This document shows, in pieces, positions 1 through 64,000 of a stretch of 64,000 nt of DNA. The notes under the pieces are model-generated. The model ran no database searches and was not told the DNA's origin. It was given only the letters and a program-made list of their open reading frames with translations. Each line of letters begins with the position of its first letter. Position 1 is the stretch's first letter. The translations under genes and the position numbers were made by a program. This stretch comes from an uncultured Sphingomonadaceae bacterium (GTDB taxonomy: Bacteria > Pseudomonadota > Alphaproteobacteria > Sphingomonadales > Sphingomonadaceae): contig CANMVC010000001.1 of assembly GCA_947501325.1 (NCBI GenBank), positions 682,001 to 746,000 on the forward strand, read 5' to 3'.

Positions 1-1
1 T

Positions 2-841
2 TCGGACAGCACTAACGCCAAGATGGAAGCGCAGATGAAAAAGGCGGTCTCTGCCCGCCGCAAAACGCGTCGTCCAACTGGCGAAACGCTCTCGAAAATG
101 GACATGCTTGCCATCCGGTTGGATCGGACAGGTAAAGAATGGTCCATTAAGCAGTTTTTTATCGTCTGTGGCGGACTTTTTGCTGTCGTTGCTGCCGGTC
201 TGTTTTTCCAGGGTGCGCCGGCGTTACTATGCCTGTTTGGCGGTTTGGCGATTGGTTTTGGCCTCCCCCATATGATTGTCGGTTTCTTGATTGGACGGCG
301 TGTGGCAAAATTTACGGCCTCCTTTCCCGACGCCATCGAGCTGTTGGTTCGCGGCCTTCGTTCCGGTCTGCCGGTAACCGAAACCATCGGCGTGGTCGCC
401 AAGGAAGTTGACGGCCCTGTCGGCGAAGAATTTGGTAAGGTTGTTGACCGGATCAAAATTGGCCGAACAATGGAAGACGCGTTGGGCGAAAGCGCAAAGC
501 GGCTTGATACGCCCGAATTCAAGTTTTTCTGTATCACACTAGCAATCCAGCGTGAAACCGGTGGTAACTTGGCGGAAACGCTAGCGAACCTGGCCGATGT
601 GCTGCGTAAACGTGGCCAGATGAAACTAAAGATCAAGGCGATGTCATCGGAATCGAAAGCATCGGCCTATATCGTTGGTTCCTTGCCATTTATTGTCTTC
701 GCATTGGTGTGGTCGGTTAATCCTACCTATCTTGCAGGATTCTTTTACGAAGAGCGTCTGATCATAGCGGGATTGGGCGGTCTGACATGGATGAGCATTG
801 GCGTGTTCATCATGGCCAAAATGGTCAACTTTGAAATCTAA
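2..841 (+). CDS. tadB: TadB, tight-adherence pilus inner-membrane protein (5' partial)
   Basis: Type II secretion F-domain protein. TadB pairs with TadC to form the inner-membrane platform on which the TadA ATPase assembles Flp pili. The frame is open to the left edge of the window, so the true start lies outside; 272 residues follow the first visible Met at 23. Seen: a hydrophobic stretch near residues 48-75 of the visible part, then the cytoplasmic F domain with GLRSGLPVTETIGVVAKE and RETGGNLAETLANLADVLR, then two C-terminal membrane segments. The F-domain motif order and the C-terminal membrane pair are typical of TadB. tadC follows after 17 bp, as in tad operons. Identification is firm; only the N-terminus is missing. 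Confidence 0.93.
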   Translation, partial: SDSTNAKMEAQMKKAVSARRKTRRPTGETLSKMDMLAIRLDRTGKEWSIKQFFIVCGGLFAVVAAGLFFQGAPALLCLFGGLAIGFGLPHMIVGFLIGRRVAKFTASFPDAIELLVRGLRSGLPVTETIGVVAKEVDGPVGEEFGKVVDRIKIGRTMEDALGESAKRLDTPEFKFFCITLAIQRETGGNLAETLANLADVLRKRGQMKLKIKAMSSESKASAYIVGSLPFIVFALVWSVNPTYLAGFFYEERLIIAGLGGLTWMSIGVFIMAKMVNFEI

Positions 842-858
842 GCTGAAGGTATGATGCA

Positions 859-1848
859 ATGACCCAAGCTGGCGGTCCAACTTTACTGGGAATAGATGTC
901 CTCTGGGTGGCAACCATATTGGCTGCTGTCGCAACAATTGCTGTGATATTCGCAATTTATGCAGCGGTCACGGTTCGTGATCCTATGGCCAAGCGGGTAA
1001 AATCGCTTAATGAGCGGCGCGAGCAGCTCAAGGCCGGTATCACAGCATCGACCACGAAAAAGCGCGCCAAACTCATTCAGCAAAATGACACGACAGACCG
1101 TATGCGCGGTCTGCTGTCGGGCCTCAAGGTTTTGCAGGACGATCAACTCAAAGAATCGCAACAGAGACTGGCACAAGCCGGTATTCGTTCGAAAGATTTG
1201 GCCTATGCTGTTATTTTCAGTCGACTGGTGCTTCCCATTGTTCTGGGTGGCGGTGCCGCTCTGGCCCTATATGGCTTTGACTATATGCCCGACTGGACAC
1301 CGGTCAAGAAATTCGGTGCCTTTGCCGGTGCCGTGATTTTGGGTTACAAGGGTGCCGATATTTATCTCAATAACCTTATCTCCAAGAGAACGGATTTGGT
1401 TCGCAAGGGCCTACCGGACGCCATCGATTTGCTGGTTATCTGCGCCGAAGCTGGCTTGACCGTCGATGCCGCGTTCTCGCGGGTGGCCAAGGAACTGGGC
1501 GATGCCTATCCCGAACTGGCGGACGAGTTTTCACTGACATCGATCGAATTGGGCTTCCTTACCGAACGCCGTCAGGCCTTTGAAAACTTGGCCTATCGTG
1601 TGGCGTTGGAACATGTCAAAGGCGTGGTCACCACAATGATCCAGACCGAAAAATACGGTACGCCGCTGGCGTCAGCTTTGCGGGTGCTATCAGCTGAATT
1701 CCGGAATGACCGGATGATGCGGGCCGAAGAAAAAGCCGCGCGTCTGCCAGCGATCATGACCATCCCGCTGATTCTGTTCATTCTGCCAACGCTGTTTATC
1801 GTGATCCTCGGCCCTGCAGCCTGTTCGATCTCGGATACCATGTTGTAG
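859..1848 (+). CDS. tadC: TadC, tight-adherence pilus inner-membrane protein
   Basis: Partner of TadB in the Flp pilus assembly platform. 329 residues. An N-terminal membrane segment (about residues 14-35) is followed by a basic cytoplasmic stretch, two membrane segments (about 115-170), the F domain with LPDAIDLLVICAEAGLTVDA and TEKYGTPLASALRVLSAEFR, and a C-terminal hydrophobic segment. It starts 17 bp after tadB and is the last gene of the operon, because a strong hairpin terminator begins 25 bp after its stop. The upstream tad genes lie outside the window. Confidence 0.93.
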   Translation: MTQAGGPTLLGIDVLWVATILAAVATIAVIFAIYAAVTVRDPMAKRVKSLNERREQLKAGITASTTKKRAKLIQQNDTTDRMRGLLSGLKVLQDDQLKESQQRLAQAGIRSKDLAYAVIFSRLVLPIVLGGGAALALYGFDYMPDWTPVKKFGAFAGAVILGYKGADIYLNNLISKRTDLVRKGLPDAIDLLVICAEAGLTVDAAFSRVAKELGDAYPELADEFSLTSIELGFLTERRQAFENLAYRVALEHVKGVVTTMIQTEKYGTPLASALRVLSAEFRNDRMMRAEEKAARLPAIMTIPLILFILPTLFIVILGPAACSISDTML

Positions 1849-1872
1849 CGAAGATCACAGACCTCAAAAAAC

Positions 1873-1904
1873 AAAAGAGCGGCCTTCAACAGCCGCTCTT
1901 TTTT
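1873..1904 (+). terminator. Rho-independent terminator after tadC
   Basis: GC-rich inverted repeat (agagcggc / gccgctct, 8-nt loop) followed by a run of eight T. It sits between tadC (plus) and the convergent marR (minus). The A-rich left flank also lets it act on the opposite strand. Confidence 0.85.
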
Positions 1905-1930
1905 GTTGGGATGCCTATCGAGACAAGCGC

Positions 1931-2374
1931 TTAATCGCCTGCAATATCATCCGCTGATTGCTTGATCTTCGCGAGCATTGTCGACAATTGCCGCTGATCT
2001 TCTGCCGTTAAGACCGCCATGATTTTCTTTTCCATCACTTCTGCCGCTGGCATGATCTGATCATAGAGATCCCGGCCCGTCTGGCTGAGCAACAAGTGAT
2101 GCGAGCGGCCATCGGCATTATTCGGGCTGCGGCCCAGCAACTCGCGATCGACCAGTGTTTTGACCGCGCGATTGACCGTGACCTTGTCCATCAGCGTCGC
2201 CTCGACAAGCTGCCGCTGGGTAGAGGCGCCGCGACTGCCCAAAACGGCCATCACCCTCCACTCGGGTATTTTCAGGCCGAAACGGCTCTTATACTCGTTG
2301 GAAATCAGATCGCTAACCGCATTGGATGCAGTGGACAATTGATAGGGAATGAAATCATCAAGATTTGTGGTCAT
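1931..2374 (-). CDS. MarR-family transcriptional regulator
   Basis: Winged-helix repressor family that usually responds to small aromatic ligands. 147 residues, a normal MarR length, with the recognition-helix region STQRQLVEATLMDKVTVNRA and the wing LGRSPNNADGRSHHLLLS. The start codon lies 9 bp after the stop of the TonB receptor gene, so it is the last gene of an apparent maiA-receptor-marR operon on the minus strand. Inference: it may autoregulate this operon in response to an imported aromatic compound. No operator was identified. Confidence 0.88.
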   Translation of the reverse strand: MTTNLDDFIPYQLSTASNAVSDLISNEYKSRFGLKIPEWRVMAVLGSRGASTQRQLVEATLMDKVTVNRAVKTLVDRELLGRSPNNADGRSHHLLLSQTGRDLYDQIMPAAEVMEKKIMAVLTAEDQRQLSTMLAKIKQSADDIAGD

Positions 2375-2383
2375 AAGTAATAT

Positions 2384-4474
2384 TTATTCAATTCTGGTTC
2401 GAAGTCCAATCCAAAATGTCCTTGGAAAGGCCCGTTCGATAATATTGCTGCTACTAATCGCCGTCTCTACCCGCGCGTCGAACAGATTTTCAACCCGCCC
2501 TTCGACCAACAGACGATCATTCACTGCAAAAGCCAGACGGCCATCAACCGTGAACGCATCGTCCAACCGCCGGGAGTTCTGGTCATCTTCGAACTGATTG
2601 CCAATATAGCGCAGCGAGACCGCGGCACCGGTGCCGTTTTCCTGCTCCCAAAACAGGCTGGCGGAAGCATTGTGCTCCGGTATTTGTGCCGGACGCAATC
2701 CATCAACTGCTGCAGCATCGCCAGAGGCATTTACTTCGGCATCTACATAGGAATAGGCGGCCCGGGCAGACAGATTCTCCACAAGACTGCTCAAGTCAAA
2801 TTCGGTGTCGATTTCGATCCCTTTCGACTCGATGGAATCCAGATTCTGACGCTGGCGGAATACCCCTGCCCCGGATACGAAACCCACTCCGGGAAACAGT
2901 CCCGGTCCGCTGTCGAGCGTGACATTGGCAACGGCATCATCCAGCTCATTATAAAAAACGGTGATCCCGACGGAAACATTTTCACCGTCCCAATCCAGTC
3001 CCAATTCGGCGCCCTTCACCCGCTCCGGTTCCAGCAACTCGTTTGCAGCTGTCGCATCCGGGCCAACTCGGAACGGACGAAACAGTTCGTTGAGGGTTGG
3101 CAAACGCCAGCCAAGATAGGCAGCACCGCGCAAGGTCAACTGATCGGTCGCGTCAAACGCAAAGCCTCCGCGAGCCGTGAATTCGGTTCCGTCGCGATTT
3201 TCGAATTGGGCATCGGTTCGTACGGAACCCGGGAACGGATTGATGAGTTCAATCTCTCTACGGAATCCATCATCAATGGTCCAAAAGTCAATACGCCCAC
3301 CACCGGTCAGCGTAAGAGCCTCGGTCGCCTGCACACTGGCCTCGACAAAGGCACCATAGGTGGCGGTCGAACCGCCCGCGTTGCGGCTGCGGCGCGGGGT
3401 ATCATCATCGAGGAAGAAGAAATTCTCGTTCGTTTCCCCTTCCGTCCGCCGCCAGTCGCCGCCGATGCGCAGTTCAACATTGTCACCGACCGGAGGGCGC
3501 ACCTCGAACCGCGCACCAAGTCCGGTCGAGGGCACATTAAACTGTTCAAACACGCGGCTGACGCTGTTGCGATCCGCAGCCACGCCGCCAAAGCTCACGT
3601 CAAAATTGCGGATCTGGACATAGCCGAGGGCCGACCATTGCCAGCCGGTATCAGACCGGTTGACCAGCCGGATGCTGGCATCGGCGCCATCATTATGGTT
3701 TTCGCTAAAGGCAAAACCGCGTTCGCGATCATCGGTAAATGCGCGGACATTGGCCTGTAATTCGGTATTGTCTGTTAGCGGCGCGACATAGCGCACGGCC
3801 AGACCGGCCTGCTCATATTCCGCCTGCCGGTCGACATCGCCGCGCTGGCTTTCGATAATCGGAATGAAACCGTCGCCGCGCGCATAGTTGGCGGAGACGG
3901 TCAGCTGCCCCTGCCCCAGCTCGCGGCCGAAAAGCAAGTCCGCCTCGACGCTGTTGCGGCTGCCATAGGCCGCGCCCAGTTCGATCAGATTGCCGACATC
4001 TTTGCTGAACAGTTCGATGGCTCCGGCAATGGCTCCGGACCCTTCCGAACCACTGCCTCCGCCGCGCGTTATGCGCGCAGAGCTTAGTGCCAGCGCGTCA
4101 TAGCCTGGCCAAGCCACCCAGCCACCAAAGGGGTCGGCTTGCGGAACACCGTCCAGCAGCAGCACAGCGCGCGAAGACGCATTACCGCCCAGACCGCGGA
4201 TGGTGATACCTTGGCTCGTCGGATTGGCAGAGCGCGCATCAGAGCGACGGAATTGCTGGAGCCCGGGAACGGTGCGCAATGCATTCTCAATGCGCTCGTC
4301 TGTGTCCAGCTCGATTTCGATGGTGCTATAGGCATCATCCGCGTCCGGCAGCGGCAGGCCGGTTACGGTAATGCCCTCCGCAGCTTCAGCATCGGCTACA
4401 GTTTCCGCGGCAACCGGAACACTCAAAAGACAAACGGGCGCCACAAGCGGCCACGCCAAAATTGATTTTTTCAT
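2384..4474 (-). CDS. TonB-dependent outer-membrane receptor
   Basis: 696 residues. Signal peptide MKKSILAWPLVAPVCLLSVPVAA, then a plug domain (about residues 30-150) with the typical QGITIRGLGGNASSRAVLLL stretch, then a 22-strand-type barrel ending in an aromatic/charged last strand (FWIGLRTRIE). The family imports siderophores, cobalamin, sugars or aromatic compounds using TonB energy; the plug resembles the BtuB/CirA type but the ligand cannot be read from sequence. Its ATG overlaps the maiA stop by one base (TAATG), indicating translational coupling, and marR follows after 9 bp. This context suggests uptake of a substrate linked to aromatic degradation. Confidence 0.9.
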   Translation of the reverse strand: MKKSILAWPLVAPVCLLSVPVAAETVADAEAAEGITVTGLPLPDADDAYSTIEIELDTDERIENALRTVPGLQQFRRSDARSANPTSQGITIRGLGGNASSRAVLLLDGVPQADPFGGWVAWPGYDALALSSARITRGGGSGSEGSGAIAGAIELFSKDVGNLIELGAAYGSRNSVEADLLFGRELGQGQLTVSANYARGDGFIPIIESQRGDVDRQAEYEQAGLAVRYVAPLTDNTELQANVRAFTDDRERGFAFSENHNDGADASIRLVNRSDTGWQWSALGYVQIRNFDVSFGGVAADRNSVSRVFEQFNVPSTGLGARFEVRPPVGDNVELRIGGDWRRTEGETNENFFFLDDDTPRRSRNAGGSTATYGAFVEASVQATEALTLTGGGRIDFWTIDDGFRREIELINPFPGSVRTDAQFENRDGTEFTARGGFAFDATDQLTLRGAAYLGWRLPTLNELFRPFRVGPDATAANELLEPERVKGAELGLDWDGENVSVGITVFYNELDDAVANVTLDSGPGLFPGVGFVSGAGVFRQRQNLDSIESKGIEIDTEFDLSSLVENLSARAAYSYVDAEVNASGDAAAVDGLRPAQIPEHNASASLFWEQENGTGAAVSLRYIGNQFEDDQNSRRLDDAFTVDGRLAFAVNDRLLVEGRVENLFDARVETAISSSNIIERAFPRTFWIGLRTRIE

Positions 4475-5106
4475 TAGTCTGTTTTTACCTGTTCGGGCGC
4501 TGCGTCATGAAACGCCGCCAATTTATTGCAAGCCGCATCAATGCGCACAAGTTTTGGAAAGGCCGTCATATCGGTTTCAAACCGGCGGCCATTATACATT
4601 TGCGGGACAAGGCAGACATCGGCGAGATTAGGCGCATCGCCGCCAAAAAACCCGGCGTCCGGTGCCATGGCTTCCAGCGCCTTGAACCCCTCGCTGACCC
4701 AATTGCGATACCAGATGTTGATCGCTTCCTGATCCTGTCCCATTTCATGCTTGAGATATTTCATGATCCGCAGGTTATTAACGGGGTGGATGTCGGCCGC
4801 GACGACCAGCGCTTGCGCCAGCGTCCGGCTGCGTTCCAGCGGATCGCTCGATACCATCGCCGGCTCAGGAAATTTTGCATCGAGATAGTCGATAATCGCG
4901 AGCGACTGGGTCAGGTCGTGCCCGTCGATATGCAGCATCGGAATAAAGCCCTGCGGATTGCGCGCGATATAGTCCGCCTGCTTGGTACTGTCGTCGAGCA
5001 AATTGGTCGACACTGACTGATAGGCGACGCCTTTTAAATTGAGCGCAATGCGCACGCGATAACTCGCGGAGCTTCGCCAATAGTCGTAGAGAATGATATC
5101 TGTCAT
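4474..5106 (-). CDS. maiA: Maleylacetoacetate isomerase (zeta-class glutathione S-transferase)
   Basis: Converts maleylacetoacetate to fumarylacetoacetate with glutathione, in the tyrosine/homogentisate or gentisate-type pathways. 210 residues from the chosen start at 5106 (MTDIILYDYWRSS); an upstream in-frame Met at 5220 lies inside a repeat hairpin and gives an implausible N-terminus. The zeta-class active-site motif SSASYRVRIALNLKG is at residues 11-25, and the thioredoxin-like then helical GST domains follow. First gene of the minus-strand operon, overlapping the receptor gene by one base. No other gene of homogentisate breakdown is in the window. Confidence 0.88.
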   Translation of the reverse strand: MTDIILYDYWRSSASYRVRIALNLKGVAYQSVSTNLLDDSTKQADYIARNPQGFIPMLHIDGHDLTQSLAIIDYLDAKFPEPAMVSSDPLERSRTLAQALVVAADIHPVNNLRIMKYLKHEMGQDQEAINIWYRNWVSEGFKALEAMAPDAGFFGGDAPNLADVCLVPQMYNGRRFETDMTAFPKLVRIDAACNKLAAFHDAAPEQVKTD

Positions 5107-5170
5107 GGATCGGCTTGTGCAGAGGACATGGACGAATTGCAAGGGGTGTAGCGACAAGTGACTGATTCCT

Positions 5171-5325
5171 ATCCCCTTGAGGGAGTGGACAGATTTGCTT
5201 GTCAGTTTACTGACTAGCAAATCTTGGTGAGGGGTCGAGAGGGTTTACCGAGCCAACCCCCTCTCCAACTCGACTAGGCAGCAAGCTGGCAAGTCTCCGT
5301 TTCCTCTCCCTCAAGAGGAGAGGAT
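5171..5325. repeat. Small inverted-repeat element (MITE-like candidate) with internal hairpin
   Basis: A 10-bp perfect inverted repeat (cttgagggag at 5176-5185; ctccctcaag at 5306-5315) encloses about 120 bp. Inside it, 5191-5206 and 5209-5224 form a 16-bp stem with a single mismatch and a 2-nt loop. A short palindrome, cctctcc/ggagagg, occupies the right end and touches the RNase E/G stop codon. It fills the gap between two minus-strand operons. It could be a mobile repeat, a BIME-like element or just a terminator cluster; no transposase or obvious target duplication was seen. Confidence 0.45.
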
Positions 5326-6329
5326 TAGCTGACCTGCCCACCTGCGATTGGAATATCTCCTTTGGCCTCGACCGAAACATCCCGCCCGGTGCGCTTTGAT
5401 AGCGCGTCCAGCCAAGCCTGCCGATGGTTCAGCTTCGCCGCGACCGCCGGATGAACGTCGAGCTGCAGGGCACCGGTTCCTTGCGTTCGTTCGGCCTGAC
5501 GCAAAAGCACCAAAGTGGCACTTAACACCTTGTCCGCCTGCATCACTTCCAAAACCGAAGGACCGGTCTTGCGGGCGACAATCTGCATCAAGCCGAAACC
5601 ATTAATCGCCGTACGCTCGCATTTTCCGGCCATGTGCTGATCAAATATCGTGGAGACCTCTGTCCGCTCCGCTTTCGCTTCCAGAGTTGGAAAATCCACG
5701 CCAATGGAACCGCCGATATCAAAGCGCGTCAAAGCCAGTGCCGCCTCTTTGGCTGCGCGTTTCGCCAACTCATAGGGCGCAAGCGGGCCGTCCACATCGA
5801 TCACCGTCATCGCTGGCGTGAGCGAGACAAGCAAACTGCCGCCATCAAAATCGATCCGCCCGGTTTCCGCCTGTTCCATCGCCTCGTTCCAGCCAAAAGC
5901 CGCGAGTCTATCCGGCTCATGCGCCTGGACGGTCCGGACCGGTTCGCCGCTTGCTTCGATAATATCCAGCAGCCTCGGACCCATGGCCAGCGCACTTCCC
6001 TCGGCTGCTGGCCGTGCTTTTGCCCGCTTCGATTGCCCGCCTTTTTCGTCCAGCGCTTCGCGCACAATTTCAACCCGCACTGTCGCACCTTCGGTCAATC
6101 CTTTGGGCAATGGTTGCAGCAGGCATTGCTCGCCGCTTTCCAGCGTCACAATGCCGGATCGTCCCGCCACCCATTGCTCGGTAAATTGCGCATCGACGAT
6201 GGAACCCAGTGTCGCACCAGTGCGATCACGCTCGACCCGGACCGCAACCAATTCACCATCCGCAACGCGCAGCGCCCGGTTTTCACCGATACCGGCTTCA
6301 TAAAGCCAGCCATTCCGGAAATCAGTCAA
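5325..6329 (-). CDS. Minimal ribonuclease E/G-family protein
   Basis: 334 residues, much shorter than RNase G (about 490). An N-terminal S1-like segment (about residues 25-90) has diverged. The DNase I-like catalytic core is recognisable: MTVIDVDGP and GGSIGVDFPTLE align with the segments carrying the two metal-binding Asp of RNase E/G, and AINGFGLMQIVARKTGPSV matches the conserved ING-FG/TRKR region. The CPxCxGxG zinc-link is absent, so tetramer assembly by the classical route is unlikely. Overlaps maf by 8 bp, downstream of infA, an arrangement I associate with sphingomonads. Function inferred as RNA processing or turnover. Confidence 0.72.
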   Translation of the reverse strand: MTDFRNGWLYEAGIGENRALRVADGELVAVRVERDRTGATLGSIVDAQFTEQWVAGRSGIVTLESGEQCLLQPLPKGLTEGATVRVEIVREALDEKGGQSKRAKARPAAEGSALAMGPRLLDIIEASGEPVRTVQAHEPDRLAAFGWNEAMEQAETGRIDFDGGSLLVSLTPAMTVIDVDGPLAPYELAKRAAKEAALALTRFDIGGSIGVDFPTLEAKAERTEVSTIFDQHMAGKCERTAINGFGLMQIVARKTGPSVLEVMQADKVLSATLVLLRQAERTQGTGALQLDVHPAVAAKLNHRQAWLDALSKRTGRDVSVEAKGDIPIAGGQVS

Positions 6330-6891
6330 CAGGATAGCCCGAGGAAATCAGCAGATTGCGGGTCTCATAGAGCGGCAACCCCATGATCCCGCTGAAACTG
6401 CCACTGATTGAAATGACAAAGGCTTCGGCAAGACCCTGAATGGCATAACCACCGGCTTTGCCCTGCCCTTCGCCGGATTGGATATAGGCGTCGATCTCGC
6501 TGTCCTGAAACCGTTTGAACTTGATAATGCTGTCGGACAGTTTCGTCCGCGCAGTGCCGTCTGCTGCGATGACACAGACCGCTGACATGGTATGGTGCCG
6601 CCGCCCGCCCAGGAGCTTCATAAACTGTCGCTGTTCCGCTTCGTCTTCGGCCTTGCCCAGGATACGCCGCCCCACAGCCACAATGGTGTCGCCCGCGATC
6701 AGGACTTCACCATCCTCGCGTGCGACCGCAGCCGCCTTTTCCTGCGCCATGCGTATAACATAGTCGCGCGGAAGCTCGGCCTTCAGGGGTGTTTCATCAA
6801 TGTCAGGAGATGCGATCCGGTCAGGTTTCACGCCCAACCGGCCAAGCAGTTCCAACCGGCGCGGGCTGGATGAGGCGAGCACGAGTTTCAT
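6322..6891 (-). CDS. maf: Maf-family nucleotide pyrophosphatase
   Basis: Hydrolyses non-canonical or modified nucleoside triphosphates. 189 residues, normal for the family. The N-terminal signature LVLASSSPRRLELLGRLG is at residues 3-20, the catalytic-region stretch VLIAGDTIVAVG near 63-74, and KAGGYAIQGLAEAFV in the C-terminal half. It lies between infA (111 bp upstream) and the RNase E/G gene (8-bp overlap), so the last two are translationally coupled. The Maf subfamily (dTTP/UTP or 7-methyl-GTP) is not assigned. Confidence 0.93.
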   Translation of the reverse strand: MKLVLASSSPRRLELLGRLGVKPDRIASPDIDETPLKAELPRDYVIRMAQEKAAAVAREDGEVLIAGDTIVAVGRRILGKAEDEAEQRQFMKLLGGRRHHTMSAVCVIAADGTARTKLSDSIIKFKRFQDSEIDAYIQSGEGQGKAGGYAIQGLAEAFVISISGSFSGIMGLPLYETRNLLISSGYPVD

Positions 6892-6910
6892 CTATTTCGC
6901 AAGCCTCCAA

Positions 6911-6996
6911 TCCGTTCGGGCTGAGCCAGTCGAAGCCATTGCCTAGCATTCTCACCCGGCCTGAAAATGTCCTTCGACAAGCTCAGGACGAACGGA
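6911..6996. repeat. Sphingomonad-type palindromic intergenic repeat (REP/BIME-like)
   Basis: Two inverted copies of one motif: tccgttcgggctgagccag at 6911-6929 and continuing to tcgaag, and its near-complement ccttcgacaagctcaggac at 6971-6989 ending cgaacgga. The consensus ccgttcgtcctgagcttg-tcgaag is a familiar high-copy repeat of sphingomonads and related bacteria (recalled, not searched). It lies in the infA-maf gap and would fold into a long hairpin in the transcript. Confidence 0.7.
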
Positions 6997-7002
6997 ATTT
7001 CG

Positions 7003-7221
7003 TCACTTAAACCGGTAGGTAATACGACCCTTGGTCAGGTCATAGGGCGTGAGTTCCACGAGCACTTCATCGCCCACCAGCACACGGATGCGGTTTTTGC
7101 GCATCTTGCCAGCGGTATGACCAAGGACTTCATGGCCATTTTCCAGTTCGACCCGGAACATCGCGTTGGGGAGTAATTCGCGGATCATCCCCTTCATTTC
7201 CAATAATTCTTCTTTTGCCAT
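7003..7221 (-). CDS. infA: Translation initiation factor IF-1
   Basis: 72 residues, the exact usual size. Single OB fold with the highly conserved [19 protein letters not shown] and [16 protein letters not shown] segments. Binds the 30S A site with IF-2 and IF-3 during initiation. Heads the infA-maf-RNase E/G group on the minus strand. The 217 bp upstream, to the divergent TonB receptor, hold only a weak short inverted repeat (7305-7325) and no promoter I can defend. Confidence 0.97.
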
Positions 7222-7438
7222 TCGGCTTTACTTTATCCCTATTGATTCGGTGTTTTAAAACGTGTTGCGGTGCGCCATAAACCCAATTTTCAAAAAAGGG
7301 AAGGATTTGCTGCGCAGCGGCAAATAGCCTCTCAGGCGGCTTGCGACAAATTATTACAAACATTTGATTGATGACAACCGCACCGCACGGCAGTTTGGAC
7401 GTGTTTCCCCCAATGCCTGAGTTGTTAGAGCTTTAGTA

Positions 7439-9988
7439 ATGACCCAAACCTCCCCCAGATTTTTCGGCGCCAGCCTGCTGGCCCTTTCCTTCATGATCGC
7501 GCATCCCGCGCATGGCCAATCCAGTGACGACGAGCTCAAAAACGAGGATATCGTCGTCACGGCGGAACGCCTGCGCGGGTCGGTAATCACCGAAGTTCCG
7601 CCGATCGTCGAGCTCGATGCCGGTGACGTTGCCAGCTATGGTGTGTCGTCAATCGAGGATTTGGTCGAAGAGCTAAGCTCGCAAACCACGTCCAACCGTG
7701 GACGCGGCAGCGGCCGGCCCATCGTCCTGATCAACGGCCAGCGCACGTCCGGTTTTCGCGATATCCGCGACTTGCCACCCGAAGCCATTCAAAGCGTACA
7801 GGTTTTCCCCGAAGAAGTGGCGCTGCAATATGGCTATGCCCCGGATGAGCGGGTGATCAACTTCATCCTGAAGGACAATTATACCGGCTTTGGCGCCGAG
7901 GCGGAATATGGCGTCCCGACCCGCGGAGACCAGAGCAATACAGAGCTGGAATCGACCTTTACCCATATTGGCGAGAACAGCCGGTTAAACCTGAATATCG
8001 AATATGAAACGCAAAGCGCGATTACCGAAGCAGAGCGCGGCATCATCCAGGACGAGGCTGGGGATCTGGTCAATCTGGGCGATTTCCGGACGTTGAGCGC
8101 CCCATCGGATAATGTGGAATTTAACGGCAATTACAGCCGCACCTTCGCCGATGGCACATCGCTGTCGTTCAACGGCGGATATATTTATGACAAGTCCCGC
8201 GCCCTGCTCGGATTGGCCGGCGGCACGCTGGATATCCCGGCAACCAGCCCTTTCGCGCAATCCGCCTCGGATGAAAGCCTGTTTCGCTATTTCACCCAAT
8301 TTGGCCCGCTGCGCAAAACCGTCGAGACGAACACGTTTCAGGGCGGCGCGGCGCTGAACGGCGTGACGTCCGGTTGGCGCTATTCCCTGACCGCCGACTA
8401 TGCGCGCGAAGAAACTGAAACCGCGACCGATAATAGCGGCGATATCAGCGCCCTGCAGGCAGCGATTGACGCCGGTACGGCGGACCCGTTTGCCAGCGAC
8501 TTTGGCGCCTTGCTGTCGCCCCCAATCACCGATGAAGCGCGGTCGGTCAGCAACACGCTTGAAACTCTCGCGACCCTGTCGGGCGCGCTGATCACCTTGC
8601 CCTCCGGTTCGGTCACCACGACCGCGCGCGGCGGCTATAGCCGAGAAGATCTCGACAGCCGCGACATCACCGATGGCGTGACCACACTCGGCAGTCTGGG
8701 GCGGGATAATTTCAATGCCGGAATCAGTATCGATATCCCGCTTGCGGACGAAAATATTGATGTAACAGAAGCCATTGGCCAACTGTCGATCAACGGTAAT
8801 CTGGGCTATAGTGAGCTTTCGGATTTTGGCGGTCTGGTCGAATTTGGCTTTGGCCTGAACTGGGAACCGCTTGACGGTCTGGTGTTCACCGCGTCGGCGA
8901 TTGGTGAAGACGCCGCGCCAACAATCGAGCAGCTTGGCAATCCGGTCATCGTCACCCCCAATGTCACCACTTTTGATTTCACCAATGGCGAAACCGTGCT
9001 GACCAGCATTACCACGGGCGGCAATCTCGACCTGCCAACGGAAAAACGCCGGGATATCAAGCTGGCGGTCAATTACAGCCCCAAATGGCTCGATGGCATG
9101 ACGTTTCTGGGCGAATATATTCGGAATAACAGCGAAAATGTCGCATCCGACTTTCCCATATTGACAGAGGAGATCGAGGCGGCTTTCCCCGATCGCGTCA
9201 CGCGGGATGAAACCGGTCGGCTGGTGGCGATTGACCAGCGTCCGGTCAATTATAGCAACGTGCGCAGCGAGAGCATCCGCTATGGTCTCGAATTCTCCAA
9301 ACGCTTTGGCCAGCGGCGCGGCGGTCGCGGATTGCGCGGCGGGCCGGGCGCTGGTGATGGCGGACCTCCGCCGGATGATGCGGCACCTCCTGGCGATGGA
9401 CCGCCACCAGAAGGCGGCCCCGAGGCCGGACGCTCGGAAGCCGGAAGCGCGGGTCCGCGGGCTGGCAGACCGCCTCGCGGTGCCGGTGGCCGACCGGGTG
9501 GACGCGGTGGCGGACGCTGGCGCGTATCGGCTTATCACACGGTTCATCTCGACGAGCGCGTATTAATACGGCCCGGCGTCGAAGAGCTCGACCTGCTCAA
9601 CGGATCGGCCATTGGGTCCACCGGCGGCCAGCCGCGCCACGAATTTGAGCTGGAAGGCCGCTGGTTCAACAACGGCATCGGCTTTCGGGTCCAGGCAGAG
9701 CATCAAACCGCGACGCGCGTGGATGGCGGGCTTACCAGCTCTGATCTCAGTTTCTCCGATCTCACGACGCTGAACCTGCGCGCCTTCATCAATCTTGATG
9801 ATCGCGGCACCCTGACCGAGCGGTTCAAATTTCTCAGAGGCAGCCGCATCGCCTTTCGCATCGACAATGTCTTTGACGATATTCAGGACGTCCGCGACAG
9901 CGACGGATTGGTCCCGCTCAGCTATCAGCCGGGCTTTATCGATCCGATCGGGCGCTATGTTGAGGTGAGCTTCAGAAAGCGGTTTTGA
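7439..9988 (+). CDS. TonB-dependent receptor with Arg/Gly/Pro-rich insertion
   Basis: 849 residues. Signal peptide (about 1-26, ending AHGQ), then a plug domain with NEDIVVTAERLRGS, ending around residue 145. A long barrel follows, with the final segment GRYVEVSFRKRF ending in Phe as outer-membrane proteins do. Between two predicted strands, at about residues 622-700 (9300-9530), lies a low-complexity insertion rich in Arg, Gly, Pro, Asp and Glu (for example GRGLRGGPGAGDGGPPPDD). Such an insertion is not part of the family core and is probably an extended surface loop or periplasmic turn. The ligand is unknown. It stands alone: no transport or regulatory partner is adjacent on its strand. Confidence 0.85.
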   Translation: MTQTSPRFFGASLLALSFMIAHPAHGQSSDDELKNEDIVVTAERLRGSVITEVPPIVELDAGDVASYGVSSIEDLVEELSSQTTSNRGRGSGRPIVLINGQRTSGFRDIRDLPPEAIQSVQVFPEEVALQYGYAPDERVINFILKDNYTGFGAEAEYGVPTRGDQSNTELESTFTHIGENSRLNLNIEYETQSAITEAERGIIQDEAGDLVNLGDFRTLSAPSDNVEFNGNYSRTFADGTSLSFNGGYIYDKSRALLGLAGGTLDIPATSPFAQSASDESLFRYFTQFGPLRKTVETNTFQGGAALNGVTSGWRYSLTADYAREETETATDNSGDISALQAAIDAGTADPFASDFGALLSPPITDEARSVSNTLETLATLSGALITLPSGSVTTTARGGYSREDLDSRDITDGVTTLGSLGRDNFNAGISIDIPLADENIDVTEAIGQLSINGNLGYSELSDFGGLVEFGFGLNWEPLDGLVFTASAIGEDAAPTIEQLGNPVIVTPNVTTFDFTNGETVLTSITTGGNLDLPTEKRRDIKLAVNYSPKWLDGMTFLGEYIRNNSENVASDFPILTEEIEAAFPDRVTRDETGRLVAIDQRPVNYSNVRSESIRYGLEFSKRFGQRRGGRGLRGGPGAGDGGPPPDDAAPPGDGPPPEGGPEAGRSEAGSAGPRAGRPPRGAGGRPGGRGGGRWRVSAYHTVHLDERVLIRPGVEELDLLNGSAIGSTGGQPRHEFELEGRWFNNGIGFRVQAEHQTATRVDGGLTSSDLSFSDLTTLNLRAFINLDDRGTLTERFKFLRGSRIAFRIDNVFDDIQDVRDSDGLVPLSYQPGFIDPIGRYVEVSFRKRF

Positions 9989-10098
9989 CAGAACTTCTTT
10001 CCTACAGATAGGCCGCTGTGATATTGGGAATCAGGCTCTTTCTCAATTTTGAATATGGATAAAATCTCTTCGTCAGCCGTGCGTGATGTGGTGAGACC

Positions 10099-10271
10099 TG
10101 TGTGAACTTTGACATAAATTGCGCACTGTAGAAAACCGCAAAGGACTATGTTCACTTTGTCAACTTCGCCCAACCGCACGCTCACAAAACAGAGGGTGAT
10201 ATGTGTGAACTTTGGACCAATCCTGCGTTTCAAAGCGCCCTAAAAAGACTGTGTCAATATTGTCAACTTCG
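10099..10271. repeat. Pair of ~70-bp imperfect direct repeats in convergent gap
   Basis: Copy 1 is 10099-10169 and copy 2 is 10202-10271, spaced by 103 bp. Both begin tgtgtgaactttg and end ttgtcaacttcg with a less conserved middle (ggact(a/g)tgt shared near the right end). The ends tgtgaac and gtcaac(t)t are loosely inverted relative to each other, so each copy could fold. They lie in the 307-bp gap between two convergent genes (9989-10295), which holds no credible ORF or T-run terminator. Confidence 0.5.
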
Positions 10272-10295
10272 TTGGAAAACCGGGGCAGCATTGGC

Positions 10296-11171
10296 CTATT
10301 TCACCAAATGCAGCTTCCGCAAAATTCGCCAGCTCATAGCCTTGACCTTATTGCGCTTCGGGAACCGGCCCGGCGCCGCCGGGCTCATCCCCCAACCGCG
10401 GAGCATATGATTAAAAGCACGGGCATCGGCCTCGGCGAAGCTCCAGTCGGACCGCCAGGTGATCGACAGGGATATGCTGGGCTGTGATCCGTTCCTGACG
10501 AAATGCGGTGCCATGACCGGCACGAATATCGCCTTGCCGGGCGTCAGGTGAAAATCCTGTCCGTGATCGGCAAAATCGTCTTGCCAGACCAGATTGCGCG
10601 GTCCGCCCGTATGGTAGGATTCGTGGGATGTGGCGGGCGCGAATCTTTCATCACCGGCGGGGAATACCGTCATCGTCTTTTCACCGCGCAATTGCAGCAG
10701 GATATTATGCTCTGGATCGAAATGATAGGGCGTCATCGCGTTCGGGGAAGACACAAAGATAAACCCTTGGGGTCGCAGCATCTTGCCGGTCTTGCTCTCG
10801 AGAATGGGTCTAATTTCCGCGAGTAGAGAGAGCAGCAACGCTTCATATTGCGGAACCTGTTCGATATTTTTCAGCACCGCCCAGCTTGCCGAATTTTCGA
10901 TCATCAAAATCGTATCGGCAATCGACATACCGTTTTCGGGCACATCCGCCGGATCTATGCCCACCGGCAGGTCACCAGGATTATATTCGACACTGGCTTT
11001 GGGTAGCGCGCTGCCCAGCTTGGCCAAGGCGTCGAGTGACAGCAATGCGTTTGCGGCCATAGCGTGTTCGAGAATCTGCGGTTGTTCAGGATAGCAACCC
11101 GCAAATTGCCGCCGCATATCTTCTCCGAAGACCGGCCTGCTAAAGGCATCTTTTTCCGCGATCTGGTTCAT
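10296..11171 (-). CDS. JmjC/cupin_8-like dioxygenase-family protein
   Basis: 291 residues. A cupin-8/JmjC double-stranded beta-helix is suggested by TPYHFDPEHNILLQLRGEKT (residues about 154-173), which supplies the HxD metal ligands, and by PVMAPHFVRNG about 60 residues later, supplying the distal His. Known members are Fe(II)/2-oxoglutarate hydroxylases acting on proteins, RNA or small molecules; the substrate here is unknown. The C-terminus is basic. Its ATG overlaps the stop of the upstream GNAT-like gene by 4 bp (ATGA), so the two probably work together. Confidence 0.75.
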   Translation of the reverse strand: MNQIAEKDAFSRPVFGEDMRRQFAGCYPEQPQILEHAMAANALLSLDALAKLGSALPKASVEYNPGDLPVGIDPADVPENGMSIADTILMIENSASWAVLKNIEQVPQYEALLLSLLAEIRPILESKTGKMLRPQGFIFVSSPNAMTPYHFDPEHNILLQLRGEKTMTVFPAGDERFAPATSHESYHTGGPRNLVWQDDFADHGQDFHLTPGKAIFVPVMAPHFVRNGSQPSISLSITWRSDWSFAEADARAFNHMLRGWGMSPAAPGRFPKRNKVKAMSWRILRKLHLVK

Positions 11172-12385
11172 CGCTGTGCCTGCATGATATCGACAATTTC
11201 GCGGCCTTTGATATGTGCCATCAGATCTTCACCCAAACGGACACCGCGGAACATAGCTGTGCGTGACAGCCCCTTCAGCTCAATCGAGAACCGCCCAATA
11301 TGGCGTCGTCCTGACCATAGGCTGTCAATCATATTATGGTCTTCAGCTGCACAGCTATCCATCCAGTCAATATCTCGCCGCTCGAGAATTTTCAGGTTTT
11401 CCAGCTGTAACAAGACACCGGGTGAAAAACGCGCGTAACCCTCGTCAAAGGTCGTCTTGAAAGAAAAGCTGCCGGTGCCCGACAGGAAGTTCACCAGCAT
11501 CGCCAGCGGTTTCCCGTCCAGCCGCAGATCATGCCGTTCCAATTGGCCCAAGCTCGCAGCCCCGAATAACGCTTCCCGAAAAAACCGACGGGTATCATCG
11601 GCGCAATCCAGCGCGGAACCGTTTTGACCCTTCCAACCTTGACGTTCCAGTGTCAGAAATTCATCGATCCAGCTATTAAGGTCAAGATCGTCATTGTGAC
11701 GGGCAAATTGCAAATCACCCATTTCTCCTAATCGGTTGGCTTGGCGGCGCAGTTCCTTCCGTTTTTTGCCACGCACCGTTTCTGCGTAATAACTATCCGC
11801 ATCGAGATCACTCCGCAGCAATGCCCGCGCTTCGCTATGCACAAGGTCGCAGCGACGTTTTTGCCGCGCGCAAACTGATCGCAAGACCTGGTCGAGCGAT
11901 CCCCCCACTGTCAGTCCCCTGATATGTAAAAAACCCGGCCAGTCTTTGGCATCAATTGCCTGAAACAAAGCTGTCCAGAACTGGTTTTCAAACCCGCTGC
12001 GCACCAGCGGGGTCCCGAGAAAGCTATTATGATGCTTCCAGTTCTGAACAAATGGTACCGGCAGGCGGCCGAATTGAAGAGATGGCCCGACCGGCAACAG
12101 CCCCAGCAGATCGGATTTCATTGGGGCACCGGCCCAGAACAGGAAGAGATGCAACTCGGGATGTGTGCTGAAATGTTTGAATGCCGGTTCCAGCATCCAA
12201 TGTTCATAGAATATATTGGGTTCTACGACATTGCGTGTCAGCTTTTGCCAGGATGGGATCAGAGCTTCCTGAATGGACCCGATCGGCAGCAATTCAGCCG
12301 TAGCCGAAGATACCAACGAGACACGGTCAGACGTTTCATAATGAACCGCCTCATCACTCTCGATCTGAAAACCGCCTGAATCCAT
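11168..12385 (-). CDS. GNAT/FemAB-like acyltransferase (BioF2-like domain)
   Basis: 405 residues. The C-terminal half has the fold-specific pattern of the FemAB/BioF2-like GNAT group: RKELRRQANRLGEMGDLQF (about residues 210-228), then FLTLERQGWKGQNGSALD, then GKPLAMLVNFLSGTGSFSFK and TTFDEGYARFSPGVLLQLE. Related proteins transfer acyl or aminoacyl groups in cell-envelope or exopolysaccharide metabolism; the substrate here cannot be told. Start at 12385 is preceded by GGGG at 12393-12396, seven bases upstream, which overlaps a palindrome that may be an operator. Coupled by a 4-bp overlap to the JmjC/cupin gene. Confidence 0.75.
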   Translation of the reverse strand: MDSGGFQIESDEAVHYETSDRVSLVSSATAELLPIGSIQEALIPSWQKLTRNVVEPNIFYEHWMLEPAFKHFSTHPELHLFLFWAGAPMKSDLLGLLPVGPSLQFGRLPVPFVQNWKHHNSFLGTPLVRSGFENQFWTALFQAIDAKDWPGFLHIRGLTVGGSLDQVLRSVCARQKRRCDLVHSEARALLRSDLDADSYYAETVRGKKRKELRRQANRLGEMGDLQFARHNDDLDLNSWIDEFLTLERQGWKGQNGSALDCADDTRRFFREALFGAASLGQLERHDLRLDGKPLAMLVNFLSGTGSFSFKTTFDEGYARFSPGVLLQLENLKILERRDIDWMDSCAAEDHNMIDSLWSGRRHIGRFSIELKGLSRTAMFRGVRLGEDLMAHIKGREIVDIMQAQR

Positions 12386-12388
12386 AGC

Positions 12389-12434
12389 ATTACCCCATAT
12401 GGTTTGGGTAATTTGCTAACAAAAATAGGGTAAT
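12389..12434 (-). promoter_or_regulatory. Possible operator: three attaccc/gggtaat half-sites
   Basis: attaccc at 12389-12395 and gggtaat at 12406-12412 form a 7-bp inverted repeat with a 10-bp spacer; a third gggtaat lies at 12428-12434, 22 bp (about two helical turns) from the second. The first half-site contains the likely ribosome binding site of the GNAT-like gene, so a bound regulator could block both transcription and translation. No regulator is encoded beside it. Confidence 0.4.
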
Positions 12435-12473
12435 ATCCGATTAACGACGCCTATTTTACCGGGGGCAAAGAAA

Positions 12474-12503
12474 AACCCCGCCGGAATGGCTTCCAGCGGG
12501 GTT
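12474..12503 (-). terminator. Rho-independent terminator after hppA
   Basis: On the minus strand, accccgctggaa and ttccggcggggt form a 12-bp stem (one mismatch) with a 4-nt loop, followed by a T-rich tail (TTTTTCTTTG). It starts 25 bp past the hppA stop. Confidence 0.85.
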
Positions 12504-12528
12504 GGTTCAACCAATATGCCGGTTTGGC

Positions 12529-14646
12529 TTATGCCATACCGTGCGCCAGCGCTGCGAGAAGCAGCAAGGCAACAATATTGGTGATCTTGATCATCGGGTT
12601 GACGGCTGGCCCCGCGGTATCCTTGTAAGGATCACCCACCGTATCGCCCGTCACAGCAGCCTTATGGGCTTCTGAACCCTTGCCGCCATGATTGCCGTCT
12701 TCGATATATTTCTTCGCATTATCCCATGCACCGCCGCCTGCTGTCATCGACAGAGCAACGAACAGACCGGAAACGATCACGCCGAGAAGCAATGCGCCCA
12801 GAGCCGCAAAGCCTTCTGCTTGACCGGCAACAGCCGTGACCACGAAATACACCACGATCGGTGCCAATACCGGCAACAGCGATGGTAGGATCATCTCCTT
12901 AATCGCTGCCTTGGTGACCAGGTCGACCGTACGCGCATAATCGGGACGCGATGTGCCGTCCATAATGCCCTTGTCAGCAGCAAACTGCGCGCGAACGTCT
13001 TTCACAACGTCACCAGCAGCACGGCCCACAGCGGTCATACCCATCGCTCCAAAGAGATAAGGCAATAGCGCACCGAGCAGCAAACCGACAATCACATAGG
13101 GATTTTCAAGGCTGAAGTTGACTTGAAGGTCCGGGAAGAACTCTCTGAGGTCAGCCGTGTAAGCCGAGAAAAGGACCAGCGCCGCCAGACCAGCAGAACC
13201 AATGGCATAGCCCTTGGTTACAGCCTTGGTGGTGTTACCCACGGCATCGAGAGCGTCGGTCTTTTCACGAACGCTTTCATCCAGACCGGACATTTCGGCG
13301 ATACCGCCAGCATTGTCAGTAACCGGACCATAAGCATCAAGAGCCACAACCATCCCGGCCAAGGCCAACATCGCCGTTGCCGCAAAGGCAATGCCGATCA
13401 AACCAGCAAGCTGGAAAGCCACAACGATACCGATAACAATTACCAAGGTCGGCAAAGCCGTTGCCTCCATTGAAATCGCCAGACCCTGGATCACGTTTGT
13501 GCCGTGACCTGTCTCTGAAGATTTAGCGATCGACCGCACCGGACGATATTCTGTGCCGGTATAATATTCGGTAATCCAGATGATCAGACCGGTAACAGCC
13601 AGACCAACCATCATTGACCAGAACAACGCCATGCCGGTGAAACCGCCAGAGCCGTCAAGGTCAGCACCGATAACCGTATTCATGTCACCCAGCGTGCGCA
13701 TCGTGACATACCAGATGGCTGGAATCGACAGAACAGCGGTGGTGATAAAGCCCTTATACAAAGCGCCCATGATGTTGTTGCTGCTGCCCAAACGGACCAT
13801 GTAGGTGCCGATAATGGAAGTGATGATACAAACTCCGCCAACGATAAGCGGCAATGACATGAGATCGTATAGAACCGTGTTACCAACCAAATTGCCGACA
13901 GTGAGCGCCAGCAGAACCATGGTAGCGCCGACAGTCACAACATAAGTTTCGAACAGATCGGCAGCCATACCAGCGCAGTCACCAACATTATCGCCGACAT
14001 TATCAGCAATGGTTGCAGGGTTGCGCGGATCATCCTCGGGGATGCCTGCTTCAACCTTACCAACCAGATCAGCACCGACATCAGCCGCTTTGGTGAAGAT
14101 ACCGCCACCCAAGCGTGCGAAGATTGAGATCAACGAAGCACCGAAAGCGAGAGCGACCAGCGAGTCAATGACAGTACGGCTTTTCGCTTCAAAACCCAAA
14201 TGGGTTGTCAGCACATAAAAGAAGATCGAAATCGCAAGAAGCGCAAGGCCAGCAACCAGCATACCGGTAACTGCACCAGCGCGAAACGCGACGGTGAGAC
14301 CAGTTTGCAGACTTTCGCTAGCGCCCTGTGCGGTGCGGACATTGGCGCGAACCGATATGTTCATGCCGATATAGCCAGCAACGCCGGAAAGAACGGCGCC
14401 AACAAGGAAACCAACCGTCGAAATTCCGCCAAGAAACAGGAAAACTATGACCGCGACGACAACGCCAACGATACCAATCGCGCGATATTGGCGGTTAAGA
14501 TAGGCTTGTGCGCCTTCCTGAATAGCCGCAGCAATGTCTTGCATTTTTTCATTGCCAGCTGGCGCGTTCAGCACCTGACGGCTTGTGATAAACCCATATA
14601 CTATGGCTATTAAACCACAGATTATTGAAATGGTGACAACAGTCAT
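12529..14646 (-). CDS. hppA: Membrane-bound proton-pumping pyrophosphatase (K+-independent type)
   Basis: Hydrolyses cytoplasmic pyrophosphate and pumps H+ across the inner membrane. 705 residues, with about 16 hydrophobic segments, usual for bacterial enzymes. The substrate-binding signature [20 protein letters not shown] is around residues 190-210, followed by [20 protein letters not shown]. The stretch [17 protein letters not shown] carries Lys at the position that distinguishes K+-independent enzymes (Ala there in K+-dependent ones), so K+-independence and H+ transport are inferred. Monocistronic, with its own terminator. The 159 bp upstream contain a small perfect hairpin (14683-14698). 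Confidence 0.95.
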
Positions 14647-14805
14647 TGCTGTTCTTCTCCCCCTAAATTTTTATAGTGAAATGCCCCAGAATTGGGGCGA
14701 TATCGCGGAAACTTATAAAGCGTGAAGCGCATGGCGCAACCCCTGATTTTGCACCCATATCCTAGCATTTCAGATACTCCGCAAATTAACAGAAATCAGA
14801 GTGGA

Positions 14806-15741
14806 TTACGCGTGCACAAATCCCAAAGTCTCGGGCAAACCAATGCGCTCGCCTTTCTGGACCAATGATACGCCCGACCCAGGCCGACATTTTCCGATAT
14901 GAGTCAAGTTGATCGGCAAGACGGTTTCCGGGCTGGCGGTCAGCAGAAGCTGATAATCATCACCGCCTGTCGCCGCGCTCATTCTGGCATCATCGTCCTC
15001 ACCAAAAACCGTTTTGAACGCCTGTGACAAAGGAAGCCTATCCAGATCAATTTCCAGATTCACGCCGCTGGCGCTGGCAATGCGCGAAGCGTCAAGCAAA
15101 AGGCCGTCAGAAATATCCATCATCGTGCTGACCAAAGACGATAGCGCGCGTCCATCATCCAATTTTGGTTCAGGCCTGTTATGCGCCTTGAGCAGCACAG
15201 CCGATGTTTCGATATCGGCGGCATGGGCCTTGCCAGATGCTATCTGCAAGCCTGCCCACGCATCTCCAATTTTACCGGTCACATAAATGCTGTGCCCGGG
15301 CGCCGCGCCACAGCGAGCCGGAATGATATGACCTTTCGCTTCACCAAAGGCGGTGAGCGCCAGGGTGCGTTTCCCCCCTTGGCCAACAGAAACAGTATCA
15401 CCGCCGAGAAGCGGCACGCAAAAATGGCCAATCGCTTCTTTCAATCCACGGATAAAAGCTGCGTCCCAGGCATCATCACCTGCCCGGCTATAGCCCATTA
15501 AGATACCAAGCGGCTTTGCACCTTTGGCTGCGAGATCAGACAGGTTTACAGCAACCAGCTTCCACGCGACGTCAGCAGGATCGGCACTTGTTAGGAAATG
15601 CATGCCTTCGACCATCATATCGTGGGTCATGACCAGCTTGTGTCGCCCGAACGGCAAGACAGCCGCATCATCGGCCAATCCCCGCGCAGCAGGGTGGGTC
15701 GCCAGCGCTTTTAACTGGTCAATAAAATCTAGTTCGGTCAA
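14806..15741 (-). CDS. thiL: Thiamine-monophosphate kinase
   Basis: Phosphorylates thiamine monophosphate to the cofactor thiamine diphosphate. 311 residues. The AIRS/PurM-type ATP-binding features are present: GLADDAAVLPFGRHKLVMTH near the N-terminus, VAVNLSDLAAKGAKPLGILM (about 62-81), LLGGDTVS (about 111-118) and SSLVSTMMDISDGLLLDASR (about 205-224). Last gene of the his-DUF1993-nusB-thiL series, 91 bp after nusB; nusB-thiL adjacency is common in Alphaproteobacteria. Confidence 0.94.
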   Translation of the reverse strand: MTELDFIDQLKALATHPAARGLADDAAVLPFGRHKLVMTHDMMVEGMHFLTSADPADVAWKLVAVNLSDLAAKGAKPLGILMGYSRAGDDAWDAAFIRGLKEAIGHFCVPLLGGDTVSVGQGGKRTLALTAFGEAKGHIIPARCGAAPGHSIYVTGKIGDAWAGLQIASGKAHAADIETSAVLLKAHNRPEPKLDDGRALSSLVSTMMDISDGLLLDASRIASASGVNLEIDLDRLPLSQAFKTVFGEDDDARMSAATGGDDYQLLLTASPETVLPINLTHIGKCRPGSGVSLVQKGERIGLPETLGFVHA

Positions 15742-15832
15742 TTGAGGCCCCCTTCACAAAGAAGATGTGCCCCACATCTAATACTACCACTTACACTCCC
15801 CTGCCAAGCAGGCTTGTATACGTACCAGCCCC

Positions 15833-16282
15833 TCAGCTGCCCCGAACCTGCTTCGCTATCGCGTCCAGTAATCCATTGATGAAGCCGCTATCCTTTTTGT
15901 TGAAAAAGGCATGCGCGACGTCGACATATTCGCTGATCACTGTCCCCGTCGGGACATCGTCCCGTGCTAACAATTCAAAGGCCCCTGCGCGCAAAATTTG
16001 CAACATTGTTTTGTCGAGACGCCCCATAGACCAGCCGGATGCCAGTTTTTCGGAGATGAGTGCGTCAATTTCATCGCGTTTTTCGGACACTCCAACGACA
16101 AGTTCGTCAAAGAAATCCACCTCAACCGGTCGATATTGCTCATCCTCAATCTCTGCGCCCAGCCGGTGATCATGAAATTCTTTCAGTAAGCGCGGAACCG
16201 GCGTCTTTTCCATGTCATGCTGGAACAGAGCCTGAACCGCAGCCAGGCGGGCGGTGGAACGGGTGTTTGATTTTGCCGTCAT
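15833..16282 (-). CDS. nusB: Transcription antitermination factor NusB
   Basis: RNA-binding factor for rRNA operon antitermination. 149 residues. It begins with the RSTARLAAVQALFQHDM segment typical of NusB, and the helical core ends with PTGTVISEYVDVAHAFFNKK and GFINGLLDAI. Its start overlaps the stop of the DUF1993 gene by 4 bp, so the two are translationally coupled. Confidence 0.95.
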   Translation of the reverse strand: MTAKSNTRSTARLAAVQALFQHDMEKTPVPRLLKEFHDHRLGAEIEDEQYRPVEVDFFDELVVGVSEKRDEIDALISEKLASGWSMGRLDKTMLQILRAGAFELLARDDVPTGTVISEYVDVAHAFFNKKDSGFINGLLDAIAKQVRGS

Positions 16283-16806
16283 GTCGGTTGCTTCATCCGC
16301 GGAACGCCCACAAAATCCATTTTGCCAATCTTGAACCCGCGTTCACGCAGGAGATCATAGGCTGTGGTGGCATGGAAGTAGAAATTGGGTTGCGCGAAAC
16401 TGAGCAGGAAATTTTCGACAGTAAATGGCATCACGGTCTTTCCAAAACGAAATTCCATGGGTTGTCCGACAAAACCGGCCATTTCTGCTTCGTCCACCTG
16501 TTCAAGCCCGGCTTTGGCTTCGTCGAGCTTTTCATAAAGGCCCTCCCAGCTGTTTGGCGGCGCCACCAGGCTGGGCGTAAACACACCGTCACGCGCAGCT
16601 TCTATTGCGCCCAGCGAGTGCTCGCGACAACATTTCACCTGGTAAGAAAAGGGCTGCATATCTTCAATCAGCCGAGCACCAATAATGTCTTCGGCAGCAG
16701 TGCCGGTTTCCTCACAATGGGCTTTTGCCTTATCGACCAGCGCGCGAACGGCTGCGATAATCTGAAGCTGTGAGGGAATAACGGCGTCATATAATGAAAT
16801 GGTCAT
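16279..16806 (-). CDS. DUF1993-family protein
   Basis: 175 residues, a soluble and mostly helical protein. The opening MTISLYDAVIPSQLQI and the motif FSYQVKCCREHSLGAIEAA, together with an aromatic-rich C-terminal part (LLSFAQPNFYFHATTAYDLL), match DUF1993, whose members resemble DinB-like four-helix bundles. Biochemical function is unknown. It sits between hisD (20-bp gap) and nusB (4-bp overlap). There is no visible link to histidine synthesis. Confidence 0.85.
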   Translation of the reverse strand: MTISLYDAVIPSQLQIIAAVRALVDKAKAHCEETGTAAEDIIGARLIEDMQPFSYQVKCCREHSLGAIEAARDGVFTPSLVAPPNSWEGLYEKLDEAKAGLEQVDEAEMAGFVGQPMEFRFGKTVMPFTVENFLLSFAQPNFYFHATTAYDLLRERGFKIGKMDFVGVPRMKQPT

Positions 16807-16826
16807 AGGCTGTGTCTCTCTGTTGA

Positions 16827-18125
16827 TTATCGACGCGTGTCCAGCCGCTTTTGCACGCTGGCGGCATGAGCAGGCAAACCTTCAGCTTCGGCCAGGGCAA
16901 CGGCTGCCGGGCCAATTTTTCCAAGCGCCGTTTCATCGCATTCCAGAAAGCTGGTGCGCTTCATGAAATCCGTTACCGATAGCCCGGACGAAAAACGCGC
17001 ACGCCGTCCGGTTGGCAGCACATGATTGGGACCGGCAACATAATCGCCAACCGCTTCCGGTGTATGACGCCCCAGGAATACCGAACCCGCATGACGGACC
17101 ATATTGAATAAAGCCTGCGGATCATCGCAAGCCAGTTCCAGATGCTCGGCGGCCAGACGATCGACCAGCGGCATGGCTTGCTCCAACCGATCGACCAATA
17201 TGATCGCCCCGTTATCGGTCCAGCTCTGGGTTGCGGTCTTACTCGTTGCTAACTCACCAAGCTGCTTTTCAATCTGCGTTGCAACCTGATCCGCAAAAGC
17301 GCAGTCATCCGTAAACAATATCGATTGGCTGGTCGGATCATGTTCCGCCTGGGACAATAGGTCCGCAGCGATCCAGTCCGGATCATTCTTGCCATCGGCA
17401 ACGACCACGATTTCCGAAGGCCCGGCAACCATATCAATGCCGACTACGCCATAAACCTGTCGCTTGGCTTCCGCGACCCAGGCATTGCCCGGACCGGTAA
17501 TCACATCAACCGGCGCTATTTTCCCTGTACCAAAGGCTAAAGCGGCCACGGCTTGCGCGCCGCCAATCCGCCAGATTTCATCGACACCGGCAATTTGCGC
17601 GGCAGCCAGAACCAGAGGATTTACTTCGCCACCGGGCGTCGGTGTCACCATGATCAACCGATCCGCGCCAGCAACCTTGGCCGGAATCGCGTTCATCAAT
17701 ACGGAGGACGGGTAAGCGGCACGCCCTCCGGGAATATAGATGCCTGCCCGCTCAACGGCATTCCAGCGCGCACCGATGCGGACGCCGGCATCATCACGAT
17801 AGTCGCGATTGTCCGGCACCTGACCCTCATGATAGTCACGGATGCGTATGGCGGCCAATTCCAGAGCGATCCGCAAATTGGGATCCAGGCCTTCCAATGC
17901 CGCTTCACATTCCAGAGCCGAAATCTTCCAGCCGGTAAAGTCGAGATCATGCCCATCAAATTTCTGAGTGAGGCGGGACAAAGCCTCGTCCCCATTAGAC
18001 CGCACATCTTTGATGATCGCAACTACATCAGCCGATACATCGGCATCCGCCTCGCGCCGCGCGTTGACCAGCGCGTCGAAAGCTTCCGGGAAGCTGCTAT
18101 CCGAAGCTGAAAGCCGCAAAGCCAT
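16827..18125 (-). CDS. hisD: Histidinol dehydrogenase
   Basis: Oxidises L-histidinol in two NAD-dependent steps to L-histidine. 432 residues, normal length. Seen: ERAGIYIPGGRAAYPSSVLM (about 128-147), the GPGNAWVAEAKRQVYG segment, AEHDPTSQS with the zinc/substrate residues, and VGDYVAGPNHVLPTGRRARF near the C-terminus. The ATG overlaps the hisG stop by one base (TGATG). hisG-hisD pairing is usual in this group; the rest of the his pathway lies elsewhere. Confidence 0.97.
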   Translation of the reverse strand: MALRLSASDSSFPEAFDALVNARREADADVSADVVAIIKDVRSNGDEALSRLTQKFDGHDLDFTGWKISALECEAALEGLDPNLRIALELAAIRIRDYHEGQVPDNRDYRDDAGVRIGARWNAVERAGIYIPGGRAAYPSSVLMNAIPAKVAGADRLIMVTPTPGGEVNPLVLAAAQIAGVDEIWRIGGAQAVAALAFGTGKIAPVDVITGPGNAWVAEAKRQVYGVVGIDMVAGPSEIVVVADGKNDPDWIAADLLSQAEHDPTSQSILFTDDCAFADQVATQIEKQLGELATSKTATQSWTDNGAIILVDRLEQAMPLVDRLAAEHLELACDDPQALFNMVRHAGSVFLGRHTPEAVGDYVAGPNHVLPTGRRARFSSGLSVTDFMKRTSFLECDETALGKIGPAAVALAEAEGLPAHAASVQKRLDTRR

Positions 18126-18775
18126 CAGACCTGCCCCACCAGCTCACGGAATTTCTGTACCAGTCCGGTCAGCTCTTCGCTGCGCATCTTGAACGCCGCC
18201 CGGTTGACCACCAGCCGCGCGGAAATATCTATAATCCGGTCCGTTTCGACCAGATTATTGGCTTTCAATGTGCTGCCTGATTCCACCAGATCGACAATAT
18301 GCCGCGACAGGCCGAGCGAAGGCGCGAGTTCCATGGCCCCGTTCAGCTTCACACATTCCGCCTGAATGCCCTGCGCTTCAAAATGGCGGCTGGTCAGGTT
18401 GGGATATTTGGTGGCGACACGGATATGCGAGATATTGCCAATCTGTTCGGCATCATCCTTCGGTTGCGCCACGGACAGGCGGCAGCGGCCAATGCCCAGA
18501 TCAACCGGTGCATAAAGCTCGCTATAATTAAACTCCTCGACCACATCCGACCCGACAATACCGATCTGCGCGGCGCCATGAGCGACAAAAGTCGCCACAT
18601 CAAAGGCGCGGACACGGATGATCGAGACATGCGCCTGATTGGTGCCGAACATCAGGCTGCGATTGGCCTTGTCGAAAAATTCTGGTAACGGCTCGATCCC
18701 GACCCTAGCCAGCATCGGCAAGGCCTCGTCGAGAATCCGTCCCTTGGGGATGGCAAAGATCAGGGGTGTGGTCAT
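18125..18775 (-). CDS. hisG: ATP phosphoribosyltransferase, short form
   Basis: First committed step of histidine synthesis: joins ATP and PRPP. 216 residues, the short HisG form that lacks the C-terminal regulatory domain and normally needs HisZ as partner; no hisZ is in the window. Seen: [20 protein letters not shown] at the N-terminus, [14 protein letters not shown] (about 70-83), and the PRPP-binding stretch ending [14 protein letters not shown]. Only about 40 bp separate its start from the divergent DUF2332 gene, so the promoters must overlap. Confidence 0.95.
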
Positions 18776-18815
18776 AGATGCGGGGGCTTTACGGCCTCAT
18801 ATCAGAAAGGGCAAT

Positions 18816-19871
18816 ATGTCTAACCAGCAAAAGGTGCGCGACGCCTTCACCAACCAGATCGAATATTGCCGCTCCAATGGCGCGCCGATTACCGGCCGGA
18901 TAGTCGAGGCCATCATCGGAGCGCTGGACGAAAGCAGCGAGCTGGGCCGCCGGGTGCTGGGATGGGAGGGCAATCCGCTGGCCGATGCCCTGCCGCTGCG
19001 GGTTGCGGGCGGCTTTCATGCGCTGCATCTCGCCGGCAATCATGATCGGCTTTCCGCCATCTATAATGGCGACGACCAGGCCGCAGCCGATGCTGAGCAG
19101 ATCATTGCCGAAACCATTGCCAGCGATGAAGCCGCTTTATTGCCTTGGCTGAACTCCCCGCCCCAGACGAATGAGGCCGGACGATCATCCTCTTATATTG
19201 CGGGTCTGCTCTGGCTCACGGCACAAGGCCTTCCGCCGCGCTACGAGCTGCTCGAAATCGGCTCCAGTGCTGGCCTCAATCTGATGATCGACCGCTATCA
19301 TTATGACCTTGCTGGCGTTTCCGTAGGGCCGGATAGTGCGCCCCTGACCTTCACACCGGAATGGGAAGGACCACCACCGCCGGACGTCCCCTTTGCCTTT
19401 GACTCCATCCGCGGCTGTGACATTGCCCCGGTTGATCTGGCCGATCCGGCACAGGCCCGCCGCTTGACCGCCTTTATCTGGCCCGAACACACTGTCCGCT
19501 TCGAGCGGATGAAGACTGCTATAGGGCTGGTCAACCAGCAGCCACCCCGGCTTGAAGGCGCGAGCGCCGATGACTGGATGATCGATCAACTCGCCAAACC
19601 ACAGAAAGAGGGCGTCACCCGGGTGCTGGTCCATTCGATCGTCTGGCAATATATTCCCAAAGCCGGGCGCGAGCGGATCAGCCAGGCGATGGAAGCAGCA
19701 GGCACCCAAGCCACAGCAGAGCGACCGCTGGCATGGCTATCGCTGGAAGCCAATCGCGAAACCTATCGCCATGAGTTGATTGTCCGGCACTGGCCCAATG
19801 GCGACGAGCCGACCAAACTCGGCGAAGCCCATGCCCATGGGGCCTGGGTTAAATGGCTGGAGGCGCCATAA
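18816..19871 (+). CDS. DUF2332-family protein
   Basis: 351 residues. The start at 18816 (MSNQQKVRDAFTNQ) follows an AAAGGG ribosome binding site and gives the usual N-terminus; an upstream in-frame Met at 18639 would run through hisG and is rejected. Matches DUF2332: RVLGWEGNPLADALPLRVAG, then ELLEIGSSAGLNLMIDRYHY (about 150-170), which resembles a methyltransferase-like glycine motif, and WPEHTVRFERMKTA. Function unknown; S-adenosylmethionine binding is only a guess from the ExGSSAG motif. Confidence 0.85.
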   Translation: MSNQQKVRDAFTNQIEYCRSNGAPITGRIVEAIIGALDESSELGRRVLGWEGNPLADALPLRVAGGFHALHLAGNHDRLSAIYNGDDQAAADAEQIIAETIASDEAALLPWLNSPPQTNEAGRSSSYIAGLLWLTAQGLPPRYELLEIGSSAGLNLMIDRYHYDLAGVSVGPDSAPLTFTPEWEGPPPPDVPFAFDSIRGCDIAPVDLADPAQARRLTAFIWPEHTVRFERMKTAIGLVNQQPPRLEGASADDWMIDQLAKPQKEGVTRVLVHSIVWQYIPKAGRERISQAMEAAGTQATAERPLAWLSLEANRETYRHELIVRHWPNGDEPTKLGEAHAHGAWVKWLEAP

Positions 19872-20028
19872 GACTAACCCCGGTTTCGTTCATATTTCTA
19901 GCCATTTTCCTGAAGTTTCTACAGCTTCGACACAGAATCACGGAAAAAAATCGTCGGCTTTCCCCTAATTTGATCGAATGCCTTAATCTTAGATAATCAC
20001 GATCATGTAGGAAAGCATTTTTCCGCGC

Positions 20029-20397
20029 CTAAAGGCGATCCAGATTTTTCACCGTCTTCTCCGTCACGACATTGCCGGTGTTCAATATTGTCTTGGGTTC
20101 CAGTAACAGCACATGACATTCGCCATCCAGCCCCTCCGGGCGATGCTCGACGCCGCGCGGGATGATAATGAATTCGCCGGGCTCTACATCGATATCACCG
20201 GTGCGCAGGCCCATGCGCATGGTTCCGGCCACAACCAGAAACAATTCGTCCTCTTCCTCGTGATGATGCCAGTCAAACTTGCCCGCAAATTTCGCCAGCT
20301 TCACCTGCGCGTCGTTAATATCACCGGCGATTTTGGGAGACCAATGGTCGGAAAAGGTCGCGAAGGCGTCTTTGAGATTGACCTTTTGAATCGTCAT
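20029..20397 (-). CDS. Small single-domain cupin protein
   Basis: 122 residues, one cupin barrel. FDWHHHEEEDELFLVVAGTM (about 41-60) gives the two His and Glu of cupin motif 1, and PGEFIIIPRGVEHRPEG gives motif 2 with its His, so a bound metal is likely. Substrate unknown. Its start overlaps the Nudix gene stop by 4 bp; the order bolA-Nudix-cupin forms one minus-strand unit with two 4-bp overlaps. Confidence 0.85.
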   Translation of the reverse strand: MTIQKVNLKDAFATFSDHWSPKIAGDINDAQVKLAKFAGKFDWHHHEEEDELFLVVAGTMRMGLRTGDIDVEPGEFIIIPRGVEHRPEGLDGECHVLLLEPKTILNTGNVVTEKTVKNLDRL

Positions 20398-20777
20398 GAT
20401 TGTCGCCCTTGCTGAAGTTCATCCACCAGAAGTTTGATCGCCGGAGCCATTTTTTCTGTCTCTTGATAGTCGATAAAAGCGACCTCGGATATCTCGGCCC
20501 GTGGCCTGACATCACCAATCCATTGCGCTTTATAGCAATTCAGCTCCACATCACCATCGCGTCCCAGAGCGGGCCCGACAACCCGCCGGTCAAACCTTAA
20601 CGTTTCCCGATCAATCGCGACGCCCAGCTCTTCATCGATTTCGCGCACAAGCGCTTGTTCTGCGGTTTCGTTCGCCTCAATCGTTCCGCCGGGCAGATAC
20701 CAAAGATGATTGTCACGGACGCGCACCAGCATGATTTGCTCGCCTCTTGTTTCCAAAAGACAAGCGCAACGGATCAC
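20394..20777 (-). CDS. Nudix hydrolase
   Basis: 127 residues. The complete Nudix box is GGTIEANETAEQALVREIDE followed by ELGV (residues about 31-54), with the catalytic REIDEE core. Family members hydrolyse nucleoside diphosphates linked to another group; the substrate is not predictable here. Coupled by 4-bp overlaps to bolA upstream and the cupin gene downstream. Confidence 0.9.
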   Translation of the reverse strand: MIRCACLLETRGEQIMLVRVRDNHLWYLPGGTIEANETAEQALVREIDEELGVAIDRETLRFDRRVVGPALGRDGDVELNCYKAQWIGDVRPRAEISEVAFIDYQETEKMAPAIKLLVDELQQGRQS

Positions 20778-21061
20778 TCCCCCGGCGCCCTCGCCTTGAT
20801 CGCCATCGCGTGCACCTTGTCCTGCATCAAGTCGCCCAGCGCCTTGTTGACCAACCGCTGCCGGTTGAGGCGCGACTGGCCTGCAAAGGCTTCGCAGGTA
20901 ATTTCAACGGTGAAATGCGACTCCCCGCTGCCGTCATCGCCGGCATGACCGTGATGGCTGGCGCTGTCATTGATGACGTTTAACGCCGTGGGCGATAGCG
21001 CCTCCAAAAGCCGTTTTTCAATTTCTGCGGCAACGGGGCCTTTTGATTCTGTTTCCATCAT
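20774..21061 (-). CDS. BolA-family protein
   Basis: 95 residues. The class-II KH-like fold of BolA is seen: HFTVEITCEAFAGQSRLNRQ followed by RLVNKALGD. BolA proteins bind monothiol glutaredoxins through a shared Fe-S cluster and influence iron homeostasis. An insert HHGHAGDDGSGES precedes the conserved strand, typical of the alphaproteobacterial branch with extra His residues. It heads the bolA-Nudix-cupin unit and is divergent from the J-domain gene, a neighbour pair conserved in Alphaproteobacteria. Confidence 0.9.
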   Translation of the reverse strand: MMETESKGPVAAEIEKRLLEALSPTALNVINDSASHHGHAGDDGSGESHFTVEITCEAFAGQSRLNRQRLVNKALGDLMQDKVHAMAIKARAPGE

Positions 21062-21125
21062 GCCTATATAGAGGCTTCACCAGCATTTGCGAACCGCCTT
21101 CTCGCCTTAATAACCGGACAATCTT

Positions 21126-21728
21126 TTGCCTTCCTCCAATCCTCAAAAGAAGAAACCCAATCGTTTTCACGGCCGTGTGGAAAGCGAGGGCAGGATCTGT
21201 GCGATTGACGGATGTGCAGAAGAGGGTGAATTTCGCGCGCCACCCATCTACGGTGCTCGTCATGGTTATGATGGTCCCGGCGAATATCGTTGGCTGTGCC
21301 TCGACCATGTCCGTGAATTTAATCAGGGCTATGATTTTTTCGACGGCATGGATCAGGAGCAGATTTTTGAAGCGCAGCACCCGGTGCGCGGATGGGATAG
21401 CAACCGGCGAATCTATCAAACCGGACCCAGCGATGCACCGGCATGGTCCGATTTTACCGATCCGCTGGATGCCATTGGTGCAAGATTTACCGCGCATGTT
21501 TCACGGCCGCAGACCCCAGGCCGGGCGATTAGCGCAGGCGACCGAAAAGCTCTCAAGACGCTAGGGCTTGGCGAGGATGCGGAGCGCAGCGATATCCGCA
21601 GGCGCTATTCTGAGCTCGTCCGCAAATATCATCCCGACCGCAATGGCGGCGATCGCACACAAGAGAAACACTTGGCAGAAGTGATTGCGGCCTATACGCA
21701 GCTTAAGGAATCACCAGATTTTAGATAG
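21126..21728 (+). CDS. J-domain protein (DnaJ-like) with N-terminal Cys/His region
   Basis: 200 residues from a TTG start at 21126. The C-terminal J domain (about 138-198) has the diagnostic HPD in VRKYHPDRNGGD, so it should stimulate a DnaK-type ATPase. The N-terminal part has CAIDGC and later WLCLDHV, a possible metal site, and no glycine-rich linker or zinc-finger repeats of true DnaJ. It is divergent from bolA and lies 53 bp before cobS. Client unknown. Confidence 0.88.
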   Translation: MPSSNPQKKKPNRFHGRVESEGRICAIDGCAEEGEFRAPPIYGARHGYDGPGEYRWLCLDHVREFNQGYDFFDGMDQEQIFEAQHPVRGWDSNRRIYQTGPSDAPAWSDFTDPLDAIGARFTAHVSRPQTPGRAISAGDRKALKTLGLGEDAERSDIRRRYSELVRKYHPDRNGGDRTQEKHLAEVIAAYTQLKESPDFR

Positions 21729-21781
21729 TGGCTCTGGCTTTTTGCTTTCCATATTGAGGCCTGAGTTTTCAAAGGACAAAC

Positions 21782-22771
21782 ATGACTGATATACCAAACA
21801 CCCATCCCAGCGGCAGCGGCGAAACTGTTTTGGACGCACCGGATCAAACCGTTGATGCGCGGGAAATGTTTGGCATTGACCTGGACATGCAGATCCCGGC
21901 GTTCAGCGAAAAGGACGAGCGCGTTCCCGATCTTGATCCCGCCTATGTGTTTGATCAGGATACGACCGCTGCGATCCTCGCCGGTTTTGCGTTTAACCGC
22001 CGGGTAATGGTCCAGGGTTTTCATGGTACCGGTAAATCGACCCATATCGAACAGGTCGCGGCGCGACTGAACTGGCCCTGTATCCGCATCAATCTTGACG
22101 CGCATATCAGCCGGATCGATCTGGTCGGCCGCGACGCCATTGTTCTGAAAGATGGCCAGCAAGTCACCGAATTCCGCGAAGGTTTGCTGCCATGGGCATT
22201 GCAGACGCCGACGGCCTTGGTATTCGACGAATATGATGCGGGCCGTCCCGACGTCATGTTCGTGATCCAGCGCGTACTGGAAGCCGAGGGCAAATTAACG
22301 CTGCTCGACCAGAATCGCGTCATCCGTCCGAATCCGAATTTCCGATTATTCGCCACCGCGAATACCGTTGGTCTGGGCGACACCAGCGGGCTTTATCATG
22401 GCACACAGCAGATCAACCAGGGTCAGATGGACCGCTGGAACATCGTGGTCACGCTCAACTATCTGCCCGCAGCTACCGAAGCGAAGGTCATATTGTCCAA
22501 GGTTCCCGATACGGATAACAAAACCGTTGAAAACATGATCAAGGTCGCCGACCTGTCGCGTCAAGGCTTCGTCAATGGCGACATTTCCACCGTGATGAGC
22601 CCGCGGACCGTGATCAGCTGGGCCCAGAATGCCGCCATCTTCAACAATGTCGGCTTCGCTTTCCGTTTGAGCTTCCTCAACAAGTGCGATGAAGCCGAAA
22701 GAATGCTGGTTGCTGAATATTATCAGCGAGTCTTTGGTGAAGATCTGCCAGAAAGTGTGATCGGCGGTTAA
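21782..22771 (+). CDS. cobS: Cobaltochelatase subunit CobS
   Basis: AAA+ ATPase subunit of the aerobic cobaltochelatase CobNST, which inserts Co(II) into hydrogenobyrinate a,c-diamide. 329 residues. Walker A is [15 protein letters not shown] (about 80-94), Walker [13 protein letters not shown] (about 149-160), and the sensor region [20 protein letters not shown]. cobT lies 3 kb downstream, separated by the PEP-CTERM and PBP genes; cobN is not in the window. Confidence 0.95.
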
Positions 22772-22872
22772 CCATTGGTTTGCCCGGAAACTGCTGCTCA
22801 CAAGTGATCGTGAAATAAGACTCGCCTATTCAGAAAATTATGCTAGTTAACAAAGAGTAAATCACAGGGGTG

Positions 22873-22915
22873 TGAACGTAATTTGGTTGGTCGCCATGTT
22901 TTGAAATTGCGTTCA
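22873..22915 (+). promoter_or_regulatory. Stem-loop in leader of PEP-CTERM gene
   Basis: tgaacgtaattt (22873-22884) and aaattgcgttca (22904-22915) can pair over 12 positions with one G-U wobble and a 19-nt loop. It ends 22 bases before the ATG and has no T-run, so a leader structure or operator is more likely than a terminator. Confidence 0.4.
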
Positions 22916-22937
22916 TGCTTAAAAAATCGGGGTGTCT

Positions 22938-23468
22938 ATGAATAAGTTTCTATTAAGTGCTGCTGCCATTGCTGCGTTTTCTGCAGTTCCTGCACAAGCT
23001 GCGACCATTATTTCAGGATCAATTAACGGTAGCCGTACGGCATCGTATCAATTTGATTTCGATGGAACAGGCAATTTATCTGTTCAAGTCGACTCGATTT
23101 TGACCAACGGTATGCCTCTTAGCGATCCACAGATCTACGTGTTCAACGACGATGTGGCCGGCGCGCTGTTTGCTACAGATGATGATAGCGGAACCGGATT
23201 AAATTCTTTTATCAGCCAAGCAGGTCCTGCAGGAACTTATCTCCTTCAAATTGCTAATTTCTCATTCACCGAAGCGGAAGCGCGTGCTGGTACGAACAAT
23301 CAAGGTTCTCCCGGCGACGAATTCTTGATTATTTTCGGCGATGGCGTAACCAATATTGCTGCAGTTCCTGAACCAGCAACCTGGGCCTTCATGATCTTCG
23401 GCTTCGGCGCTGTTGGCAGCGCGATGCGCCGTCAGCGTAAAGCGAACGTAAAAGTCAGCTACGCCTGA
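22938..23468 (+). CDS. PEPxxWA-CTERM sorting-domain protein
   Basis: 176 residues from ATG 22938, with a ggggtg ribosome binding site just upstream; a GTG two codons earlier is possible. Signal peptide about 1-21 (ending AQA), then a beta-rich domain resembling bacterial pre-peptidase C-terminal (PPC) folds, with DPQIYVFNDDVAGALFATDD and TYLLQIANFSF. The C-terminal sorting signal VPEPATWAFMIFGFGAVGSA plus MRRQRK is a textbook PEP-CTERM of the sphingomonad PEPxxWA type, which is processed by exosortase. No exosortase gene is nearby. Probably a surface or matrix protein; own terminator downstream. Confidence 0.9.
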   Translation: MNKFLLSAAAIAAFSAVPAQAATIISGSINGSRTASYQFDFDGTGNLSVQVDSILTNGMPLSDPQIYVFNDDVAGALFATDDDSGTGLNSFISQAGPAGTYLLQIANFSFTEAEARAGTNNQGSPGDEFLIIFGDGVTNIAAVPEPATWAFMIFGFGAVGSAMRRQRKANVKVSYA

Positions 23469-23493
23469 TTTTTCCTTACCAAATTTTTAAAAG

Positions 23494-23521
23494 AGGCGGC
23501 CTTTCTGGCCGCCTTTTTTTT
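23494..23521 (+). terminator. Rho-independent terminator after PEP-CTERM gene
   Basis: aggcggcc / ggccgcct 8-bp perfect stem, 5-nt loop, followed by a run of eight or more T. Confidence 0.9.
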
Positions 23522-23581
23522 GAGACGGATGCTCGGATTTTTTGCTCGCATATGGCGTATTGCTAGTGTAATACAGTGGAA

Positions 23582-25705
23582 ATGTTAAACCGCACGCCCC
23601 CCGCTTTTGAATCCCATCAAGCCATCCCTAAACGGCGCTGGTACTGGCCTTTTGTGCGCAAAGCGCCTGCCGAAACGGTCTTTTACGAACCATATGGCGA
23701 TGCCCTGCCCCCGCATTTGCAGGGCGAGCCCCTTGCGCCGCTTAAAAAACCGCGTGGTAAATGGTGGTGGTTTGGTCGCGGGCTCGCTGCGTTTCTTTTT
23801 CTTGTCATTCTCATCGTAGCGTGGCTCGCCATCACCGCGCCGCTTTCCAAATCCCTGCAACCAATCGCACCACCGCAGATCACCTTGCTCACCTCGGATG
23901 GCCAGCCGATTGCCCGCAATGGCGCGATAGTCGAGGAACCGGTAAAAATTGCAGAGCTCCCCGACCATGTCGTCAACGCCTTTCTCGCCATCGAGGACCG
24001 GCGCTTCTATTCGCACTGGGGCGTGGACCCGCGTGGTCTGGCGCGCGCGGCGTGGAGCAACGCGACAGATAGCGGCATGACCCAGGGTGGCTCCACCATC
24101 ACCCAGCAATTGGCCAAACTCACTTTCCTGACACCAGAGCGCAGCCTGACCCGCAAAGCGCGGGAAATGCTGATCGCATTCTGGATGGAAGCGCGGTTGT
24201 CCAAGGATGAAATTCTCGAGCGCTATCTCTCCAATGTATATTTTGGTGACAATGTGTACGGCCTGCGCGCCGCTTCATTGCATTATTATTATCGCAAGCC
24301 GGAAAATCTGAAACCGGAGCAAGCGATCATGCTGGCCGGGCTGGTCCAGGCCCCTTCCCGGCTTGCTCCGACCCGCAATCCCGATCTTGCTGCCAAACGG
24401 GCCAAGCTCGTTAAATCGGCCATGGTAGCGGCTGGCTTTCTCAACCAGGCCGAAGCCGATAAGCTGCGCGATCCGGTACTTGACGTGCGGGCGACGAATA
24501 ATGTCCCGACCGGCACCTATTTTGCCGACTGGGCCATGCCGCGCGCCAGAGCCTTGTCGGAAATGAGCTATAGCAAGCTGACCATCACCACGACGCTCGA
24601 TTCCCGGCTGCAGAAAATTGCCAATAATGTCCTCAACCGCGCGCCTCTCGGCAAAGCACAGGTCGCGCTGGTTGCCATGCGACCGGATGGCGAGGTGGTC
24701 GCGATGATTGGCGGGCGCGATTACAAGGATTCCGCGTTCAACCGGGTGACACAGGCGAAACGGCAGCCGGGATCGACCTTCAAGCTGTTCGTCTGGCTGG
24801 CAGCCCTGCGCGCAGATATCCGGCCCGATGATATGGTCGATGACAGTGCGATTACCAAAGGTGGCTATCTGCCGAAAAACGCCGGAGAGAAATATCGCGG
24901 CGAGATTACCCTGAAAGAAGCCTTTGCCAAATCCAGCAATGTTGCGGCCGTCCGGCTGTTTGGTCAGGTTGGCGACAAAGCCGTCATTCGCGAAGCCAGA
25001 AATCTGGGCGTGACGTCGAAACTGGCTGAGGATGATCCCAGTCTGGCGCTCGGCACATCAACGATGACGTTATTGGAACTGACCGCCGCCTATGCCGGGG
25101 TCGCCGGTAACAAATGGCCCGTCAAGCCCTATGCTTTCCAGAAACGCGAACAGACGTGGGCGGAATGGCTGTTCGACTGGCCAGGCCGTTATGGCAACAG
25201 CACCCATGAGCGGATGGAAGATATGCTGCGCGCTGCGGTTAACGAAGGCACGGGTCGCAACGCGCGCCTGTCGATTCCCAATTACGGCAAAACCGGCACC
25301 AGCCAGAATAACCGGGACGCCCTGTTTGTCGGCTATGCTGGTGATCTGGTGGTTGGCGTGTGGGTCGGCAATGATGACAATTCGCCGCTTAAAGGCGTGA
25401 GCGGCGGCAATGTGCCAGCTCGCATCTGGCGGGACTTCATGAGCCAGGCAATCCAGGGCGCTGCCCCGGTTAGCAAACCAAAGCCGGATCCCGATGGACC
25501 GGTCAAGCCATTGGACGTTCCGGACGTAGAAGATCTGCAGGATATTCCGATCGATCTGGGAGATTCGGAAATCCGGATCAGGGGTGACCAAGGCGTTTCC
25601 ATATCCACCGAAATAGGCGGTATTCCCTTGGACCTCCGCCTGGACGACAATGGCTTGGCTGTAGAAAGCAGACGCGAAGAGCCAGCGCCGGCCGGCGAAC
25701 AATAA
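23582..25705 (+). CDS. Class A penicillin-binding protein (PBP1A type)
   Basis: Bifunctional peptidoglycan glycosyltransferase/transpeptidase anchored in the inner membrane. 707 residues from ATG 23582. Cytoplasmic basic tail, one membrane segment (about 67-88), GT51 domain with FLAIEDRRFYSHWGVDPRGL and GGSTITQQLAKL, then the transpeptidase domain with the active Ser in PGSTFKLFVW, the SSN motif in KSSNVAAVR, and KTG in YGKTGTSQNNRDALFVGY. The C-terminal 80 residues are Pro/Asp-rich and probably disordered. It sits alone between its own upstream terminator and cobT. Confidence 0.93.
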   Translation: MLNRTPPAFESHQAIPKRRWYWPFVRKAPAETVFYEPYGDALPPHLQGEPLAPLKKPRGKWWWFGRGLAAFLFLVILIVAWLAITAPLSKSLQPIAPPQITLLTSDGQPIARNGAIVEEPVKIAELPDHVVNAFLAIEDRRFYSHWGVDPRGLARAAWSNATDSGMTQGGSTITQQLAKLTFLTPERSLTRKAREMLIAFWMEARLSKDEILERYLSNVYFGDNVYGLRAASLHYYYRKPENLKPEQAIMLAGLVQAPSRLAPTRNPDLAAKRAKLVKSAMVAAGFLNQAEADKLRDPVLDVRATNNVPTGTYFADWAMPRARALSEMSYSKLTITTTLDSRLQKIANNVLNRAPLGKAQVALVAMRPDGEVVAMIGGRDYKDSAFNRVTQAKRQPGSTFKLFVWLAALRADIRPDDMVDDSAITKGGYLPKNAGEKYRGEITLKEAFAKSSNVAAVRLFGQVGDKAVIREARNLGVTSKLAEDDPSLALGTSTMTLLELTAAYAGVAGNKWPVKPYAFQKREQTWAEWLFDWPGRYGNSTHERMEDMLRAAVNEGTGRNARLSIPNYGKTGTSQNNRDALFVGYAGDLVVGVWVGNDDNSPLKGVSGGNVPARIWRDFMSQAIQGAAPVSKPKPDPDGPVKPLDVPDVEDLQDIPIDLGDSEIRIRGDQGVSISTEIGGIPLDLRLDDNGLAVESRREEPAPAGEQ

Positions 25706-25786
25706 GCGACCACAGCATGCCTAGCAAAATGGTGGAATTTAGACCTTTGATTCCCTTCCGCTTTCCGCTTATGACTATTTTCTTCT

Positions 25787-27616
25787 ATGGCTGACCGTTC
25801 CAAACTTGATGATCTGAAAGACGTGCTCGGTGGTACCGCGCGCGCCATGTCTCGCGAACCCGAAGTGGAGCTGGCTTACACCGCCGAAGCGCCATCACAG
25901 TCCGGCGAGCATCTTAAAGTGCCGATGCCAGCCCGTGATCTGCCACCCGACCAGGTTGCCCAGGCCCGAGGGTTTGCCGACAGTTTCTCGCTAAAATTAC
26001 GCTATCATAACGAAGCCCGCCATCGCAAAAATGCGCCGCACGAAGCCGTTGCGCGCGCCTGTTTCGATGCTTTGGAGCAAGTGCGGACCGATGCGCTCGG
26101 GTCCCGCAATATGAAGGGCGTGAACAGCAATCTCGACGCGGCGCTCACCATGCGGATGCGCTCGGACCCGATATCCCGCGCGCAGAATCGCGACGAAGTG
26201 CCTATTTCCACGGCTCTTGCGTTGCTCGCCCGGGAGAAACTGACCGGAGAGGCACCGCCCGAATCCACCCTGAAGGGTGTTGAAATGCTGCGGGAATGGA
26301 TTGAAGAAGGCGCTGGCGCTGATTTGGAAGGTTTGAACCTGACGCTGGATGATCAGGACAGTTTTGCGAAACTTTCGACGCAATTGCTGGAACATCTCGA
26401 CCTTATCAAGAGCGATGATGAAACATCCGAAGCCGATGATAGCGACGACGATTCCGATGAAGACAGCGATGACCAGGAAGATGATGGCGCAGATGACGAA
26501 GCCACTGGAGATCAGGGGCAGCAAGACATGCGCTCGGAACAATCCGAAGATGACGCGCAGGAAAGCGAAAGCGAGCTAAACGCCGACGATCTCGAAGAAG
26601 GCGCGGAAGAGGAAATGGGCGACGCGGGAGACGAGGGCATGATGCCCGTGCGTCCCAACCGCCCGATGTCCGACCTGCCGCCCGGCTTTGACTATGCGCC
26701 TTGGACCGAAAAATATGACGAGATTATCAGCGCCACCGAGCTATGTGACGACGAAGAGCTGACCCGGCTGCGCGCGTTTCTTGATCAGCAATTGACCAAT
26801 TTGCAGGGCGCAGTGACCAAGCTCGCCAATCGATTGCAACGCCGCCTGATGGCGCAGCAAAACCGCAGCTGGGACTTTGATCAGGAAGAAGGCATGCTCG
26901 ATGCCGCCCGCCTCGCCCGCGTCATCAGCAACCCGGCCCATAGCCTGTCTTACAAAATCGAGCGCGAAACCGATTTCCGCGATACGGTTGTTACCTTGCT
27001 GATCGACAATAGCGGCTCGATGCGTGGTCGGCCAATCAGCATTGCCGCGATCAGCGCCGATATCATGGCGCGCACGCTTGAACGTTGCGGTGTCAAAACC
27101 GAGATTTTGGGCTTTACCACTCGCGCCTGGAAAGGTGGCCAGTGTCGCGAAAGCTGGCTGGCAGCAGATCGTCCGGCCAATCCCGGACGGCTCAATGACC
27201 TGCGCCATATCATTTACAAACAGGCCGATGAACCATGGCGGCGGGCCCGGAAAAACCTCGGCCTGATGATGCGGGAAGGCCTGCTGAAAGAAAATATTGA
27301 TGGCGAGGCCCTGCTCTGGGCGCACAGCCGCCTGATCGCACGGCCCGAAGAACGCCGTATAATGATGGTGATCTCTGATGGCGCGCCGGTGGATGATTCA
27401 ACCCTGTCCGTCAATCACGGTGCCTATCTGGAAAACCATCTGCGCAAGGTGATCGACTGGATTGAAACCCGTTCACCCGTGCAATTGGTCGCGATCGGTA
27501 TCGGCCACGATGTGACGCGCTATTACAAGCGCGCCGTCACTATCATGGATGCCGAACAGTTGGGCGGAACGATGGTCGAACAATTGGCTGGCCTTTTTGA
27601 CGAGGAAAAGAAATGA
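25787..27616 (+). CDS. cobT: Cobaltochelatase subunit CobT
   Basis: 609 residues. N-terminal CobT domain, then a strongly acidic low-complexity section (about residues 206-285) and a C-terminal von Willebrand A domain whose MIDAS motif is [16 protein letters not shown] (about 404-419). Works with the AAA+ CobS and the large CobN in cobalt insertion for B12 synthesis. The stop of cobT overlaps the nitroreductase start by 4 bp (ATGA). Confidence 0.94.
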
Positions 27617-28284
27617 ACGTTACCGAAGCTGTCACATCCCGCCGTTCGGTCCGTCAATTTCTCGATAAGCCCGTTGACCAGAAAACCCTCCAGAAGATTC
27701 TCGAAACGGCCTCTCGCTCGCCCTCAGGCGGAAATACACAGCCTTGGAATGCGGTTGTTGTTGGCGGGGACGAGCTGACCCGGATCGCAGACGCGGTCAA
27801 AGCCAAAGTTCCGACCGCTCCGGCGGGGGAAAATATGGAGTATGATATTTATCCCAAGGCACTGGAAGGTCGCTACGAAGACCAGCGCCGCGCCGTCGGG
27901 AAGGGCATGTTCGAAGCCCTGAAGATTCCCAAGGAGGATGGTGGTGCCCGAATCAAGCAGATGATGGCAAACTGGGACAGTTTTGGCGCGCCCGTGCAGC
28001 TATTTACCTATACCCGCAAATATATGGGGCCGCCGCAATGGTCGGACATGGGCATGTGGCTGCAAACCGTCATGCTGCTACTCCGCGAAGAAGGGCTGGA
28101 TAGCTGCCCGCAAGAAATCTGGGCGATGTACGGCACCTATATGCGCGAACTGCTCGACATTGACGATGACCATATCTTTTTCTGCGGCATGGCCATTGGC
28201 TATCGCGATCCCGATGCGCCGATTAACAATTTTGACGTGCCGCGCGTGCCTTTAGCTGAAACTGTAAAATTTCGCGGATTCTAA
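27613..28284 (+). CDS. Nitroreductase-family FMN oxidoreductase
   Basis: 223 residues. The N-terminal signature [20 protein letters not shown] and [19 protein letters not shown] supply the FMN phosphate and ring contacts. C-terminal part: [20 protein letters not shown] then [19 protein letters not shown]. The family reduces nitroaromatics, quinones or flavins with NAD(P)H. Translationally coupled to cobT by a 4-bp overlap, but a direct role in cobalamin synthesis (as in the BluB branch of this superfamily) is not supported by its motifs. No clear terminator follows. Confidence 0.88.
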
Positions 28285-28334
28285 ACTCTTTAAAGTACTG
28301 ATAAATAGTCATTTTATTTTTGGATGTTTCATTT

Positions 28335-28350
28335 GGTGACAAATGTCACC
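28335..28350 (+). promoter_or_regulatory. CRP/FNR-type palindromic site before the CHAT operon
   Basis: ggtgacaaatgtcacc is a perfect inverted repeat matching the CRP core GTGA-N6-TCAC. It is centred about 46 bp upstream of the transcription start predicted from the -10 box at 28377. The downstream operon encodes an adenylate cyclase, so cAMP-CRP control is a natural hypothesis. Confidence 0.55.
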
Positions 28351-28353
28351 TGT

Positions 28354-28382
28354 TTCTCACCCTCGTGTCGATAAATTACTAT
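28354..28382 (+). promoter_or_regulatory. Candidate sigma-70 promoter of the CHAT operon
   Basis: Weak -35 ttctca (28354-28359) and -10 tactat (28377-28382) with 17-bp spacing, immediately downstream of the CRP-like palindrome. A poor -35 is what activator-dependent promoters often show. Assigned by eye only. Confidence 0.35.
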
Positions 28383-28383
28383 A

Positions 28384-28401
28384 CCAGACTCGAAAGTCTG
28401 G
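28384..28401 (+). promoter_or_regulatory. 5' leader hairpin
   Basis: ccagact / agtctgg, a perfect 7-bp stem closed by a cgaa tetraloop, at the predicted 5' end of the CHAT operon transcript. It may stabilise the mRNA. It has no T-run. Confidence 0.4.
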
Positions 28402-28492
28402 CCTAAGAACAGATGTGAGGGATAAAATCGGGTCGCAATCAGGGGGTTAAGCCATAACAGGCTCGACTGCCACTCGATATTGTGGGGGATAG

Positions 28493-31400
28493 ATGATCGA
28501 TCCGAGAAATTTTCGCTTGCCGTTGCTGGCATTGCTTCCTTTATTGGCCGCCACCTCCTCCCTTGCCCACGCCCAAGGAACGCCGGTATCGTTAAGGGAT
28601 AGCTTCCCTATTGGCTCCGGCGATGGCACGCTCTGTCAGGTTCAGGACAGAAGTATTGAGAATAAGGCCAAACAAAGCATGTTTGACCGTAGCTGGGCTG
28701 TGGTCTGCCGTGATTCCGCGCGACCAGTCGGCTTTGTCTATGCTTTCCGTGCGCCGGAAGATGATGTTTTGCAGCGTATTGCCCCGCATCGTATGGATGC
28801 GGTGTCCTGCCCCGACCAAGCCCAGCCGGCCGTAGTGGGAGGCATGAACCGGAGCACTTGTACGCTTTCCAGCGAGCCGGTTGCCTATTCGATATTTCAG
28901 GAACAACGCGGCAATATTACCTATGTTGCAGAGGGCCTGACGGTCTATGACAGCGCAACCTCGCTCGCGCTGAAGTCGATTATGGCTAACAAGATCGTCA
29001 AAGGCAAAATTGACATTGCATCAACCTCTATCGCCGATCCCTTCGCCTTTGCGCGGGTGCAAGCACTGACGCTAAAACCGGATCAGGCGCTGGCGGAAGG
29101 CTACCGCCGTAATTTAAGCGGGGATTATGCCGAGGCAGCCGCCTTTTTTGAAACATTGCAGCAACGGACAGCTGGTCTTGATGGCGTGGATATCAATCCG
29201 CAGGAATATTTCATCAACCGCGCCTTACAAAAATCAAATCTCGGTGAATTTGCAGAGGCTGATGAGCTATTCAATCAAGCGAAAGCACTGGATTCCGGTA
29301 ATGTCGTGAACCAGAAATTGCTGCGCAACTTTGAAGCCATGCACTTGCTCAATCAGGGGCGCTTTGAAGACGCGGTGACGCGGATTAACTTGCCGATCAC
29401 TGCCACGGAATTGCAAAGAGACGCGCTTGTCAGCGGTCTTACCATTACCCAGCCGATTGCGATGCGGATTAACGGCGATGACAAGACCTCCAATCTACTC
29501 GGGTTGAATGATGATCTGAAACTGACCACGGCAGAACGCGGACAGATTATTGATGCGCAGGCGCTGCAGCTGATCGGAACCGCCCAACGAATCCGGGGCG
29601 ACGCCGCAGCGGCACAAACATCGTTGACCACTGCGTATAATCAGGCGGTTGCTGTGCGCGATGGTCGGGTAACCTCGATCACCCGGCTGCGTACCCAGAT
29701 CTTGTCGGAATTGGCGCTGCTCGCGGAATCTCAGGGCGAATTTGCCAATGCGGAGCAACTGTTGCGCAATGCTTTGGAACTGGTCGAGCTGCGATATCCC
29801 GAAACCCGAGCGGTCAACGGCGCGAAAGCAAAGCTTGCAAGCTATTTGTTGCGCCGCGGAGAACAAAATGAAGCGCGGCAATATTACCGGGAAGTGGTCG
29901 ACAGCACGATTGGTAAACGCAGCGCCGCGACCGGTATTGCCAACCAATTGGCACCCTATTTCGAATTAATGACCGAAGATCCTGGTGCCACGGAAGAATT
30001 TTTCAAGGCCGCCCAGATTTTGGTGCGACCCGGTGTAGCAGAAACCCAAGCGGTTTTGTCACGCGAACTGAGCGGCGGTACAGATGAGGCCTCCCGATTA
30101 TTTCGTCAGTCAGGCAATCTTGATCGCAGCATCGAACGGCTCCGCATGCGCTTCACAGCTTTGGGCAAAGTCGAACAGACGGCATCCACCCGCCAACGGC
30201 GCAGCGACCTTGCTGCCGAGATTGAAGAATTGGAGCGTGCCCAACAGCTGACGATCGTCAGCCTGGCGCAATATCCCCAATATCGCGCCATTGCGGACAG
30301 CTCGATTGCGCTGGAAGAATTACGCGGCAGCATGACCGACGACGAAGCCTATATGCGCATGGCGATTGTCGGGAATGACATTTTCATTTTCTATGCAGAA
30401 AAAGACTTTGCGACCACTTATAAATCGCCAATCAGCGCCGATGCGCTGGACGAAAAAGTGGATCTGTTGCGCGCATCCATTTCCGCTTTTGAAAATGGTC
30501 AATATGTGACCTATCCCTTTGATATCGAAGCGTCCCGCGGCCTGTTCAACGATCTGATGGCACCTGTCTCGGAGCGACTGGCAGCAAAAAGCCATCTGAT
30601 TTTTGAACCCGATGGCGCGATGCTGCGCTTGCCGATTAATCTGCTGGTCGTCGATGACGCGTCTGTCGCCGATTATCTAGCACGGGTGGAACAACCGGAT
30701 GGCGATCCGTTTGACTATACCGGGGTACGCTGGCTGGGCATTGATACCAATATCAGCACGGCTGTGTCCGCCCGTGGATTTGCCGATGCTCGCAGGGCGC
30801 CCATTTCAAAAGCTTCGCGGCAATATCTCGGCCTTGGCAGCAATCAACCAGTGGGGGCCAATACCGGTGTCCGCAGCGTACGGGCAGCGGCCGGTGGCCT
30901 TGATGCGCAGTGCAATTGGGCATTGAGCGAATGGAACAATCCGATTTCCGATGCCGAGTTGGTCCAGGCCCGTTCGATAATCGGACAAGGCGGCTCTGAA
31001 ATACTCACGGGCAAAGCATTTTCTGATGATCAGATATTGGCGAAATCCGATATTTCCGATTACCGCATCCTGCATTTCGCGACCCATGGCCTGGTAACGG
31101 CGCCAAAGCCATCTTGTCCCGCAAAGCCCGCCTTGCTGACATCTTTTGGCGGTGAAAAATCAGACGGCTTACTCGCCTTTGACGAAATTTTCGACATGAA
31201 GCTCGATGCTGACATCGTTATTCTCTCGGCCTGCGATACGGCTGGCAAAGCCAGCATCCGGGCGACCCGCGAAGCTGGTGTGAGCAGCGGTGGCGGTACG
31301 GCACTGGACGGGCTCGTGCGTTCCTTCATTGGTGCCGGCAGCCGCTCCGTGCTGGCGAGCCATTGGCCCGCGCCTGATGACTTCAAAGCAACAGAGCGCC

Positions 31401-31633
31401 TGATTGGCGGACTGTTTGACAAGGGGCAAGGGCAATCCATTGCCTCGGCATTGCGTGTTTCGCAAAAAATACTGATGAACGATCCCACGACATCACATCC
31501 TTATTATTGGTCCGGCTTTGCCATTATCGGTGATGGATCAAGGCCGTTTTTGCCCGATGGCACCGGCGGCGACCAAAGCACCACTGCAGCGACAACCAGC
31601 AACTCTGACAGGGCGGTATCGAACTTGAAATAA
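28493..31633 (+). CDS. Exported TPR-CHAT domain (caspase-like) protein
   Basis: 1046 residues. Signal peptide about 1-27 (hydrophobic LPLLALLPLLAATSSLAHA). The middle (about 195-500) is helical with TPR-like units (LSGDYAEAAAFFETLQQ, LGEFAEADELFNQAKALDSG). The C-terminal CHAT domain (about 770-1020) keeps both members of the cysteine-protease dyad: His865 in HFATHGLV and Cys914 in ILSACDTAG, plus SVLASHWPAPD. CHAT proteins are caspase/separase-like peptidases, often with protein-interaction repeats. The stop overlaps the CHASE2 cyclase start by one base (TAATG). The signal peptide implies periplasmic or outer-surface action, unlike most cytoplasmic CHAT effectors. Substrate unknown; the downstream exoprotein is a candidate. 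Confidence 0.85.
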   Translation: MIDPRNFRLPLLALLPLLAATSSLAHAQGTPVSLRDSFPIGSGDGTLCQVQDRSIENKAKQSMFDRSWAVVCRDSARPVGFVYAFRAPEDDVLQRIAPHRMDAVSCPDQAQPAVVGGMNRSTCTLSSEPVAYSIFQEQRGNITYVAEGLTVYDSATSLALKSIMANKIVKGKIDIASTSIADPFAFARVQALTLKPDQALAEGYRRNLSGDYAEAAAFFETLQQRTAGLDGVDINPQEYFINRALQKSNLGEFAEADELFNQAKALDSGNVVNQKLLRNFEAMHLLNQGRFEDAVTRINLPITATELQRDALVSGLTITQPIAMRINGDDKTSNLLGLNDDLKLTTAERGQIIDAQALQLIGTAQRIRGDAAAAQTSLTTAYNQAVAVRDGRVTSITRLRTQILSELALLAESQGEFANAEQLLRNALELVELRYPETRAVNGAKAKLASYLLRRGEQNEARQYYREVVDSTIGKRSAATGIANQLAPYFELMTEDPGATEEFFKAAQILVRPGVAETQAVLSRELSGGTDEASRLFRQSGNLDRSIERLRMRFTALGKVEQTASTRQRRSDLAAEIEELERAQQLTIVSLAQYPQYRAIADSSIALEELRGSMTDDEAYMRMAIVGNDIFIFYAEKDFATTYKSPISADALDEKVDLLRASISAFENGQYVTYPFDIEASRGLFNDLMAPVSERLAAKSHLIFEPDGAMLRLPINLLVVDDASVADYLARVEQPDGDPFDYTGVRWLGIDTNISTAVSARGFADARRAPISKASRQYLGLGSNQPVGANTGVRSVRAAAGGLDAQCNWALSEWNNPISDAELVQARSIIGQGGSEILTGKAFSDDQILAKSDISDYRILHFATHGLVTAPKPSCPAKPALLTSFGGEKSDGLLAFDEIFDMKLDADIVILSACDTAGKASIRATREAGVSSGGGTALDGLVRSFIGAGSRSVLASHWPAPDDFKATERLIGGLFDKGQGQSIASALRVSQKILMNDPTTSHPYYWSGFAIIGDGSRPFLPDGTGGDQSTTAATTSNSDRAVSNLK

Positions 31634-33687
31634 TGGTAAATATAGCACCCCCAACCGACCCGGCTTCGTCAGGCCGCGATGTCAAAGCCGAAGCGCGCGG
31701 GATATTACAGTCTCTCCGCCGGCTGTTTGACCAGCTTGGTCCCATCCGGTTGGGTTCGACGATATTGTTCCTGTTCCTGGCTCTGCTGATGGCGCGGTTT
31801 AGCTGGACAACGCCGCTCATTCAGGACGCCGAACGCGCGCTTTACGATATGCGCGCATCCGTCTTCGCTCCAGAGGTGGAGAAAGAAGACCGGATTGTGA
31901 TGATCGTCTATAACGAGGACACGCTGAAACTAACCGGCCAGCGGTCTCCGGTCGATCGAACGATACTGGCACAGGCGCTCGAATCAATTGATGCGGCCAA
32001 GCCAAAATCCATCGGCATCGATATTCTCTTCACCATGCCGCAAGATGATGACGCATTGCTCGTTTCGGCCTTCAAGCAGCTGCAAACGCCGACATATATT
32101 GCTTATGCGGACCCAAAATATAATCCTGAAATCGCTTTTGCAGAACATGAATTTCTCACAGCGTTTCTCAGCGAGGTGCAAGGCGATACGCTCAATCCGA
32201 CGAGCATCAAGCTGAACACCGACGGTGACGGTGTGCAGCGGCGCTGGACTCCTCAAAATCCCGAAGCACCGCCATTTATGGCAATGGCACTGACCAAGCC
32301 CAATCCGAAATTTGAGGCCAATCAAGGCGCTATCCGCTATCTGGTGCCTTCAAATCCCGATATGCCGGTATTTGACAAATTCCCGATCGAAAGCTTTGCA
32401 GATCCGGAGATAGCCGAGATGTTGCAATCCTTTATCAAGGATAAATATGTCCTGATCGGCGGCGATTTTGTTGACCGCGACCGTTTTGAAACCCCCATTG
32501 GTTCCATCACCGACTTGCAGAGCGAAGACGGCAAGATGATCGGACTGGAAGTGCACGCACACATGCTCGCACAACTGCTGAATGATGACAGGCCCGCGCT
32601 GATCCCAAGCTGGATATTGTGGATCGCCGCCCTGATTGTCGCCTTATGCGGCGGACTTTCAGCGCTTATCATGGGCAATGCGGCAAAAGTCGGCGGCATA
32701 TTGGTTGGTCAGTTTGCATTTTTCCTGGTTTTTCCGTTTTTCTTGCAAAATCTTGGCGTCGACACATTGACCCTGCCAGCCTTTGGCTGGGCCTTGGGCT
32801 GGTTATTTGGCTATTCCTCCGTCGGATCTGCCGCGCGAACCATTAATTCAAAACAGCGGGCTTTCGCGCAAGGTGCTCTAGGTAAATATCTGCCAAAATC
32901 TATCGCAGGAGAAATCTTGCGGGATCCGGAAAAGCTCTCCCTGCACGGCGAAAAGCGTCAGATATTTGCGGTCTTCACCGATTTGGAAGGGTTTACAAAA
33001 TTAAGCCACGCCATCGAACCTGAAATGGTGGCCACCTTGCTCAACGACTATCTCGACCGGCTCAGCGAAGTCGCGCTCGAATATGGCGGTACCATCGACA
33101 AATTTGTGGGCGATGCGCTCGTCACTTTTTGGGGGGCTCCGATTGCTTATCCCGATGACGGCGAGCGCGCGGCTAAAGCCGCATATGCGCTTTACCAGGC
33201 CGGTGAAGAGTTTCGCAAGAACGTCCCCGAAGGCGTCCCCCCCATTGGCCGCACCCGGGTAGGGCTGCATTATGGCGACGCGATTGTCGGCAATTTTGGT
33301 GGCGAAGGGCGCATCCAGTATACTGCGCTGGGCGATGCCATGAACACGGCCGCCCGTTTGGAGGCCGCCAACAAGACGCTGGAAACGAAAGTCCTGGTCA
33401 GCAGAGAAGCAATGGAGCGCACCGGCCTCGATTGGTATCGTCCGATGGGCACCATAACCCTGCGCGGTCGCTCTACACCGGTGGAGGTTTTTGAGCCCGT
33501 ACCCGACTGGGAAGAAAAAGATCGCGCGGCAGTGACTGCCGTCATAGCCGCCCATAAAAAAGGTGATATTGATTACGTTCAGACACTTAGCACTATAGTG
33601 ACGCAATATGGCGAGGATCTGGGCCTCGCAAATTTGCGAAAAAGACTAGAAAAGACAGAAAATGGAGAAAGCTATGCACTCGGCTGA
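31633..33687 (+). CDS. CHASE2-domain class III adenylate cyclase
   Basis: 684 residues. One membrane segment (about 37-55), an extracytoplasmic CHASE2 sensor domain (about 65-315, with KPKSIGIDILFTMPQDDDAL), then three membrane segments (about 325-400) and a cytoplasmic class III cyclase domain (about 435-610). Metal-binding Asp are in FAVFTDLEGFTKL and KFVGDALVTFWGAP; YTALGDAMNTAARLEAAN carries the transition-state Asn/Arg. Lys in DKFVGD and Thr in YTALGD at the substrate-selecting positions fit class IIIb adenylate cyclases. Probably makes cAMP in response to an unknown periplasmic signal. Coupled by 1-bp and 14-bp overlaps to its neighbours. Confidence 0.88.
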   Translation: MVNIAPPTDPASSGRDVKAEARGILQSLRRLFDQLGPIRLGSTILFLFLALLMARFSWTTPLIQDAERALYDMRASVFAPEVEKEDRIVMIVYNEDTLKLTGQRSPVDRTILAQALESIDAAKPKSIGIDILFTMPQDDDALLVSAFKQLQTPTYIAYADPKYNPEIAFAEHEFLTAFLSEVQGDTLNPTSIKLNTDGDGVQRRWTPQNPEAPPFMAMALTKPNPKFEANQGAIRYLVPSNPDMPVFDKFPIESFADPEIAEMLQSFIKDKYVLIGGDFVDRDRFETPIGSITDLQSEDGKMIGLEVHAHMLAQLLNDDRPALIPSWILWIAALIVALCGGLSALIMGNAAKVGGILVGQFAFFLVFPFFLQNLGVDTLTLPAFGWALGWLFGYSSVGSAARTINSKQRAFAQGALGKYLPKSIAGEILRDPEKLSLHGEKRQIFAVFTDLEGFTKLSHAIEPEMVATLLNDYLDRLSEVALEYGGTIDKFVGDALVTFWGAPIAYPDDGERAAKAAYALYQAGEEFRKNVPEGVPPIGRTRVGLHYGDAIVGNFGGEGRIQYTALGDAMNTAARLEAANKTLETKVLVSREAMERTGLDWYRPMGTITLRGRSTPVEVFEPVPDWEEKDRAAVTAVIAAHKKGDIDYVQTLSTIVTQYGEDLGLANLRKRLEKTENGESYALG

Positions 33688-34477
33688 TATGAAGACACCT
33701 AAATCTGGAAAGAAATTGGGCAATTTAGGCAAAGTTGCGCTCGGCGCTGCCTTGCTTGTTGGAATGACCGGTACGGCCATTGCCCAGAACATGGTGGTGC
33801 GTTCTACAGGACCATCTGCCAAGTCCTATCCGGCAGGCAAAAAGCTTACCGACAATACGAAAATAACGCTCAAAAAGCTCGATCAAGTAACAATTCTTGG
33901 CAAAGGCGGCACGCGGGTCATCAAGGGCCCAGGGACATTTACTGTCAATCGCAGCGCTGCGCGCAAATCGAGCAGCTCGACCCGTCTGTCCAGCTTCATC
34001 AATAATCGCGGCAGCAGCCGGGCGAGAACCGGAGCCGTTCGCAGCGCCGGTGTTACAACGGCCGAAGTTGCACCCAGAAACCCTAATCTCTGGTATCTAG
34101 ACGTGACCAAGGGCGGAAAATTCTGTGTTTCGGATGCTAATGCCCTGGTGCTGTGGCGCCCGGACTATACTGGCTCCGCCACCGCCAGCATCGTGGAACC
34201 GACCAATGGCGCGGTAACCGAAGTCGCCTGGCGCAAAGGCAATCCGCTGAAAAGCTGGCCGAAGGCTGTTGCGCCTCTGACCAATGGCGCTAGCTATCGA
34301 TTGATCGGATCCAATGTCGAAAAATCTGTCGAGATTAATTTTGTACTGCTGAATGAACCACCGAAAAGCCTCGACGATGCGGCAGAGGTCCTGATTGCCA
34401 ATGGCTGTCAGAGCCAACTCGATCTGCTGGTCGAGACGCTGGACGAAGGATCATCGGACAGCCAGGAACAAGGTTAG
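33674..34477 (+). CDS. Exported protein of unknown function (FecR/SH3-like, basic centre)
   Basis: 267 residues from ATG 33674, which has a GGAG ribosome binding site six bases upstream; Met at 33662 is less likely. Signal peptide about 1-38 (VALGAALLVGMTGTAIAQ). Next a short beta region with TKITLKKLDQVTILGKGGTR and GPGTFTVN, which resembles the FecR or bacterial SH3 'threshold' fold, then a Ser/Arg-rich stretch and a C-terminal beta domain (FCVSDANALVLWRPDY) with two Cys. Similar small proteins accompany CHAT/CHASE2 loci in my recollection, but no function is established. It lies between the cyclase and the transporter gene. Confidence 0.65.
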   Translation: MHSADMKTPKSGKKLGNLGKVALGAALLVGMTGTAIAQNMVVRSTGPSAKSYPAGKKLTDNTKITLKKLDQVTILGKGGTRVIKGPGTFTVNRSAARKSSSSTRLSSFINNRGSSRARTGAVRSAGVTTAEVAPRNPNLWYLDVTKGGKFCVSDANALVLWRPDYTGSATASIVEPTNGAVTEVAWRKGNPLKSWPKAVAPLTNGASYRLIGSNVEKSVEINFVLLNEPPKSLDDAAEVLIANGCQSQLDLLVETLDEGSSDSQEQG

Positions 34478-34487
34478 ATTATAAAGA

Positions 34488-34523
34488 CGTTCACACCGTG
34501 AGTTGAGGGTCACGGCGTGAACG
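34488..34523 (+). promoter_or_regulatory. 14-bp stem hairpin between exported-protein and transporter genes
   Basis: cgttcacaccgtga (34488-34501) pairs with tcacggcgtgaacg (34510-34523) at 13 of 14 positions, with an 8-nt loop and no T-run. It lies 10 bp after the upstream stop and 55 bp before the next start. Likely an RNA-processing or attenuation structure, or an operator. Confidence 0.5.
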
Positions 34524-34578
34524 AAAACACAATATTTCCACGGGGTCGCGCAGGAAATATTGAAAACCGGGGAAGAAT

Positions 34579-36369
34579 ATGTCGCGAGCGCGCGCAACAC
34601 GTAAATTGGCTTTATTGGCATCAATATCAGCAATTCTGTTCACTCATAATGGTCTGTGGGCACAATCATCCGTCGCGGCTCCAACGCGAGAGGAGATCCA
34701 GCGCGGATTGCTGGGCGAAGCAGAGAAGGGGCAACCGCAGCCCCTCACCGTAGAGGGCGGTATTGAACGATCGGCTTGCCCGCTCGCCAGCCCTGAATTC
34801 GCCGATGTCAAATTTACCCTTCAATCGGTTGATTTCAGTGGATTGGGTGTGGTCGACGCCTCCATATTACGATCCGCCTATACCGGCTATATCAACCAAG
34901 AGGTCTCCGTGGCCGTGGTGTGCGAAATCCGCGATCGCGCGGCCACCATATTGCGCAGCGCCGGCTATCTCGCCGCCGTGCAAGTTCCGCCGCAGACGAT
35001 TGATGGCGGCAATGTGAAATTTGATGTGCTGCTGGCGCGGATGACGTCCGTACAAGTGCGCGGTGACGCCGGACCATCAGAAAAGTTGCTCAAGCAATAT
35101 ATTGATCGACTGACCAATGAACCGGTGTTCAATATTGACGTGGCAGAACGCTATTTGCTGCTCGCTCGTGACATCCCGGGGCTGGATGTACGCTTGGCAC
35201 TGCGCCCCGTGACCTCCAGCGCCGAGGGTCAGCCTGGCGACGTGATCGGCGAATTTAACGTCGTCCGCACCCCGGTCTATGTCGACGCGAATATTCAAAA
35301 TTTCGGATCCAAGCAGGTTGGTCGATTTGGCGGACTACTTCGTGCCCGTTTTAACGGTATTACCGGTCTCGGCGATGAAACGACCATCAGCGCATATTCG
35401 ACAGCTGATTTTAGCGAGCAACAGGTTCTGCAAATCGGCCATGAATTCCGCGTTGGCGGCGAAGGCCTGCGCTTTGGTGGCAATTTCACCTATGCGTGGA
35501 CGGATCCTGAACTAGCCGGCAATTTTGATATTGAATCGGAAACCATGGTCGCCGGTGTATACGCCACCTATCCGTTCATCCGCAAACAGGCCCGCAACCT
35601 GTTCGGGACGGTCGGTTTTGAATATATCGACCAGAAAACCGAGATTTTTGGCATCAGGACCAATGAGGACGACCTCAGCATCGCCTATGCCCGTCTGGAT
35701 TTCAGCGCGAGCGAGCCGGGCAGCATATCCGGCCGTGGTGGCTATTCCGCCTTCGAGCCGAAATGGGGCATGGCGGGATCGCTCGAGCTGCGTCAGGGAC
35801 TCGGCATATTGGGCGCAAGTGAGGGATGTGGACCAGCATTTGTCCGCTGCATTGGCCAAGCGGTGATCCCGACACGGGCTGATGGTGATCCCACCGCTTT
35901 CGTGGTTCGGGGGCAGGCAAAGCTGGACTATCGCCCCACCCCGCTATTGGCTTTCACGCTAAAACCGCGGTTTCAATATTCGCCCGATGCCCTGTTTTCC
36001 TACGAAGAAATTTCCGGCGGCAATTACACGACCGGTCGCGGCTATGACCCGGGAACCATCATTGGCGACAGCGGCTATGGCCTTCAGACAGAAGTCAGCT
36101 ATGGCTCTCTGATCCCTGATTCACCCAATGGCACCGCCTGGCAGCCTTATGTCTATTTTGATGCCATGGCTGTGTGGAACAAGAATTTCCCCGGCGATCC
36201 CCAGAAGATTTACTCCGCTGGCGGCGGTATCCGCGCAACCATTGGCCGCCAGGCCAGCTTGGATGTGATGGCTGTCGTGCCGCTGAAACGCGGACCATTC
36301 CAGACCCGGCGCGACAGCGCGCGGGCATTGATGACCCTGACGGTGCAACTCGCACCATGGTCACGATAG
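34579..36369 (+). CDS. Two-partner secretion outer-membrane transporter (ShlB/FhaC/HecB family)
   Basis: 596 residues. Signal peptide about 1-31 (ends LWAQ), then POTRA domains (about 60-215; GVVDASILRSAYTGYINQEV, RSAGYLAAVQVPPQTIDGG) and a 16-strand barrel. The conserved L6 motif is TGRGYDPGTIIGDSGYG (about 490-506). TpsB proteins recognise the TPS domain of a partner exoprotein and export it across the outer membrane. The partner gene starts 16 bp downstream, making the pairing strong. Confidence 0.93.
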   Translation: MSRARATRKLALLASISAILFTHNGLWAQSSVAAPTREEIQRGLLGEAEKGQPQPLTVEGGIERSACPLASPEFADVKFTLQSVDFSGLGVVDASILRSAYTGYINQEVSVAVVCEIRDRAATILRSAGYLAAVQVPPQTIDGGNVKFDVLLARMTSVQVRGDAGPSEKLLKQYIDRLTNEPVFNIDVAERYLLLARDIPGLDVRLALRPVTSSAEGQPGDVIGEFNVVRTPVYVDANIQNFGSKQVGRFGGLLRARFNGITGLGDETTISAYSTADFSEQQVLQIGHEFRVGGEGLRFGGNFTYAWTDPELAGNFDIESETMVAGVYATYPFIRKQARNLFGTVGFEYIDQKTEIFGIRTNEDDLSIAYARLDFSASEPGSISGRGGYSAFEPKWGMAGSLELRQGLGILGASEGCGPAFVRCIGQAVIPTRADGDPTAFVVRGQAKLDYRPTPLLAFTLKPRFQYSPDALFSYEEISGGNYTTGRGYDPGTIIGDSGYGLQTEVSYGSLIPDSPNGTAWQPYVYFDAMAVWNKNFPGDPQKIYSAGGGIRATIGRQASLDVMAVVPLKRGPFQTRRDSARALMTLTVQLAPWSR

Positions 36370-36385
36370 GCAATAGAGGCGGCGC

Positions 36386-39300
36386 ATGATGACCAAAGGC
36401 AAGATGATGACAGAGACCAGACAATCAAACGCGATCGAAGCTAAAGCTATGGCGAAGAGCAGACAAGGGCCGGTCACGACGCCGTCATTCGGCAAGCTGA
36501 AATTGCTTGCGAGTGGATCCATCATGGCAGCCGCAATGATTCTGACGCTCGCTCCGCACCAAGCGCTGGCCCAGGCCGCACCGTCGCCCAGTGGTCATTC
36601 CGTCAATGCCAATCCCGAGCTCAATTCCGGCAATTTCACTCTTGGCACCGGCAATTTCACACCGGGCCCTACCAGCGATACGGTGACCATTTCCAGCGAC
36701 CAGGTCATTATCGATTGGAATCTGGTCGACCAGTCGGGCGGCGGAACGATCAATTTCCTTCCGCGCGATAATGGTCTGGTTTTCAGCCGGGATGGCGGCG
36801 CAGACTATACCGTGCTCAATCGCATTGTCCCAACAAACCAGACGCGTGGTATCAGCATCGAGGGAAATGTTGCGGCTTTAAGCGGTTTGTCTCCGTTTAT
36901 TGGTGATATATGGTTTTACAGCCCGGGTGGTATCCTCGTCGGGTCGGATGCCAATATCAATGTCGGTTCATTGGTGCTGACGACCAATGCAATCGACACC
37001 ACTGGCGGTCTATTTGGCCCAAGTGGGGAAATCCGTTTTCGGGGGGCTGCAGCGTCGGCGCCGGGTCCTTTTCCAACCGTTGCCATAAGCAGTGGCGCAC
37101 AAATAAATACCCTTTTAGACGGCAGCTACATCGCGGTTGTCGCGCCGCGTGTTGAACAAGGCGGCAATGTGAACGTCAATGGATCGACGGCCTATGTAGC
37201 AGCGGAGCAAGCGAACCTCACAATCGATCAGGGCCTTTTTGATATTGAAATGCTGGTCGGCACCTTAGATCCCGAAGGCGTCGTCCACACTGGCACCACA
37301 ACCGGCGCCGTCCGCAACCCGGACCCGGCCTTTAATGGCGACAAAGATAACCAGGCGATCTATTTTGCGGCCCTGCCCAAAAATCAGGCGATGACGATGC
37401 TGCTGCAGGGCACCGTCGGCTATACCGCAGCGGCCGTTGCGCAAGAGGCCGATGGCAGGATAATTTTGAGCGCGGGCGGGAATATTAATTCTACCGGCCG
37501 CAGCTTTACCGATAATTTCGACGTTACAATCGACGAACTGGTTAATCCGGCCATAAATGCCAGCATCAACCTGACCGGTCTGGATATCAGCAATAATATT
37601 GAAGCTTTCGCGAACAACAACATAGCCATTCAGGACGTTCTCGGATCAGCCATTACCGGTGTGCAGGGGATAAATCCGCTGGACCTAAACTTCACCGCCG
37701 GGGATTCCATCCGCATGGAATCGGGCGGTACATCCGGCAGCATTGATATTGACGGTGATGTCACTCTCAATGCCGTGAACAGCGCGCAAGTGATCGCCAG
37801 GCAAAACGCGTCCATTACCATTGGTGGTAGTTTGAGGGTTGATGCATTTTCTGAAGCGCAAGGCGGAACAATCGACATTCTCGCCACTGGCAGCGGCACC
37901 AGAACGCCGGGTTCGGGCGATATTGTCGTTGGCGATGAATTGGTGGTCAATGCGAATATTGTAGGCCGCAGGAGCCGCGGTTCTCCTGTGACACAGGGAG
38001 AGGACACGTTTGGCGGCACGATCAATCTCGACGTTCTCGCCGGTGGATTACTGGACATCAATGGTGGTGGAGATCTCACGACATCCTCATTTAACGTGTC
38101 TGCGGCACCGAATATGGGTTCTGTGACCGCAGGCGAGTCAACCGGCGGCACAATTAATGTCAACATTACCGGTGTCGGCAGCACGCTGACAAGCGGCAGC
38201 GACGGCAGCTTGGAATTTAAAGCGGATGGTGAATCCGGCAATAATTTCAATGGTACGTCTTCCGGCGGAACCAATAGTGGTGGTACGGTCAACTTCAACG
38301 TGACAGATGGAATTTTCAATTCCGGCTTCGCTTCGATCAGCGCCAATGGATTTGGTACCGGAAACGCCACTGGCAACATGACCGCTTCGGAAAATGGAGC
38401 CAATGCAGGCGACATTGCCGCCAATTTTATCAATGCCACGCTTAACCTCAGCGGTCGGCTCGTATTTGATAGTGTCGCCGACGCTGATATCGGCTTTGAT
38501 GCGGTTGGAAATGAAATTGCGGGCCCGGCATCATCCGGCAATCTGAATGTAACTTTTGATAACACAACATTGAGCGGCACGGGGTTGGGATTAACGACCA
38601 ACTTTGTAGGTAGCGGAACTGCTGGCGACCTATCGCTGAATATTATCAATGGATCAAATCTGTCGCTTTCTGGCGGATTTGATTTGAGCGCAGAAGGCGA
38701 TTCCAGCACGATGGGCACTGCATCCAGCAGTGGTAATATCAATTTATTGATCGACAACGCGTCGTTAGATTCAACGCAATTTACGCTGTCATCATCGCGA
38801 AAGACATCTGCTGCGGCCGATGCTCTGACCGACGGGACTACCGGAGCGGTGAATGTTACGGTTCAAAATGGCGGAAGCCTGACCGGTAGTGAATTGTCCA
38901 TATCTGCCGGTGCTCGTACGGAAACGCAAGGCGGCACCGGGACCGCGGGTGATATTACGATTATAGTTGATGGCGCGACCATAGCTATGTCTGACGGCCC
39001 GTCTTCCGAGCCATCGGTAAGGCTTGCTGCCAGCGGCTCGGGACGGAGCAATGCGGCTGATGGTTTCGCAGCAGAACGCGGTCTGGGCGTTGGTGGCAAT
39101 ATCACGCTGACACTGGATAATGGCGGCAGCTTTTCAGCAGAAACTTTCTTCAGCAGAGCCGATGGATCGATTGAAGATATCGAAGAAGGGCCGATCGCCA
39201 TTCGCGGTCAGGGCGGCAACGGCGTCGGTGGACGAACAGTTTTCAACCTGATTGACGGGAACTTCTCGGCCAATGATGTAAGCGTCTCATCCGCAGGCTT

Positions 39301-42300
39301 TGCATCTTTTGGTGGCGATTCACGTCCATTCGGATTTCCTGAACGGCCAGGAGTGGTCGGTAATGGTGGTGACGGACAAGGCGGCGATGTCGTCTTTAAC
39401 CTGGATGGCGCCAATATTGTCGTGGATAATCTGACAGTGTCGGCCGACGGCTTCGGCGGCAACGGCGGTAACGCACGCGATATCGAAGGTGTAGCCGCAG
39501 GAAATGGCGGAGTTGGCGTAGCCGGCAACGCTACGTTTAATGCCAATGCCGGAAGCTTGACTGTGAGCAATGCGCTGGAACTATCTGCTGGCGGCTTCGG
39601 CGGCAGAGGCGGTGACGGTAGTGGTGTTGATGCCGGAAGCGGTGGAGATTCTGTTGGTGGCACGGCCACATTCAATCTTGATGGTACCGCTACAATCTCA
39701 GCCCAGCTTGCAACAATTTCTGCAAGTACTGAAGGCGGCCGCGGCGGCGACGCTCTATTCGGTACACCGACACCGTCGGAGCGTGCCGGTAATGGCGGGA
39801 ATGCCGTTGCGGGTAGCGCCACATTCAATAATATCAATGGTGATGTAACCTTCACCAGTACGCAGGTCACTGCTGTCGGCACCGGCGGTGATGCCGGCAA
39901 CGATCCAGACGCGCCGACACGCTACGGAGTTTATGGCACACCGATCCCCGCAGTGGGCTTTACCAACCAAATAGCCGGCAATGGTGGAAGCGGCACTGGC
40001 GGTAATGCAACGATCAATCTGGGGCAAGACGATGCCGTCAGCAGGATCTATCGGATTGACGCGCGCGGCGTCGGAGCAAAAGGCGGCGAAGGCAATAGTG
40101 GTGGCAATGCCGGTAATGGTATTGGCGGTACGGCCACACTCAATATTACCGGGTCTGCCGTATCCTTGGACAGCCCGGTTGTCACGGCAACTGGCACTGG
40201 TGGTGCGGGCGGCGTTGCTCGCGCATCATTCGGCGATGGCGGCGATGGCGGCGATGCACAGGGCGGCGTTGCACGACTGGAAATCGTTGGCGCAGGCGCG
40301 TCCTTGGCCAATGTTGGCGATCCTCTTGTTACCCTGGCTGATGCCTTTGGCGGCGATGGAGCGGCTGGAATCGACAATTTCAGCGGTAATGGCACGAATG
40401 GCGGCGACGGCGGTTCCGCAACAGGCGGCACATTGGAAATTGCGGTTCGTACAGGCGCCGACTTTACTCTGAGTGGCGGCGGGAGCTTCACCTTGTCCAG
40501 CACCGGTACAGGCGGACAAGGCGGATCAGGTGGTTATTCCTACGCCAATACGTCTGGCGATGGTGGTGATGCTGGCGACGGAACAGGCGGCACCGCTCGC
40601 TTGCTCGCACAAGGCGGAACAATTACGGGCAGCGACGTCACTATCACAACGACGGGGCAAGGCGGCGATGCCGGATTGCGCGGGCCGCTGGGAATGTTTG
40701 GCGGCGGAGGCACCTATGGCACCAACGGTACGGGTGGTCTTGGATTTGGCGGAACTGCCGCCCTCGAAGTTCAAGAGGGCAGCCCGGGTATTCTGACGCT
40801 GGGCAATGTCACAATGCTGGCCAATGGATTGAACGCAGGCGATGGATCCACCCCAACCGGTATCGGTGGCAGGATAGAAATAACCGACACATCAACCGAC
40901 CCGGCTGGCCTGATCACCCTTGCCTCTCTCAACGCAGAAGCCTTGGCTGGCATGGGGCCTTCCAGCGGTTTCTTTATGACTGGCAATAGCGGAGCGACAA
41001 CCATTGTGGGTGACCTCAACATAAATGTTGCTGGTAATATCGAATATGCGTTTGACGGCACGGGCCAGCTAACCGTTGGCGGTTTTGCAGATTTGCGTTC
41101 AACCTTGGGATCGATTCTGGTGGATCATACCAACAATGCGGGTGGGACCATTTCCATTGACGTTGTCTCGTTTTTCGATGCTGATGCAGCGATTGACTTT
41201 AACAGCATGACGGGGTCCATCATTCAATCCGGTTCTCAAATCGATGTGAATGCCGGCGCTAATATTCTCGCAAATGACCTGCGGGCGCTCAACATTATCG
41301 ATCTTACGGCTGGAGAAAATGCCACTTTAAATGATGGCGCCGTTACCGGACCTGTGGACGCCTCTCCTGTCGGCGCGGGTTCTATCATTAACTCCGGCAT
41401 CGCCATTGAAGCTGGTCTGGACCCAACGCCTAGCCCAACGCCTTTTTATGACCCCAGCTTTGATGCCACGATAACGGGTGACGTAACGTCTACCGGTGCC
41501 ATTTTGGTTACTGCGGGCGGCAATGCGATATTCCAAACCGGCAGCAGCAGCGTGTCTGACAACGGTATTTCTGTAATCACCGGTGATGATATCATCATCC
41601 AGTCAGGCGCTCGGATTGAAGCAGCCGCTAATCCAGTGGACGCGCCAATATTGGGTACGCCATTTGATAGCCGAAATAACTTGATATTGCAGGCTGGCGC
41701 TTTGGGCCCTGATCTCATTTCTTCGCCGCTGACACCGATCGCGTCCATCGTGGCTGCAGGCGACATTAGCGCTAACGACTTCGCCGTAGTCATGACAGCC
41801 AATGCGATAGATGGCCTTGGCGGATCAATTAACGCAAGCTCGATCAGCGCTGATATTAATGACGCACCGTCCAACGCGGTCATTGCCGCCATCGGCCAAT
41901 CAGATGACGACGGCCTGTTAAGTACGGACTGCTTGGAAGGCAATCTGTGCCTGGGTGGCTTGTCTGCCGACAATATTGTTTCCATCGGTCAATCGGGTGT
42001 CCCCATTCAGGCTGTGATCGAAAATGGCGATATTGTCGCCAATCGCATATTGGTTTCTACTCGCAGCGATATAGTAATGGGCGCCGACGGCGTGCCATCA
42101 CGTTTCATCGCCGGCGACGAAATTTTTGTGAACAGCACCGAAGGCGACGTGGATCTGCGTGATGCGGAATTGACGAGCGGCCTGTTAGGTGTCGAGGCTG
42201 CAGGAAGCCTATTGGGTTCCGGATCGCTCAACAGCGGCAATGACATTGGCATTACGGTCAGCGGCAATATATCAGCAGCGGCGATCAACACTAGTGGCGA

Positions 42301-44914
42301 ACTTACCACTGTGGCAAATCGTGGTGGTGGGCTTGAGGGCTTTTACTCGGTGCCAGGCAGCATGGATGTGGGCATTTTGACTGTTGGTGTGGGCGATGTC
42401 GATTACGACGCAGGCGGCGATTTCAGCTTTGATCAGATCAACGTTCCTGACACTGACATCATCCTGAATGCACCGGGGTCGATTTTCCTGGGCGGTACAT
42501 CTGGCGCTCAAAATATCGATCTTGATGGCGGTAATATTACCGTGGGCAGCATCAGTGCGGGTGTCGATATATTCCTGACTTCAGGCGACTTCATCGACTT
42601 TGGTTCCATAGATGCCGGAAATATGCTCGACCTGAGCGGTAGTGACATATCTGGAGATATGCTAATTGCGGGTGCTTCTATTGTCGTCGATGGCTCTGCA
42701 TTGACGGCCAATTTACTGGATGCCGGAAGCACGATTTTGGTCGAGACCACGGACGGGATCAATATCGGCAATGTTGTTTCTGTAAATGAGACGAGTCTAA
42801 CCGGAACCTCCGTTTCGCTTGGTGGCGCTGATACGGGCGACAATGGAGATTCACGATTCACCGAAGGCTTGAGAATCCGTGCCAATGATGGCGACATCAA
42901 CATAAACGGCGATCTGGATATATCCCGTCGCGGCGATTTTTCCGCCACCGGCAATATCAACTTCGCTGACGTCGATGTTACCAGCAAGATTGCGTCTGGG
43001 TTACGCCTGTTTGCGGGCGATTCCATTACGTTTGGTAACGTCACCACAGACGGTTTCGCGATCGCTAGCGCGACTAATGACTTTACCGCAGCGTCCGTAA
43101 ATGCGCGCGAGCTGCGAGTGGATGTAGATGGCAACGTGGTGGTCGCTTCAGCCGGAGGCGGAACACTTCGCTTTGTTGGCGATCAGGGCGTAGAAATTAC
43201 CGATGCTAACGCCAGTTTTCTGAGCATGACATCCTCCAATGGCGACGTTGCCGTGCGAAACAACGCGATTGTTAGGGGTAACGTGTCAGCGAACGGTAAT
43301 AACGTATTCCTGCGGTCTGACGGGGCGCTGAGAGTTAGGGCTACCGCTAATGCCGGTAACATCGACATTGTTACCGATGGAAATCTCGTGGTCGATGCAG
43401 CTTCTGCAACAGGCAATATCGAGCTGACCAGCTTGGATGGCAGCGCTGAATTGAACGAGCTTGTGTTTGTCGGAAGTAGCTTTGGTGGACCGTCAGCAGG
43501 CATAACCGGCCAAGCCACCACAAGTTCCAACGGTAATATCGATATAACAGCAGCGGTAGATGTCACGATAAATGATATAGTGAGCGCCGCGAATGCCCTG
43601 ACGGTGACCGCCGGCAACTTGATTGATATCCAGGCTCTGGCAACCGGCACGACCATTAATCTGTCCTCTGCTGATATAAACATCGGCACAGCAGGTCAGC
43701 TTGGTGATTTCACGCAAACCAATGATATTTTCATCGAGAGCAATGGCATCAACCAAGCCATATTGGGTGGCGTAGGAACGGCTGGTGTGTTCAGCCTCAA
43801 TAATGATGAATTCACGAGGATCCAGTCCAATCAGGACCTCACGCTGTTTGTTGCCCAAACAGGTGGCTCTACACCGGATCTGATCATTCAAGACCTGACG
43901 GTCCAGACCGGTGATAATGTGAGCGGCGCGCAGAATGCAGCAATCGGTTTTTCAGGCACGCTGACCATCGATTCCGGTCAATCCACGCGGGTCGACGGGA
44001 ACTTGAACCTGACCAACGCCTCTCCGGGTACGACGCTGAACATGGCATCAGTCAATAATCTCAGAATTAACGCCAATGGTGGATTGATTCAAATTACCGG
44101 TTCGGGCGGCAGTTTTGGCGGGGTTGGACTAATGACTCTGCAGGCCCAAAATATCTACGCCATGACCGACCAGGCCTTTGCCGATATTGCCGGACTTAGC
44201 GTCATGGACGTCGATGCACGGCTGGAAAATAGCGACGGCCTGGATATTGGTAACGGCTTGATCCGTGGCGGCATCGCCCAGTTTATTGTCGATGGTGATC
44301 TGTATATTCAAAATACTGTTTCGGGCGTCTCTTTCGACGAACGTCGCGGCTTCACAGTTGATAGTTTGACCATCAACGGGCTCAGTGCTGGCAGCAACGC
44401 AAACATTGCCATAAACGGTATTGTCAATGCCGAGACGGGCATCGAGACGATCTTTGCGACAGACACAGTTGTGGGATTTGACAGCTTTTCGACAATCAAT
44501 GGTTGCGTCATCAATGATCCATCCAGCTGCGGCGCGCCGCCTCCGACGCCAACGCCAACCCCCACGCCTACACCAACACCAACACCTACTCCGACACCCA
44601 CGCCTACCCCAACAGCTGATCCAGGAATTGATGATCCGGTACAGGACATTATTGAGGAAGAGGTTACACCAAACGAAGATGGCGTTGTGGTCAGCGATCC
44701 GTTTGAAACCAACCTAATCGAGCTCAAGGAAAATGAGGAATATGTTGATGACCCCTTGATTGACGAACCGGTTACCGGTGCAGGTAATGATGATCTGTGG
44801 GTTAACCAGGCAGATACCGACGAAGAGGACAGTAGCGAATGTGCGGAAGACGACCAATCCTGCGGTCAAGGCGGTCCGGCGCAAGATGAAGAAGAGGTGG
44901 AGGCAGCCGAGTAA
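36386..44914 (+). CDS. Giant filamentous-haemagglutinin-like TpsA exoprotein
   Basis: 2842 residues, with AGAGG six bases upstream of the ATG. Extended signal peptide (about 1-63, ending ALAQA) as in large TpsA proteins, then the TPS secretion domain (about 70-300) with WFYSPGGILVGSDANINVGS. A long repetitive beta-helix follows. Residues about 940-1465 are Gly/Asn/Asp-rich (repeats like GGNGG and GGDGG). Near the C-terminus a CVINDPSSC pair precedes a linker of 12 Pro-Thr repeats, then an acidic tail with a second pair, CAEDDQSC. No toxin or autotransporter domain was recognised. Probably a fibrous adhesin or matrix protein exported by the adjacent TpsB. Confidence 0.9.
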   Translation: MMTKGKMMTETRQSNAIEAKAMAKSRQGPVTTPSFGKLKLLASGSIMAAAMILTLAPHQALAQAAPSPSGHSVNANPELNSGNFTLGTGNFTPGPTSDTVTISSDQVIIDWNLVDQSGGGTINFLPRDNGLVFSRDGGADYTVLNRIVPTNQTRGISIEGNVAALSGLSPFIGDIWFYSPGGILVGSDANINVGSLVLTTNAIDTTGGLFGPSGEIRFRGAAASAPGPFPTVAISSGAQINTLLDGSYIAVVAPRVEQGGNVNVNGSTAYVAAEQANLTIDQGLFDIEMLVGTLDPEGVVHTGTTTGAVRNPDPAFNGDKDNQAIYFAALPKNQAMTMLLQGTVGYTAAAVAQEADGRIILSAGGNINSTGRSFTDNFDVTIDELVNPAINASINLTGLDISNNIEAFANNNIAIQDVLGSAITGVQGINPLDLNFTAGDSIRMESGGTSGSIDIDGDVTLNAVNSAQVIARQNASITIGGSLRVDAFSEAQGGTIDILATGSGTRTPGSGDIVVGDELVVNANIVGRRSRGSPVTQGEDTFGGTINLDVLAGGLLDINGGGDLTTSSFNVSAAPNMGSVTAGESTGGTINVNITGVGSTLTSGSDGSLEFKADGESGNNFNGTSSGGTNSGGTVNFNVTDGIFNSGFASISANGFGTGNATGNMTASENGANAGDIAANFINATLNLSGRLVFDSVADADIGFDAVGNEIAGPASSGNLNVTFDNTTLSGTGLGLTTNFVGSGTAGDLSLNIINGSNLSLSGGFDLSAEGDSSTMGTASSSGNINLLIDNASLDSTQFTLSSSRKTSAAADALTDGTTGAVNVTVQNGGSLTGSELSISAGARTETQGGTGTAGDITIIVDGATIAMSDGPSSEPSVRLAASGSGRSNAADGFAAERGLGVGGNITLTLDNGGSFSAETFFSRADGSIEDIEEGPIAIRGQGGNGVGGRTVFNLIDGNFSANDVSVSSAGFASFGGDSRPFGFPERPGVVGNGGDGQGGDVVFNLDGANIVVDNLTVSADGFGGNGGNARDIEGVAAGNGGVGVAGNATFNANAGSLTVSNALELSAGGFGGRGGDGSGVDAGSGGDSVGGTATFNLDGTATISAQLATISASTEGGRGGDALFGTPTPSERAGNGGNAVAGSATFNNINGDVTFTSTQVTAVGTGGDAGNDPDAPTRYGVYGTPIPAVGFTNQIAGNGGSGTGGNATINLGQDDAVSRIYRIDARGVGAKGGEGNSGGNAGNGIGGTATLNITGSAVSLDSPVVTATGTGGAGGVARASFGDGGDGGDAQGGVARLEIVGAGASLANVGDPLVTLADAFGGDGAAGIDNFSGNGTNGGDGGSATGGTLEIAVRTGADFTLSGGGSFTLSSTGTGGQGGSGGYSYANTSGDGGDAGDGTGGTARLLAQGGTITGSDVTITTTGQGGDAGLRGPLGMFGGGGTYGTNGTGGLGFGGTAALEVQEGSPGILTLGNVTMLANGLNAGDGSTPTGIGGRIEITDTSTDPAGLITLASLNAEALAGMGPSSGFFMTGNSGATTIVGDLNINVAGNIEYAFDGTGQLTVGGFADLRSTLGSILVDHTNNAGGTISIDVVSFFDADAAIDFNSMTGSIIQSGSQIDVNAGANILANDLRALNIIDLTAGENATLNDGAVTGPVDASPVGAGSIINSGIAIEAGLDPTPSPTPFYDPSFDATITGDVTSTGAILVTAGGNAIFQTGSSSVSDNGISVITGDDIIIQSGARIEAAANPVDAPILGTPFDSRNNLILQAGALGPDLISSPLTPIASIVAAGDISANDFAVVMTANAIDGLGGSINASSISADINDAPSNAVIAAIGQSDDDGLLSTDCLEGNLCLGGLSADNIVSIGQSGVPIQAVIENGDIVANRILVSTRSDIVMGADGVPSRFIAGDEIFVNSTEGDVDLRDAELTSGLLGVEAAGSLLGSGSLNSGNDIGITVSGNISAAAINTSGELTTVANRGGGLEGFYSVPGSMDVGILTVGVGDVDYDAGGDFSFDQINVPDTDIILNAPGSIFLGGTSGAQNIDLDGGNITVGSISAGVDIFLTSGDFIDFGSIDAGNMLDLSGSDISGDMLIAGASIVVDGSALTANLLDAGSTILVETTDGINIGNVVSVNETSLTGTSVSLGGADTGDNGDSRFTEGLRIRANDGDININGDLDISRRGDFSATGNINFADVDVTSKIASGLRLFAGDSITFGNVTTDGFAIASATNDFTAASVNARELRVDVDGNVVVASAGGGTLRFVGDQGVEITDANASFLSMTSSNGDVAVRNNAIVRGNVSANGNNVFLRSDGALRVRATANAGNIDIVTDGNLVVDAASATGNIELTSLDGSAELNELVFVGSSFGGPSAGITGQATTSSNGNIDITAAVDVTINDIVSAANALTVTAGNLIDIQALATGTTINLSSADINIGTAGQLGDFTQTNDIFIESNGINQAILGGVGTAGVFSLNNDEFTRIQSNQDLTLFVAQTGGSTPDLIIQDLTVQTGDNVSGAQNAAIGFSGTLTIDSGQSTRVDGNLNLTNASPGTTLNMASVNNLRINANGGLIQITGSGGSFGGVGLMTLQAQNIYAMTDQAFADIAGLSVMDVDARLENSDGLDIGNGLIRGGIAQFIVDGDLYIQNTVSGVSFDERRGFTVDSLTINGLSAGSNANIAINGIVNAETGIETIFATDTVVGFDSFSTINGCVINDPSSCGAPPPTPTPTPTPTPTPTPTPTPTPTPTADPGIDDPVQDIIEEEVTPNEDGVVVSDPFETNLIELKENEEYVDDPLIDEPVTGAGNDDLWVNQADTDEEDSSECAEDDQSCGQGGPAQDEEEVEAAE
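44543..44614 (+). repeat. Pro-Thr coding repeat in the TpsA gene
   Basis: Twelve consecutive Pro-Thr codon pairs (ccN acN) near the 3' end of the exoprotein gene. Third bases vary, so it is a protein-level linker more than a recent DNA slippage tract, but its copy number could still vary among strains. Confidence 0.85.
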
Positions 44915-44959
44915 ATTGACTGGTTGACCTTTTGCATCCCAAACCATTAGGCGGTGGAT

Positions 44960-46396
44960 ATGAATGAACGCACCAGCCATCCTTTGAAACTGTTCAACAG
45001 CCTCACCCGAGAGATTGAGCTATTCACTCCGGTCCATGAGGGCGAAGCCCGCGTCTATACCTGCGGCCCGACAGTTTATAACTATCCGCATATCGGCAAT
45101 ATGCGCGCCTACGTCTTTGCCGATTTGCTTGGACGGACATTGAGCTGGAAAGGCTACAAGCTCACTCATGTCATCAATATTACCGATGTCGGCCATCTGA
45201 CTGACGACGCCGATGATGGCGAGGACAAGCTTGAAAAGGCAGCGGCGGAGCGGGCGCAATCCATTTGGGATATCGCCAAACATTATACCGAGGCCTATTG
45301 GGAAGATATCAAGGCGCTCAACATCCGCCAGCCGGCTCATTGGTCGATCGCCACCGATTATGTTCCGCAAATGATCGAATATGCCAAGGGCATTGCCGAT
45401 CAACATTGTTATGAATTGGATGGCGGCCTCTATTTCGACGTCTCCACCATTGCCAACTATGGCAGTCTCGCGCGTGCGGCAACCGAAGATGGCGAAGGCC
45501 GAATTGATACCGTCGAAGGCAAGCGTAACGCCGCTGATTTTGCGATCTGGCGGAAAACGCCGGAGGGCGAAACCCGGCAGATGGAATGGGATAGTCCTTG
45601 GGGCAAAGGCGCACCAGGTTGGCATCTGGAATGCTCGGTCATGTCAGAGGCTTTGCTCGGACTGCCCTTTGATATTCACACTGGCGGTATCGATCATCGC
45701 GAAATCCATCACCCCAATGAGATCGCCCAGAACCAGGCGCATAGCGGCTGCGACCATAGCGGTGCCCATTTCTGGATGCACAATAATTTTCTGATCGACC
45801 GGGCTGGTAAAATGTCCAAATCAGCAGGTGAATTTTTACGCCTCCAGCTGCTCATCGAAAAGGGCATCCACCCCCTCGCCTATCGCTTGATGTGTCTGCA
45901 GGCCCATTATCGCAGCGAGCTTGAGTTTAGCTGGGACAATTTGGTGGCGGCACTGACGCGGTTAAAAAGAATATTGATTGGGATCGAAAGACTCCGAGAA
46001 AAAGCTCCAAATGAACCTTCAGGAAACGCGGACATGAGCATCCATCAAGTTGATGAAGCAATTTCTGAGGATCTTAATACGGCAAGAGTATTAGTTATCG
46101 CTGAGTCCATTGCAGCGATGAAAGACCACGCATCGGACCGATTGGAAGCGATTTACAAGATCGATGAGCTGTTGGGCCTTGATCTAGCAAGACTTACTCG
46201 CGTCGATCTGCGCATCCGTCCCAAAAATATTGCAATCACTGAAAATGAAATCGAAACGAAATTAAATGAACGCCAACAAGCCAAAGCTGACAAAGACTTC
46301 GCCGCCGCCGATGCGATCCGGGATGAACTTGCGGCGCAAGGCGTGGACTTGATGGATGGCGATCCGCTACGCTGGGAATGGAGCATATCGATATGA
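44960..46396 (+). CDS. cysS: Cysteinyl-tRNA synthetase
   Basis: Charges tRNA-Cys. 478 residues from ATG 44960 (GTG two codons earlier is an alternative). The HIGH-type motif is in TCGPTVYNYPHIGNMRAY, whose Cys is the first zinc ligand. The ERGG-like region is LGLPFDIHTGGIDHREIHHP with further zinc ligands (SGCDHSGAHFW), and KMSKS is in GKMSKSAGEFLR. The segment after about residue 350 uses AT-richer codons than the rest. Overlaps the next gene by 4 bp (ATGA). Confidence 0.96.
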   Translation: MNERTSHPLKLFNSLTREIELFTPVHEGEARVYTCGPTVYNYPHIGNMRAYVFADLLGRTLSWKGYKLTHVINITDVGHLTDDADDGEDKLEKAAAERAQSIWDIAKHYTEAYWEDIKALNIRQPAHWSIATDYVPQMIEYAKGIADQHCYELDGGLYFDVSTIANYGSLARAATEDGEGRIDTVEGKRNAADFAIWRKTPEGETRQMEWDSPWGKGAPGWHLECSVMSEALLGLPFDIHTGGIDHREIHHPNEIAQNQAHSGCDHSGAHFWMHNNFLIDRAGKMSKSAGEFLRLQLLIEKGIHPLAYRLMCLQAHYRSELEFSWDNLVAALTRLKRILIGIERLREKAPNEPSGNADMSIHQVDEAISEDLNTARVLVIAESIAAMKDHASDRLEAIYKIDELLGLDLARLTRVDLRIRPKNIAITENEIETKLNERQQAKADKDFAAADAIRDELAAQGVDLMDGDPLRWEWSISI

Positions 46397-47355
46397 GCAA
46401 ACCAATAGCCGCCATGGCCTCTCTGGTCCGTCCGTTGGTCGAACCGCATTGCGGCGATCTCGACGTCACGTGGTTCACGAGCACGGAAGAAGCACTGGAG
46501 ATAGCGCCCCATGCTGAAATCGGTTGGTTCGACATGTATGATAAAGAAAAGATGGCCCAGGTTCTGGGCGCCGCCACAAGTCTGAAATGGCTCAACAGCA
46601 TCTATGCTGGCGTTGAGCATTTTCCACTCGATCAGCTTAAAAGCCAGGGCACGATTGTGACTAACGGCGCAGGCCTGAACAGCTCACCCATTGCCGAGTT
46701 CGTGCTTATGGGCATGCTTGCCGCTGCCAAGCGGACAGACAAATTGCTTGCGCTTCAAGAGCAACAGGAATGGCCCGAACAAGCCCCCGGCACGGCCGAA
46801 CTGGCAGACAGCAAGGCTCTCATCATCGGCTATGGCGGCATTGGTCAGCAAGTGGCCAAAAAATTATCCGGTTTTGAGATCGACGTTACCGCCGTGCGCA
46901 GGACGGCAAGCGATGATCCGGCCGGCGTCGGGACTGAAGTGATTGGCACGGACGAATGGCGCGACCGACTGGGCGAATTTGACTGGGTGATCGTCTCCGC
47001 ACCTGCAACTGCAGAAACTCAGAAGCTGCTCGGCAAAGATGAATTTGCGGCGATGAAACAATCTGCCTGGTTGGTGAATGTCGCGCGTGGATCGTTGGTA
47101 GATCAAGCGGCATTGGTCGATGCGTTGAATGGCAAGAGCATCGGCGGCGCGGTGCTTGATGTTACCGACCCCGAACCTTTACCCAAAGGTGATCCGCTTT
47201 GGACAGCGCCCAATTGCTTTATCACCATGCATGTTTCCGGCGTTGCGCAAACCCGTATGTTTCAGCGCGCCGCAGCGCGTTTTGTCGAAAATTTGAAATG
47301 CTATCAAAATGGTGAAGAAATGGTTGCGGTTGCTGATTTGGATCGCGGCTATTGA
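46393..47355 (+). CDS. D-isomer-specific 2-hydroxyacid dehydrogenase
   Basis: 320 residues from ATG 46393, which overlaps the cysS stop; Met at 46378 is an alternative. Rossmann motif IIGYGGIGQQVAKKLSGFE (about 139-157), catalytic Arg in NVARGSLVDQAALVD, Glu in TDPEPLPKGDPLW and His in FITMHVSGVA. NAD(P)-dependent reduction of a 2-keto acid is expected. The active-site His context (HVSG) resembles glyoxylate/hydroxypyruvate-type members, but substrate is not certain. Translationally coupled to cysS without an obvious functional link. Confidence 0.87.
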   Translation: MSKPIAAMASLVRPLVEPHCGDLDVTWFTSTEEALEIAPHAEIGWFDMYDKEKMAQVLGAATSLKWLNSIYAGVEHFPLDQLKSQGTIVTNGAGLNSSPIAEFVLMGMLAAAKRTDKLLALQEQQEWPEQAPGTAELADSKALIIGYGGIGQQVAKKLSGFEIDVTAVRRTASDDPAGVGTEVIGTDEWRDRLGEFDWVIVSAPATAETQKLLGKDEFAAMKQSAWLVNVARGSLVDQAALVDALNGKSIGGAVLDVTDPEPLPKGDPLWTAPNCFITMHVSGVAQTRMFQRAAARFVENLKCYQNGEEMVAVADLDRGY

Positions 47356-47520
47356 GCCGACAAGAAAATTTTCGATTGCTGCGTGACACGCTTGTAAATT
47401 TAACTTATCAACCAACGATATAGGGGTAAGAATGAGTCTTTCTGGAGGGGAAATTCATTCTGTGGTCGTTGCCATTATCTTGAGCAAATACTGATCGTCC
47501 AGATCAGGGAAGGATCCACA

Positions 47521-49167
47521 ATGACCAAAGCATCTGATTTATTCGTCCAATGTCTTGAAAATGAAGGCGTAGAGTATCTTTTCGGCGTTCCCGGCGAAGA
47601 AAATCTCGACATGCTCGACAGCTTGTCGCGCTCCAAGAAAATCCAACTGATCCTGACCCGGCACGAACAAGGCGCTGGCTTCATGGCGGCGACCTACGCA
47701 CGGCATACCGGCAAAACCGGTGTTTGCATGGCAACACTTGGCCCCGGGGCCACCAACTTGGTGACTGCCGCAGCCTATGCGCAGCTGGGCGGCATGCCGA
47801 TCTTGATGGTCACTGGTCAGAAACCAATCAAGAAATCCAAGCAGGGCCGGTTCCAGATTCTCGATGTTGTCGACATGATGGGCCCGATTACGAAGTTCAC
47901 CCATCAACTGGCTTCTGCGGACAATATACCGAGCCGTATCCGCGAAGCGATCCGTTTGGCCGAAGAGGAAAAGCCGGGCGCGACTCACATTGAATTCCCG
48001 GAAGATGTCGCGGATGAGCAAACCGATTCCACGCCAATCAAGCCCAGCTTGTCCCGACGCCCTGTTCCTGAAGCCAAAGCAGTGCGCGCCGCAACGCAAA
48101 AGATCGAAAAAGCCAAATCACCTATCCTCGTCATTGGTGGCGGTGCAAACCGTACAACGACAGGCCGGATGCTTACCCAATTTATTGAAAAGACGGGCAT
48201 ACCCTTTGTCACGACACAGCTCGGCAAAGGCGTAGTCGACGAAACCCACAAAGAATTTATGGGTTGCGCCGCATTGTCGGCCAATGATTTTGTCCATAGC
48301 GCGATTGAGTCGGCTGACCTGATCATCAATGTGGGCCATGATGTCATCGAGAAACCGCCTTTCTTCATGCATGACGGTGGCACGGAAGTCATTCATGTCT
48401 CCATGAACACCGCTGAAGTGGACCCTGTCTACTTCCCGCAGATCGAAGTGATCGGCGATATCGGAAACGCGATCTGGCAGATGAAGGAAGATATAGTTCC
48501 TTCCGGCTCGTGGAATTTCGATCATATGTACAAAGCGCGTGCGGCCGAAGAAGAGCATACCGCCACCATGGACGATGACATGCGTTGCCCGATTTATCCA
48601 CCACATCTTGTAAAAGTCGTCCGTGAGAAAATGCCGGCTGATGGCATTATCTGCCTCGACAATGGCGTCTACAAAATCTGGTTTGCGCGCAACTACAAGG
48701 CGCGTCAGGCCAATACTGTATTGCTCGACAATGCGTTGGCAACCATGGGCGCTGGCTTACCTTCTGCGATGGCATCGGCGATGGTATATCCAGACCGTAA
48801 AGTCATGGCGATTTGCGGCGATGGCGGTTTCATGATGAACAGTCAGGAAATGGAAACAGCGGTTCGCTTGAAGCTCAACATCACCGTCTTGGTGCTCAAT
48901 GACAACAGCTATGGCATGATCCGCTGGAAACAAGCCAATATGGGCTTTAAGGATTGGGGCTTGACTTATGGTAACCCTGATTTTGTTAAATATGCGGAAA
49001 GCTATGGCGCTCATGGTCACCGGATCACCAGCGCGAAAAACCTGCAGGAAACGATCGACAAATGCCTGAACAGCGAAGGCGTACATTTGATCGATTGCCC
49101 TGTGGACTATTCCGATAATGATCGTATCCTCAATGTCGAGATCAAGGAACTCAGCGCAAAGGTTTAG
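47521..49167 (+). CDS. Acetolactate synthase large-subunit-like ThDP enzyme
   Basis: 548 residues. The ThDP enzyme fold: catalytic Glu in RHEQGAGFMAATYARHTGK, the central FAD-domain-like region, and the ThDP/Mg motif GDGGFMMNSQEMETAVRLKL ending in NDNSYG. Family members join two pyruvates to acetolactate; no regulatory small subunit (ilvH) is adjacent, so a catabolic AlsS-like role or another 2-keto-acid carboligase is possible. It is followed after 7 bp by an aldehyde dehydrogenase gene, suggesting the pair handles one substrate, perhaps an aldehyde released by the ThDP enzyme. Preceded by 165 bp without a clear promoter. Confidence 0.85.
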   Translation: MTKASDLFVQCLENEGVEYLFGVPGEENLDMLDSLSRSKKIQLILTRHEQGAGFMAATYARHTGKTGVCMATLGPGATNLVTAAAYAQLGGMPILMVTGQKPIKKSKQGRFQILDVVDMMGPITKFTHQLASADNIPSRIREAIRLAEEEKPGATHIEFPEDVADEQTDSTPIKPSLSRRPVPEAKAVRAATQKIEKAKSPILVIGGGANRTTTGRMLTQFIEKTGIPFVTTQLGKGVVDETHKEFMGCAALSANDFVHSAIESADLIINVGHDVIEKPPFFMHDGGTEVIHVSMNTAEVDPVYFPQIEVIGDIGNAIWQMKEDIVPSGSWNFDHMYKARAAEEEHTATMDDDMRCPIYPPHLVKVVREKMPADGIICLDNGVYKIWFARNYKARQANTVLLDNALATMGAGLPSAMASAMVYPDRKVMAICGDGGFMMNSQEMETAVRLKLNITVLVLNDNSYGMIRWKQANMGFKDWGLTYGNPDFVKYAESYGAHGHRITSAKNLQETIDKCLNSEGVHLIDCPVDYSDNDRILNVEIKELSAKV

Positions 49168-49174
49168 AGGATAA

Positions 49175-50614
49175 ATGATGACAAAATTGAAAGACGTCTA
49201 TCCGCTTTACCTCAATAATGTCGCTGCCCAGCCGAATACCGATCTGGAGGTCACTGACAAGTTCACCAACGAGGTAGCTTTCCGGACGGCTTTGGCAACA
49301 CCCGACGTTATTGAGGAAGCCATTGCCGGGGCAGTGGAAGCTGCGGAGCCAATGGCGCGTATGGCAAGCTATGAGCGGCAAAATGTGCTGCAACATTGCG
49401 TCGACCGGTTCAAAGAACGATTTGACGAGCTTGCCTATTCACTCTGCGTTGAAGCAGGCAAGCCGATCAAGGATGCGGAAGGCGAAGTTGGCCGGTTGAT
49501 CGACACGTTCCGCATTGCCGCTGAGGAATCGACGCGCAACTATGGCGAAGTCCAGCCACTGGACATTTCCGAACGCGCCAAAGGCTATCAGGGCATGTGG
49601 AAACGCGTGCCGATTGGTCCTTGCAGCTTCATTTCGCCGTTTAACTTTCCGCTCAATTTGGCTGCGCATAAAATTGCGCCCGCTATTGCTGTTGGTTGCC
49701 CGTTCGTGATGAAGCCAGCGTCTAAGACACCGCTGGGCGCAATTATCATGGGTGAAGTCCTCGCCGAAACTGATTTGCCCAAAGGCGCGTTTTCAATATT
49801 GCCGGCGAGCCGTGATGGCGCAGACCTATTCACGGTGGATGAGCGGCTCAAGCTTCTTTCTTTCACCGGTTCCCCCGGTGTCGGTTGGGATCTGAAAGCC
49901 AAAGCGGGCAAAAAACCGGTCATTCTGGAGCTTGGCGGCAATGCTGCCGTTATCGTCGATCATGATGCTGATCTGGAAGACGCACTCGAGCGAATCATCT
50001 TCGGTGCCTTTTACCAATCCGGCCAAAGCTGTATTGGCGTGCAGCGGATCATCATTCATGAATCAGTCTATGACAGGTTCAAGGATATGCTGGTTGCCAA
50101 AACCAAGACCTTGATCGCTGGCGATCCGAAAGATCGTGACACGTTCATTGGCCCAATGATTTCCGAAGGTGAGGCCAAGCGCCTGCACGGCTGGATTGAA
50201 GATGCTGTCTCTGGTGGCGCGACCTTGCTCTGCGGCGGCAATCGGACCGGCAATATGCTGGAAGCGACTTTGCTGGAAAATGTCGATCGTGACGCCGCTG
50301 CCAATCGTGAGGAAGCTTTTGGCCCGCTCGCTCTGCTCTCCAAGTTCACTGATTTTAACGCGGCGCTGGACGAAGTTAACGATAGCAAGTTCGGTTTGCA
50401 GGCTGGTATATTCACCCGTGACCTGTTCAAAACACTGGATGCATGGGACCGTCTCGATGTTGGCGGCGTCGTGATTAACGACGTGTCATCCTATCGCGTT
50501 GACAATATGCCTTATGGCGGCGTCAAGGATAGCGGCCTAGGAAGAGAGGGGATCAGATTCGCGATGGAGGATATGACCGAAATTCGTAATCTGGTTATCC
50601 GGCGAAAAGTCTAG
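49175..50614 (+). CDS. NAD(P)-dependent aldehyde dehydrogenase
   Basis: 479 residues. Active-site Glu in VILELGGNAAVIVDHDADLE (about 249-268) and nucleophile Cys in FYQSGQSCIGVQRI (about 278-291); the oxyanion Asn is in SPFNFPLN and the nucleotide loop is in LLSFTGSPGVGWDLKAKAGK. Oxidises an aldehyde to an acid or acyl product. Two adjacent Met (49175, 49178) are possible starts after GAGG. Partner of the preceding ThDP enzyme by spacing (7 bp); the substrate is not predictable. Confidence 0.92.
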   Translation: MMTKLKDVYPLYLNNVAAQPNTDLEVTDKFTNEVAFRTALATPDVIEEAIAGAVEAAEPMARMASYERQNVLQHCVDRFKERFDELAYSLCVEAGKPIKDAEGEVGRLIDTFRIAAEESTRNYGEVQPLDISERAKGYQGMWKRVPIGPCSFISPFNFPLNLAAHKIAPAIAVGCPFVMKPASKTPLGAIIMGEVLAETDLPKGAFSILPASRDGADLFTVDERLKLLSFTGSPGVGWDLKAKAGKKPVILELGGNAAVIVDHDADLEDALERIIFGAFYQSGQSCIGVQRIIIHESVYDRFKDMLVAKTKTLIAGDPKDRDTFIGPMISEGEAKRLHGWIEDAVSGGATLLCGGNRTGNMLEATLLENVDRDAAANREEAFGPLALLSKFTDFNAALDEVNDSKFGLQAGIFTRDLFKTLDAWDRLDVGGVVINDVSSYRVDNMPYGGVKDSGLGREGIRFAMEDMTEIRNLVIRRKV

Positions 50615-50758
50615 GAGCCGAATCGCGGCACCAAGCGAATCTTGCGACCGTGCGGTCAAACGAAAGAAAGTGGTAAATCGGCAACGCTTGTGCAGTGAAA
50701 AAGGTAAAAATGGTGCTGCAAGTCACAGAAAAACAGCCATATTCGAGCTTTTTTACCG

Positions 50759-50788
50759 TTGCATTGGGATTGCAATGAAGCATATTAT
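50759..50788 (+). promoter_or_regulatory. Candidate promoter of the multiheme cytochrome operon
   Basis: -35 ttgcat (50759-50764), 18-bp spacer, -10 tattat (50783-50788), followed by aggg. It would give a leader of about 70 nt. Both boxes match four or more consensus positions. Assigned by eye. Confidence 0.4.
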
Positions 50789-50839
50789 AGGGCGTGAAAC
50801 ATAGTTAACGACTTGGGTCGCGTCGAGCTTACAGAGGGG

Positions 50840-50857
50840 CCTGATCTCCGGATCAGG
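50840..50857 (+). promoter_or_regulatory. Hairpin next to the pentaheme cytochrome start
   Basis: cctgatc / gatcagg, a perfect 7-bp stem with loop tccg. It ends 10 bases before the ATG and overlaps where a ribosome binding site would be, so it may restrain translation. Confidence 0.4.
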
Positions 50858-50867
50858 AAAAGCAACG

Positions 50868-52274
50868 ATGCAAATGGGGAAAAATCTTTCGTGGAAGCGA
50901 AGCTGGTCTGCACTGGCCGCTAGTCTATTCTGTTGTGCGCTTGCCGGCGTAGCATTTCTCATATCATCTTTTGCAGCCCCTGCCCCGGTTGAAGCGGCGC
51001 AAGATTTAGCTAGCGGAACACATATGGGTGTTGCCAGCTGCGGTGGAACCACCTGCCACGGGCGGCAAGAAGCCGATGGCGAAGTTGTTCGCCAAGATGA
51101 ACTCATGCGCTGGCAGGAAGAATCGACGCCGGGCGGAGCCCATAGCCGCGCTTTCCGAGTCCTTCGCGAACCCCGCAGCATTGCGATAGCGAACCGGCTT
51201 GGCATCAAAGATGCTGCGTCTTCCGATCAATGCTTGGGCTGTCACAGCACGCCGGCAGCAAAGAAGGGCCCTCGTTTCCAAGTCAGCGACGGCGTCGGGT
51301 GCGAAGCGTGTCATGGCCCATCGTCCGGTTGGCTGTCGGCTCACTATGCCGTTGGCGCGAACCATGCGAAGAATGTCTCTCTCGGCCTCACGCCACTCGA
51401 CAATCCGAAAGTGCGAGCCAGCAATTGTCTCGACTGCCATTTTGGTAGCGCGAAAAAGGGCCAATTTGTTGATCACCGGATCATGGCTGCTGGCCATCCC
51501 CGGATTTCCTTCGAGCTCGATCTATTTTCAACGCTGCAACAACATCATGATGAAGACGTCGATTATGTTCGTCGCAAGGGTAAGACGAACGCCGTCCGCT
51601 TCTGGGCGGTCGGTCAGTCCATGGCGCTGGAACGCTCGCTTAATCTCTTCTCGAAACCGGCATTGGCACAGGAAGGCCTGTTCCCGGAATTCTATTTCTA
51701 TGATTGCCACAGTTGTCACCGCCGTATCTATGATGAAGCCTCTGCAAGACCAACATCAATCAACAATCCAGGTCGGCCCATCCCGGAGGGCATGCCGCCC
51801 TATAATGATGAAAATATGATCATGCTAAGCGCGGCTATAAAAGTGACTGCTCCTGATCTCGCCGGACAATTTAATGCGCGGTCCAAGGCATTTCATGCAG
51901 CCATGGCGCAAGGTCGCGGCCCTGCTGTTCAAGCCGCCGCGCGCCTGCGTCAGACTGCCACAACTTTGGCAGACCGGTTCTCTCGCGCCAGCTTTGGCCG
52001 TGATCAAACCTTCCAGATTATGGAAACAATTGCAGGGCAAGCCATCTCGCCGCGCTTCACTGATTATGAAGGCAGTGTACAGGCGGTGATGGCAATTGAT
52101 ACGTTGCTCAACGGATTAGTGAACAGCGGCCAGGTCAGCGAAGCCGCGGCTGCCAGCCTGCGCGGACAGATTAATGTCGCCTATAAGGCGGTAGACGAGC
52201 CTAACAGCTATCAACCCCTGCAATTCCGCCGTGCGCTTGGCAGCGCGGTCAGAACCATAAGGGCTTTACGATAA
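50868..52274 (+). CDS. Pentaheme c-type cytochrome (cytochrome c554-like)
   Basis: 468 residues. Signal peptide or anchor near residues 14-42. Haem sites: C122-x2-C125-H, C145-x2-C148-H, C187-x2-C190-H and C280-x2-C283-H, plus an unusual CX4CH site, CGGTTCH, at 58-64. The spacing and the GVGCEACHGPSSGWLSAH stretch fit the cytochrome c554/c-prime group of multihaem electron carriers. The C-terminal third (about 310-468) is helical and haem-free. Expected in the periplasm, passing electrons to the outer-membrane partners encoded downstream. Stop overlaps the next start by one base (TAATG). Confidence 0.85.
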   Translation: MQMGKNLSWKRSWSALAASLFCCALAGVAFLISSFAAPAPVEAAQDLASGTHMGVASCGGTTCHGRQEADGEVVRQDELMRWQEESTPGGAHSRAFRVLREPRSIAIANRLGIKDAASSDQCLGCHSTPAAKKGPRFQVSDGVGCEACHGPSSGWLSAHYAVGANHAKNVSLGLTPLDNPKVRASNCLDCHFGSAKKGQFVDHRIMAAGHPRISFELDLFSTLQQHHDEDVDYVRRKGKTNAVRFWAVGQSMALERSLNLFSKPALAQEGLFPEFYFYDCHSCHRRIYDEASARPTSINNPGRPIPEGMPPYNDENMIMLSAAIKVTAPDLAGQFNARSKAFHAAMAQGRGPAVQAAARLRQTATTLADRFSRASFGRDQTFQIMETIAGQAISPRFTDYEGSVQAVMAIDTLLNGLVNSGQVSEAAAASLRGQINVAYKAVDEPNSYQPLQFRRALGSAVRTIRALR

Positions 52275-54268
52275 TGCGGAACCCTCGTTTTACCGCTGCG
52301 ATTTCGGCAGCTGCCTTGCTTTTGACCTCCTGTGGCGGTGGTGGGGACAGCAATGATTTTGGCGGCACACCATCACCCGCCCCGACACCGACGCCCGCCC
52401 CAACACCAGTAGACGGCAATGGTGGAGCGTTTACCCCACCTGCGCAAGAATCTCTCAGTGTAACCGACGTGCAAACGGTTATTGCACAGGCAGTCGGTGA
52501 GGCAACCGCGCGAAACCTGCCTTCGGTTATCGCGGTTACAGACCGCGTCGGCAATGTGCTTGCTGTTTTTGAAATGAACGGTGCTCGCGCCATAGCAACG
52601 ACCAGTGCGCGCACGGCGATGGGAACGATCAACAGCCCCGGCATCGATGTTCAGGGCGTAGATGTACCAGCGGCCGCTGGAGCTATCGCAAAAGCCGTCA
52701 CAGGTGCCTATTTATCCAGTGCAGGAAACGCATTTTCCACTCGTACTGCCAGTCAAATTGTGCAGGAACATTTCCCGCCTGCACCTACCGCAGCAGGCCT
52801 GGAAAGCGGCCCGCTATTTGGCGTTCAATTCAGCCAGTTACCCTGTTCCGATCTTAATCAGAGGTTCGGTAATGCCGGCGCAGCTGCGCTCATTGGACCG
52901 AAGCGCTCTCCTTTAGGCTTGTCCGCTGACCCTGGTGGACTACCACTTTATAAGAACGGCGTTGTTGTCGGCGCAATCGGCGTCATGGGCGACGGCGATT
53001 ATGGCTTCGATTCCAACATTCTCGATATTGATGTCGATGATGAAGAAGCGATTGCGCTTGCCGGAATTCAAGGCTTTGCGCCGTCAGCTGCGATCACGGC
53101 CAACCGGATCTCGGTTGACGGAACGTCCTTGCGGTTCAGCGATATGGTGGTGAGTGATCTGTCACCGCTGCAAAGCAACTTTGCTGCCATTAACGGCACG
53201 TCCGGCAATTTGATTGCGGTAACCGGCTATAGCGCCGGCGCGATCATCGCCGGCTCGGCTTATGGCACGGAAAATTCTGGGATCCGGGCTTCCACAGCTG
53301 CCGAATTCAGGAACCGCGACGCGTTCGTGCTGTCCGATGGTACCGGCACAAACCGGTTCCCGATCCGCGCTGGCACCGATGGAGCCGATGTTGCTGCGCC
53401 GTTAACAGTAGCCGAATCCCGGGCCATCCTGGAAGAAGCGTTCATCATCATGAGCCGCGCCCGCGCGCAAATCCGGCAACCACTCGACAGCCGCGCACAG
53501 GTTTCCATTTCGGTCGTCGATACCCATGGAGAGATTTTAGGCATAGTCCGTTCGCCTGATGCTCCCATTTTCGGAACGGATGTGTCGTTACAAAAAGCTC
53601 GTACGGCATCTTTTTTCTCGAACAGCGTTGCGGCATCCGATCTTCTCGGCAATCCTGACACCGATGTTGCGGCCTTTGTGCAGCGGGTTCGGACATTTCT
53701 GAACGACCCCAATGCACTCACCGGAACGGTCGCTTTTGCCGATCGATCCGGCGGCAACCTCTCCCGACCCTATTTTCCTGATGGTGAACTGGGCCGTCCG
53801 GCCGGACCTTTGTCGCGTCCGATTGAGGATTTCAATCCGTTGGCAACCGGGCTTCAGGCAGCATTGATCTTTCCCAATCTGGGCCAACATCTGGCCTTTG
53901 TGACCGGGGCCTCCGCAACAGACACACCCATGCGCTGCACCAACACACCCGATGCGGTGGCAGGTCAGAACCGTCTGGAAAATGGTATCCAGATTTTCCC
54001 GGGCAGTGTCCCGATTTATCGCGGCGATCAACTGATTGGCGGCCTTGGCGTGTCAGGTGACGGGATTGATCAGGATGATATGATCAGCTTTCTCGGTTTG
54101 CATAATGCAGGTCTTCGTGTTGGTAGTATTGGCAATGCACCCAAAGCCATCCGTGCCGACAATGTGGTGGTCGACCTTGGCGACGCGCAGGTACGCTTGC
54201 GCTATGTGAGTTGCCCCTTTGCGCCGTTTCTTGACACAAACGACCAAAATGTTTGCGAGGGATTGTAA
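52274..54268 (+). CDS. Lipoprotein with two GlcG/HbpS (DUF336) haem-binding-type domains
   Basis: 664 residues. Lipobox LLTSCGGGG puts the lipidated Cys at residue 20; a Pro/Thr linker follows. Two GlcG/HbpS-like domains: about 58-240 (with SVIAVTDRVGNVLAVFEMNG and YKNGVVVGAIGVMGDGD) and about 375-595 (with ISVVDTHGEILGIVRSPDAP and YRGDQLIGGLGVSGDGID). The family includes the haem-binding HbpS; some members are found beside oxidoreductases. It should be tethered to the outer (or inner) membrane by its lipid. It is in a translationally coupled operon with the cytochromes; a role in haem delivery or as structural partner is inferred. Confidence 0.8.
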   Translation: MRNPRFTAAISAAALLLTSCGGGGDSNDFGGTPSPAPTPTPAPTPVDGNGGAFTPPAQESLSVTDVQTVIAQAVGEATARNLPSVIAVTDRVGNVLAVFEMNGARAIATTSARTAMGTINSPGIDVQGVDVPAAAGAIAKAVTGAYLSSAGNAFSTRTASQIVQEHFPPAPTAAGLESGPLFGVQFSQLPCSDLNQRFGNAGAAALIGPKRSPLGLSADPGGLPLYKNGVVVGAIGVMGDGDYGFDSNILDIDVDDEEAIALAGIQGFAPSAAITANRISVDGTSLRFSDMVVSDLSPLQSNFAAINGTSGNLIAVTGYSAGAIIAGSAYGTENSGIRASTAAEFRNRDAFVLSDGTGTNRFPIRAGTDGADVAAPLTVAESRAILEEAFIIMSRARAQIRQPLDSRAQVSISVVDTHGEILGIVRSPDAPIFGTDVSLQKARTASFFSNSVAASDLLGNPDTDVAAFVQRVRTFLNDPNALTGTVAFADRSGGNLSRPYFPDGELGRPAGPLSRPIEDFNPLATGLQAALIFPNLGQHLAFVTGASATDTPMRCTNTPDAVAGQNRLENGIQIFPGSVPIYRGDQLIGGLGVSGDGIDQDDMISFLGLHNAGLRVGSIGNAPKAIRADNVVVDLGDAQVRLRYVSCPFAPFLDTNDQNVCEGL

Positions 54269-56430
54269 AGCAGGTGCCTGCGGTCTCTTCTTCTCTCATG
54301 CCAATCATGGCCGTGATGTCTGGTCAGGCAGAACAGATGGAAGCGCAACGCGTATCTGTAGAAGAGATGGAAACGTCTTTGGCCGCTCTGCTGGCTGGCG
54401 AACAATTTGACTGGTTACGAGCGGATAATTCGGATTTCGATTTGACCACAATCAATACCGCTTCAGGCGCCTTAGCGGTCGGCGATGATGCATTGGTCGT
54501 GAGCGCTGGAATGGCAAGCAATCAAGCCATCACGGCTGGCGATTCAGATCCCAACGATGACGAAGAAGTCAACCTGTCAGAACCACCGGTTACCGACAGC
54601 GATGACGCAGCGACAGTGCCCGACCAGCTGGAAATGGATTTTGACGGTCTGGAAGCAGACGAAGCGCTGATTGATGGCCGCCGTCGTCCCGGGGTAATCA
54701 AAGAACTACCGGATCGCGTCATCCAGAATAACCCCGGCGCTGGCAGTGCACCGCCGCCCGAAGCGTTCCCGACCGACGAATTTCCAGTCCCCGACCGCTG
54801 GCGGATATTGCAGACATTGTGCCCGCAAAAAGGCGGTGATCAATCCATCTACAAGGTCTTCGGCGCGCTTAAAAGCAACTGTGCCAGTACGTCGAACCCT
54901 TATGCGCAAAACGTACTCAAAGGCGACAAGCCGATTCCGGAAGACAAGAAACCGTCTTTCCTGAAAGGCGATGACTGGTTTTTTGTCGTCAACGCAATTT
55001 CCGATACCGTTATCGAACCACGCAGCTTTCCCATTCCAGTGGGCGTGCAGACCACAGACAGGCCGGGCAGCGTTGATGTGTTCGGTCGCTCCGGATCAGA
55101 AGTCTATGCACAAACCTTCATCACCGGCTTCGCACTGATCAAAGGCTCCACAGCCTATAAACCACCAGACGTCGAATATCGTCTGACGCTGGCGACGCAG
55201 ATCAACCACGTGAACGTACCGGAACGCCGTGTGTTGTTTGTTGAACCATCCAAGACATCCAATCGCACCGACTATTTTGTTGGCGTGCAGGAAGCGTTTT
55301 TTGATTATCATATTCGCAACACATCGGCGCGCTATGATTTTGACAGCTTCCGTATCGGTATCCAGCCCATGCAGGCTGATTTCCGGGGTTTTCTGTTTCA
55401 GGATAACCAACTTGGTTTTCGGTTGTTTGGCACCCGTGACAATAATCGCGTGCAGTATAATCTCGGTGCCTTTGTGCAACTCGAAAAGGACACGAATAGC
55501 GGCCTGAACGACATTTTCCAGACCCCCCGCGAAAGCTACATATTCTTTGCCAACCTCTATCGTCAGGATTTGCCCTTTGTTGGCCTGACCAGCCAGTTTA
55601 GCGTGACCTATAATATGAACCGCGAACAGAGCGATATCGAGATTGACGATAACGGATTTCCCGTGCGCCCTGCATTGATCGGTGATCTGCGGGGTCGTGC
55701 TTATGATGTCGTTTATCCCGGCTATGCCGTGGATGGGCGGATCGGACGAATTAACGTGACCGGCCAAGTGTACGGCGCTTTTGGCGAAGATCGCAACAGC
55801 ATCTTCACCAGCGAACCAGCAAAGATTGCGGCGTATTTCGCAGCAGCAGAAGCCAGCTATGATGTTGACTTCCTGCGGTTCCGCGCCTCTGGTTTGTTCG
55901 CTAGCGGCGACGGCAATCCGTATAACAATACGGAAGCCGGATTTGACTCTATTTTCGAAAATCCGATTTTTGCTGGCGCGGATACCAGTTACTGGATCCG
56001 GCAAACCATTCCCTTTGCTGGCGGCGGACGAGTAATCAGTATTAACGGCCGCAACGGCATATTAAATTCGCTGCGCTCTTCAAAAGAGCAAGGTCAGAGC
56101 AATTTCAACAATCCTGGCACAATATTGGCCGGTGTCGGCGTGGACGCTGATCTGACCCCCGATTTCCGGCTGTCGGCCAACGCCAATCATTTGTGGTTCC
56201 ACAAAACCGAAAGCTTGGAGGCGCTGCGCGTCGAAGGGTCTATACCCAAAGATATTGGTTGGGATTTGTCAGCTGCGGCAATTTATCGACCCAAGGCGAC
56301 CCAGAATATTGTTTTCCGTCTGTCTGGCGCAGCGCTACTACCCGGAAAAGGTTTCCGGGACTTGTTCGACCAGACCGACAAGCGCGACTTCCACTACTCC
56401 ATTCTCTTTAACGCAATATTGGCCTTCTGA
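54253..56430 (+). CDS. Predicted outer-membrane beta-barrel of the cytochrome operon
   Basis: 725 residues from TTG 54253, overlapping the upstream gene by 16 bp; GTG 54274 or ATG 54298 are alternatives. The TTG start leaves a weak signal peptide (MRGIVKQ, then hydrophobic to SGQA). Residues about 30-150 are acidic and Pro-rich; from about 200 on alternating beta strands dominate (for example FRGFLFQDNQLGFRLFGTRD, NLGAFVQLEKD), and the last residue is Phe. It is not TonB-dependent (no plug). In this place it may be the porin sheath that carries a haem wire through the outer membrane, in the manner of MtrB/PioB, but I see no direct sequence similarity to those. Confidence 0.7.
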   Translation: MRGIVKQVPAVSSSLMPIMAVMSGQAEQMEAQRVSVEEMETSLAALLAGEQFDWLRADNSDFDLTTINTASGALAVGDDALVVSAGMASNQAITAGDSDPNDDEEVNLSEPPVTDSDDAATVPDQLEMDFDGLEADEALIDGRRRPGVIKELPDRVIQNNPGAGSAPPPEAFPTDEFPVPDRWRILQTLCPQKGGDQSIYKVFGALKSNCASTSNPYAQNVLKGDKPIPEDKKPSFLKGDDWFFVVNAISDTVIEPRSFPIPVGVQTTDRPGSVDVFGRSGSEVYAQTFITGFALIKGSTAYKPPDVEYRLTLATQINHVNVPERRVLFVEPSKTSNRTDYFVGVQEAFFDYHIRNTSARYDFDSFRIGIQPMQADFRGFLFQDNQLGFRLFGTRDNNRVQYNLGAFVQLEKDTNSGLNDIFQTPRESYIFFANLYRQDLPFVGLTSQFSVTYNMNREQSDIEIDDNGFPVRPALIGDLRGRAYDVVYPGYAVDGRIGRINVTGQVYGAFGEDRNSIFTSEPAKIAAYFAAAEASYDVDFLRFRASGLFASGDGNPYNNTEAGFDSIFENPIFAGADTSYWIRQTIPFAGGGRVISINGRNGILNSLRSSKEQGQSNFNNPGTILAGVGVDADLTPDFRLSANANHLWFHKTESLEALRVEGSIPKDIGWDLSAAAIYRPKATQNIVFRLSGAALLPGKGFRDLFDQTDKRDFHYSILFNAILAF

Positions 56431-56431
56431 T

Positions 56432-59400
56432 ATGCAACCTACTTCTCCCGCAAAGTCGTCAATGTTACCTACCCCTGCACCCATGCGGAGCGGAGTAGCG
56501 CTTGCTTTTGCGGCCCTATTGCTTGTTTTTGGTTCATCTCAAGTATTGGCTGCGGGCAAGGAGAAAGCCCAAAAAATAGATTATTCGTTCACCCCGCCAG
56601 CACCACAGAACCAGACGTGGGATGCGGCGAATGCCAAAAGCACAGGCTGCGTTTCTTGTCACACGGACAGTGATCAAAAAACGATGCATGAGACACCCGC
56701 TGTGGTGCTCGGCTGTGTTGATTGTCATGGCGGCGATGCCAGCGTCAATGGCGACAATGATTGGGGCAAGAAAAGCCCACAATATATGTTTGCGCTCAAA
56801 AAGGCCCACGTTCTCCCCAAATACCCGGAAACCTGGCACTGGCCTTCCTCCGCCAACCCCAAGCGCAGTTATACTTTGCTGAACAAGGAATCCCCCGAAT
56901 TTGTACGCTTCGTCAATCCTTCCGATTATCGCGTAGCACGCGAGTCCTGTGGTGCCTGTCATATGGAAATTATCGAGGCGTCCGAACGGTCCTTGATGGC
57001 AACAGGTGCCATGCTCTGGGGTGGAGCTGCTTATAATAACGGCATCGTGCCTTTTAAAAACTATGTCTTCGGTGAAGCCTATACCCGCAAAGGCCTGCCG
57101 GCGACGATCAAATCACCCGGTAGCCCGCACGGAACCGTGACCGAAGAGCAAAAAAAGCGCGGCGCTCTACCTATTCTTTATCCTCTGCCAACTTGGCACA
57201 CGATACCGCCTGGCGATGTTTTCCGTGTGTTCGAGCGCGGTGGCCGCAATATCAACACACAGTTTCCTGAGATTGGTCTGCCCAATATTGGCGGCATTAT
57301 CCAACGCCTGGAAGAACCGGGTCGCCCTGATCTGAAACAATCTAACCGGGGTCCTGGTACCGGTTTACGTGTCGCTATTCCGGCCCTGAACATCCACAAG
57401 ACCCGATTAAATGACCCGTTCACCTGGTTCATGGGTACCAATGACCAGCCCGGCGATTATCGTCAGTCCGGCTGTGCCAGCTGTCACGTGATTTACGCCA
57501 ATGACCGCGAACCACGCCACAGCCTGACCTATGCGAAATATGGCCGCGATGGCCAGACCCAGACTAAAGATCCGACAATCCGCAACCTTAAAGAAGGCGA
57601 ACATCGCTTTGGCAGCTACGGCACCTATGATGCTGCCTATGGCAAAAAGGGCGGGCATGGCGAGAAAGCAGCAGATCACGGTGAGAGCGCAGGCCATGGT
57701 GATGACCATGATAATGACGGCCATGGCAGCGATCACAGCTCTGATATAGCCGAAGCAGACCGCGAAAAAGGCCATCCTATACAACATGCCTTCACGCGCG
57801 CCATTCCCACCGCACAATGCATGAACTGTCATATGCACCAGCCCAATATCTTCCTGAACAGCTTTTTGGGTTATACGATGTGGGATTATGAATCCGACGC
57901 GCCGCTGATGTGGCCTGGCCCGGATAACACCACGCCGAGACCCGCCGGGATGAGCGATGAAGAATATCAGAAAACCTATAAGCAGCAAAAATATCCTGAT
58001 GCTGAAGAGGTGCGGAAAATATTGGACCGCAATCCCGAGGCTGCATCACCGAAGGGGCTCTGGGGCGATCTCGACTTTTTGCGCAATGTCTATGATCTCA
58101 ACAGCGAAGCAAAAGACACACAATTTGCTGATTATCACGGTCATGGCTGGAATTTTCGCGCAATTCTGAAACGGGATCGAGACGGCAACTTGCTGGATAA
58201 AGCGGGTGATATAGTTGAGAATGACGATCCCGAGAAATTCCGGCGCGAAGGCGAAGAAAAGTTTGTTGAACCCGGCATCAATCCCGGGAAGTCCGTCCAT
58301 ATGATGAGTATCCATGCCGAGGTTGGCATGCAATGTGCCGACTGCCACTTTGCGCAGGACAGCCATGGTAACGGGCTGATCTATGGTGAGGTCGCCAATG
58401 CGGTAGAGATTAATTGCAAAGATTGTCACGGCACTGCCGACGCCTATCCAACATTAATGACCTCCAATCTCGCAGCGCGGCCGAAAGGCAATAATCTGGC
58501 GCTGCTGCGGAATCCCGATGGTCAGCGACGCTTTGAGTGGATGCAGGACGAAGACAGCAACCGTGTACTGATCCAGAGATCGATTATCGATCCTGAGATT
58601 AGCTGGCGCGTCAGTCTCGTCAAAGACAGTGTCGATCGCGCACATCCTGATTTTAACCGGAAAGCTGCGCGAGCCAAGCTGATGTCAAAAAGCGGCGCGG
58701 AAACCGGCAAGTTCACCTTTGGTAGCGGCGTGCCTATGGATGACCGCGCACATAAAGACGAAAATATGGTCTGCTTCACCTGCCATCTCAGTTGGACGAC
58801 CAGCTGCGGCGGCTGTCACCTCCCCATTGAGGCCAACTGGCAAACGGAAAGCCATAAATATGAAGGGGGAACGACACGTAACTATGCGACCTATAACCCG
58901 CAGGTAGCCCGCGATCAGATGTTCCAGCTTGGCCGTCACCAGACGACCAAGGGCAGCATCATCGCACCGGTTCGTTCAACCTCGGCTTTGGTACTCTCAT
59001 CCACCAACATTAACCGCGAACGCATCTATGTGCAGCAAGCTCCTATTTCTTCGATCGGTTTCTCCAGTCAGGCCTTTGCACCGCATTTCCCGCACACGGT
59101 CCGAAAGACAGAGACGAAACAATGCTCTGACTGTCACTTGAGTGACGCGAACGACAATAACGCGATCATGTCGCAGCTCTTGTTACAGGGCACCAATTTC
59201 GTGAATTTTGTCGGGCTGCATGCATGGGTAGGGATGGACAAGGGCTTTGAAGCCGTACGCGTCACCGAATGGGATGAACCGCAAGCCGTCATTGGATCCT
59301 ATCTGCAAAAATATGCCTATCCAGATTACTGGCGGATGCATGTTGAGGATAATGGCCGTGAATTGATCAACTGGGTACGCGGGGAGCGGTTGGATGAAGA

Positions 59401-60634
59401 TCTGTCCGGCGAAACCAAGGCGCTCGAAGAATTTGCCAATGTTGTGCAGGGCACAGGCGACAGCGTCCGCTGTTTGCAGCTGCGCGGCGAATATATGTTT
59501 GTCGCCGAAGGCAAAGGCGGGTTCCGCGCTTATGATGTCGCGTCAATCGGAAACAAGGGCTTTTCCGAGCGCATCGTGAAGGCACCCTTCTCGTCGTTAG
59601 GCCAAGATACCCATGTGGATACCAAAAATGCCACATGTATGGCGCTGTCGACCAATCAGCCGATTGCACCGGAACGCAACACGGCTGAATTACGCGAGAT
59701 AAACGAAGAACAAGCATTCCATCCAATCTACAACTATGCGGTCATTACTGACAGCGAAGAAGGCTTGATCCTCGTCAATGTGAACACGCTCGCAGATGGT
59801 GAATTCCGCAATAACTTCTTTAAACGCGCTGTAACCTGGAATGAGGGCGGCTTGTTAAGCGGGGCTAAGCATATCACGTTGGCTGGCCATTATGCCTATA
59901 TAACGGCTGATAGCGGCCTGGTTGTGATGGATCTTGATGACCCACTCAAGCCGCGTCATGTGATCACCATGCGGATGGTGGATGCCCGGGCATCGGCGTT
60001 GCAATTCCGATATTTGTGGGTCACCGATGTTGATGGCGTAAAACTGTTCGATGTTACAGATATGGAAAAACCTGTTGCTGTGGAATCCGGAACAATTCCG
60101 CTGAACAACGCACGGCGGCTCTATCTGGCTAGAACCTATGCCTATATCGCTGCCAAGGATGAAGGTCTGGTCATCGCCAACATAATGAAACCCGAAGAAC
60201 CAGTCATTTACCGCAAAGAGACATTTGGCGGCCAAATGAACGATGCCGAGGACGTGATTGTCGGATCGACCAATGCCACCTTGTTTGCCTATGTTGCTGA
60301 TGGCCGTAATGGTTTAAAAGTTATCCAGCTTACATCACCGGATAGCCAGCCGAATTACTACGGCTTTTCACCACCACCCATGCCCGAACTCATTGCCTTT
60401 GCCCGCACCCCGAAACCGGCATTGGCCTTGTCCAAGGGATTGGATCGTGATCGAGCTGTCGATGAAACTGGAGGTCAGATGGCTGTATTTGGCCGACTAG
60501 GTTCGCGTCCCTTCAGCCGCAGCGAAATGCAACGTTTCTATCTGAACAGCCAAGGCAAGCCGTATTTCGTGAATGATAAAGTCGATTTGTCAGATTGGGT
60601 AGGACCAGTACCACCGATGTTGGCGCGACGTTGA
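56432..60634 (+). CDS. Decaheme c-type cytochrome with C-terminal LVIVD-type beta-propeller
   Basis: 1400 residues from ATG 56432, one base after the previous stop; the reading frame extends further upstream inside the barrel gene but without a fitting signal peptide. Signal peptide about 1-41 (ends VLAA). Ten CX2CH motifs: CVSCH, CVDCH, CGACH, CASCH, CMNCH, CADCH, CKDCH, CFTCH, CGGCH and CSDCH, spread over about residues 70-900. Between sites four and five is a His/Asp-rich stretch (about 410-447). The last 400 residues hold LVIVD-like repeats (YAYITADSGLVVMDLDDPLK; YLWVTDVDGVKLFDVTDMEK), which form beta-propellers. Probably a surface-exposed or periplasmic electron carrier. Confidence 0.87.
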   Translation: MQPTSPAKSSMLPTPAPMRSGVALAFAALLLVFGSSQVLAAGKEKAQKIDYSFTPPAPQNQTWDAANAKSTGCVSCHTDSDQKTMHETPAVVLGCVDCHGGDASVNGDNDWGKKSPQYMFALKKAHVLPKYPETWHWPSSANPKRSYTLLNKESPEFVRFVNPSDYRVARESCGACHMEIIEASERSLMATGAMLWGGAAYNNGIVPFKNYVFGEAYTRKGLPATIKSPGSPHGTVTEEQKKRGALPILYPLPTWHTIPPGDVFRVFERGGRNINTQFPEIGLPNIGGIIQRLEEPGRPDLKQSNRGPGTGLRVAIPALNIHKTRLNDPFTWFMGTNDQPGDYRQSGCASCHVIYANDREPRHSLTYAKYGRDGQTQTKDPTIRNLKEGEHRFGSYGTYDAAYGKKGGHGEKAADHGESAGHGDDHDNDGHGSDHSSDIAEADREKGHPIQHAFTRAIPTAQCMNCHMHQPNIFLNSFLGYTMWDYESDAPLMWPGPDNTTPRPAGMSDEEYQKTYKQQKYPDAEEVRKILDRNPEAASPKGLWGDLDFLRNVYDLNSEAKDTQFADYHGHGWNFRAILKRDRDGNLLDKAGDIVENDDPEKFRREGEEKFVEPGINPGKSVHMMSIHAEVGMQCADCHFAQDSHGNGLIYGEVANAVEINCKDCHGTADAYPTLMTSNLAARPKGNNLALLRNPDGQRRFEWMQDEDSNRVLIQRSIIDPEISWRVSLVKDSVDRAHPDFNRKAARAKLMSKSGAETGKFTFGSGVPMDDRAHKDENMVCFTCHLSWTTSCGGCHLPIEANWQTESHKYEGGTTRNYATYNPQVARDQMFQLGRHQTTKGSIIAPVRSTSALVLSSTNINRERIYVQQAPISSIGFSSQAFAPHFPHTVRKTETKQCSDCHLSDANDNNAIMSQLLLQGTNFVNFVGLHAWVGMDKGFEAVRVTEWDEPQAVIGSYLQKYAYPDYWRMHVEDNGRELINWVRGERLDEDLSGETKALEEFANVVQGTGDSVRCLQLRGEYMFVAEGKGGFRAYDVASIGNKGFSERIVKAPFSSLGQDTHVDTKNATCMALSTNQPIAPERNTAELREINEEQAFHPIYNYAVITDSEEGLILVNVNTLADGEFRNNFFKRAVTWNEGGLLSGAKHITLAGHYAYITADSGLVVMDLDDPLKPRHVITMRMVDARASALQFRYLWVTDVDGVKLFDVTDMEKPVAVESGTIPLNNARRLYLARTYAYIAAKDEGLVIANIMKPEEPVIYRKETFGGQMNDAEDVIVGSTNATLFAYVADGRNGLKVIQLTSPDSQPNYYGFSPPPMPELIAFARTPKPALALSKGLDRDRAVDETGGQMAVFGRLGSRPFSRSEMQRFYLNSQGKPYFVNDKVDLSDWVGPVPPMLARR

Positions 60635-60660
60635 TCCAATTGGCATGATGACATAAGAGT

Positions 60661-60693
60661 GGGGACCGGAGCTTGCGACCACGGTCCCCTTTC
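60661..60693 (+). terminator. Hairpin terminator after the cytochrome operon
   Basis: ggggaccg / cggtcccc, an 8-bp perfect stem with a 13-nt loop followed by tttcc. First of two stacked hairpins after the decaheme gene. Confidence 0.6.
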
Positions 60694-60720
60694 CTCAATA
60701 CACAACACGAGGAATGAAAG

Positions 60721-60753
60721 GCCCTCTGCATTTAAATTTTTAATGCAGAGGGC
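60721..60753. terminator. Bidirectional hairpin terminator
   Basis: gccctctgcatt / aatgcagagggc, a 12-bp perfect stem with a 9-nt loop, flanked by ttaacttt on the right and gaaag on the left. It serves the convergent cytochrome operon (plus) and glycine-zipper gene (minus). Confidence 0.7.
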
Positions 60754-60781
60754 TTAACTTTAATATCTAAGCGGCGGCACC

Positions 60782-61183
60782 TTAACAGTTACGGTCAATC
60801 GCGCGACCAGCCAATGCGCCAACGGCACCACCAATAATTGTGCCTTCGGTTTTGTCGCCGCGGCCAGCCACTTCATTGCCTAACAGCCCGCCAGCGATAG
60901 CGCCGATGATGGTGCCGCCCGTGCCGCGATCACAACCGCGACGACGATCATTGCGATAGCGCCGCTTTTCACGATAATAGCGGCGATCCCGACGGTCATA
61001 ATAGCGATCGCCGCGATAATAGTCGCCCCGACGATAGCTGCGACGGTCATCGTCGATCTGCTGGTAATAGCCGTCGTTATACCCTTGATAATATCCGCCC
61101 CTGGCTTCGGCAGGCGTTGCAAATGCCATTGCTGAAACAGCGGTAGTTGTAATGGCAAGTGTTCCTAAAACCTTGTTGATCAT
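60782..61183 (-). CDS. Glycine-zipper 2TM envelope protein
   Basis: 133 residues from ATG 61183, with GGAG nine bases upstream; an in-frame Met at 61255 has no signal peptide and is rejected. Signal peptide about 1-27 (ends AEA), then a Tyr/Arg/Asp-rich region (RRDRRYYREKRRYRNDRR) and a C-terminal glycine zipper (GGTIIGAIAGGLLGNEVAG, GTIIGGAVGALAGRAID). Similar small proteins, for example the SlyB/RcnB-like group, sit in the periplasm or outer membrane and affect envelope integrity. Monocistronic. Confidence 0.85.
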   Translation of the reverse strand: MINKVLGTLAITTTAVSAMAFATPAEARGGYYQGYNDGYYQQIDDDRRSYRRGDYYRGDRYYDRRDRRYYREKRRYRNDRRRGCDRGTGGTIIGAIAGGLLGNEVAGRGDKTEGTIIGGAVGALAGRAIDRNC

Positions 61184-61447
61184 TGCTTCTACTCCAAAAG
61201 GATCTGTCGCGATCCGACTCGTTTGATGCCCGACGAGATTCGTTTTAGGTGTCACCGCTTGACCGCTTGCTGAATGTTGATTTTATCTGAGGTTCATATT
61301 CAAGCCCTCTTTTATGAACACCCCCGAAATTTTCTTTATCTTCCAGTACTTTGAGAAACCCGTCTTCGTACTCCTACTCTTTTAAGTCATTGCCGCATTC
61401 GCCTGCCATCGATAGCTCTTAGTTAACGAACAAATCGGGAGAAGATC

Positions 61448-62224
61448 ATGCAACTCAAAGGAAAAACTGCAGCGATAACTGGTGGCACAGCCGGCATCGG
61501 ACGCGCTATTGCCGAAGCCTTTCTGGCGGAGGGCGCCAATGTTGCGTTGATGGCCCGCAATCCACAAAAGGGAGCAAAAGTTTTAGATGAGTTGCAAGTG
61601 GGCGATCGCGCAATATTTGTTGCGGGAGATGTAATGAAACAGGAAGCGGTCGAAGGCTTTATTGACCAGACGGTCGATAAATACGGTACGGTCGACATAT
61701 TGGTCAATAATGCCGGTGGCGCTGGCGCTCTCGCTCCACTGGTGGACCTTACTGACGAAGCCTTTGATGAGGCTATGAAGTGGAACATTTACTCAACATT
61801 CTGGGCGACACGCCGGGCGCTCAAACCAATGATCGCGCAGAAGTCGGGTCGTGTCATCAATATCAGCTCGACTGAGGGGAAAATGGGCAAGCCAACCTTT
61901 GCTCCTTATACTATCGCCAAACATGGGATCAACGGCATGACGAAGGCTGTTGCTCAGGAAGTGGGGACGATGGGCATCACGATCAATTCGATCTGCCCTG
62001 GACTGGTGCTTACGGATCTGATCCTCGACAACGGGCCCACAACCGCAAAGGGTCTGGGTATGACCTTTGAAGAGATGATCGATATGTTTGCGCAGGAAAG
62101 CGCATTGAAACGCCCGAACACCGTGGAAGAGATCGCCGCGATGGCCTTGCTTCTCGCGTCTGACGCGGGGGCCGGTATCACTGGAGCTATGCTGAGCGTT
62201 GACGGCGGTACTGCACAATATTGA
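61448..62224 (+). CDS. Short-chain dehydrogenase/reductase (SDR)
   Basis: 258 residues, classical SDR size. Cofactor motif ITGGTAGIGRAIAEAF (about 11-26), NNAG in LVNNAGGAGA, catalytic Ser in NISSTEGKMG and YTIAKHG with the Tyr/Lys pair. The arginine/asparagine pattern after the first strand (MARNPQKGAK) suggests NADP(H) preference. Substrate unknown. It stands alone: 192 bp upstream without a defended promoter, and no partner downstream. Confidence 0.9.
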   Translation: MQLKGKTAAITGGTAGIGRAIAEAFLAEGANVALMARNPQKGAKVLDELQVGDRAIFVAGDVMKQEAVEGFIDQTVDKYGTVDILVNNAGGAGALAPLVDLTDEAFDEAMKWNIYSTFWATRRALKPMIAQKSGRVINISSTEGKMGKPTFAPYTIAKHGINGMTKAVAQEVGTMGITINSICPGLVLTDLILDNGPTTAKGLGMTFEEMIDMFAQESALKRPNTVEEIAAMALLLASDAGAGITGAMLSVDGGTAQY

Positions 62225-62328
62225 CAATCCCGCCGATAGAGTGAGCCTTAAATGGCAAATTGAAATCCCAAGTAGTCATGGTGACCCATAGACAGGCGGA
62301 TTGCTGATCTACCGGTCCGACTATCGGA

Positions 62329-62556
62329 TTATGGCAGCATTTCCTGACGCTTTTTAGCGACATCTTTCATATCAGACCAGGGATCAGAGGTCTTTTTCTG
62401 TCCTTCTACTGCCGTGGCAGCGCTTGTTTGAGAACCGTCTGGTGATGCAGCAGGCGGCTCAGCCGCAACGCAATAGGCCGTTACGAGCACCATGGCTGAC
62501 CACCATAAGGCGCTGTTGCGACTAGCAAAGACACGCGTGAGGCGAGGTCCGAACAT
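62329..62556 (-). CDS. Small membrane or exported protein, unknown function
   Basis: 75 residues. A hydrophobic segment ALWWSAMVLVTAYCVA (about 16-31) is followed by a Pro/Ser/Thr-rich stretch and a charged C-terminus ending KKRQEMLP. The pattern (one anchor, short hydrophilic tail) recurs in small sphingomonad proteins I recall. No ribosome binding site is clear at the ATG at 62556, so the start or even coding status is uncertain. No family was recognised. Confidence 0.5.
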   Translation of the reverse strand: MFGPRLTRVFASRNSALWWSAMVLVTAYCVAAEPPAASPDGSQTSAATAVEGQKKTSDPWSDMKDVAKKRQEMLP

Positions 62557-62734
62557 TTTTGTAGGACATAAACAGGCATTCTTAACATCAGGTGGGCGTT
62601 TCTATGAGTTGCTCGTGAACATCTCCAGTTGAGAAACCAAACATTGGAATTTTTTCCTATTTATCGGTTTTATAGATAATCTTGGATCGACAGAAAATGG
62701 CTTAACATACTGTTTTATTGTTATTTTAGAAAAC

Positions 62735-62750
62735 TGGCACGCGCTATGCA
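62735..62750 (+). promoter_or_regulatory. Candidate sigma-54 promoter of the small-peptide array
   Basis: tggcacgcgctatgca matches the -24/-12 consensus TGGCACG-N4-TTGCA with one mismatch (atgc for ttgc) and the exact 12-base GG-to-GC distance. It lies 64 bp before the first small ORF, with AT-rich DNA upstream that could hold an IHF or activator site. It is the only such match I noticed by eye. Confidence 0.5.
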
Positions 62751-62814
62751 GTGCTATTGGCATCTTCGCTAACACAACCGCGAGGGACCAAATGCAACCA
62801 AAAAGGAATTTAAA

Positions 62815-62937
62815 ATGTCGAACGTAAATATTCAAAACCAAGTTCTCGCCGCTTTCGCCGCTCTTTTCTCTGCTGCTGTTTTGATCAGCGCTAGCGTTGG
62901 CCCGGCAATCCAAAACACCGCTTCTTTCATCGCTTAA
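62815..62937 (+). CDS. Small hydrophobic peptide, array copy 1
   Basis: 40 residues: MSNVNIQNQVLAAFAALFSA followed by AVLISASVGPAIQNTASFIA. One predicted membrane helix (about 10-29) with a short N-terminal polar part. AAGGA lies upstream at a normal distance. About 30 residues of the core match copy 2, which begins 31 bp downstream, at near-identical codons, pointing to tandem duplication. Could be an inner-membrane regulatory peptide or small toxin; no family recognised. Confidence 0.72.
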   Translation: MSNVNIQNQVLAAFAALFSAAVLISASVGPAIQNTASFIA

Positions 62938-62968
62938 TCACTCGCCCAATCTCCTAAGGAAACTTATC

Positions 62969-63088
62969 ATGACCGCAAATATTCAAAACCAAGTTCTCGC
63001 CGCTTTTGCTGCTCTTTTCTCCGCCGCAATCATGATCAGCGCTAGCGTTGGCCCAGCTGCCCAGCATAGCGTATCGCTGATCATCTGA
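62969..63088 (+). CDS. Small hydrophobic peptide, array copy 2
   Basis: 39 residues: MTANIQNQVLAAFAALFSAA, then IMISASVGPAAQHSVSLII. The start at 62969 is set by AAGGA eight bases upstream and by homology with copy 1; the reading frame is open further back to 62897 but that extension overlaps copy 1 and is not conserved. Core DNA is nearly identical to copy 1, while the C-terminal ten residues differ. Confidence 0.72.
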   Translation: MTANIQNQVLAAFAALFSAAIMISASVGPAAQHSVSLII

Positions 63089-63122
63089 TTAGCGATCCTC
63101 CCCCAAGTTAAAGGATCTTAAA

Positions 63123-63242
63123 ATGCCCCGTAATTTCTCTGCCCAAATCTCCGCCGCCATCGCCGCGTTTGTCTGCTCTGCCATTGCCATCGGTGCCAGC
63201 GTAGTCCCTGCAACACAAAATGCTGTCGCCCTTATCGTCTAA
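63123..63242 (+). CDS. Small hydrophobic peptide, array copy 3
   Basis: 39 residues: MPRNFSAQISAAIAAFVCSA, then IAIGASVVPATQNAVALIV. More diverged than copies 1 and 2 but the layout is the same: polar N-terminus, AAxAAF core, ASV-P-AxQ(N/H) motif, hydrophobic end. AAAGGA ribosome binding site eight bases upstream. The three copies are spaced 31 and 34 bp apart, all on the same strand. Confidence 0.68.
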   Translation: MPRNFSAQISAAIAAFVCSAIAIGASVVPATQNAVALIV

Positions 63243-63271
63243 CCGGAATCATCCGCTTTCATCCCGCTCTG

Positions 63272-63844
63272 CTACTGGCAAGCTTTCAGAAATTCGACCA
63301 GCGCATCCCCCGATCCCTTTAGATGAATGCTGAATTTATTACCGTTGAGATTTACATAGGCCCGGTTACCCTGCGCCAACGCCGGAAACAGAACATGGCT
63401 GTTAGGCAAATAGAATCTTGGCATATGATAGCCCTCCCCCTCAAGATTGACGGGCGCCATCCGGGCTAACAATCCTATAGACCGCCCATCGTCCACACGT
63501 ATGGTGAAACCAAAATAATCTTCTGCCGCCAGTTCCGGTGGTGTCGCGATAATATTATTGGCAATCCGCACGCTATCATCTTTTTGTTTGTGACAGGCCA
63601 TAGTCCACAATTGATTATCGGTTTCAGGTACCTGAAAGGCTAGAAACGGCTTTCCGTCAATATTGCGATAATGCCAGACCATGCCAAAAGCCTGCCCGGC
63701 ATCAGGATAATCCTCTCGCGAGGGAATAACAGGCTTTACGGCCGACTGATCCGCTGCGATTGGCGCCTGCGCCGAAAGCGGAGTGAAAGTAACGGCAAGG
63801 CCAGCAGCGGCCGCCAGGATGACGCGGATATTGTTTTCTATCAT
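63272..63844 (-). CDS. Exported protein of unknown function
   Basis: 190 residues. Signal peptide about 1-26 (VILAAAAGLAVTFTPLSAQA). The mature part is beta-rich with WHYRNIDGKPFLAFQVPETD, LWTMACHKQKDDSVRIANN and a C-terminal Cys (FLKACQ), so one disulfide between the two Cys is plausible. No family recognised. Convergent with the small-peptide array; the final 156 bp of the window, upstream of its start, show nothing I can identify. Confidence 0.75.
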   Translation of the reverse strand: MIENNIRVILAAAAGLAVTFTPLSAQAPIAADQSAVKPVIPSREDYPDAGQAFGMVWHYRNIDGKPFLAFQVPETDNQLWTMACHKQKDDSVRIANNIIATPPELAAEDYFGFTIRVDDGRSIGLLARMAPVNLEGEGYHMPRFYLPNSHVLFPALAQGNRAYVNLNGNKFSIHLKGSGDALVEFLKACQ

Positions 63845-64000
63845 GTACAGTGATTTAGCATCGGAACCTGCCCGTTGTTAGCCCGAGATGGACTCAAATC
63901 GGTGCTATCTCACCGGCTGTATCCCCAAGGCGCTCTTGCCACTTCTCTCTCTTTCATCAAGCCGCAGGGCGGCGCTGACAAACAGCGCGGCACCGAATAG

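Follow-up and report, generated by a model that had tools for sequence, protein, structure and literature searches.

Four conserved sphingomonad genes as the candidate outer-membrane half of an electron conduit

A four-gene locus and its products

The window (the whole stretch of DNA analysed here, 64,000 nucleotides) holds four closely packed genes, which we call P1 to P4:

50868..52274, + strand: P1, pentahaem c-type cytochrome (four CXXCH motifs and one CX4CH), cytochrome c554-like, exported
52274..54268, + strand: P2, lipoprotein with HbpS/GlcG domains
54253..56430, + strand: P3, predicted outer-membrane beta barrel, TTG start
56432..60634, + strand: P4, decahaem c-type cytochrome of 1400 residues with a C-terminal LVIVD repeat region, ATG at 56432

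P1 and P2 overlap by a single nucleotide (TAATG), P2 and P3 by 16 nucleotides with P3 beginning at TTG, and one nucleotide separates P3 from P4 (TGA T ATG), so that coordinates and junctions are as a previous sequence-only reading of this DNA had them. Relatives of P4 are encoded by 505 contig stretches, and the best 80 - all near kin - were kept, which is why host counts from that set are not used here. Among these 80, the block P1 to P4 is complete in all 71 loci with at least 5.5 kb upstream of P4, bearing out the neighbourhood conservation in relatives that the sequence-only reading had named as a check; the remaining nine have less upstream sequence because their contigs end. Gene order and strand are identical in 72/72 loci where all four genes were found, and this conservation across loci excludes chance. 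Hosts of the four genes among the best 80 of 505 include strains of Erythrobacter, Blastomonas, Sphingobium and Novosphingobium, and the tellurite reducer Sphingomonas ursincola KR-99 (locus L050) has them too. A search of the 300 bases preceding P1, in the window and in 27 loci, gave no FNR-type box. Among the open PMC papers that literature searches listed, none describes a P1-P4 operon to judge by titles and abstracts.

P1 (468 residues, 50.6 kDa, about 94 residues per haem) matches PF13435 (E 8.4e-10), and its profile matches cytochrome c554 (1bvb, E 5.6e-7). All five haem motifs are invariant in 20/20 aligned sequences, including the C, C and H of the CX4CH motif; P1 is thus pentahaem, as previously described, provided that CX4CH is counted, and has only four CXXCH otherwise. 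With a signal that reads by eye as one for export, P1 is proposed as a candidate periplasmic relay. P2 has a lipobox-type signal (Cys20 invariant in 23/23) and matches the HbpS/GlcG domain PF03928 (E 2.3e-23), which confirms a GlcG/HbpS lipoprotein, with three matching stretches in place of the two domains claimed before. We propose it as a candidate outer-membrane accessory or haem-binding cap.

Compared with Pfam and NCBIfam, P3 gives no match at E 0.1, nor does its profile find any PDB sequence at E 1. Its structural model (pTM 0.59) shows an 18-stranded barrel at residues 242-724, with pLDDT below 50 at residues 1-40, 42-187 and 566-619 among others. AlgE and OprD are the best matches of the model, with identities of 7-13% across the AlgE and OprD/Occ rows; MtrB is absent among the 50 matches listed, an absence we do not read as exclusion. 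AlgE and OprD barrels have 18 strands and the MtrB barrel 26, and outer-membrane barrels carry a C-terminal aromatic signal. The C-terminal residue of P3 is F or Y in 24/24 aligned homologues, and its signal type was assigned by eye only. P3 models as an AlgE/OprD-like 18-stranded outer-membrane barrel; the term 'plugless', used for it before, goes beyond a model in which several segments have pLDDT below 50. A multihaem chain may not fit through a barrel of 18 strands, and as P3 models in this way a cytochrome threaded through a large MtrB-type barrel would be conjecture. By eye, the P3 tree mostly follows genera.

P4 (155.5 kDa, 140 residues per haem) carries ten CXXCH motifs, all invariant in 21/21 aligned sequences, and matches the LVIVD repeat (E 1.4e-9) in one stretch; at E 0.1 no PDB sequence matches it. 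The model of its cytochrome part (965 residues) reaches a pLDDT of just 35.7, so of the earlier description as a ten-haem cytochrome with a propeller the haems are firm while the propeller is predicted from the Pfam LVIVD match. We propose P4 as a candidate extracellular or surface terminal, although its signal, cleavable in type by eye, shows no lipobox. Its similarity to NCBIfam ExtM is sub-threshold (67.8 bits, cut-off 800), is limited to brief segments at haem motifs and played no part in classification. In a phylum sample of 398 genomes, P4 matched 21 at E 0.001 (ten strong, 11 weak and partial), and the strong matches comprise seven genomes within the family and three more (G444, G553, G545).

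An inner redox block, its co-occurrence and neighbouring cyclase genes

The genome of the window has a second block (G000:C1:857065-863179), 122 kb from P1-P4, with genes for an NAD(P)H-flavin/cNMP/4x[4Fe-4S] protein (FAD/FeS protein below), a membrane protein of di-haem-b type, an FHA-type decahaem cytochrome and a cyclic-nucleotide-phosphodiesterase-like protein. The first three lie near P1-P4 in 40 of the 67 loci that have at least 8 kb downstream. Outside the order, inner and outer genes are found on the same strand in G545, G553 and G345, and the two blocks lie within about 15 kb of each other in G444. Culturable strains with both blocks are Sphingobium herbicidovorans MH, Erythrobacter dokdonensis DSW-74 (L068) and Sphingobium chlorophenolicum NBRC 16172 (L073).

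The FAD/FeS protein has two cNMP-binding domains, four [4Fe-4S] sites and a PF13247 match; its 16 cysteines are invariant in 43/43 sequences, the FAD motif is present in 42/43 and the NAD(P) motif in 41/43. Its FAD domain differs from YpdA/thioredoxin reductase in falling below the YpdA cut-off (119.9 bits versus 339.9) and in having no redox CxxC in residues 111-260 (43/43). The membrane protein shows WX3HX13H twice in 45/45 rows (44 distinct) and SGXXG on its fourth helix in 33/45; matches at E 1e-50 or better occur in 15/398 phylum genomes, twelve with P3 and three without a barrel (G196, G228, G344). The FHA cytochrome (about 600 residues, ten haems, about 60 residues per haem) has a single membrane segment by eye, and in the protein from the window's genome the FHA domain scores 19.2 bits, just below the Pfam cut-off of 20.7. 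For the phosphodiesterase-like protein, scored in one relative, SpdA gives 148.1 bits of 400 and CpdA 94.6 of 225.

Across 196 genomes of the order the barrel is present in 39 and the FHA-decahaem cytochrome in 40, all 39 in common; in the 157 barrel-less genomes the latter thus occurs once and weakly (E 6.3e-4). As the blocks are not within 15 kb of each other in 19/39 carriers, their co-occurrence is not mere proximity. In five mixed genera (counting only genomes with a genus given) the inner block is found in 23/23 carriers and 0/11 known non-carriers. An acetolactate-synthase-like gene (47521-49167), intended as neighbour control, behaves similarly: at the preset E 1e-150 it is found in 37/39 carriers versus 22/157 others, and above 900 bits - a split set after the scores were seen - in 37/39 versus 4/157. 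Within the mixed genera it is present in 23/23 carriers and in 7/11 (preset) or 3/11 (later split) non-carriers. Because this control co-occurs too, the co-occurrence of the blocks is confounded by lineage.

Upstream of P1 in the window lie three genes in a row:

28493..31633, + strand: CHAT-domain/TPR protein (PF12770, E 1e-50), in a row with the cyclase gene
31633..33687, + strand: CHASE2 plus class III nucleotide (adenylate-type) cyclase (PF05226, E 4e-31; PF00211, E 4.8e-14)
33662..34477, + strand: FecR-like secreted protein (named by eye), overlapping the cyclase gene

CHASE2 is a sensor domain, and the cyclase has all of FTDLEGFT, DKFVGD and TALGDAMNTAAR, which we take to be the class III catalytic motifs. 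At a cut-off fixed before the search (E 1e-40) a cyclase homologue is found in 36/39 conduit genomes versus 7/157 others, and in 28 of the 36 it lies no more than 30 kb from P3 or the FHA gene. In the mixed genera it occurs in 22/23 carriers versus 0/11 non-carriers. A homologue of the FecR-like protein (no Pfam match at E 0.001) sits beside the cyclase, upstream of P1, in 17/80 P4 loci, and in six of these 17 a CHAT homologue precedes the cyclase; the others may end short. As the acetolactate-synthase-like control co-occurs too, the link is only suggestive, with the cyclase a possible regulator of the conduit and the CHAT-domain/TPR protein a possible signalling partner.

A proposed NAD(P)H-to-surface conduit and its alternatives

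On balance, we lean towards a complete conduit from NAD(P)H to the surface, which would reduce an extracellular substrate and of which P1-P4 would form the outer-membrane half. This modifies the trans-envelope conduit proposed from the four genes before: their co-conservation and the inner di-haem-b block speak for such a conduit, whereas the four genes would make up its outer half only. Starting from the genes, motifs, conservation, co-occurrence and barrel fold that were computed, we infer complex formation, localisation, carrier order, direction, substrate and gating as follows. The cytosolic FAD/FeS protein would take electrons from NAD(P)H (via its NAD(P)H/FAD domain, with two cNMP domains and four [4Fe-4S]), and the inner-membrane protein, whose two WX3HX13H motifs would hold two haems b, would move them across the membrane to the FHA-type cytochrome, whose ten haems c would face the periplasm from an inner-membrane anchor. 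P1 with its five haems may then relay them across the periplasm, and the P3 barrel, lipoprotein P2 and P4 may conduct them across the outer membrane onto the haems and propeller of P4, where an extracellular acceptor would be reduced. A cyclic nucleotide may tune this flow, as suggested by the cNMP domains together with the adjacent phosphodiesterase-like protein and the nearby CHASE2-cyclase.

The same conduit might run in reverse, with P4 oxidising an outside donor, e.g. Fe(II) or Mn(II), and electrons passing inward to the b-cytochrome and the quinone pool. Such inward flow has been drawn, in the published description, for PCC3 and PCC4, whose inner-membrane proteins have both WX3HX13H motifs too (PMC5566968), and oxygen would be its final acceptor in aerobic hosts. 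It is nevertheless unlikely to our minds, as the fusion of a flavin/NAD(P)H domain with four [4Fe-4S] sites suggests that electrons come from NAD(P)H. Moreover, NAD(P)+ reduction from Fe(II) or Mn(II) should be uphill.

Equally improbable, we think, is that there is no wire and P3 is an ordinary AlgE/OprD-like pore admitting an oxyanion, a chelate or haem, which P1, P2 and P4 then reduce or bind in the periplasm. The 18-stranded AlgE/OprD-like model of P3 and the HbpS-like domains of P2 would fit this, as would the sub-threshold likeness of P4 to ExtM, since the porin ExtI of the Geobacter selenite/tellurite cluster affects reduction of both oxyanions according to the published account (PMC5877670), and so would the presence of all four genes in the tellurite reducer KR-99. 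The ExtM match, however, is confined to haem-motif surroundings, and a haem store would have no need of an NAD(P)H module. Nor do sizes agree, given that the purified KR99 tellurite reductase is described with subunits of 62 and 55 kDa versus 155.5 (P4) and 50.6 (P1), and the main text on this enzyme contains neither 'heme' nor 'cytochrome' (PMC5488091). A tellurite reductase formed by P4 and P1 is hence kept as a lead only.

That the two blocks are separate redox systems, brought together by shared ancestry and lifestyle, is very unlikely even though the intended control co-occurs too and three genomes have the inner block and no barrel, as the match is exact in 39/39 order genomes (with one weak occurrence elsewhere), the five mixed genera agree and distant taxa have joint clusters on the same strand.

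A bolder version of the preferred NAD(P)H-to-surface conduit is possible yet doubtful. In that version the extracellular reductase would be a class of its own. The wire, driven by NAD(P)H and gated by a cyclic nucleotide, would comprise seven proteins or more and hold 25 haems c, two haems b and four [4Fe-4S]. Its outer part would consist of a barrel with 18 strands and the AlgE fold, a lipoprotein of GlcG type and a cytochrome that combines ten haems with a propeller. The neighbouring CHASE2-adenylate cyclase and phosphodiesterase would control the wire, which roughly one in five of the order's sampled genomes would have kept.

Sphingomonads are mostly aerobic, and most work on extracellular electron transfer concerns anaerobes that reduce metals and bacteria that oxidise iron. 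Should the conduit work, many aerobic sphingomonads would own NAD(P)H-powered electron export. Conduits would gain an architecture in which the outer membrane is crossed by an AlgE-type barrel, and the locus would illustrate how evolution swaps their inner and outer halves. Electron export under the direct control of a cyclic nucleotide would be a further possibility. Named strains in culture are among the hosts, which puts the question within direct reach of experiment.

Comparison with known systems

P1-P4 display the general trait of porin-cytochrome loci, a barrel gene adjoining multihaem cytochrome genes and conserved with them (71/71 loci). While P3 shares its modelled barrel fold with AlgE and OprD (Occ), it differs from them in its low identity and in being adjoined by cytochrome genes. 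With MtrCAB, MtoAB and PioAB the locus has in common the proposed set of periplasmic multihaem cytochrome (P1), barrel (P3) and surface multihaem cytochrome (P4). However, the large P4 with its predicted propeller and the GlcG lipoprotein set it apart, as may the 18-strand AlgE/OprD-like barrel model, and neither P1 nor P4 has an MtrA-type match near cut-off: c554-like P1 scores 19.6 bits against TIGR03508 (cut-off 192.2), a model of the DmsE family, which is kin to MtrA, and this model is not listed among the matches of P4. The earlier placement in the MtrCAB/PioAB class is partly supported, in that the computed evidence favours a trans-envelope conduit. The Geobacter ext cluster (extHIJKLMNOPQS) likewise combines a non-MtrB porin with multihaem cytochromes, among them ExtM with its sub-threshold similarity to P4, but is described with different partners in the inner membrane (PMC5877670).

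Closer likenesses concern the inner half. PCC3, compared by its published description, which names an Erythrobacter sp. among the hosts, shares the two WX3HX13H motifs of the inner membrane protein (45/45 here, with SGXXG in 33/45), whereas its cytochromes have 22-39 residues per haem (PMC5566968) and haem density is lower here (P4 140, P1 about 94, FHA about 60 residues per haem). PCC4, a candidate porin-cytochrome cluster of Hyphomicrobium, Zetaproteobacteria and others, is described as having a porin, cytochromes with 4, 5 and 10 haems in the periplasm and none outside the cell, and an inner-membrane protein with two WX3HX13H, to which one subgroup adds a pfam13247 Fe-S gene; as for PCC3, its authors depicted electrons running inward to the quinone pool (PMC5566968). 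The inner block here likewise has both WX3HX13H motifs and PF13247, while haem numbers differ (5, as four CXXCH and one CX4CH, 10 and 10), and P4 is large with propeller repeats.

Two loci called PCC4-like from that published description, not from PCC4 sequences (L156, L157), were compared directly, with E values from a small ORF set. P2, P3 and P4 had no match there at E 0.01, nor was P3 found in their genomes, and they encode the NAD(P)H domain on its own, as an FNR-type protein, whereas here it is YpdA-like and fused. The profiles of P1 (L156 7.5e-16, L157 3.7e-18), the FAD/cNMP/FeS protein (8.2e-47, 2e-38) and the membrane protein (6.4e-18, 4.5e-13) matched both loci, and that of the FHA-decahaem cytochrome matched L156 only (8.2e-13), not L157. 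Overall, the proposed conduit resembles the published candidate PCC4 in its inner half, whereas its outer half appears to be unlike it.

The four-gene outer block and its spread

The four genes occupy 50868-60634 of the window; P1 and P2 overlap by 1 nt, P2 and P3 by 16 nt, and a single nt separates P3 from P4:

P1, + strand, 468 aa: cytochrome with four CXXCH motifs and one CX4CH
P2, + strand, 664 aa: lipoprotein-type signal, HbpS/GlcG domains (PF03928)
P3, + strand, 725 aa from a TTG start: predicted outer-membrane barrel
P4, 56432-60634, + strand, 1400 aa: cytochrome with ten CXXCH and an LVIVD repeat match near the C-terminus (PF08309)

Genes, junctions and domain and haem-motif content are as the sequence-only reading had observed them. 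Its interpretation of the row as a porin-cytochrome conduit is right in kind but incomplete in extent (a second block of genes, described below, goes with the row), and as to function it stays a proposal.

P1 shows kinship with cytochrome c554 (PF13435; profile match to 1bvb, E 5.6e-7). All haem motifs, the CX4CH included, are invariant in alignments of P1 (n=20) and P4 (n=21) that comprise the window, relatives from its order and two genomes from outside it, and Cys20 of the P2 lipoprotein-type signal is invariant in 23/23 sequences. Between haems 4 and 5 of P4 (residues ~383-445) lies a His/Asp/Gly-rich insertion of varying length that, by appearance, looks like a metal-binding linker.

Searching genome contigs with P4 yielded 505 stretches with a relative of it, and the best 80 were taken further. 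Conservation of the neighbourhood, on which the sequence-only reading had made its proposal depend, is borne out: P1, P2 and P3 accompany P4 in 71/71 of those best 80 loci that have at least 5.5 kb upstream (the remaining nine have shorter upstream sequence), and order and strand agree in all 72 in which the four genes were found. P3 is present in 39 of 196 genomes sampled from the order (Sphingomonadales, judged from named relatives), and a profile search of 398 phylum genomes found it in 12, four of them (G444, G553, G345, G545) outside the order. These four also fall outside the order's rows in a P3 tree of 82 rows which, drawn by a quick method and with long branches flagged, is mostly genus-wise by eye. 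P4 homologues occur on plasmid records, too (12 Sphingobium, one Sphingopyxis); the three inspected all bear the four-gene row and both Sphingobium ones the second block as well. The P4 homologue at G444:C42:123034-124176 was matched as two pieces, with one in-frame TGA reported in the first, which may reflect an assembly error or gene decay. Cytochromes with 12 haems (783-854 aa) at loci L125-L128 of G430, G296, G261 and G209 match P4 mainly at query residues 637-822 and possibly form a wider ExtM-like family with it.

A second block and its link to the first

Of the 67 loci whose sequence continues for 8 kb or more downstream, 40 show a second block beyond P4, on the strand opposite to P4 in all 40 except L064, in whose block the phosphodiesterase-like gene was not found. 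Its products are a phosphodiesterase-like protein, an FHA-type decahaem cytochrome (ten CXXCH), a ~290-residue membrane protein and a protein that combines pyridine-nucleotide/FAD, two cNMP-binding and Fe-S domains (FAD/cNMP/FeS protein). The window's own genome has it at G000:C1:857065-863179, the FHA gene lying 121.8 kb from P3. Inner and outer genes form a single one-strand cluster in G545 and G553, both outside the order; in G345 the row (FAD protein, membrane protein, FHA-decahaem protein, P2, P3) runs up to the contig end, P1 not being found in this stretch, and in G444 the inner block lies within ~15 kb.

The membrane protein carries WX3HX13H twice in 45/45 rows (44 distinct) and SGXXG on its fourth helix in 33; the inner-membrane proteins of the candidate conduits PCC3 and PCC4 are described with this signature, interpreted there as two haems b (PMC5566968). 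In the FAD/cNMP/FeS protein 16 cysteines, which we read as four predicted [4Fe-4S] sites, are invariant in 43/43 sequences, with a FAD motif in 42 and an NAD(P) motif in 41; no thioredoxin-reductase-type CxxC was found in the aligned sequences. Ten CXXCH are kept in 45 of 46 rows of the FHA-type cytochrome (six in the remaining one), whose FHA domain is above the Pfam cut-off in one relative and falls just short of it in the window genome's protein (19.2 versus 20.7 bits). For the phosphodiesterase-like protein, the sequence from one relative reaches 148.1 bits against SpdA (cut-off 400) and 94.6 against CpdA (cut-off 225); the window genome's homologue adjoins the FHA gene and is 48.8% identical to that of a different relative.

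In G344 and G228 (L152 3052-8146, L153 7850-13656) the FAD/cNMP/FeS and inner-membrane proteins are one fusion of ~1120 aa, followed by an FHA-type cytochrome with nine CXXCH and one longer motif. No P1-P4 match was found in these stretches and no P3 in the genomes (G344 is 76% complete), so the inner half can exist without the P1-P4 outer half. A glutamate dehydrogenase gene occurs in 25/88 loci (between P1 and P2 in G553, adjoining P1 on the Sphingopyxis plasmid L160); 40/88 have a TPR/CcmH-like gene that diverges from the FAD/FeS gene.

How strong is the link? The FHA-decahaem protein is present in 40/196 order genomes, namely all 39 P3 carriers plus G086 (weak, E 6.3e-4), the blocks being at most 15 kb apart in 20 carriers and farther in 19. 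Within the five genera that mix carriers and non-carriers it occurs in 23/23 carriers versus 0/11 known non-carriers. An acetolactate-synthase-like control gene (47521-49167) was found in 37/39 carriers versus 22/157 others at a preset E of 1e-150, or 4/157 at a 900-bit split picked afterwards; it co-occurs as well, which means that part of any such co-occurrence is due to lineage. Strong matches to the inner-membrane protein in 15 phylum-sample genomes go with P3 in 12 and without it in three. What sets the FHA block apart is its exact agreement with P3 within the order and the occurrence of both blocks in one cluster in distant taxa.

Proposed electron path and its possible control

In the path we propose, the FAD/FeS protein would take electrons from NAD(P)H and the b-haem membrane protein would carry them across the inner membrane to the FHA-anchored decahaem cytochrome, from where they would pass to P1; P3 together with P2 would then lead them on to P4 for the reduction of an acceptor outside the cell. 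We infer both direction and carrier order from domain make-up. The main rival is inward flow through the same conduit, the direction drawn for PCC3/PCC4 (PMC5566968); in a second rival, P3 may be an ordinary channel, a pore beside a periplasmic reductase. As to substrate, tellurite and selenite are leads only. They are suggested by a sub-threshold P4 match to ExtM (67.8 bits, cut-off 800) and by the four genes in the tellurite reducer KR-99 (L050), but the subunits of the reductase purified from KR-99, according to PMC5488091, differ from the conduit proteins.

In the window, a gene row some 17 kb upstream of P1 codes for a CHAT protein, a CHASE2 cyclase bearing adenylate-cyclase motifs, a FecR-like protein and a secretion pair:

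34579-44914: two-partner secretion pair, ShlB/FhaC transporter and repetitive exoprotein of 2842 residues

Immediately upstream of P1, the Sphingobium plasmid loci L159 and L161 carry a comparable pair. Cyclase and FecR-like genes are directly upstream of P1 in at least 17 of the best 80 P4 loci, a lower bound as most extend only ~3.5 kb upstream of P1. At E 1e-40, 36/39 carriers in the 196-genome order sample have a cyclase homologue, against 7/157 others, which all belong to a single genus; the count for the five mixed genera is 22/23 versus 0/11. In 28 of the 36 carriers the distance from the homologue to P3 or the FHA gene is at most 30 kb. Cyclase, inner-block cNMP domains and phosphodiesterase-like protein together suggest that a cyclic nucleotide controls the conduit, which stays a suggestion because the control gene also co-occurs.

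Directly upstream of P1 (46378-50614) are genes for a D-2-hydroxyacid dehydrogenase, the acetolactate-synthase-like TPP enzyme (PRK08322, 882 bits; cut-off 509) and an aldehyde dehydrogenase. The TPP enzyme, which accompanies the conduit in 37/39 order genomes even at large distance from it, might supply NAD(P)H or mark a lifestyle.

Comparison with known conduits

The system disagrees with PCC3 in residues per haem and with MtrA in score. In loci of PCC4-like content the inner half of the present system has a counterpart that works alike and is partly homologous. L156 and L157 both hold genes for a 4-haem cytochrome (in L157 with three CXXCH and a longer motif), a membrane protein, an FeS protein, an NAD(P)H-flavin protein and a 10-haem cytochrome, L157 a 5-haem one, too. 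The profiles of P1, the FAD/FeS protein and the membrane protein find both loci (E <=4.5e-13, small ORF set), whereas the FHA-decahaem profile matches L156 but not L157, and the P2, P3 and P4 profiles match neither at E 0.01. Novelty carries a caveat in that the published PCC3 description (PMC5566968), with which the comparison was made, counts an Erythrobacter sp. among the hosts. The present system is of the porin-cytochrome kind, and it joins an outer half for which searches of open PMC papers found no published description to an inner half like that of PCC4.
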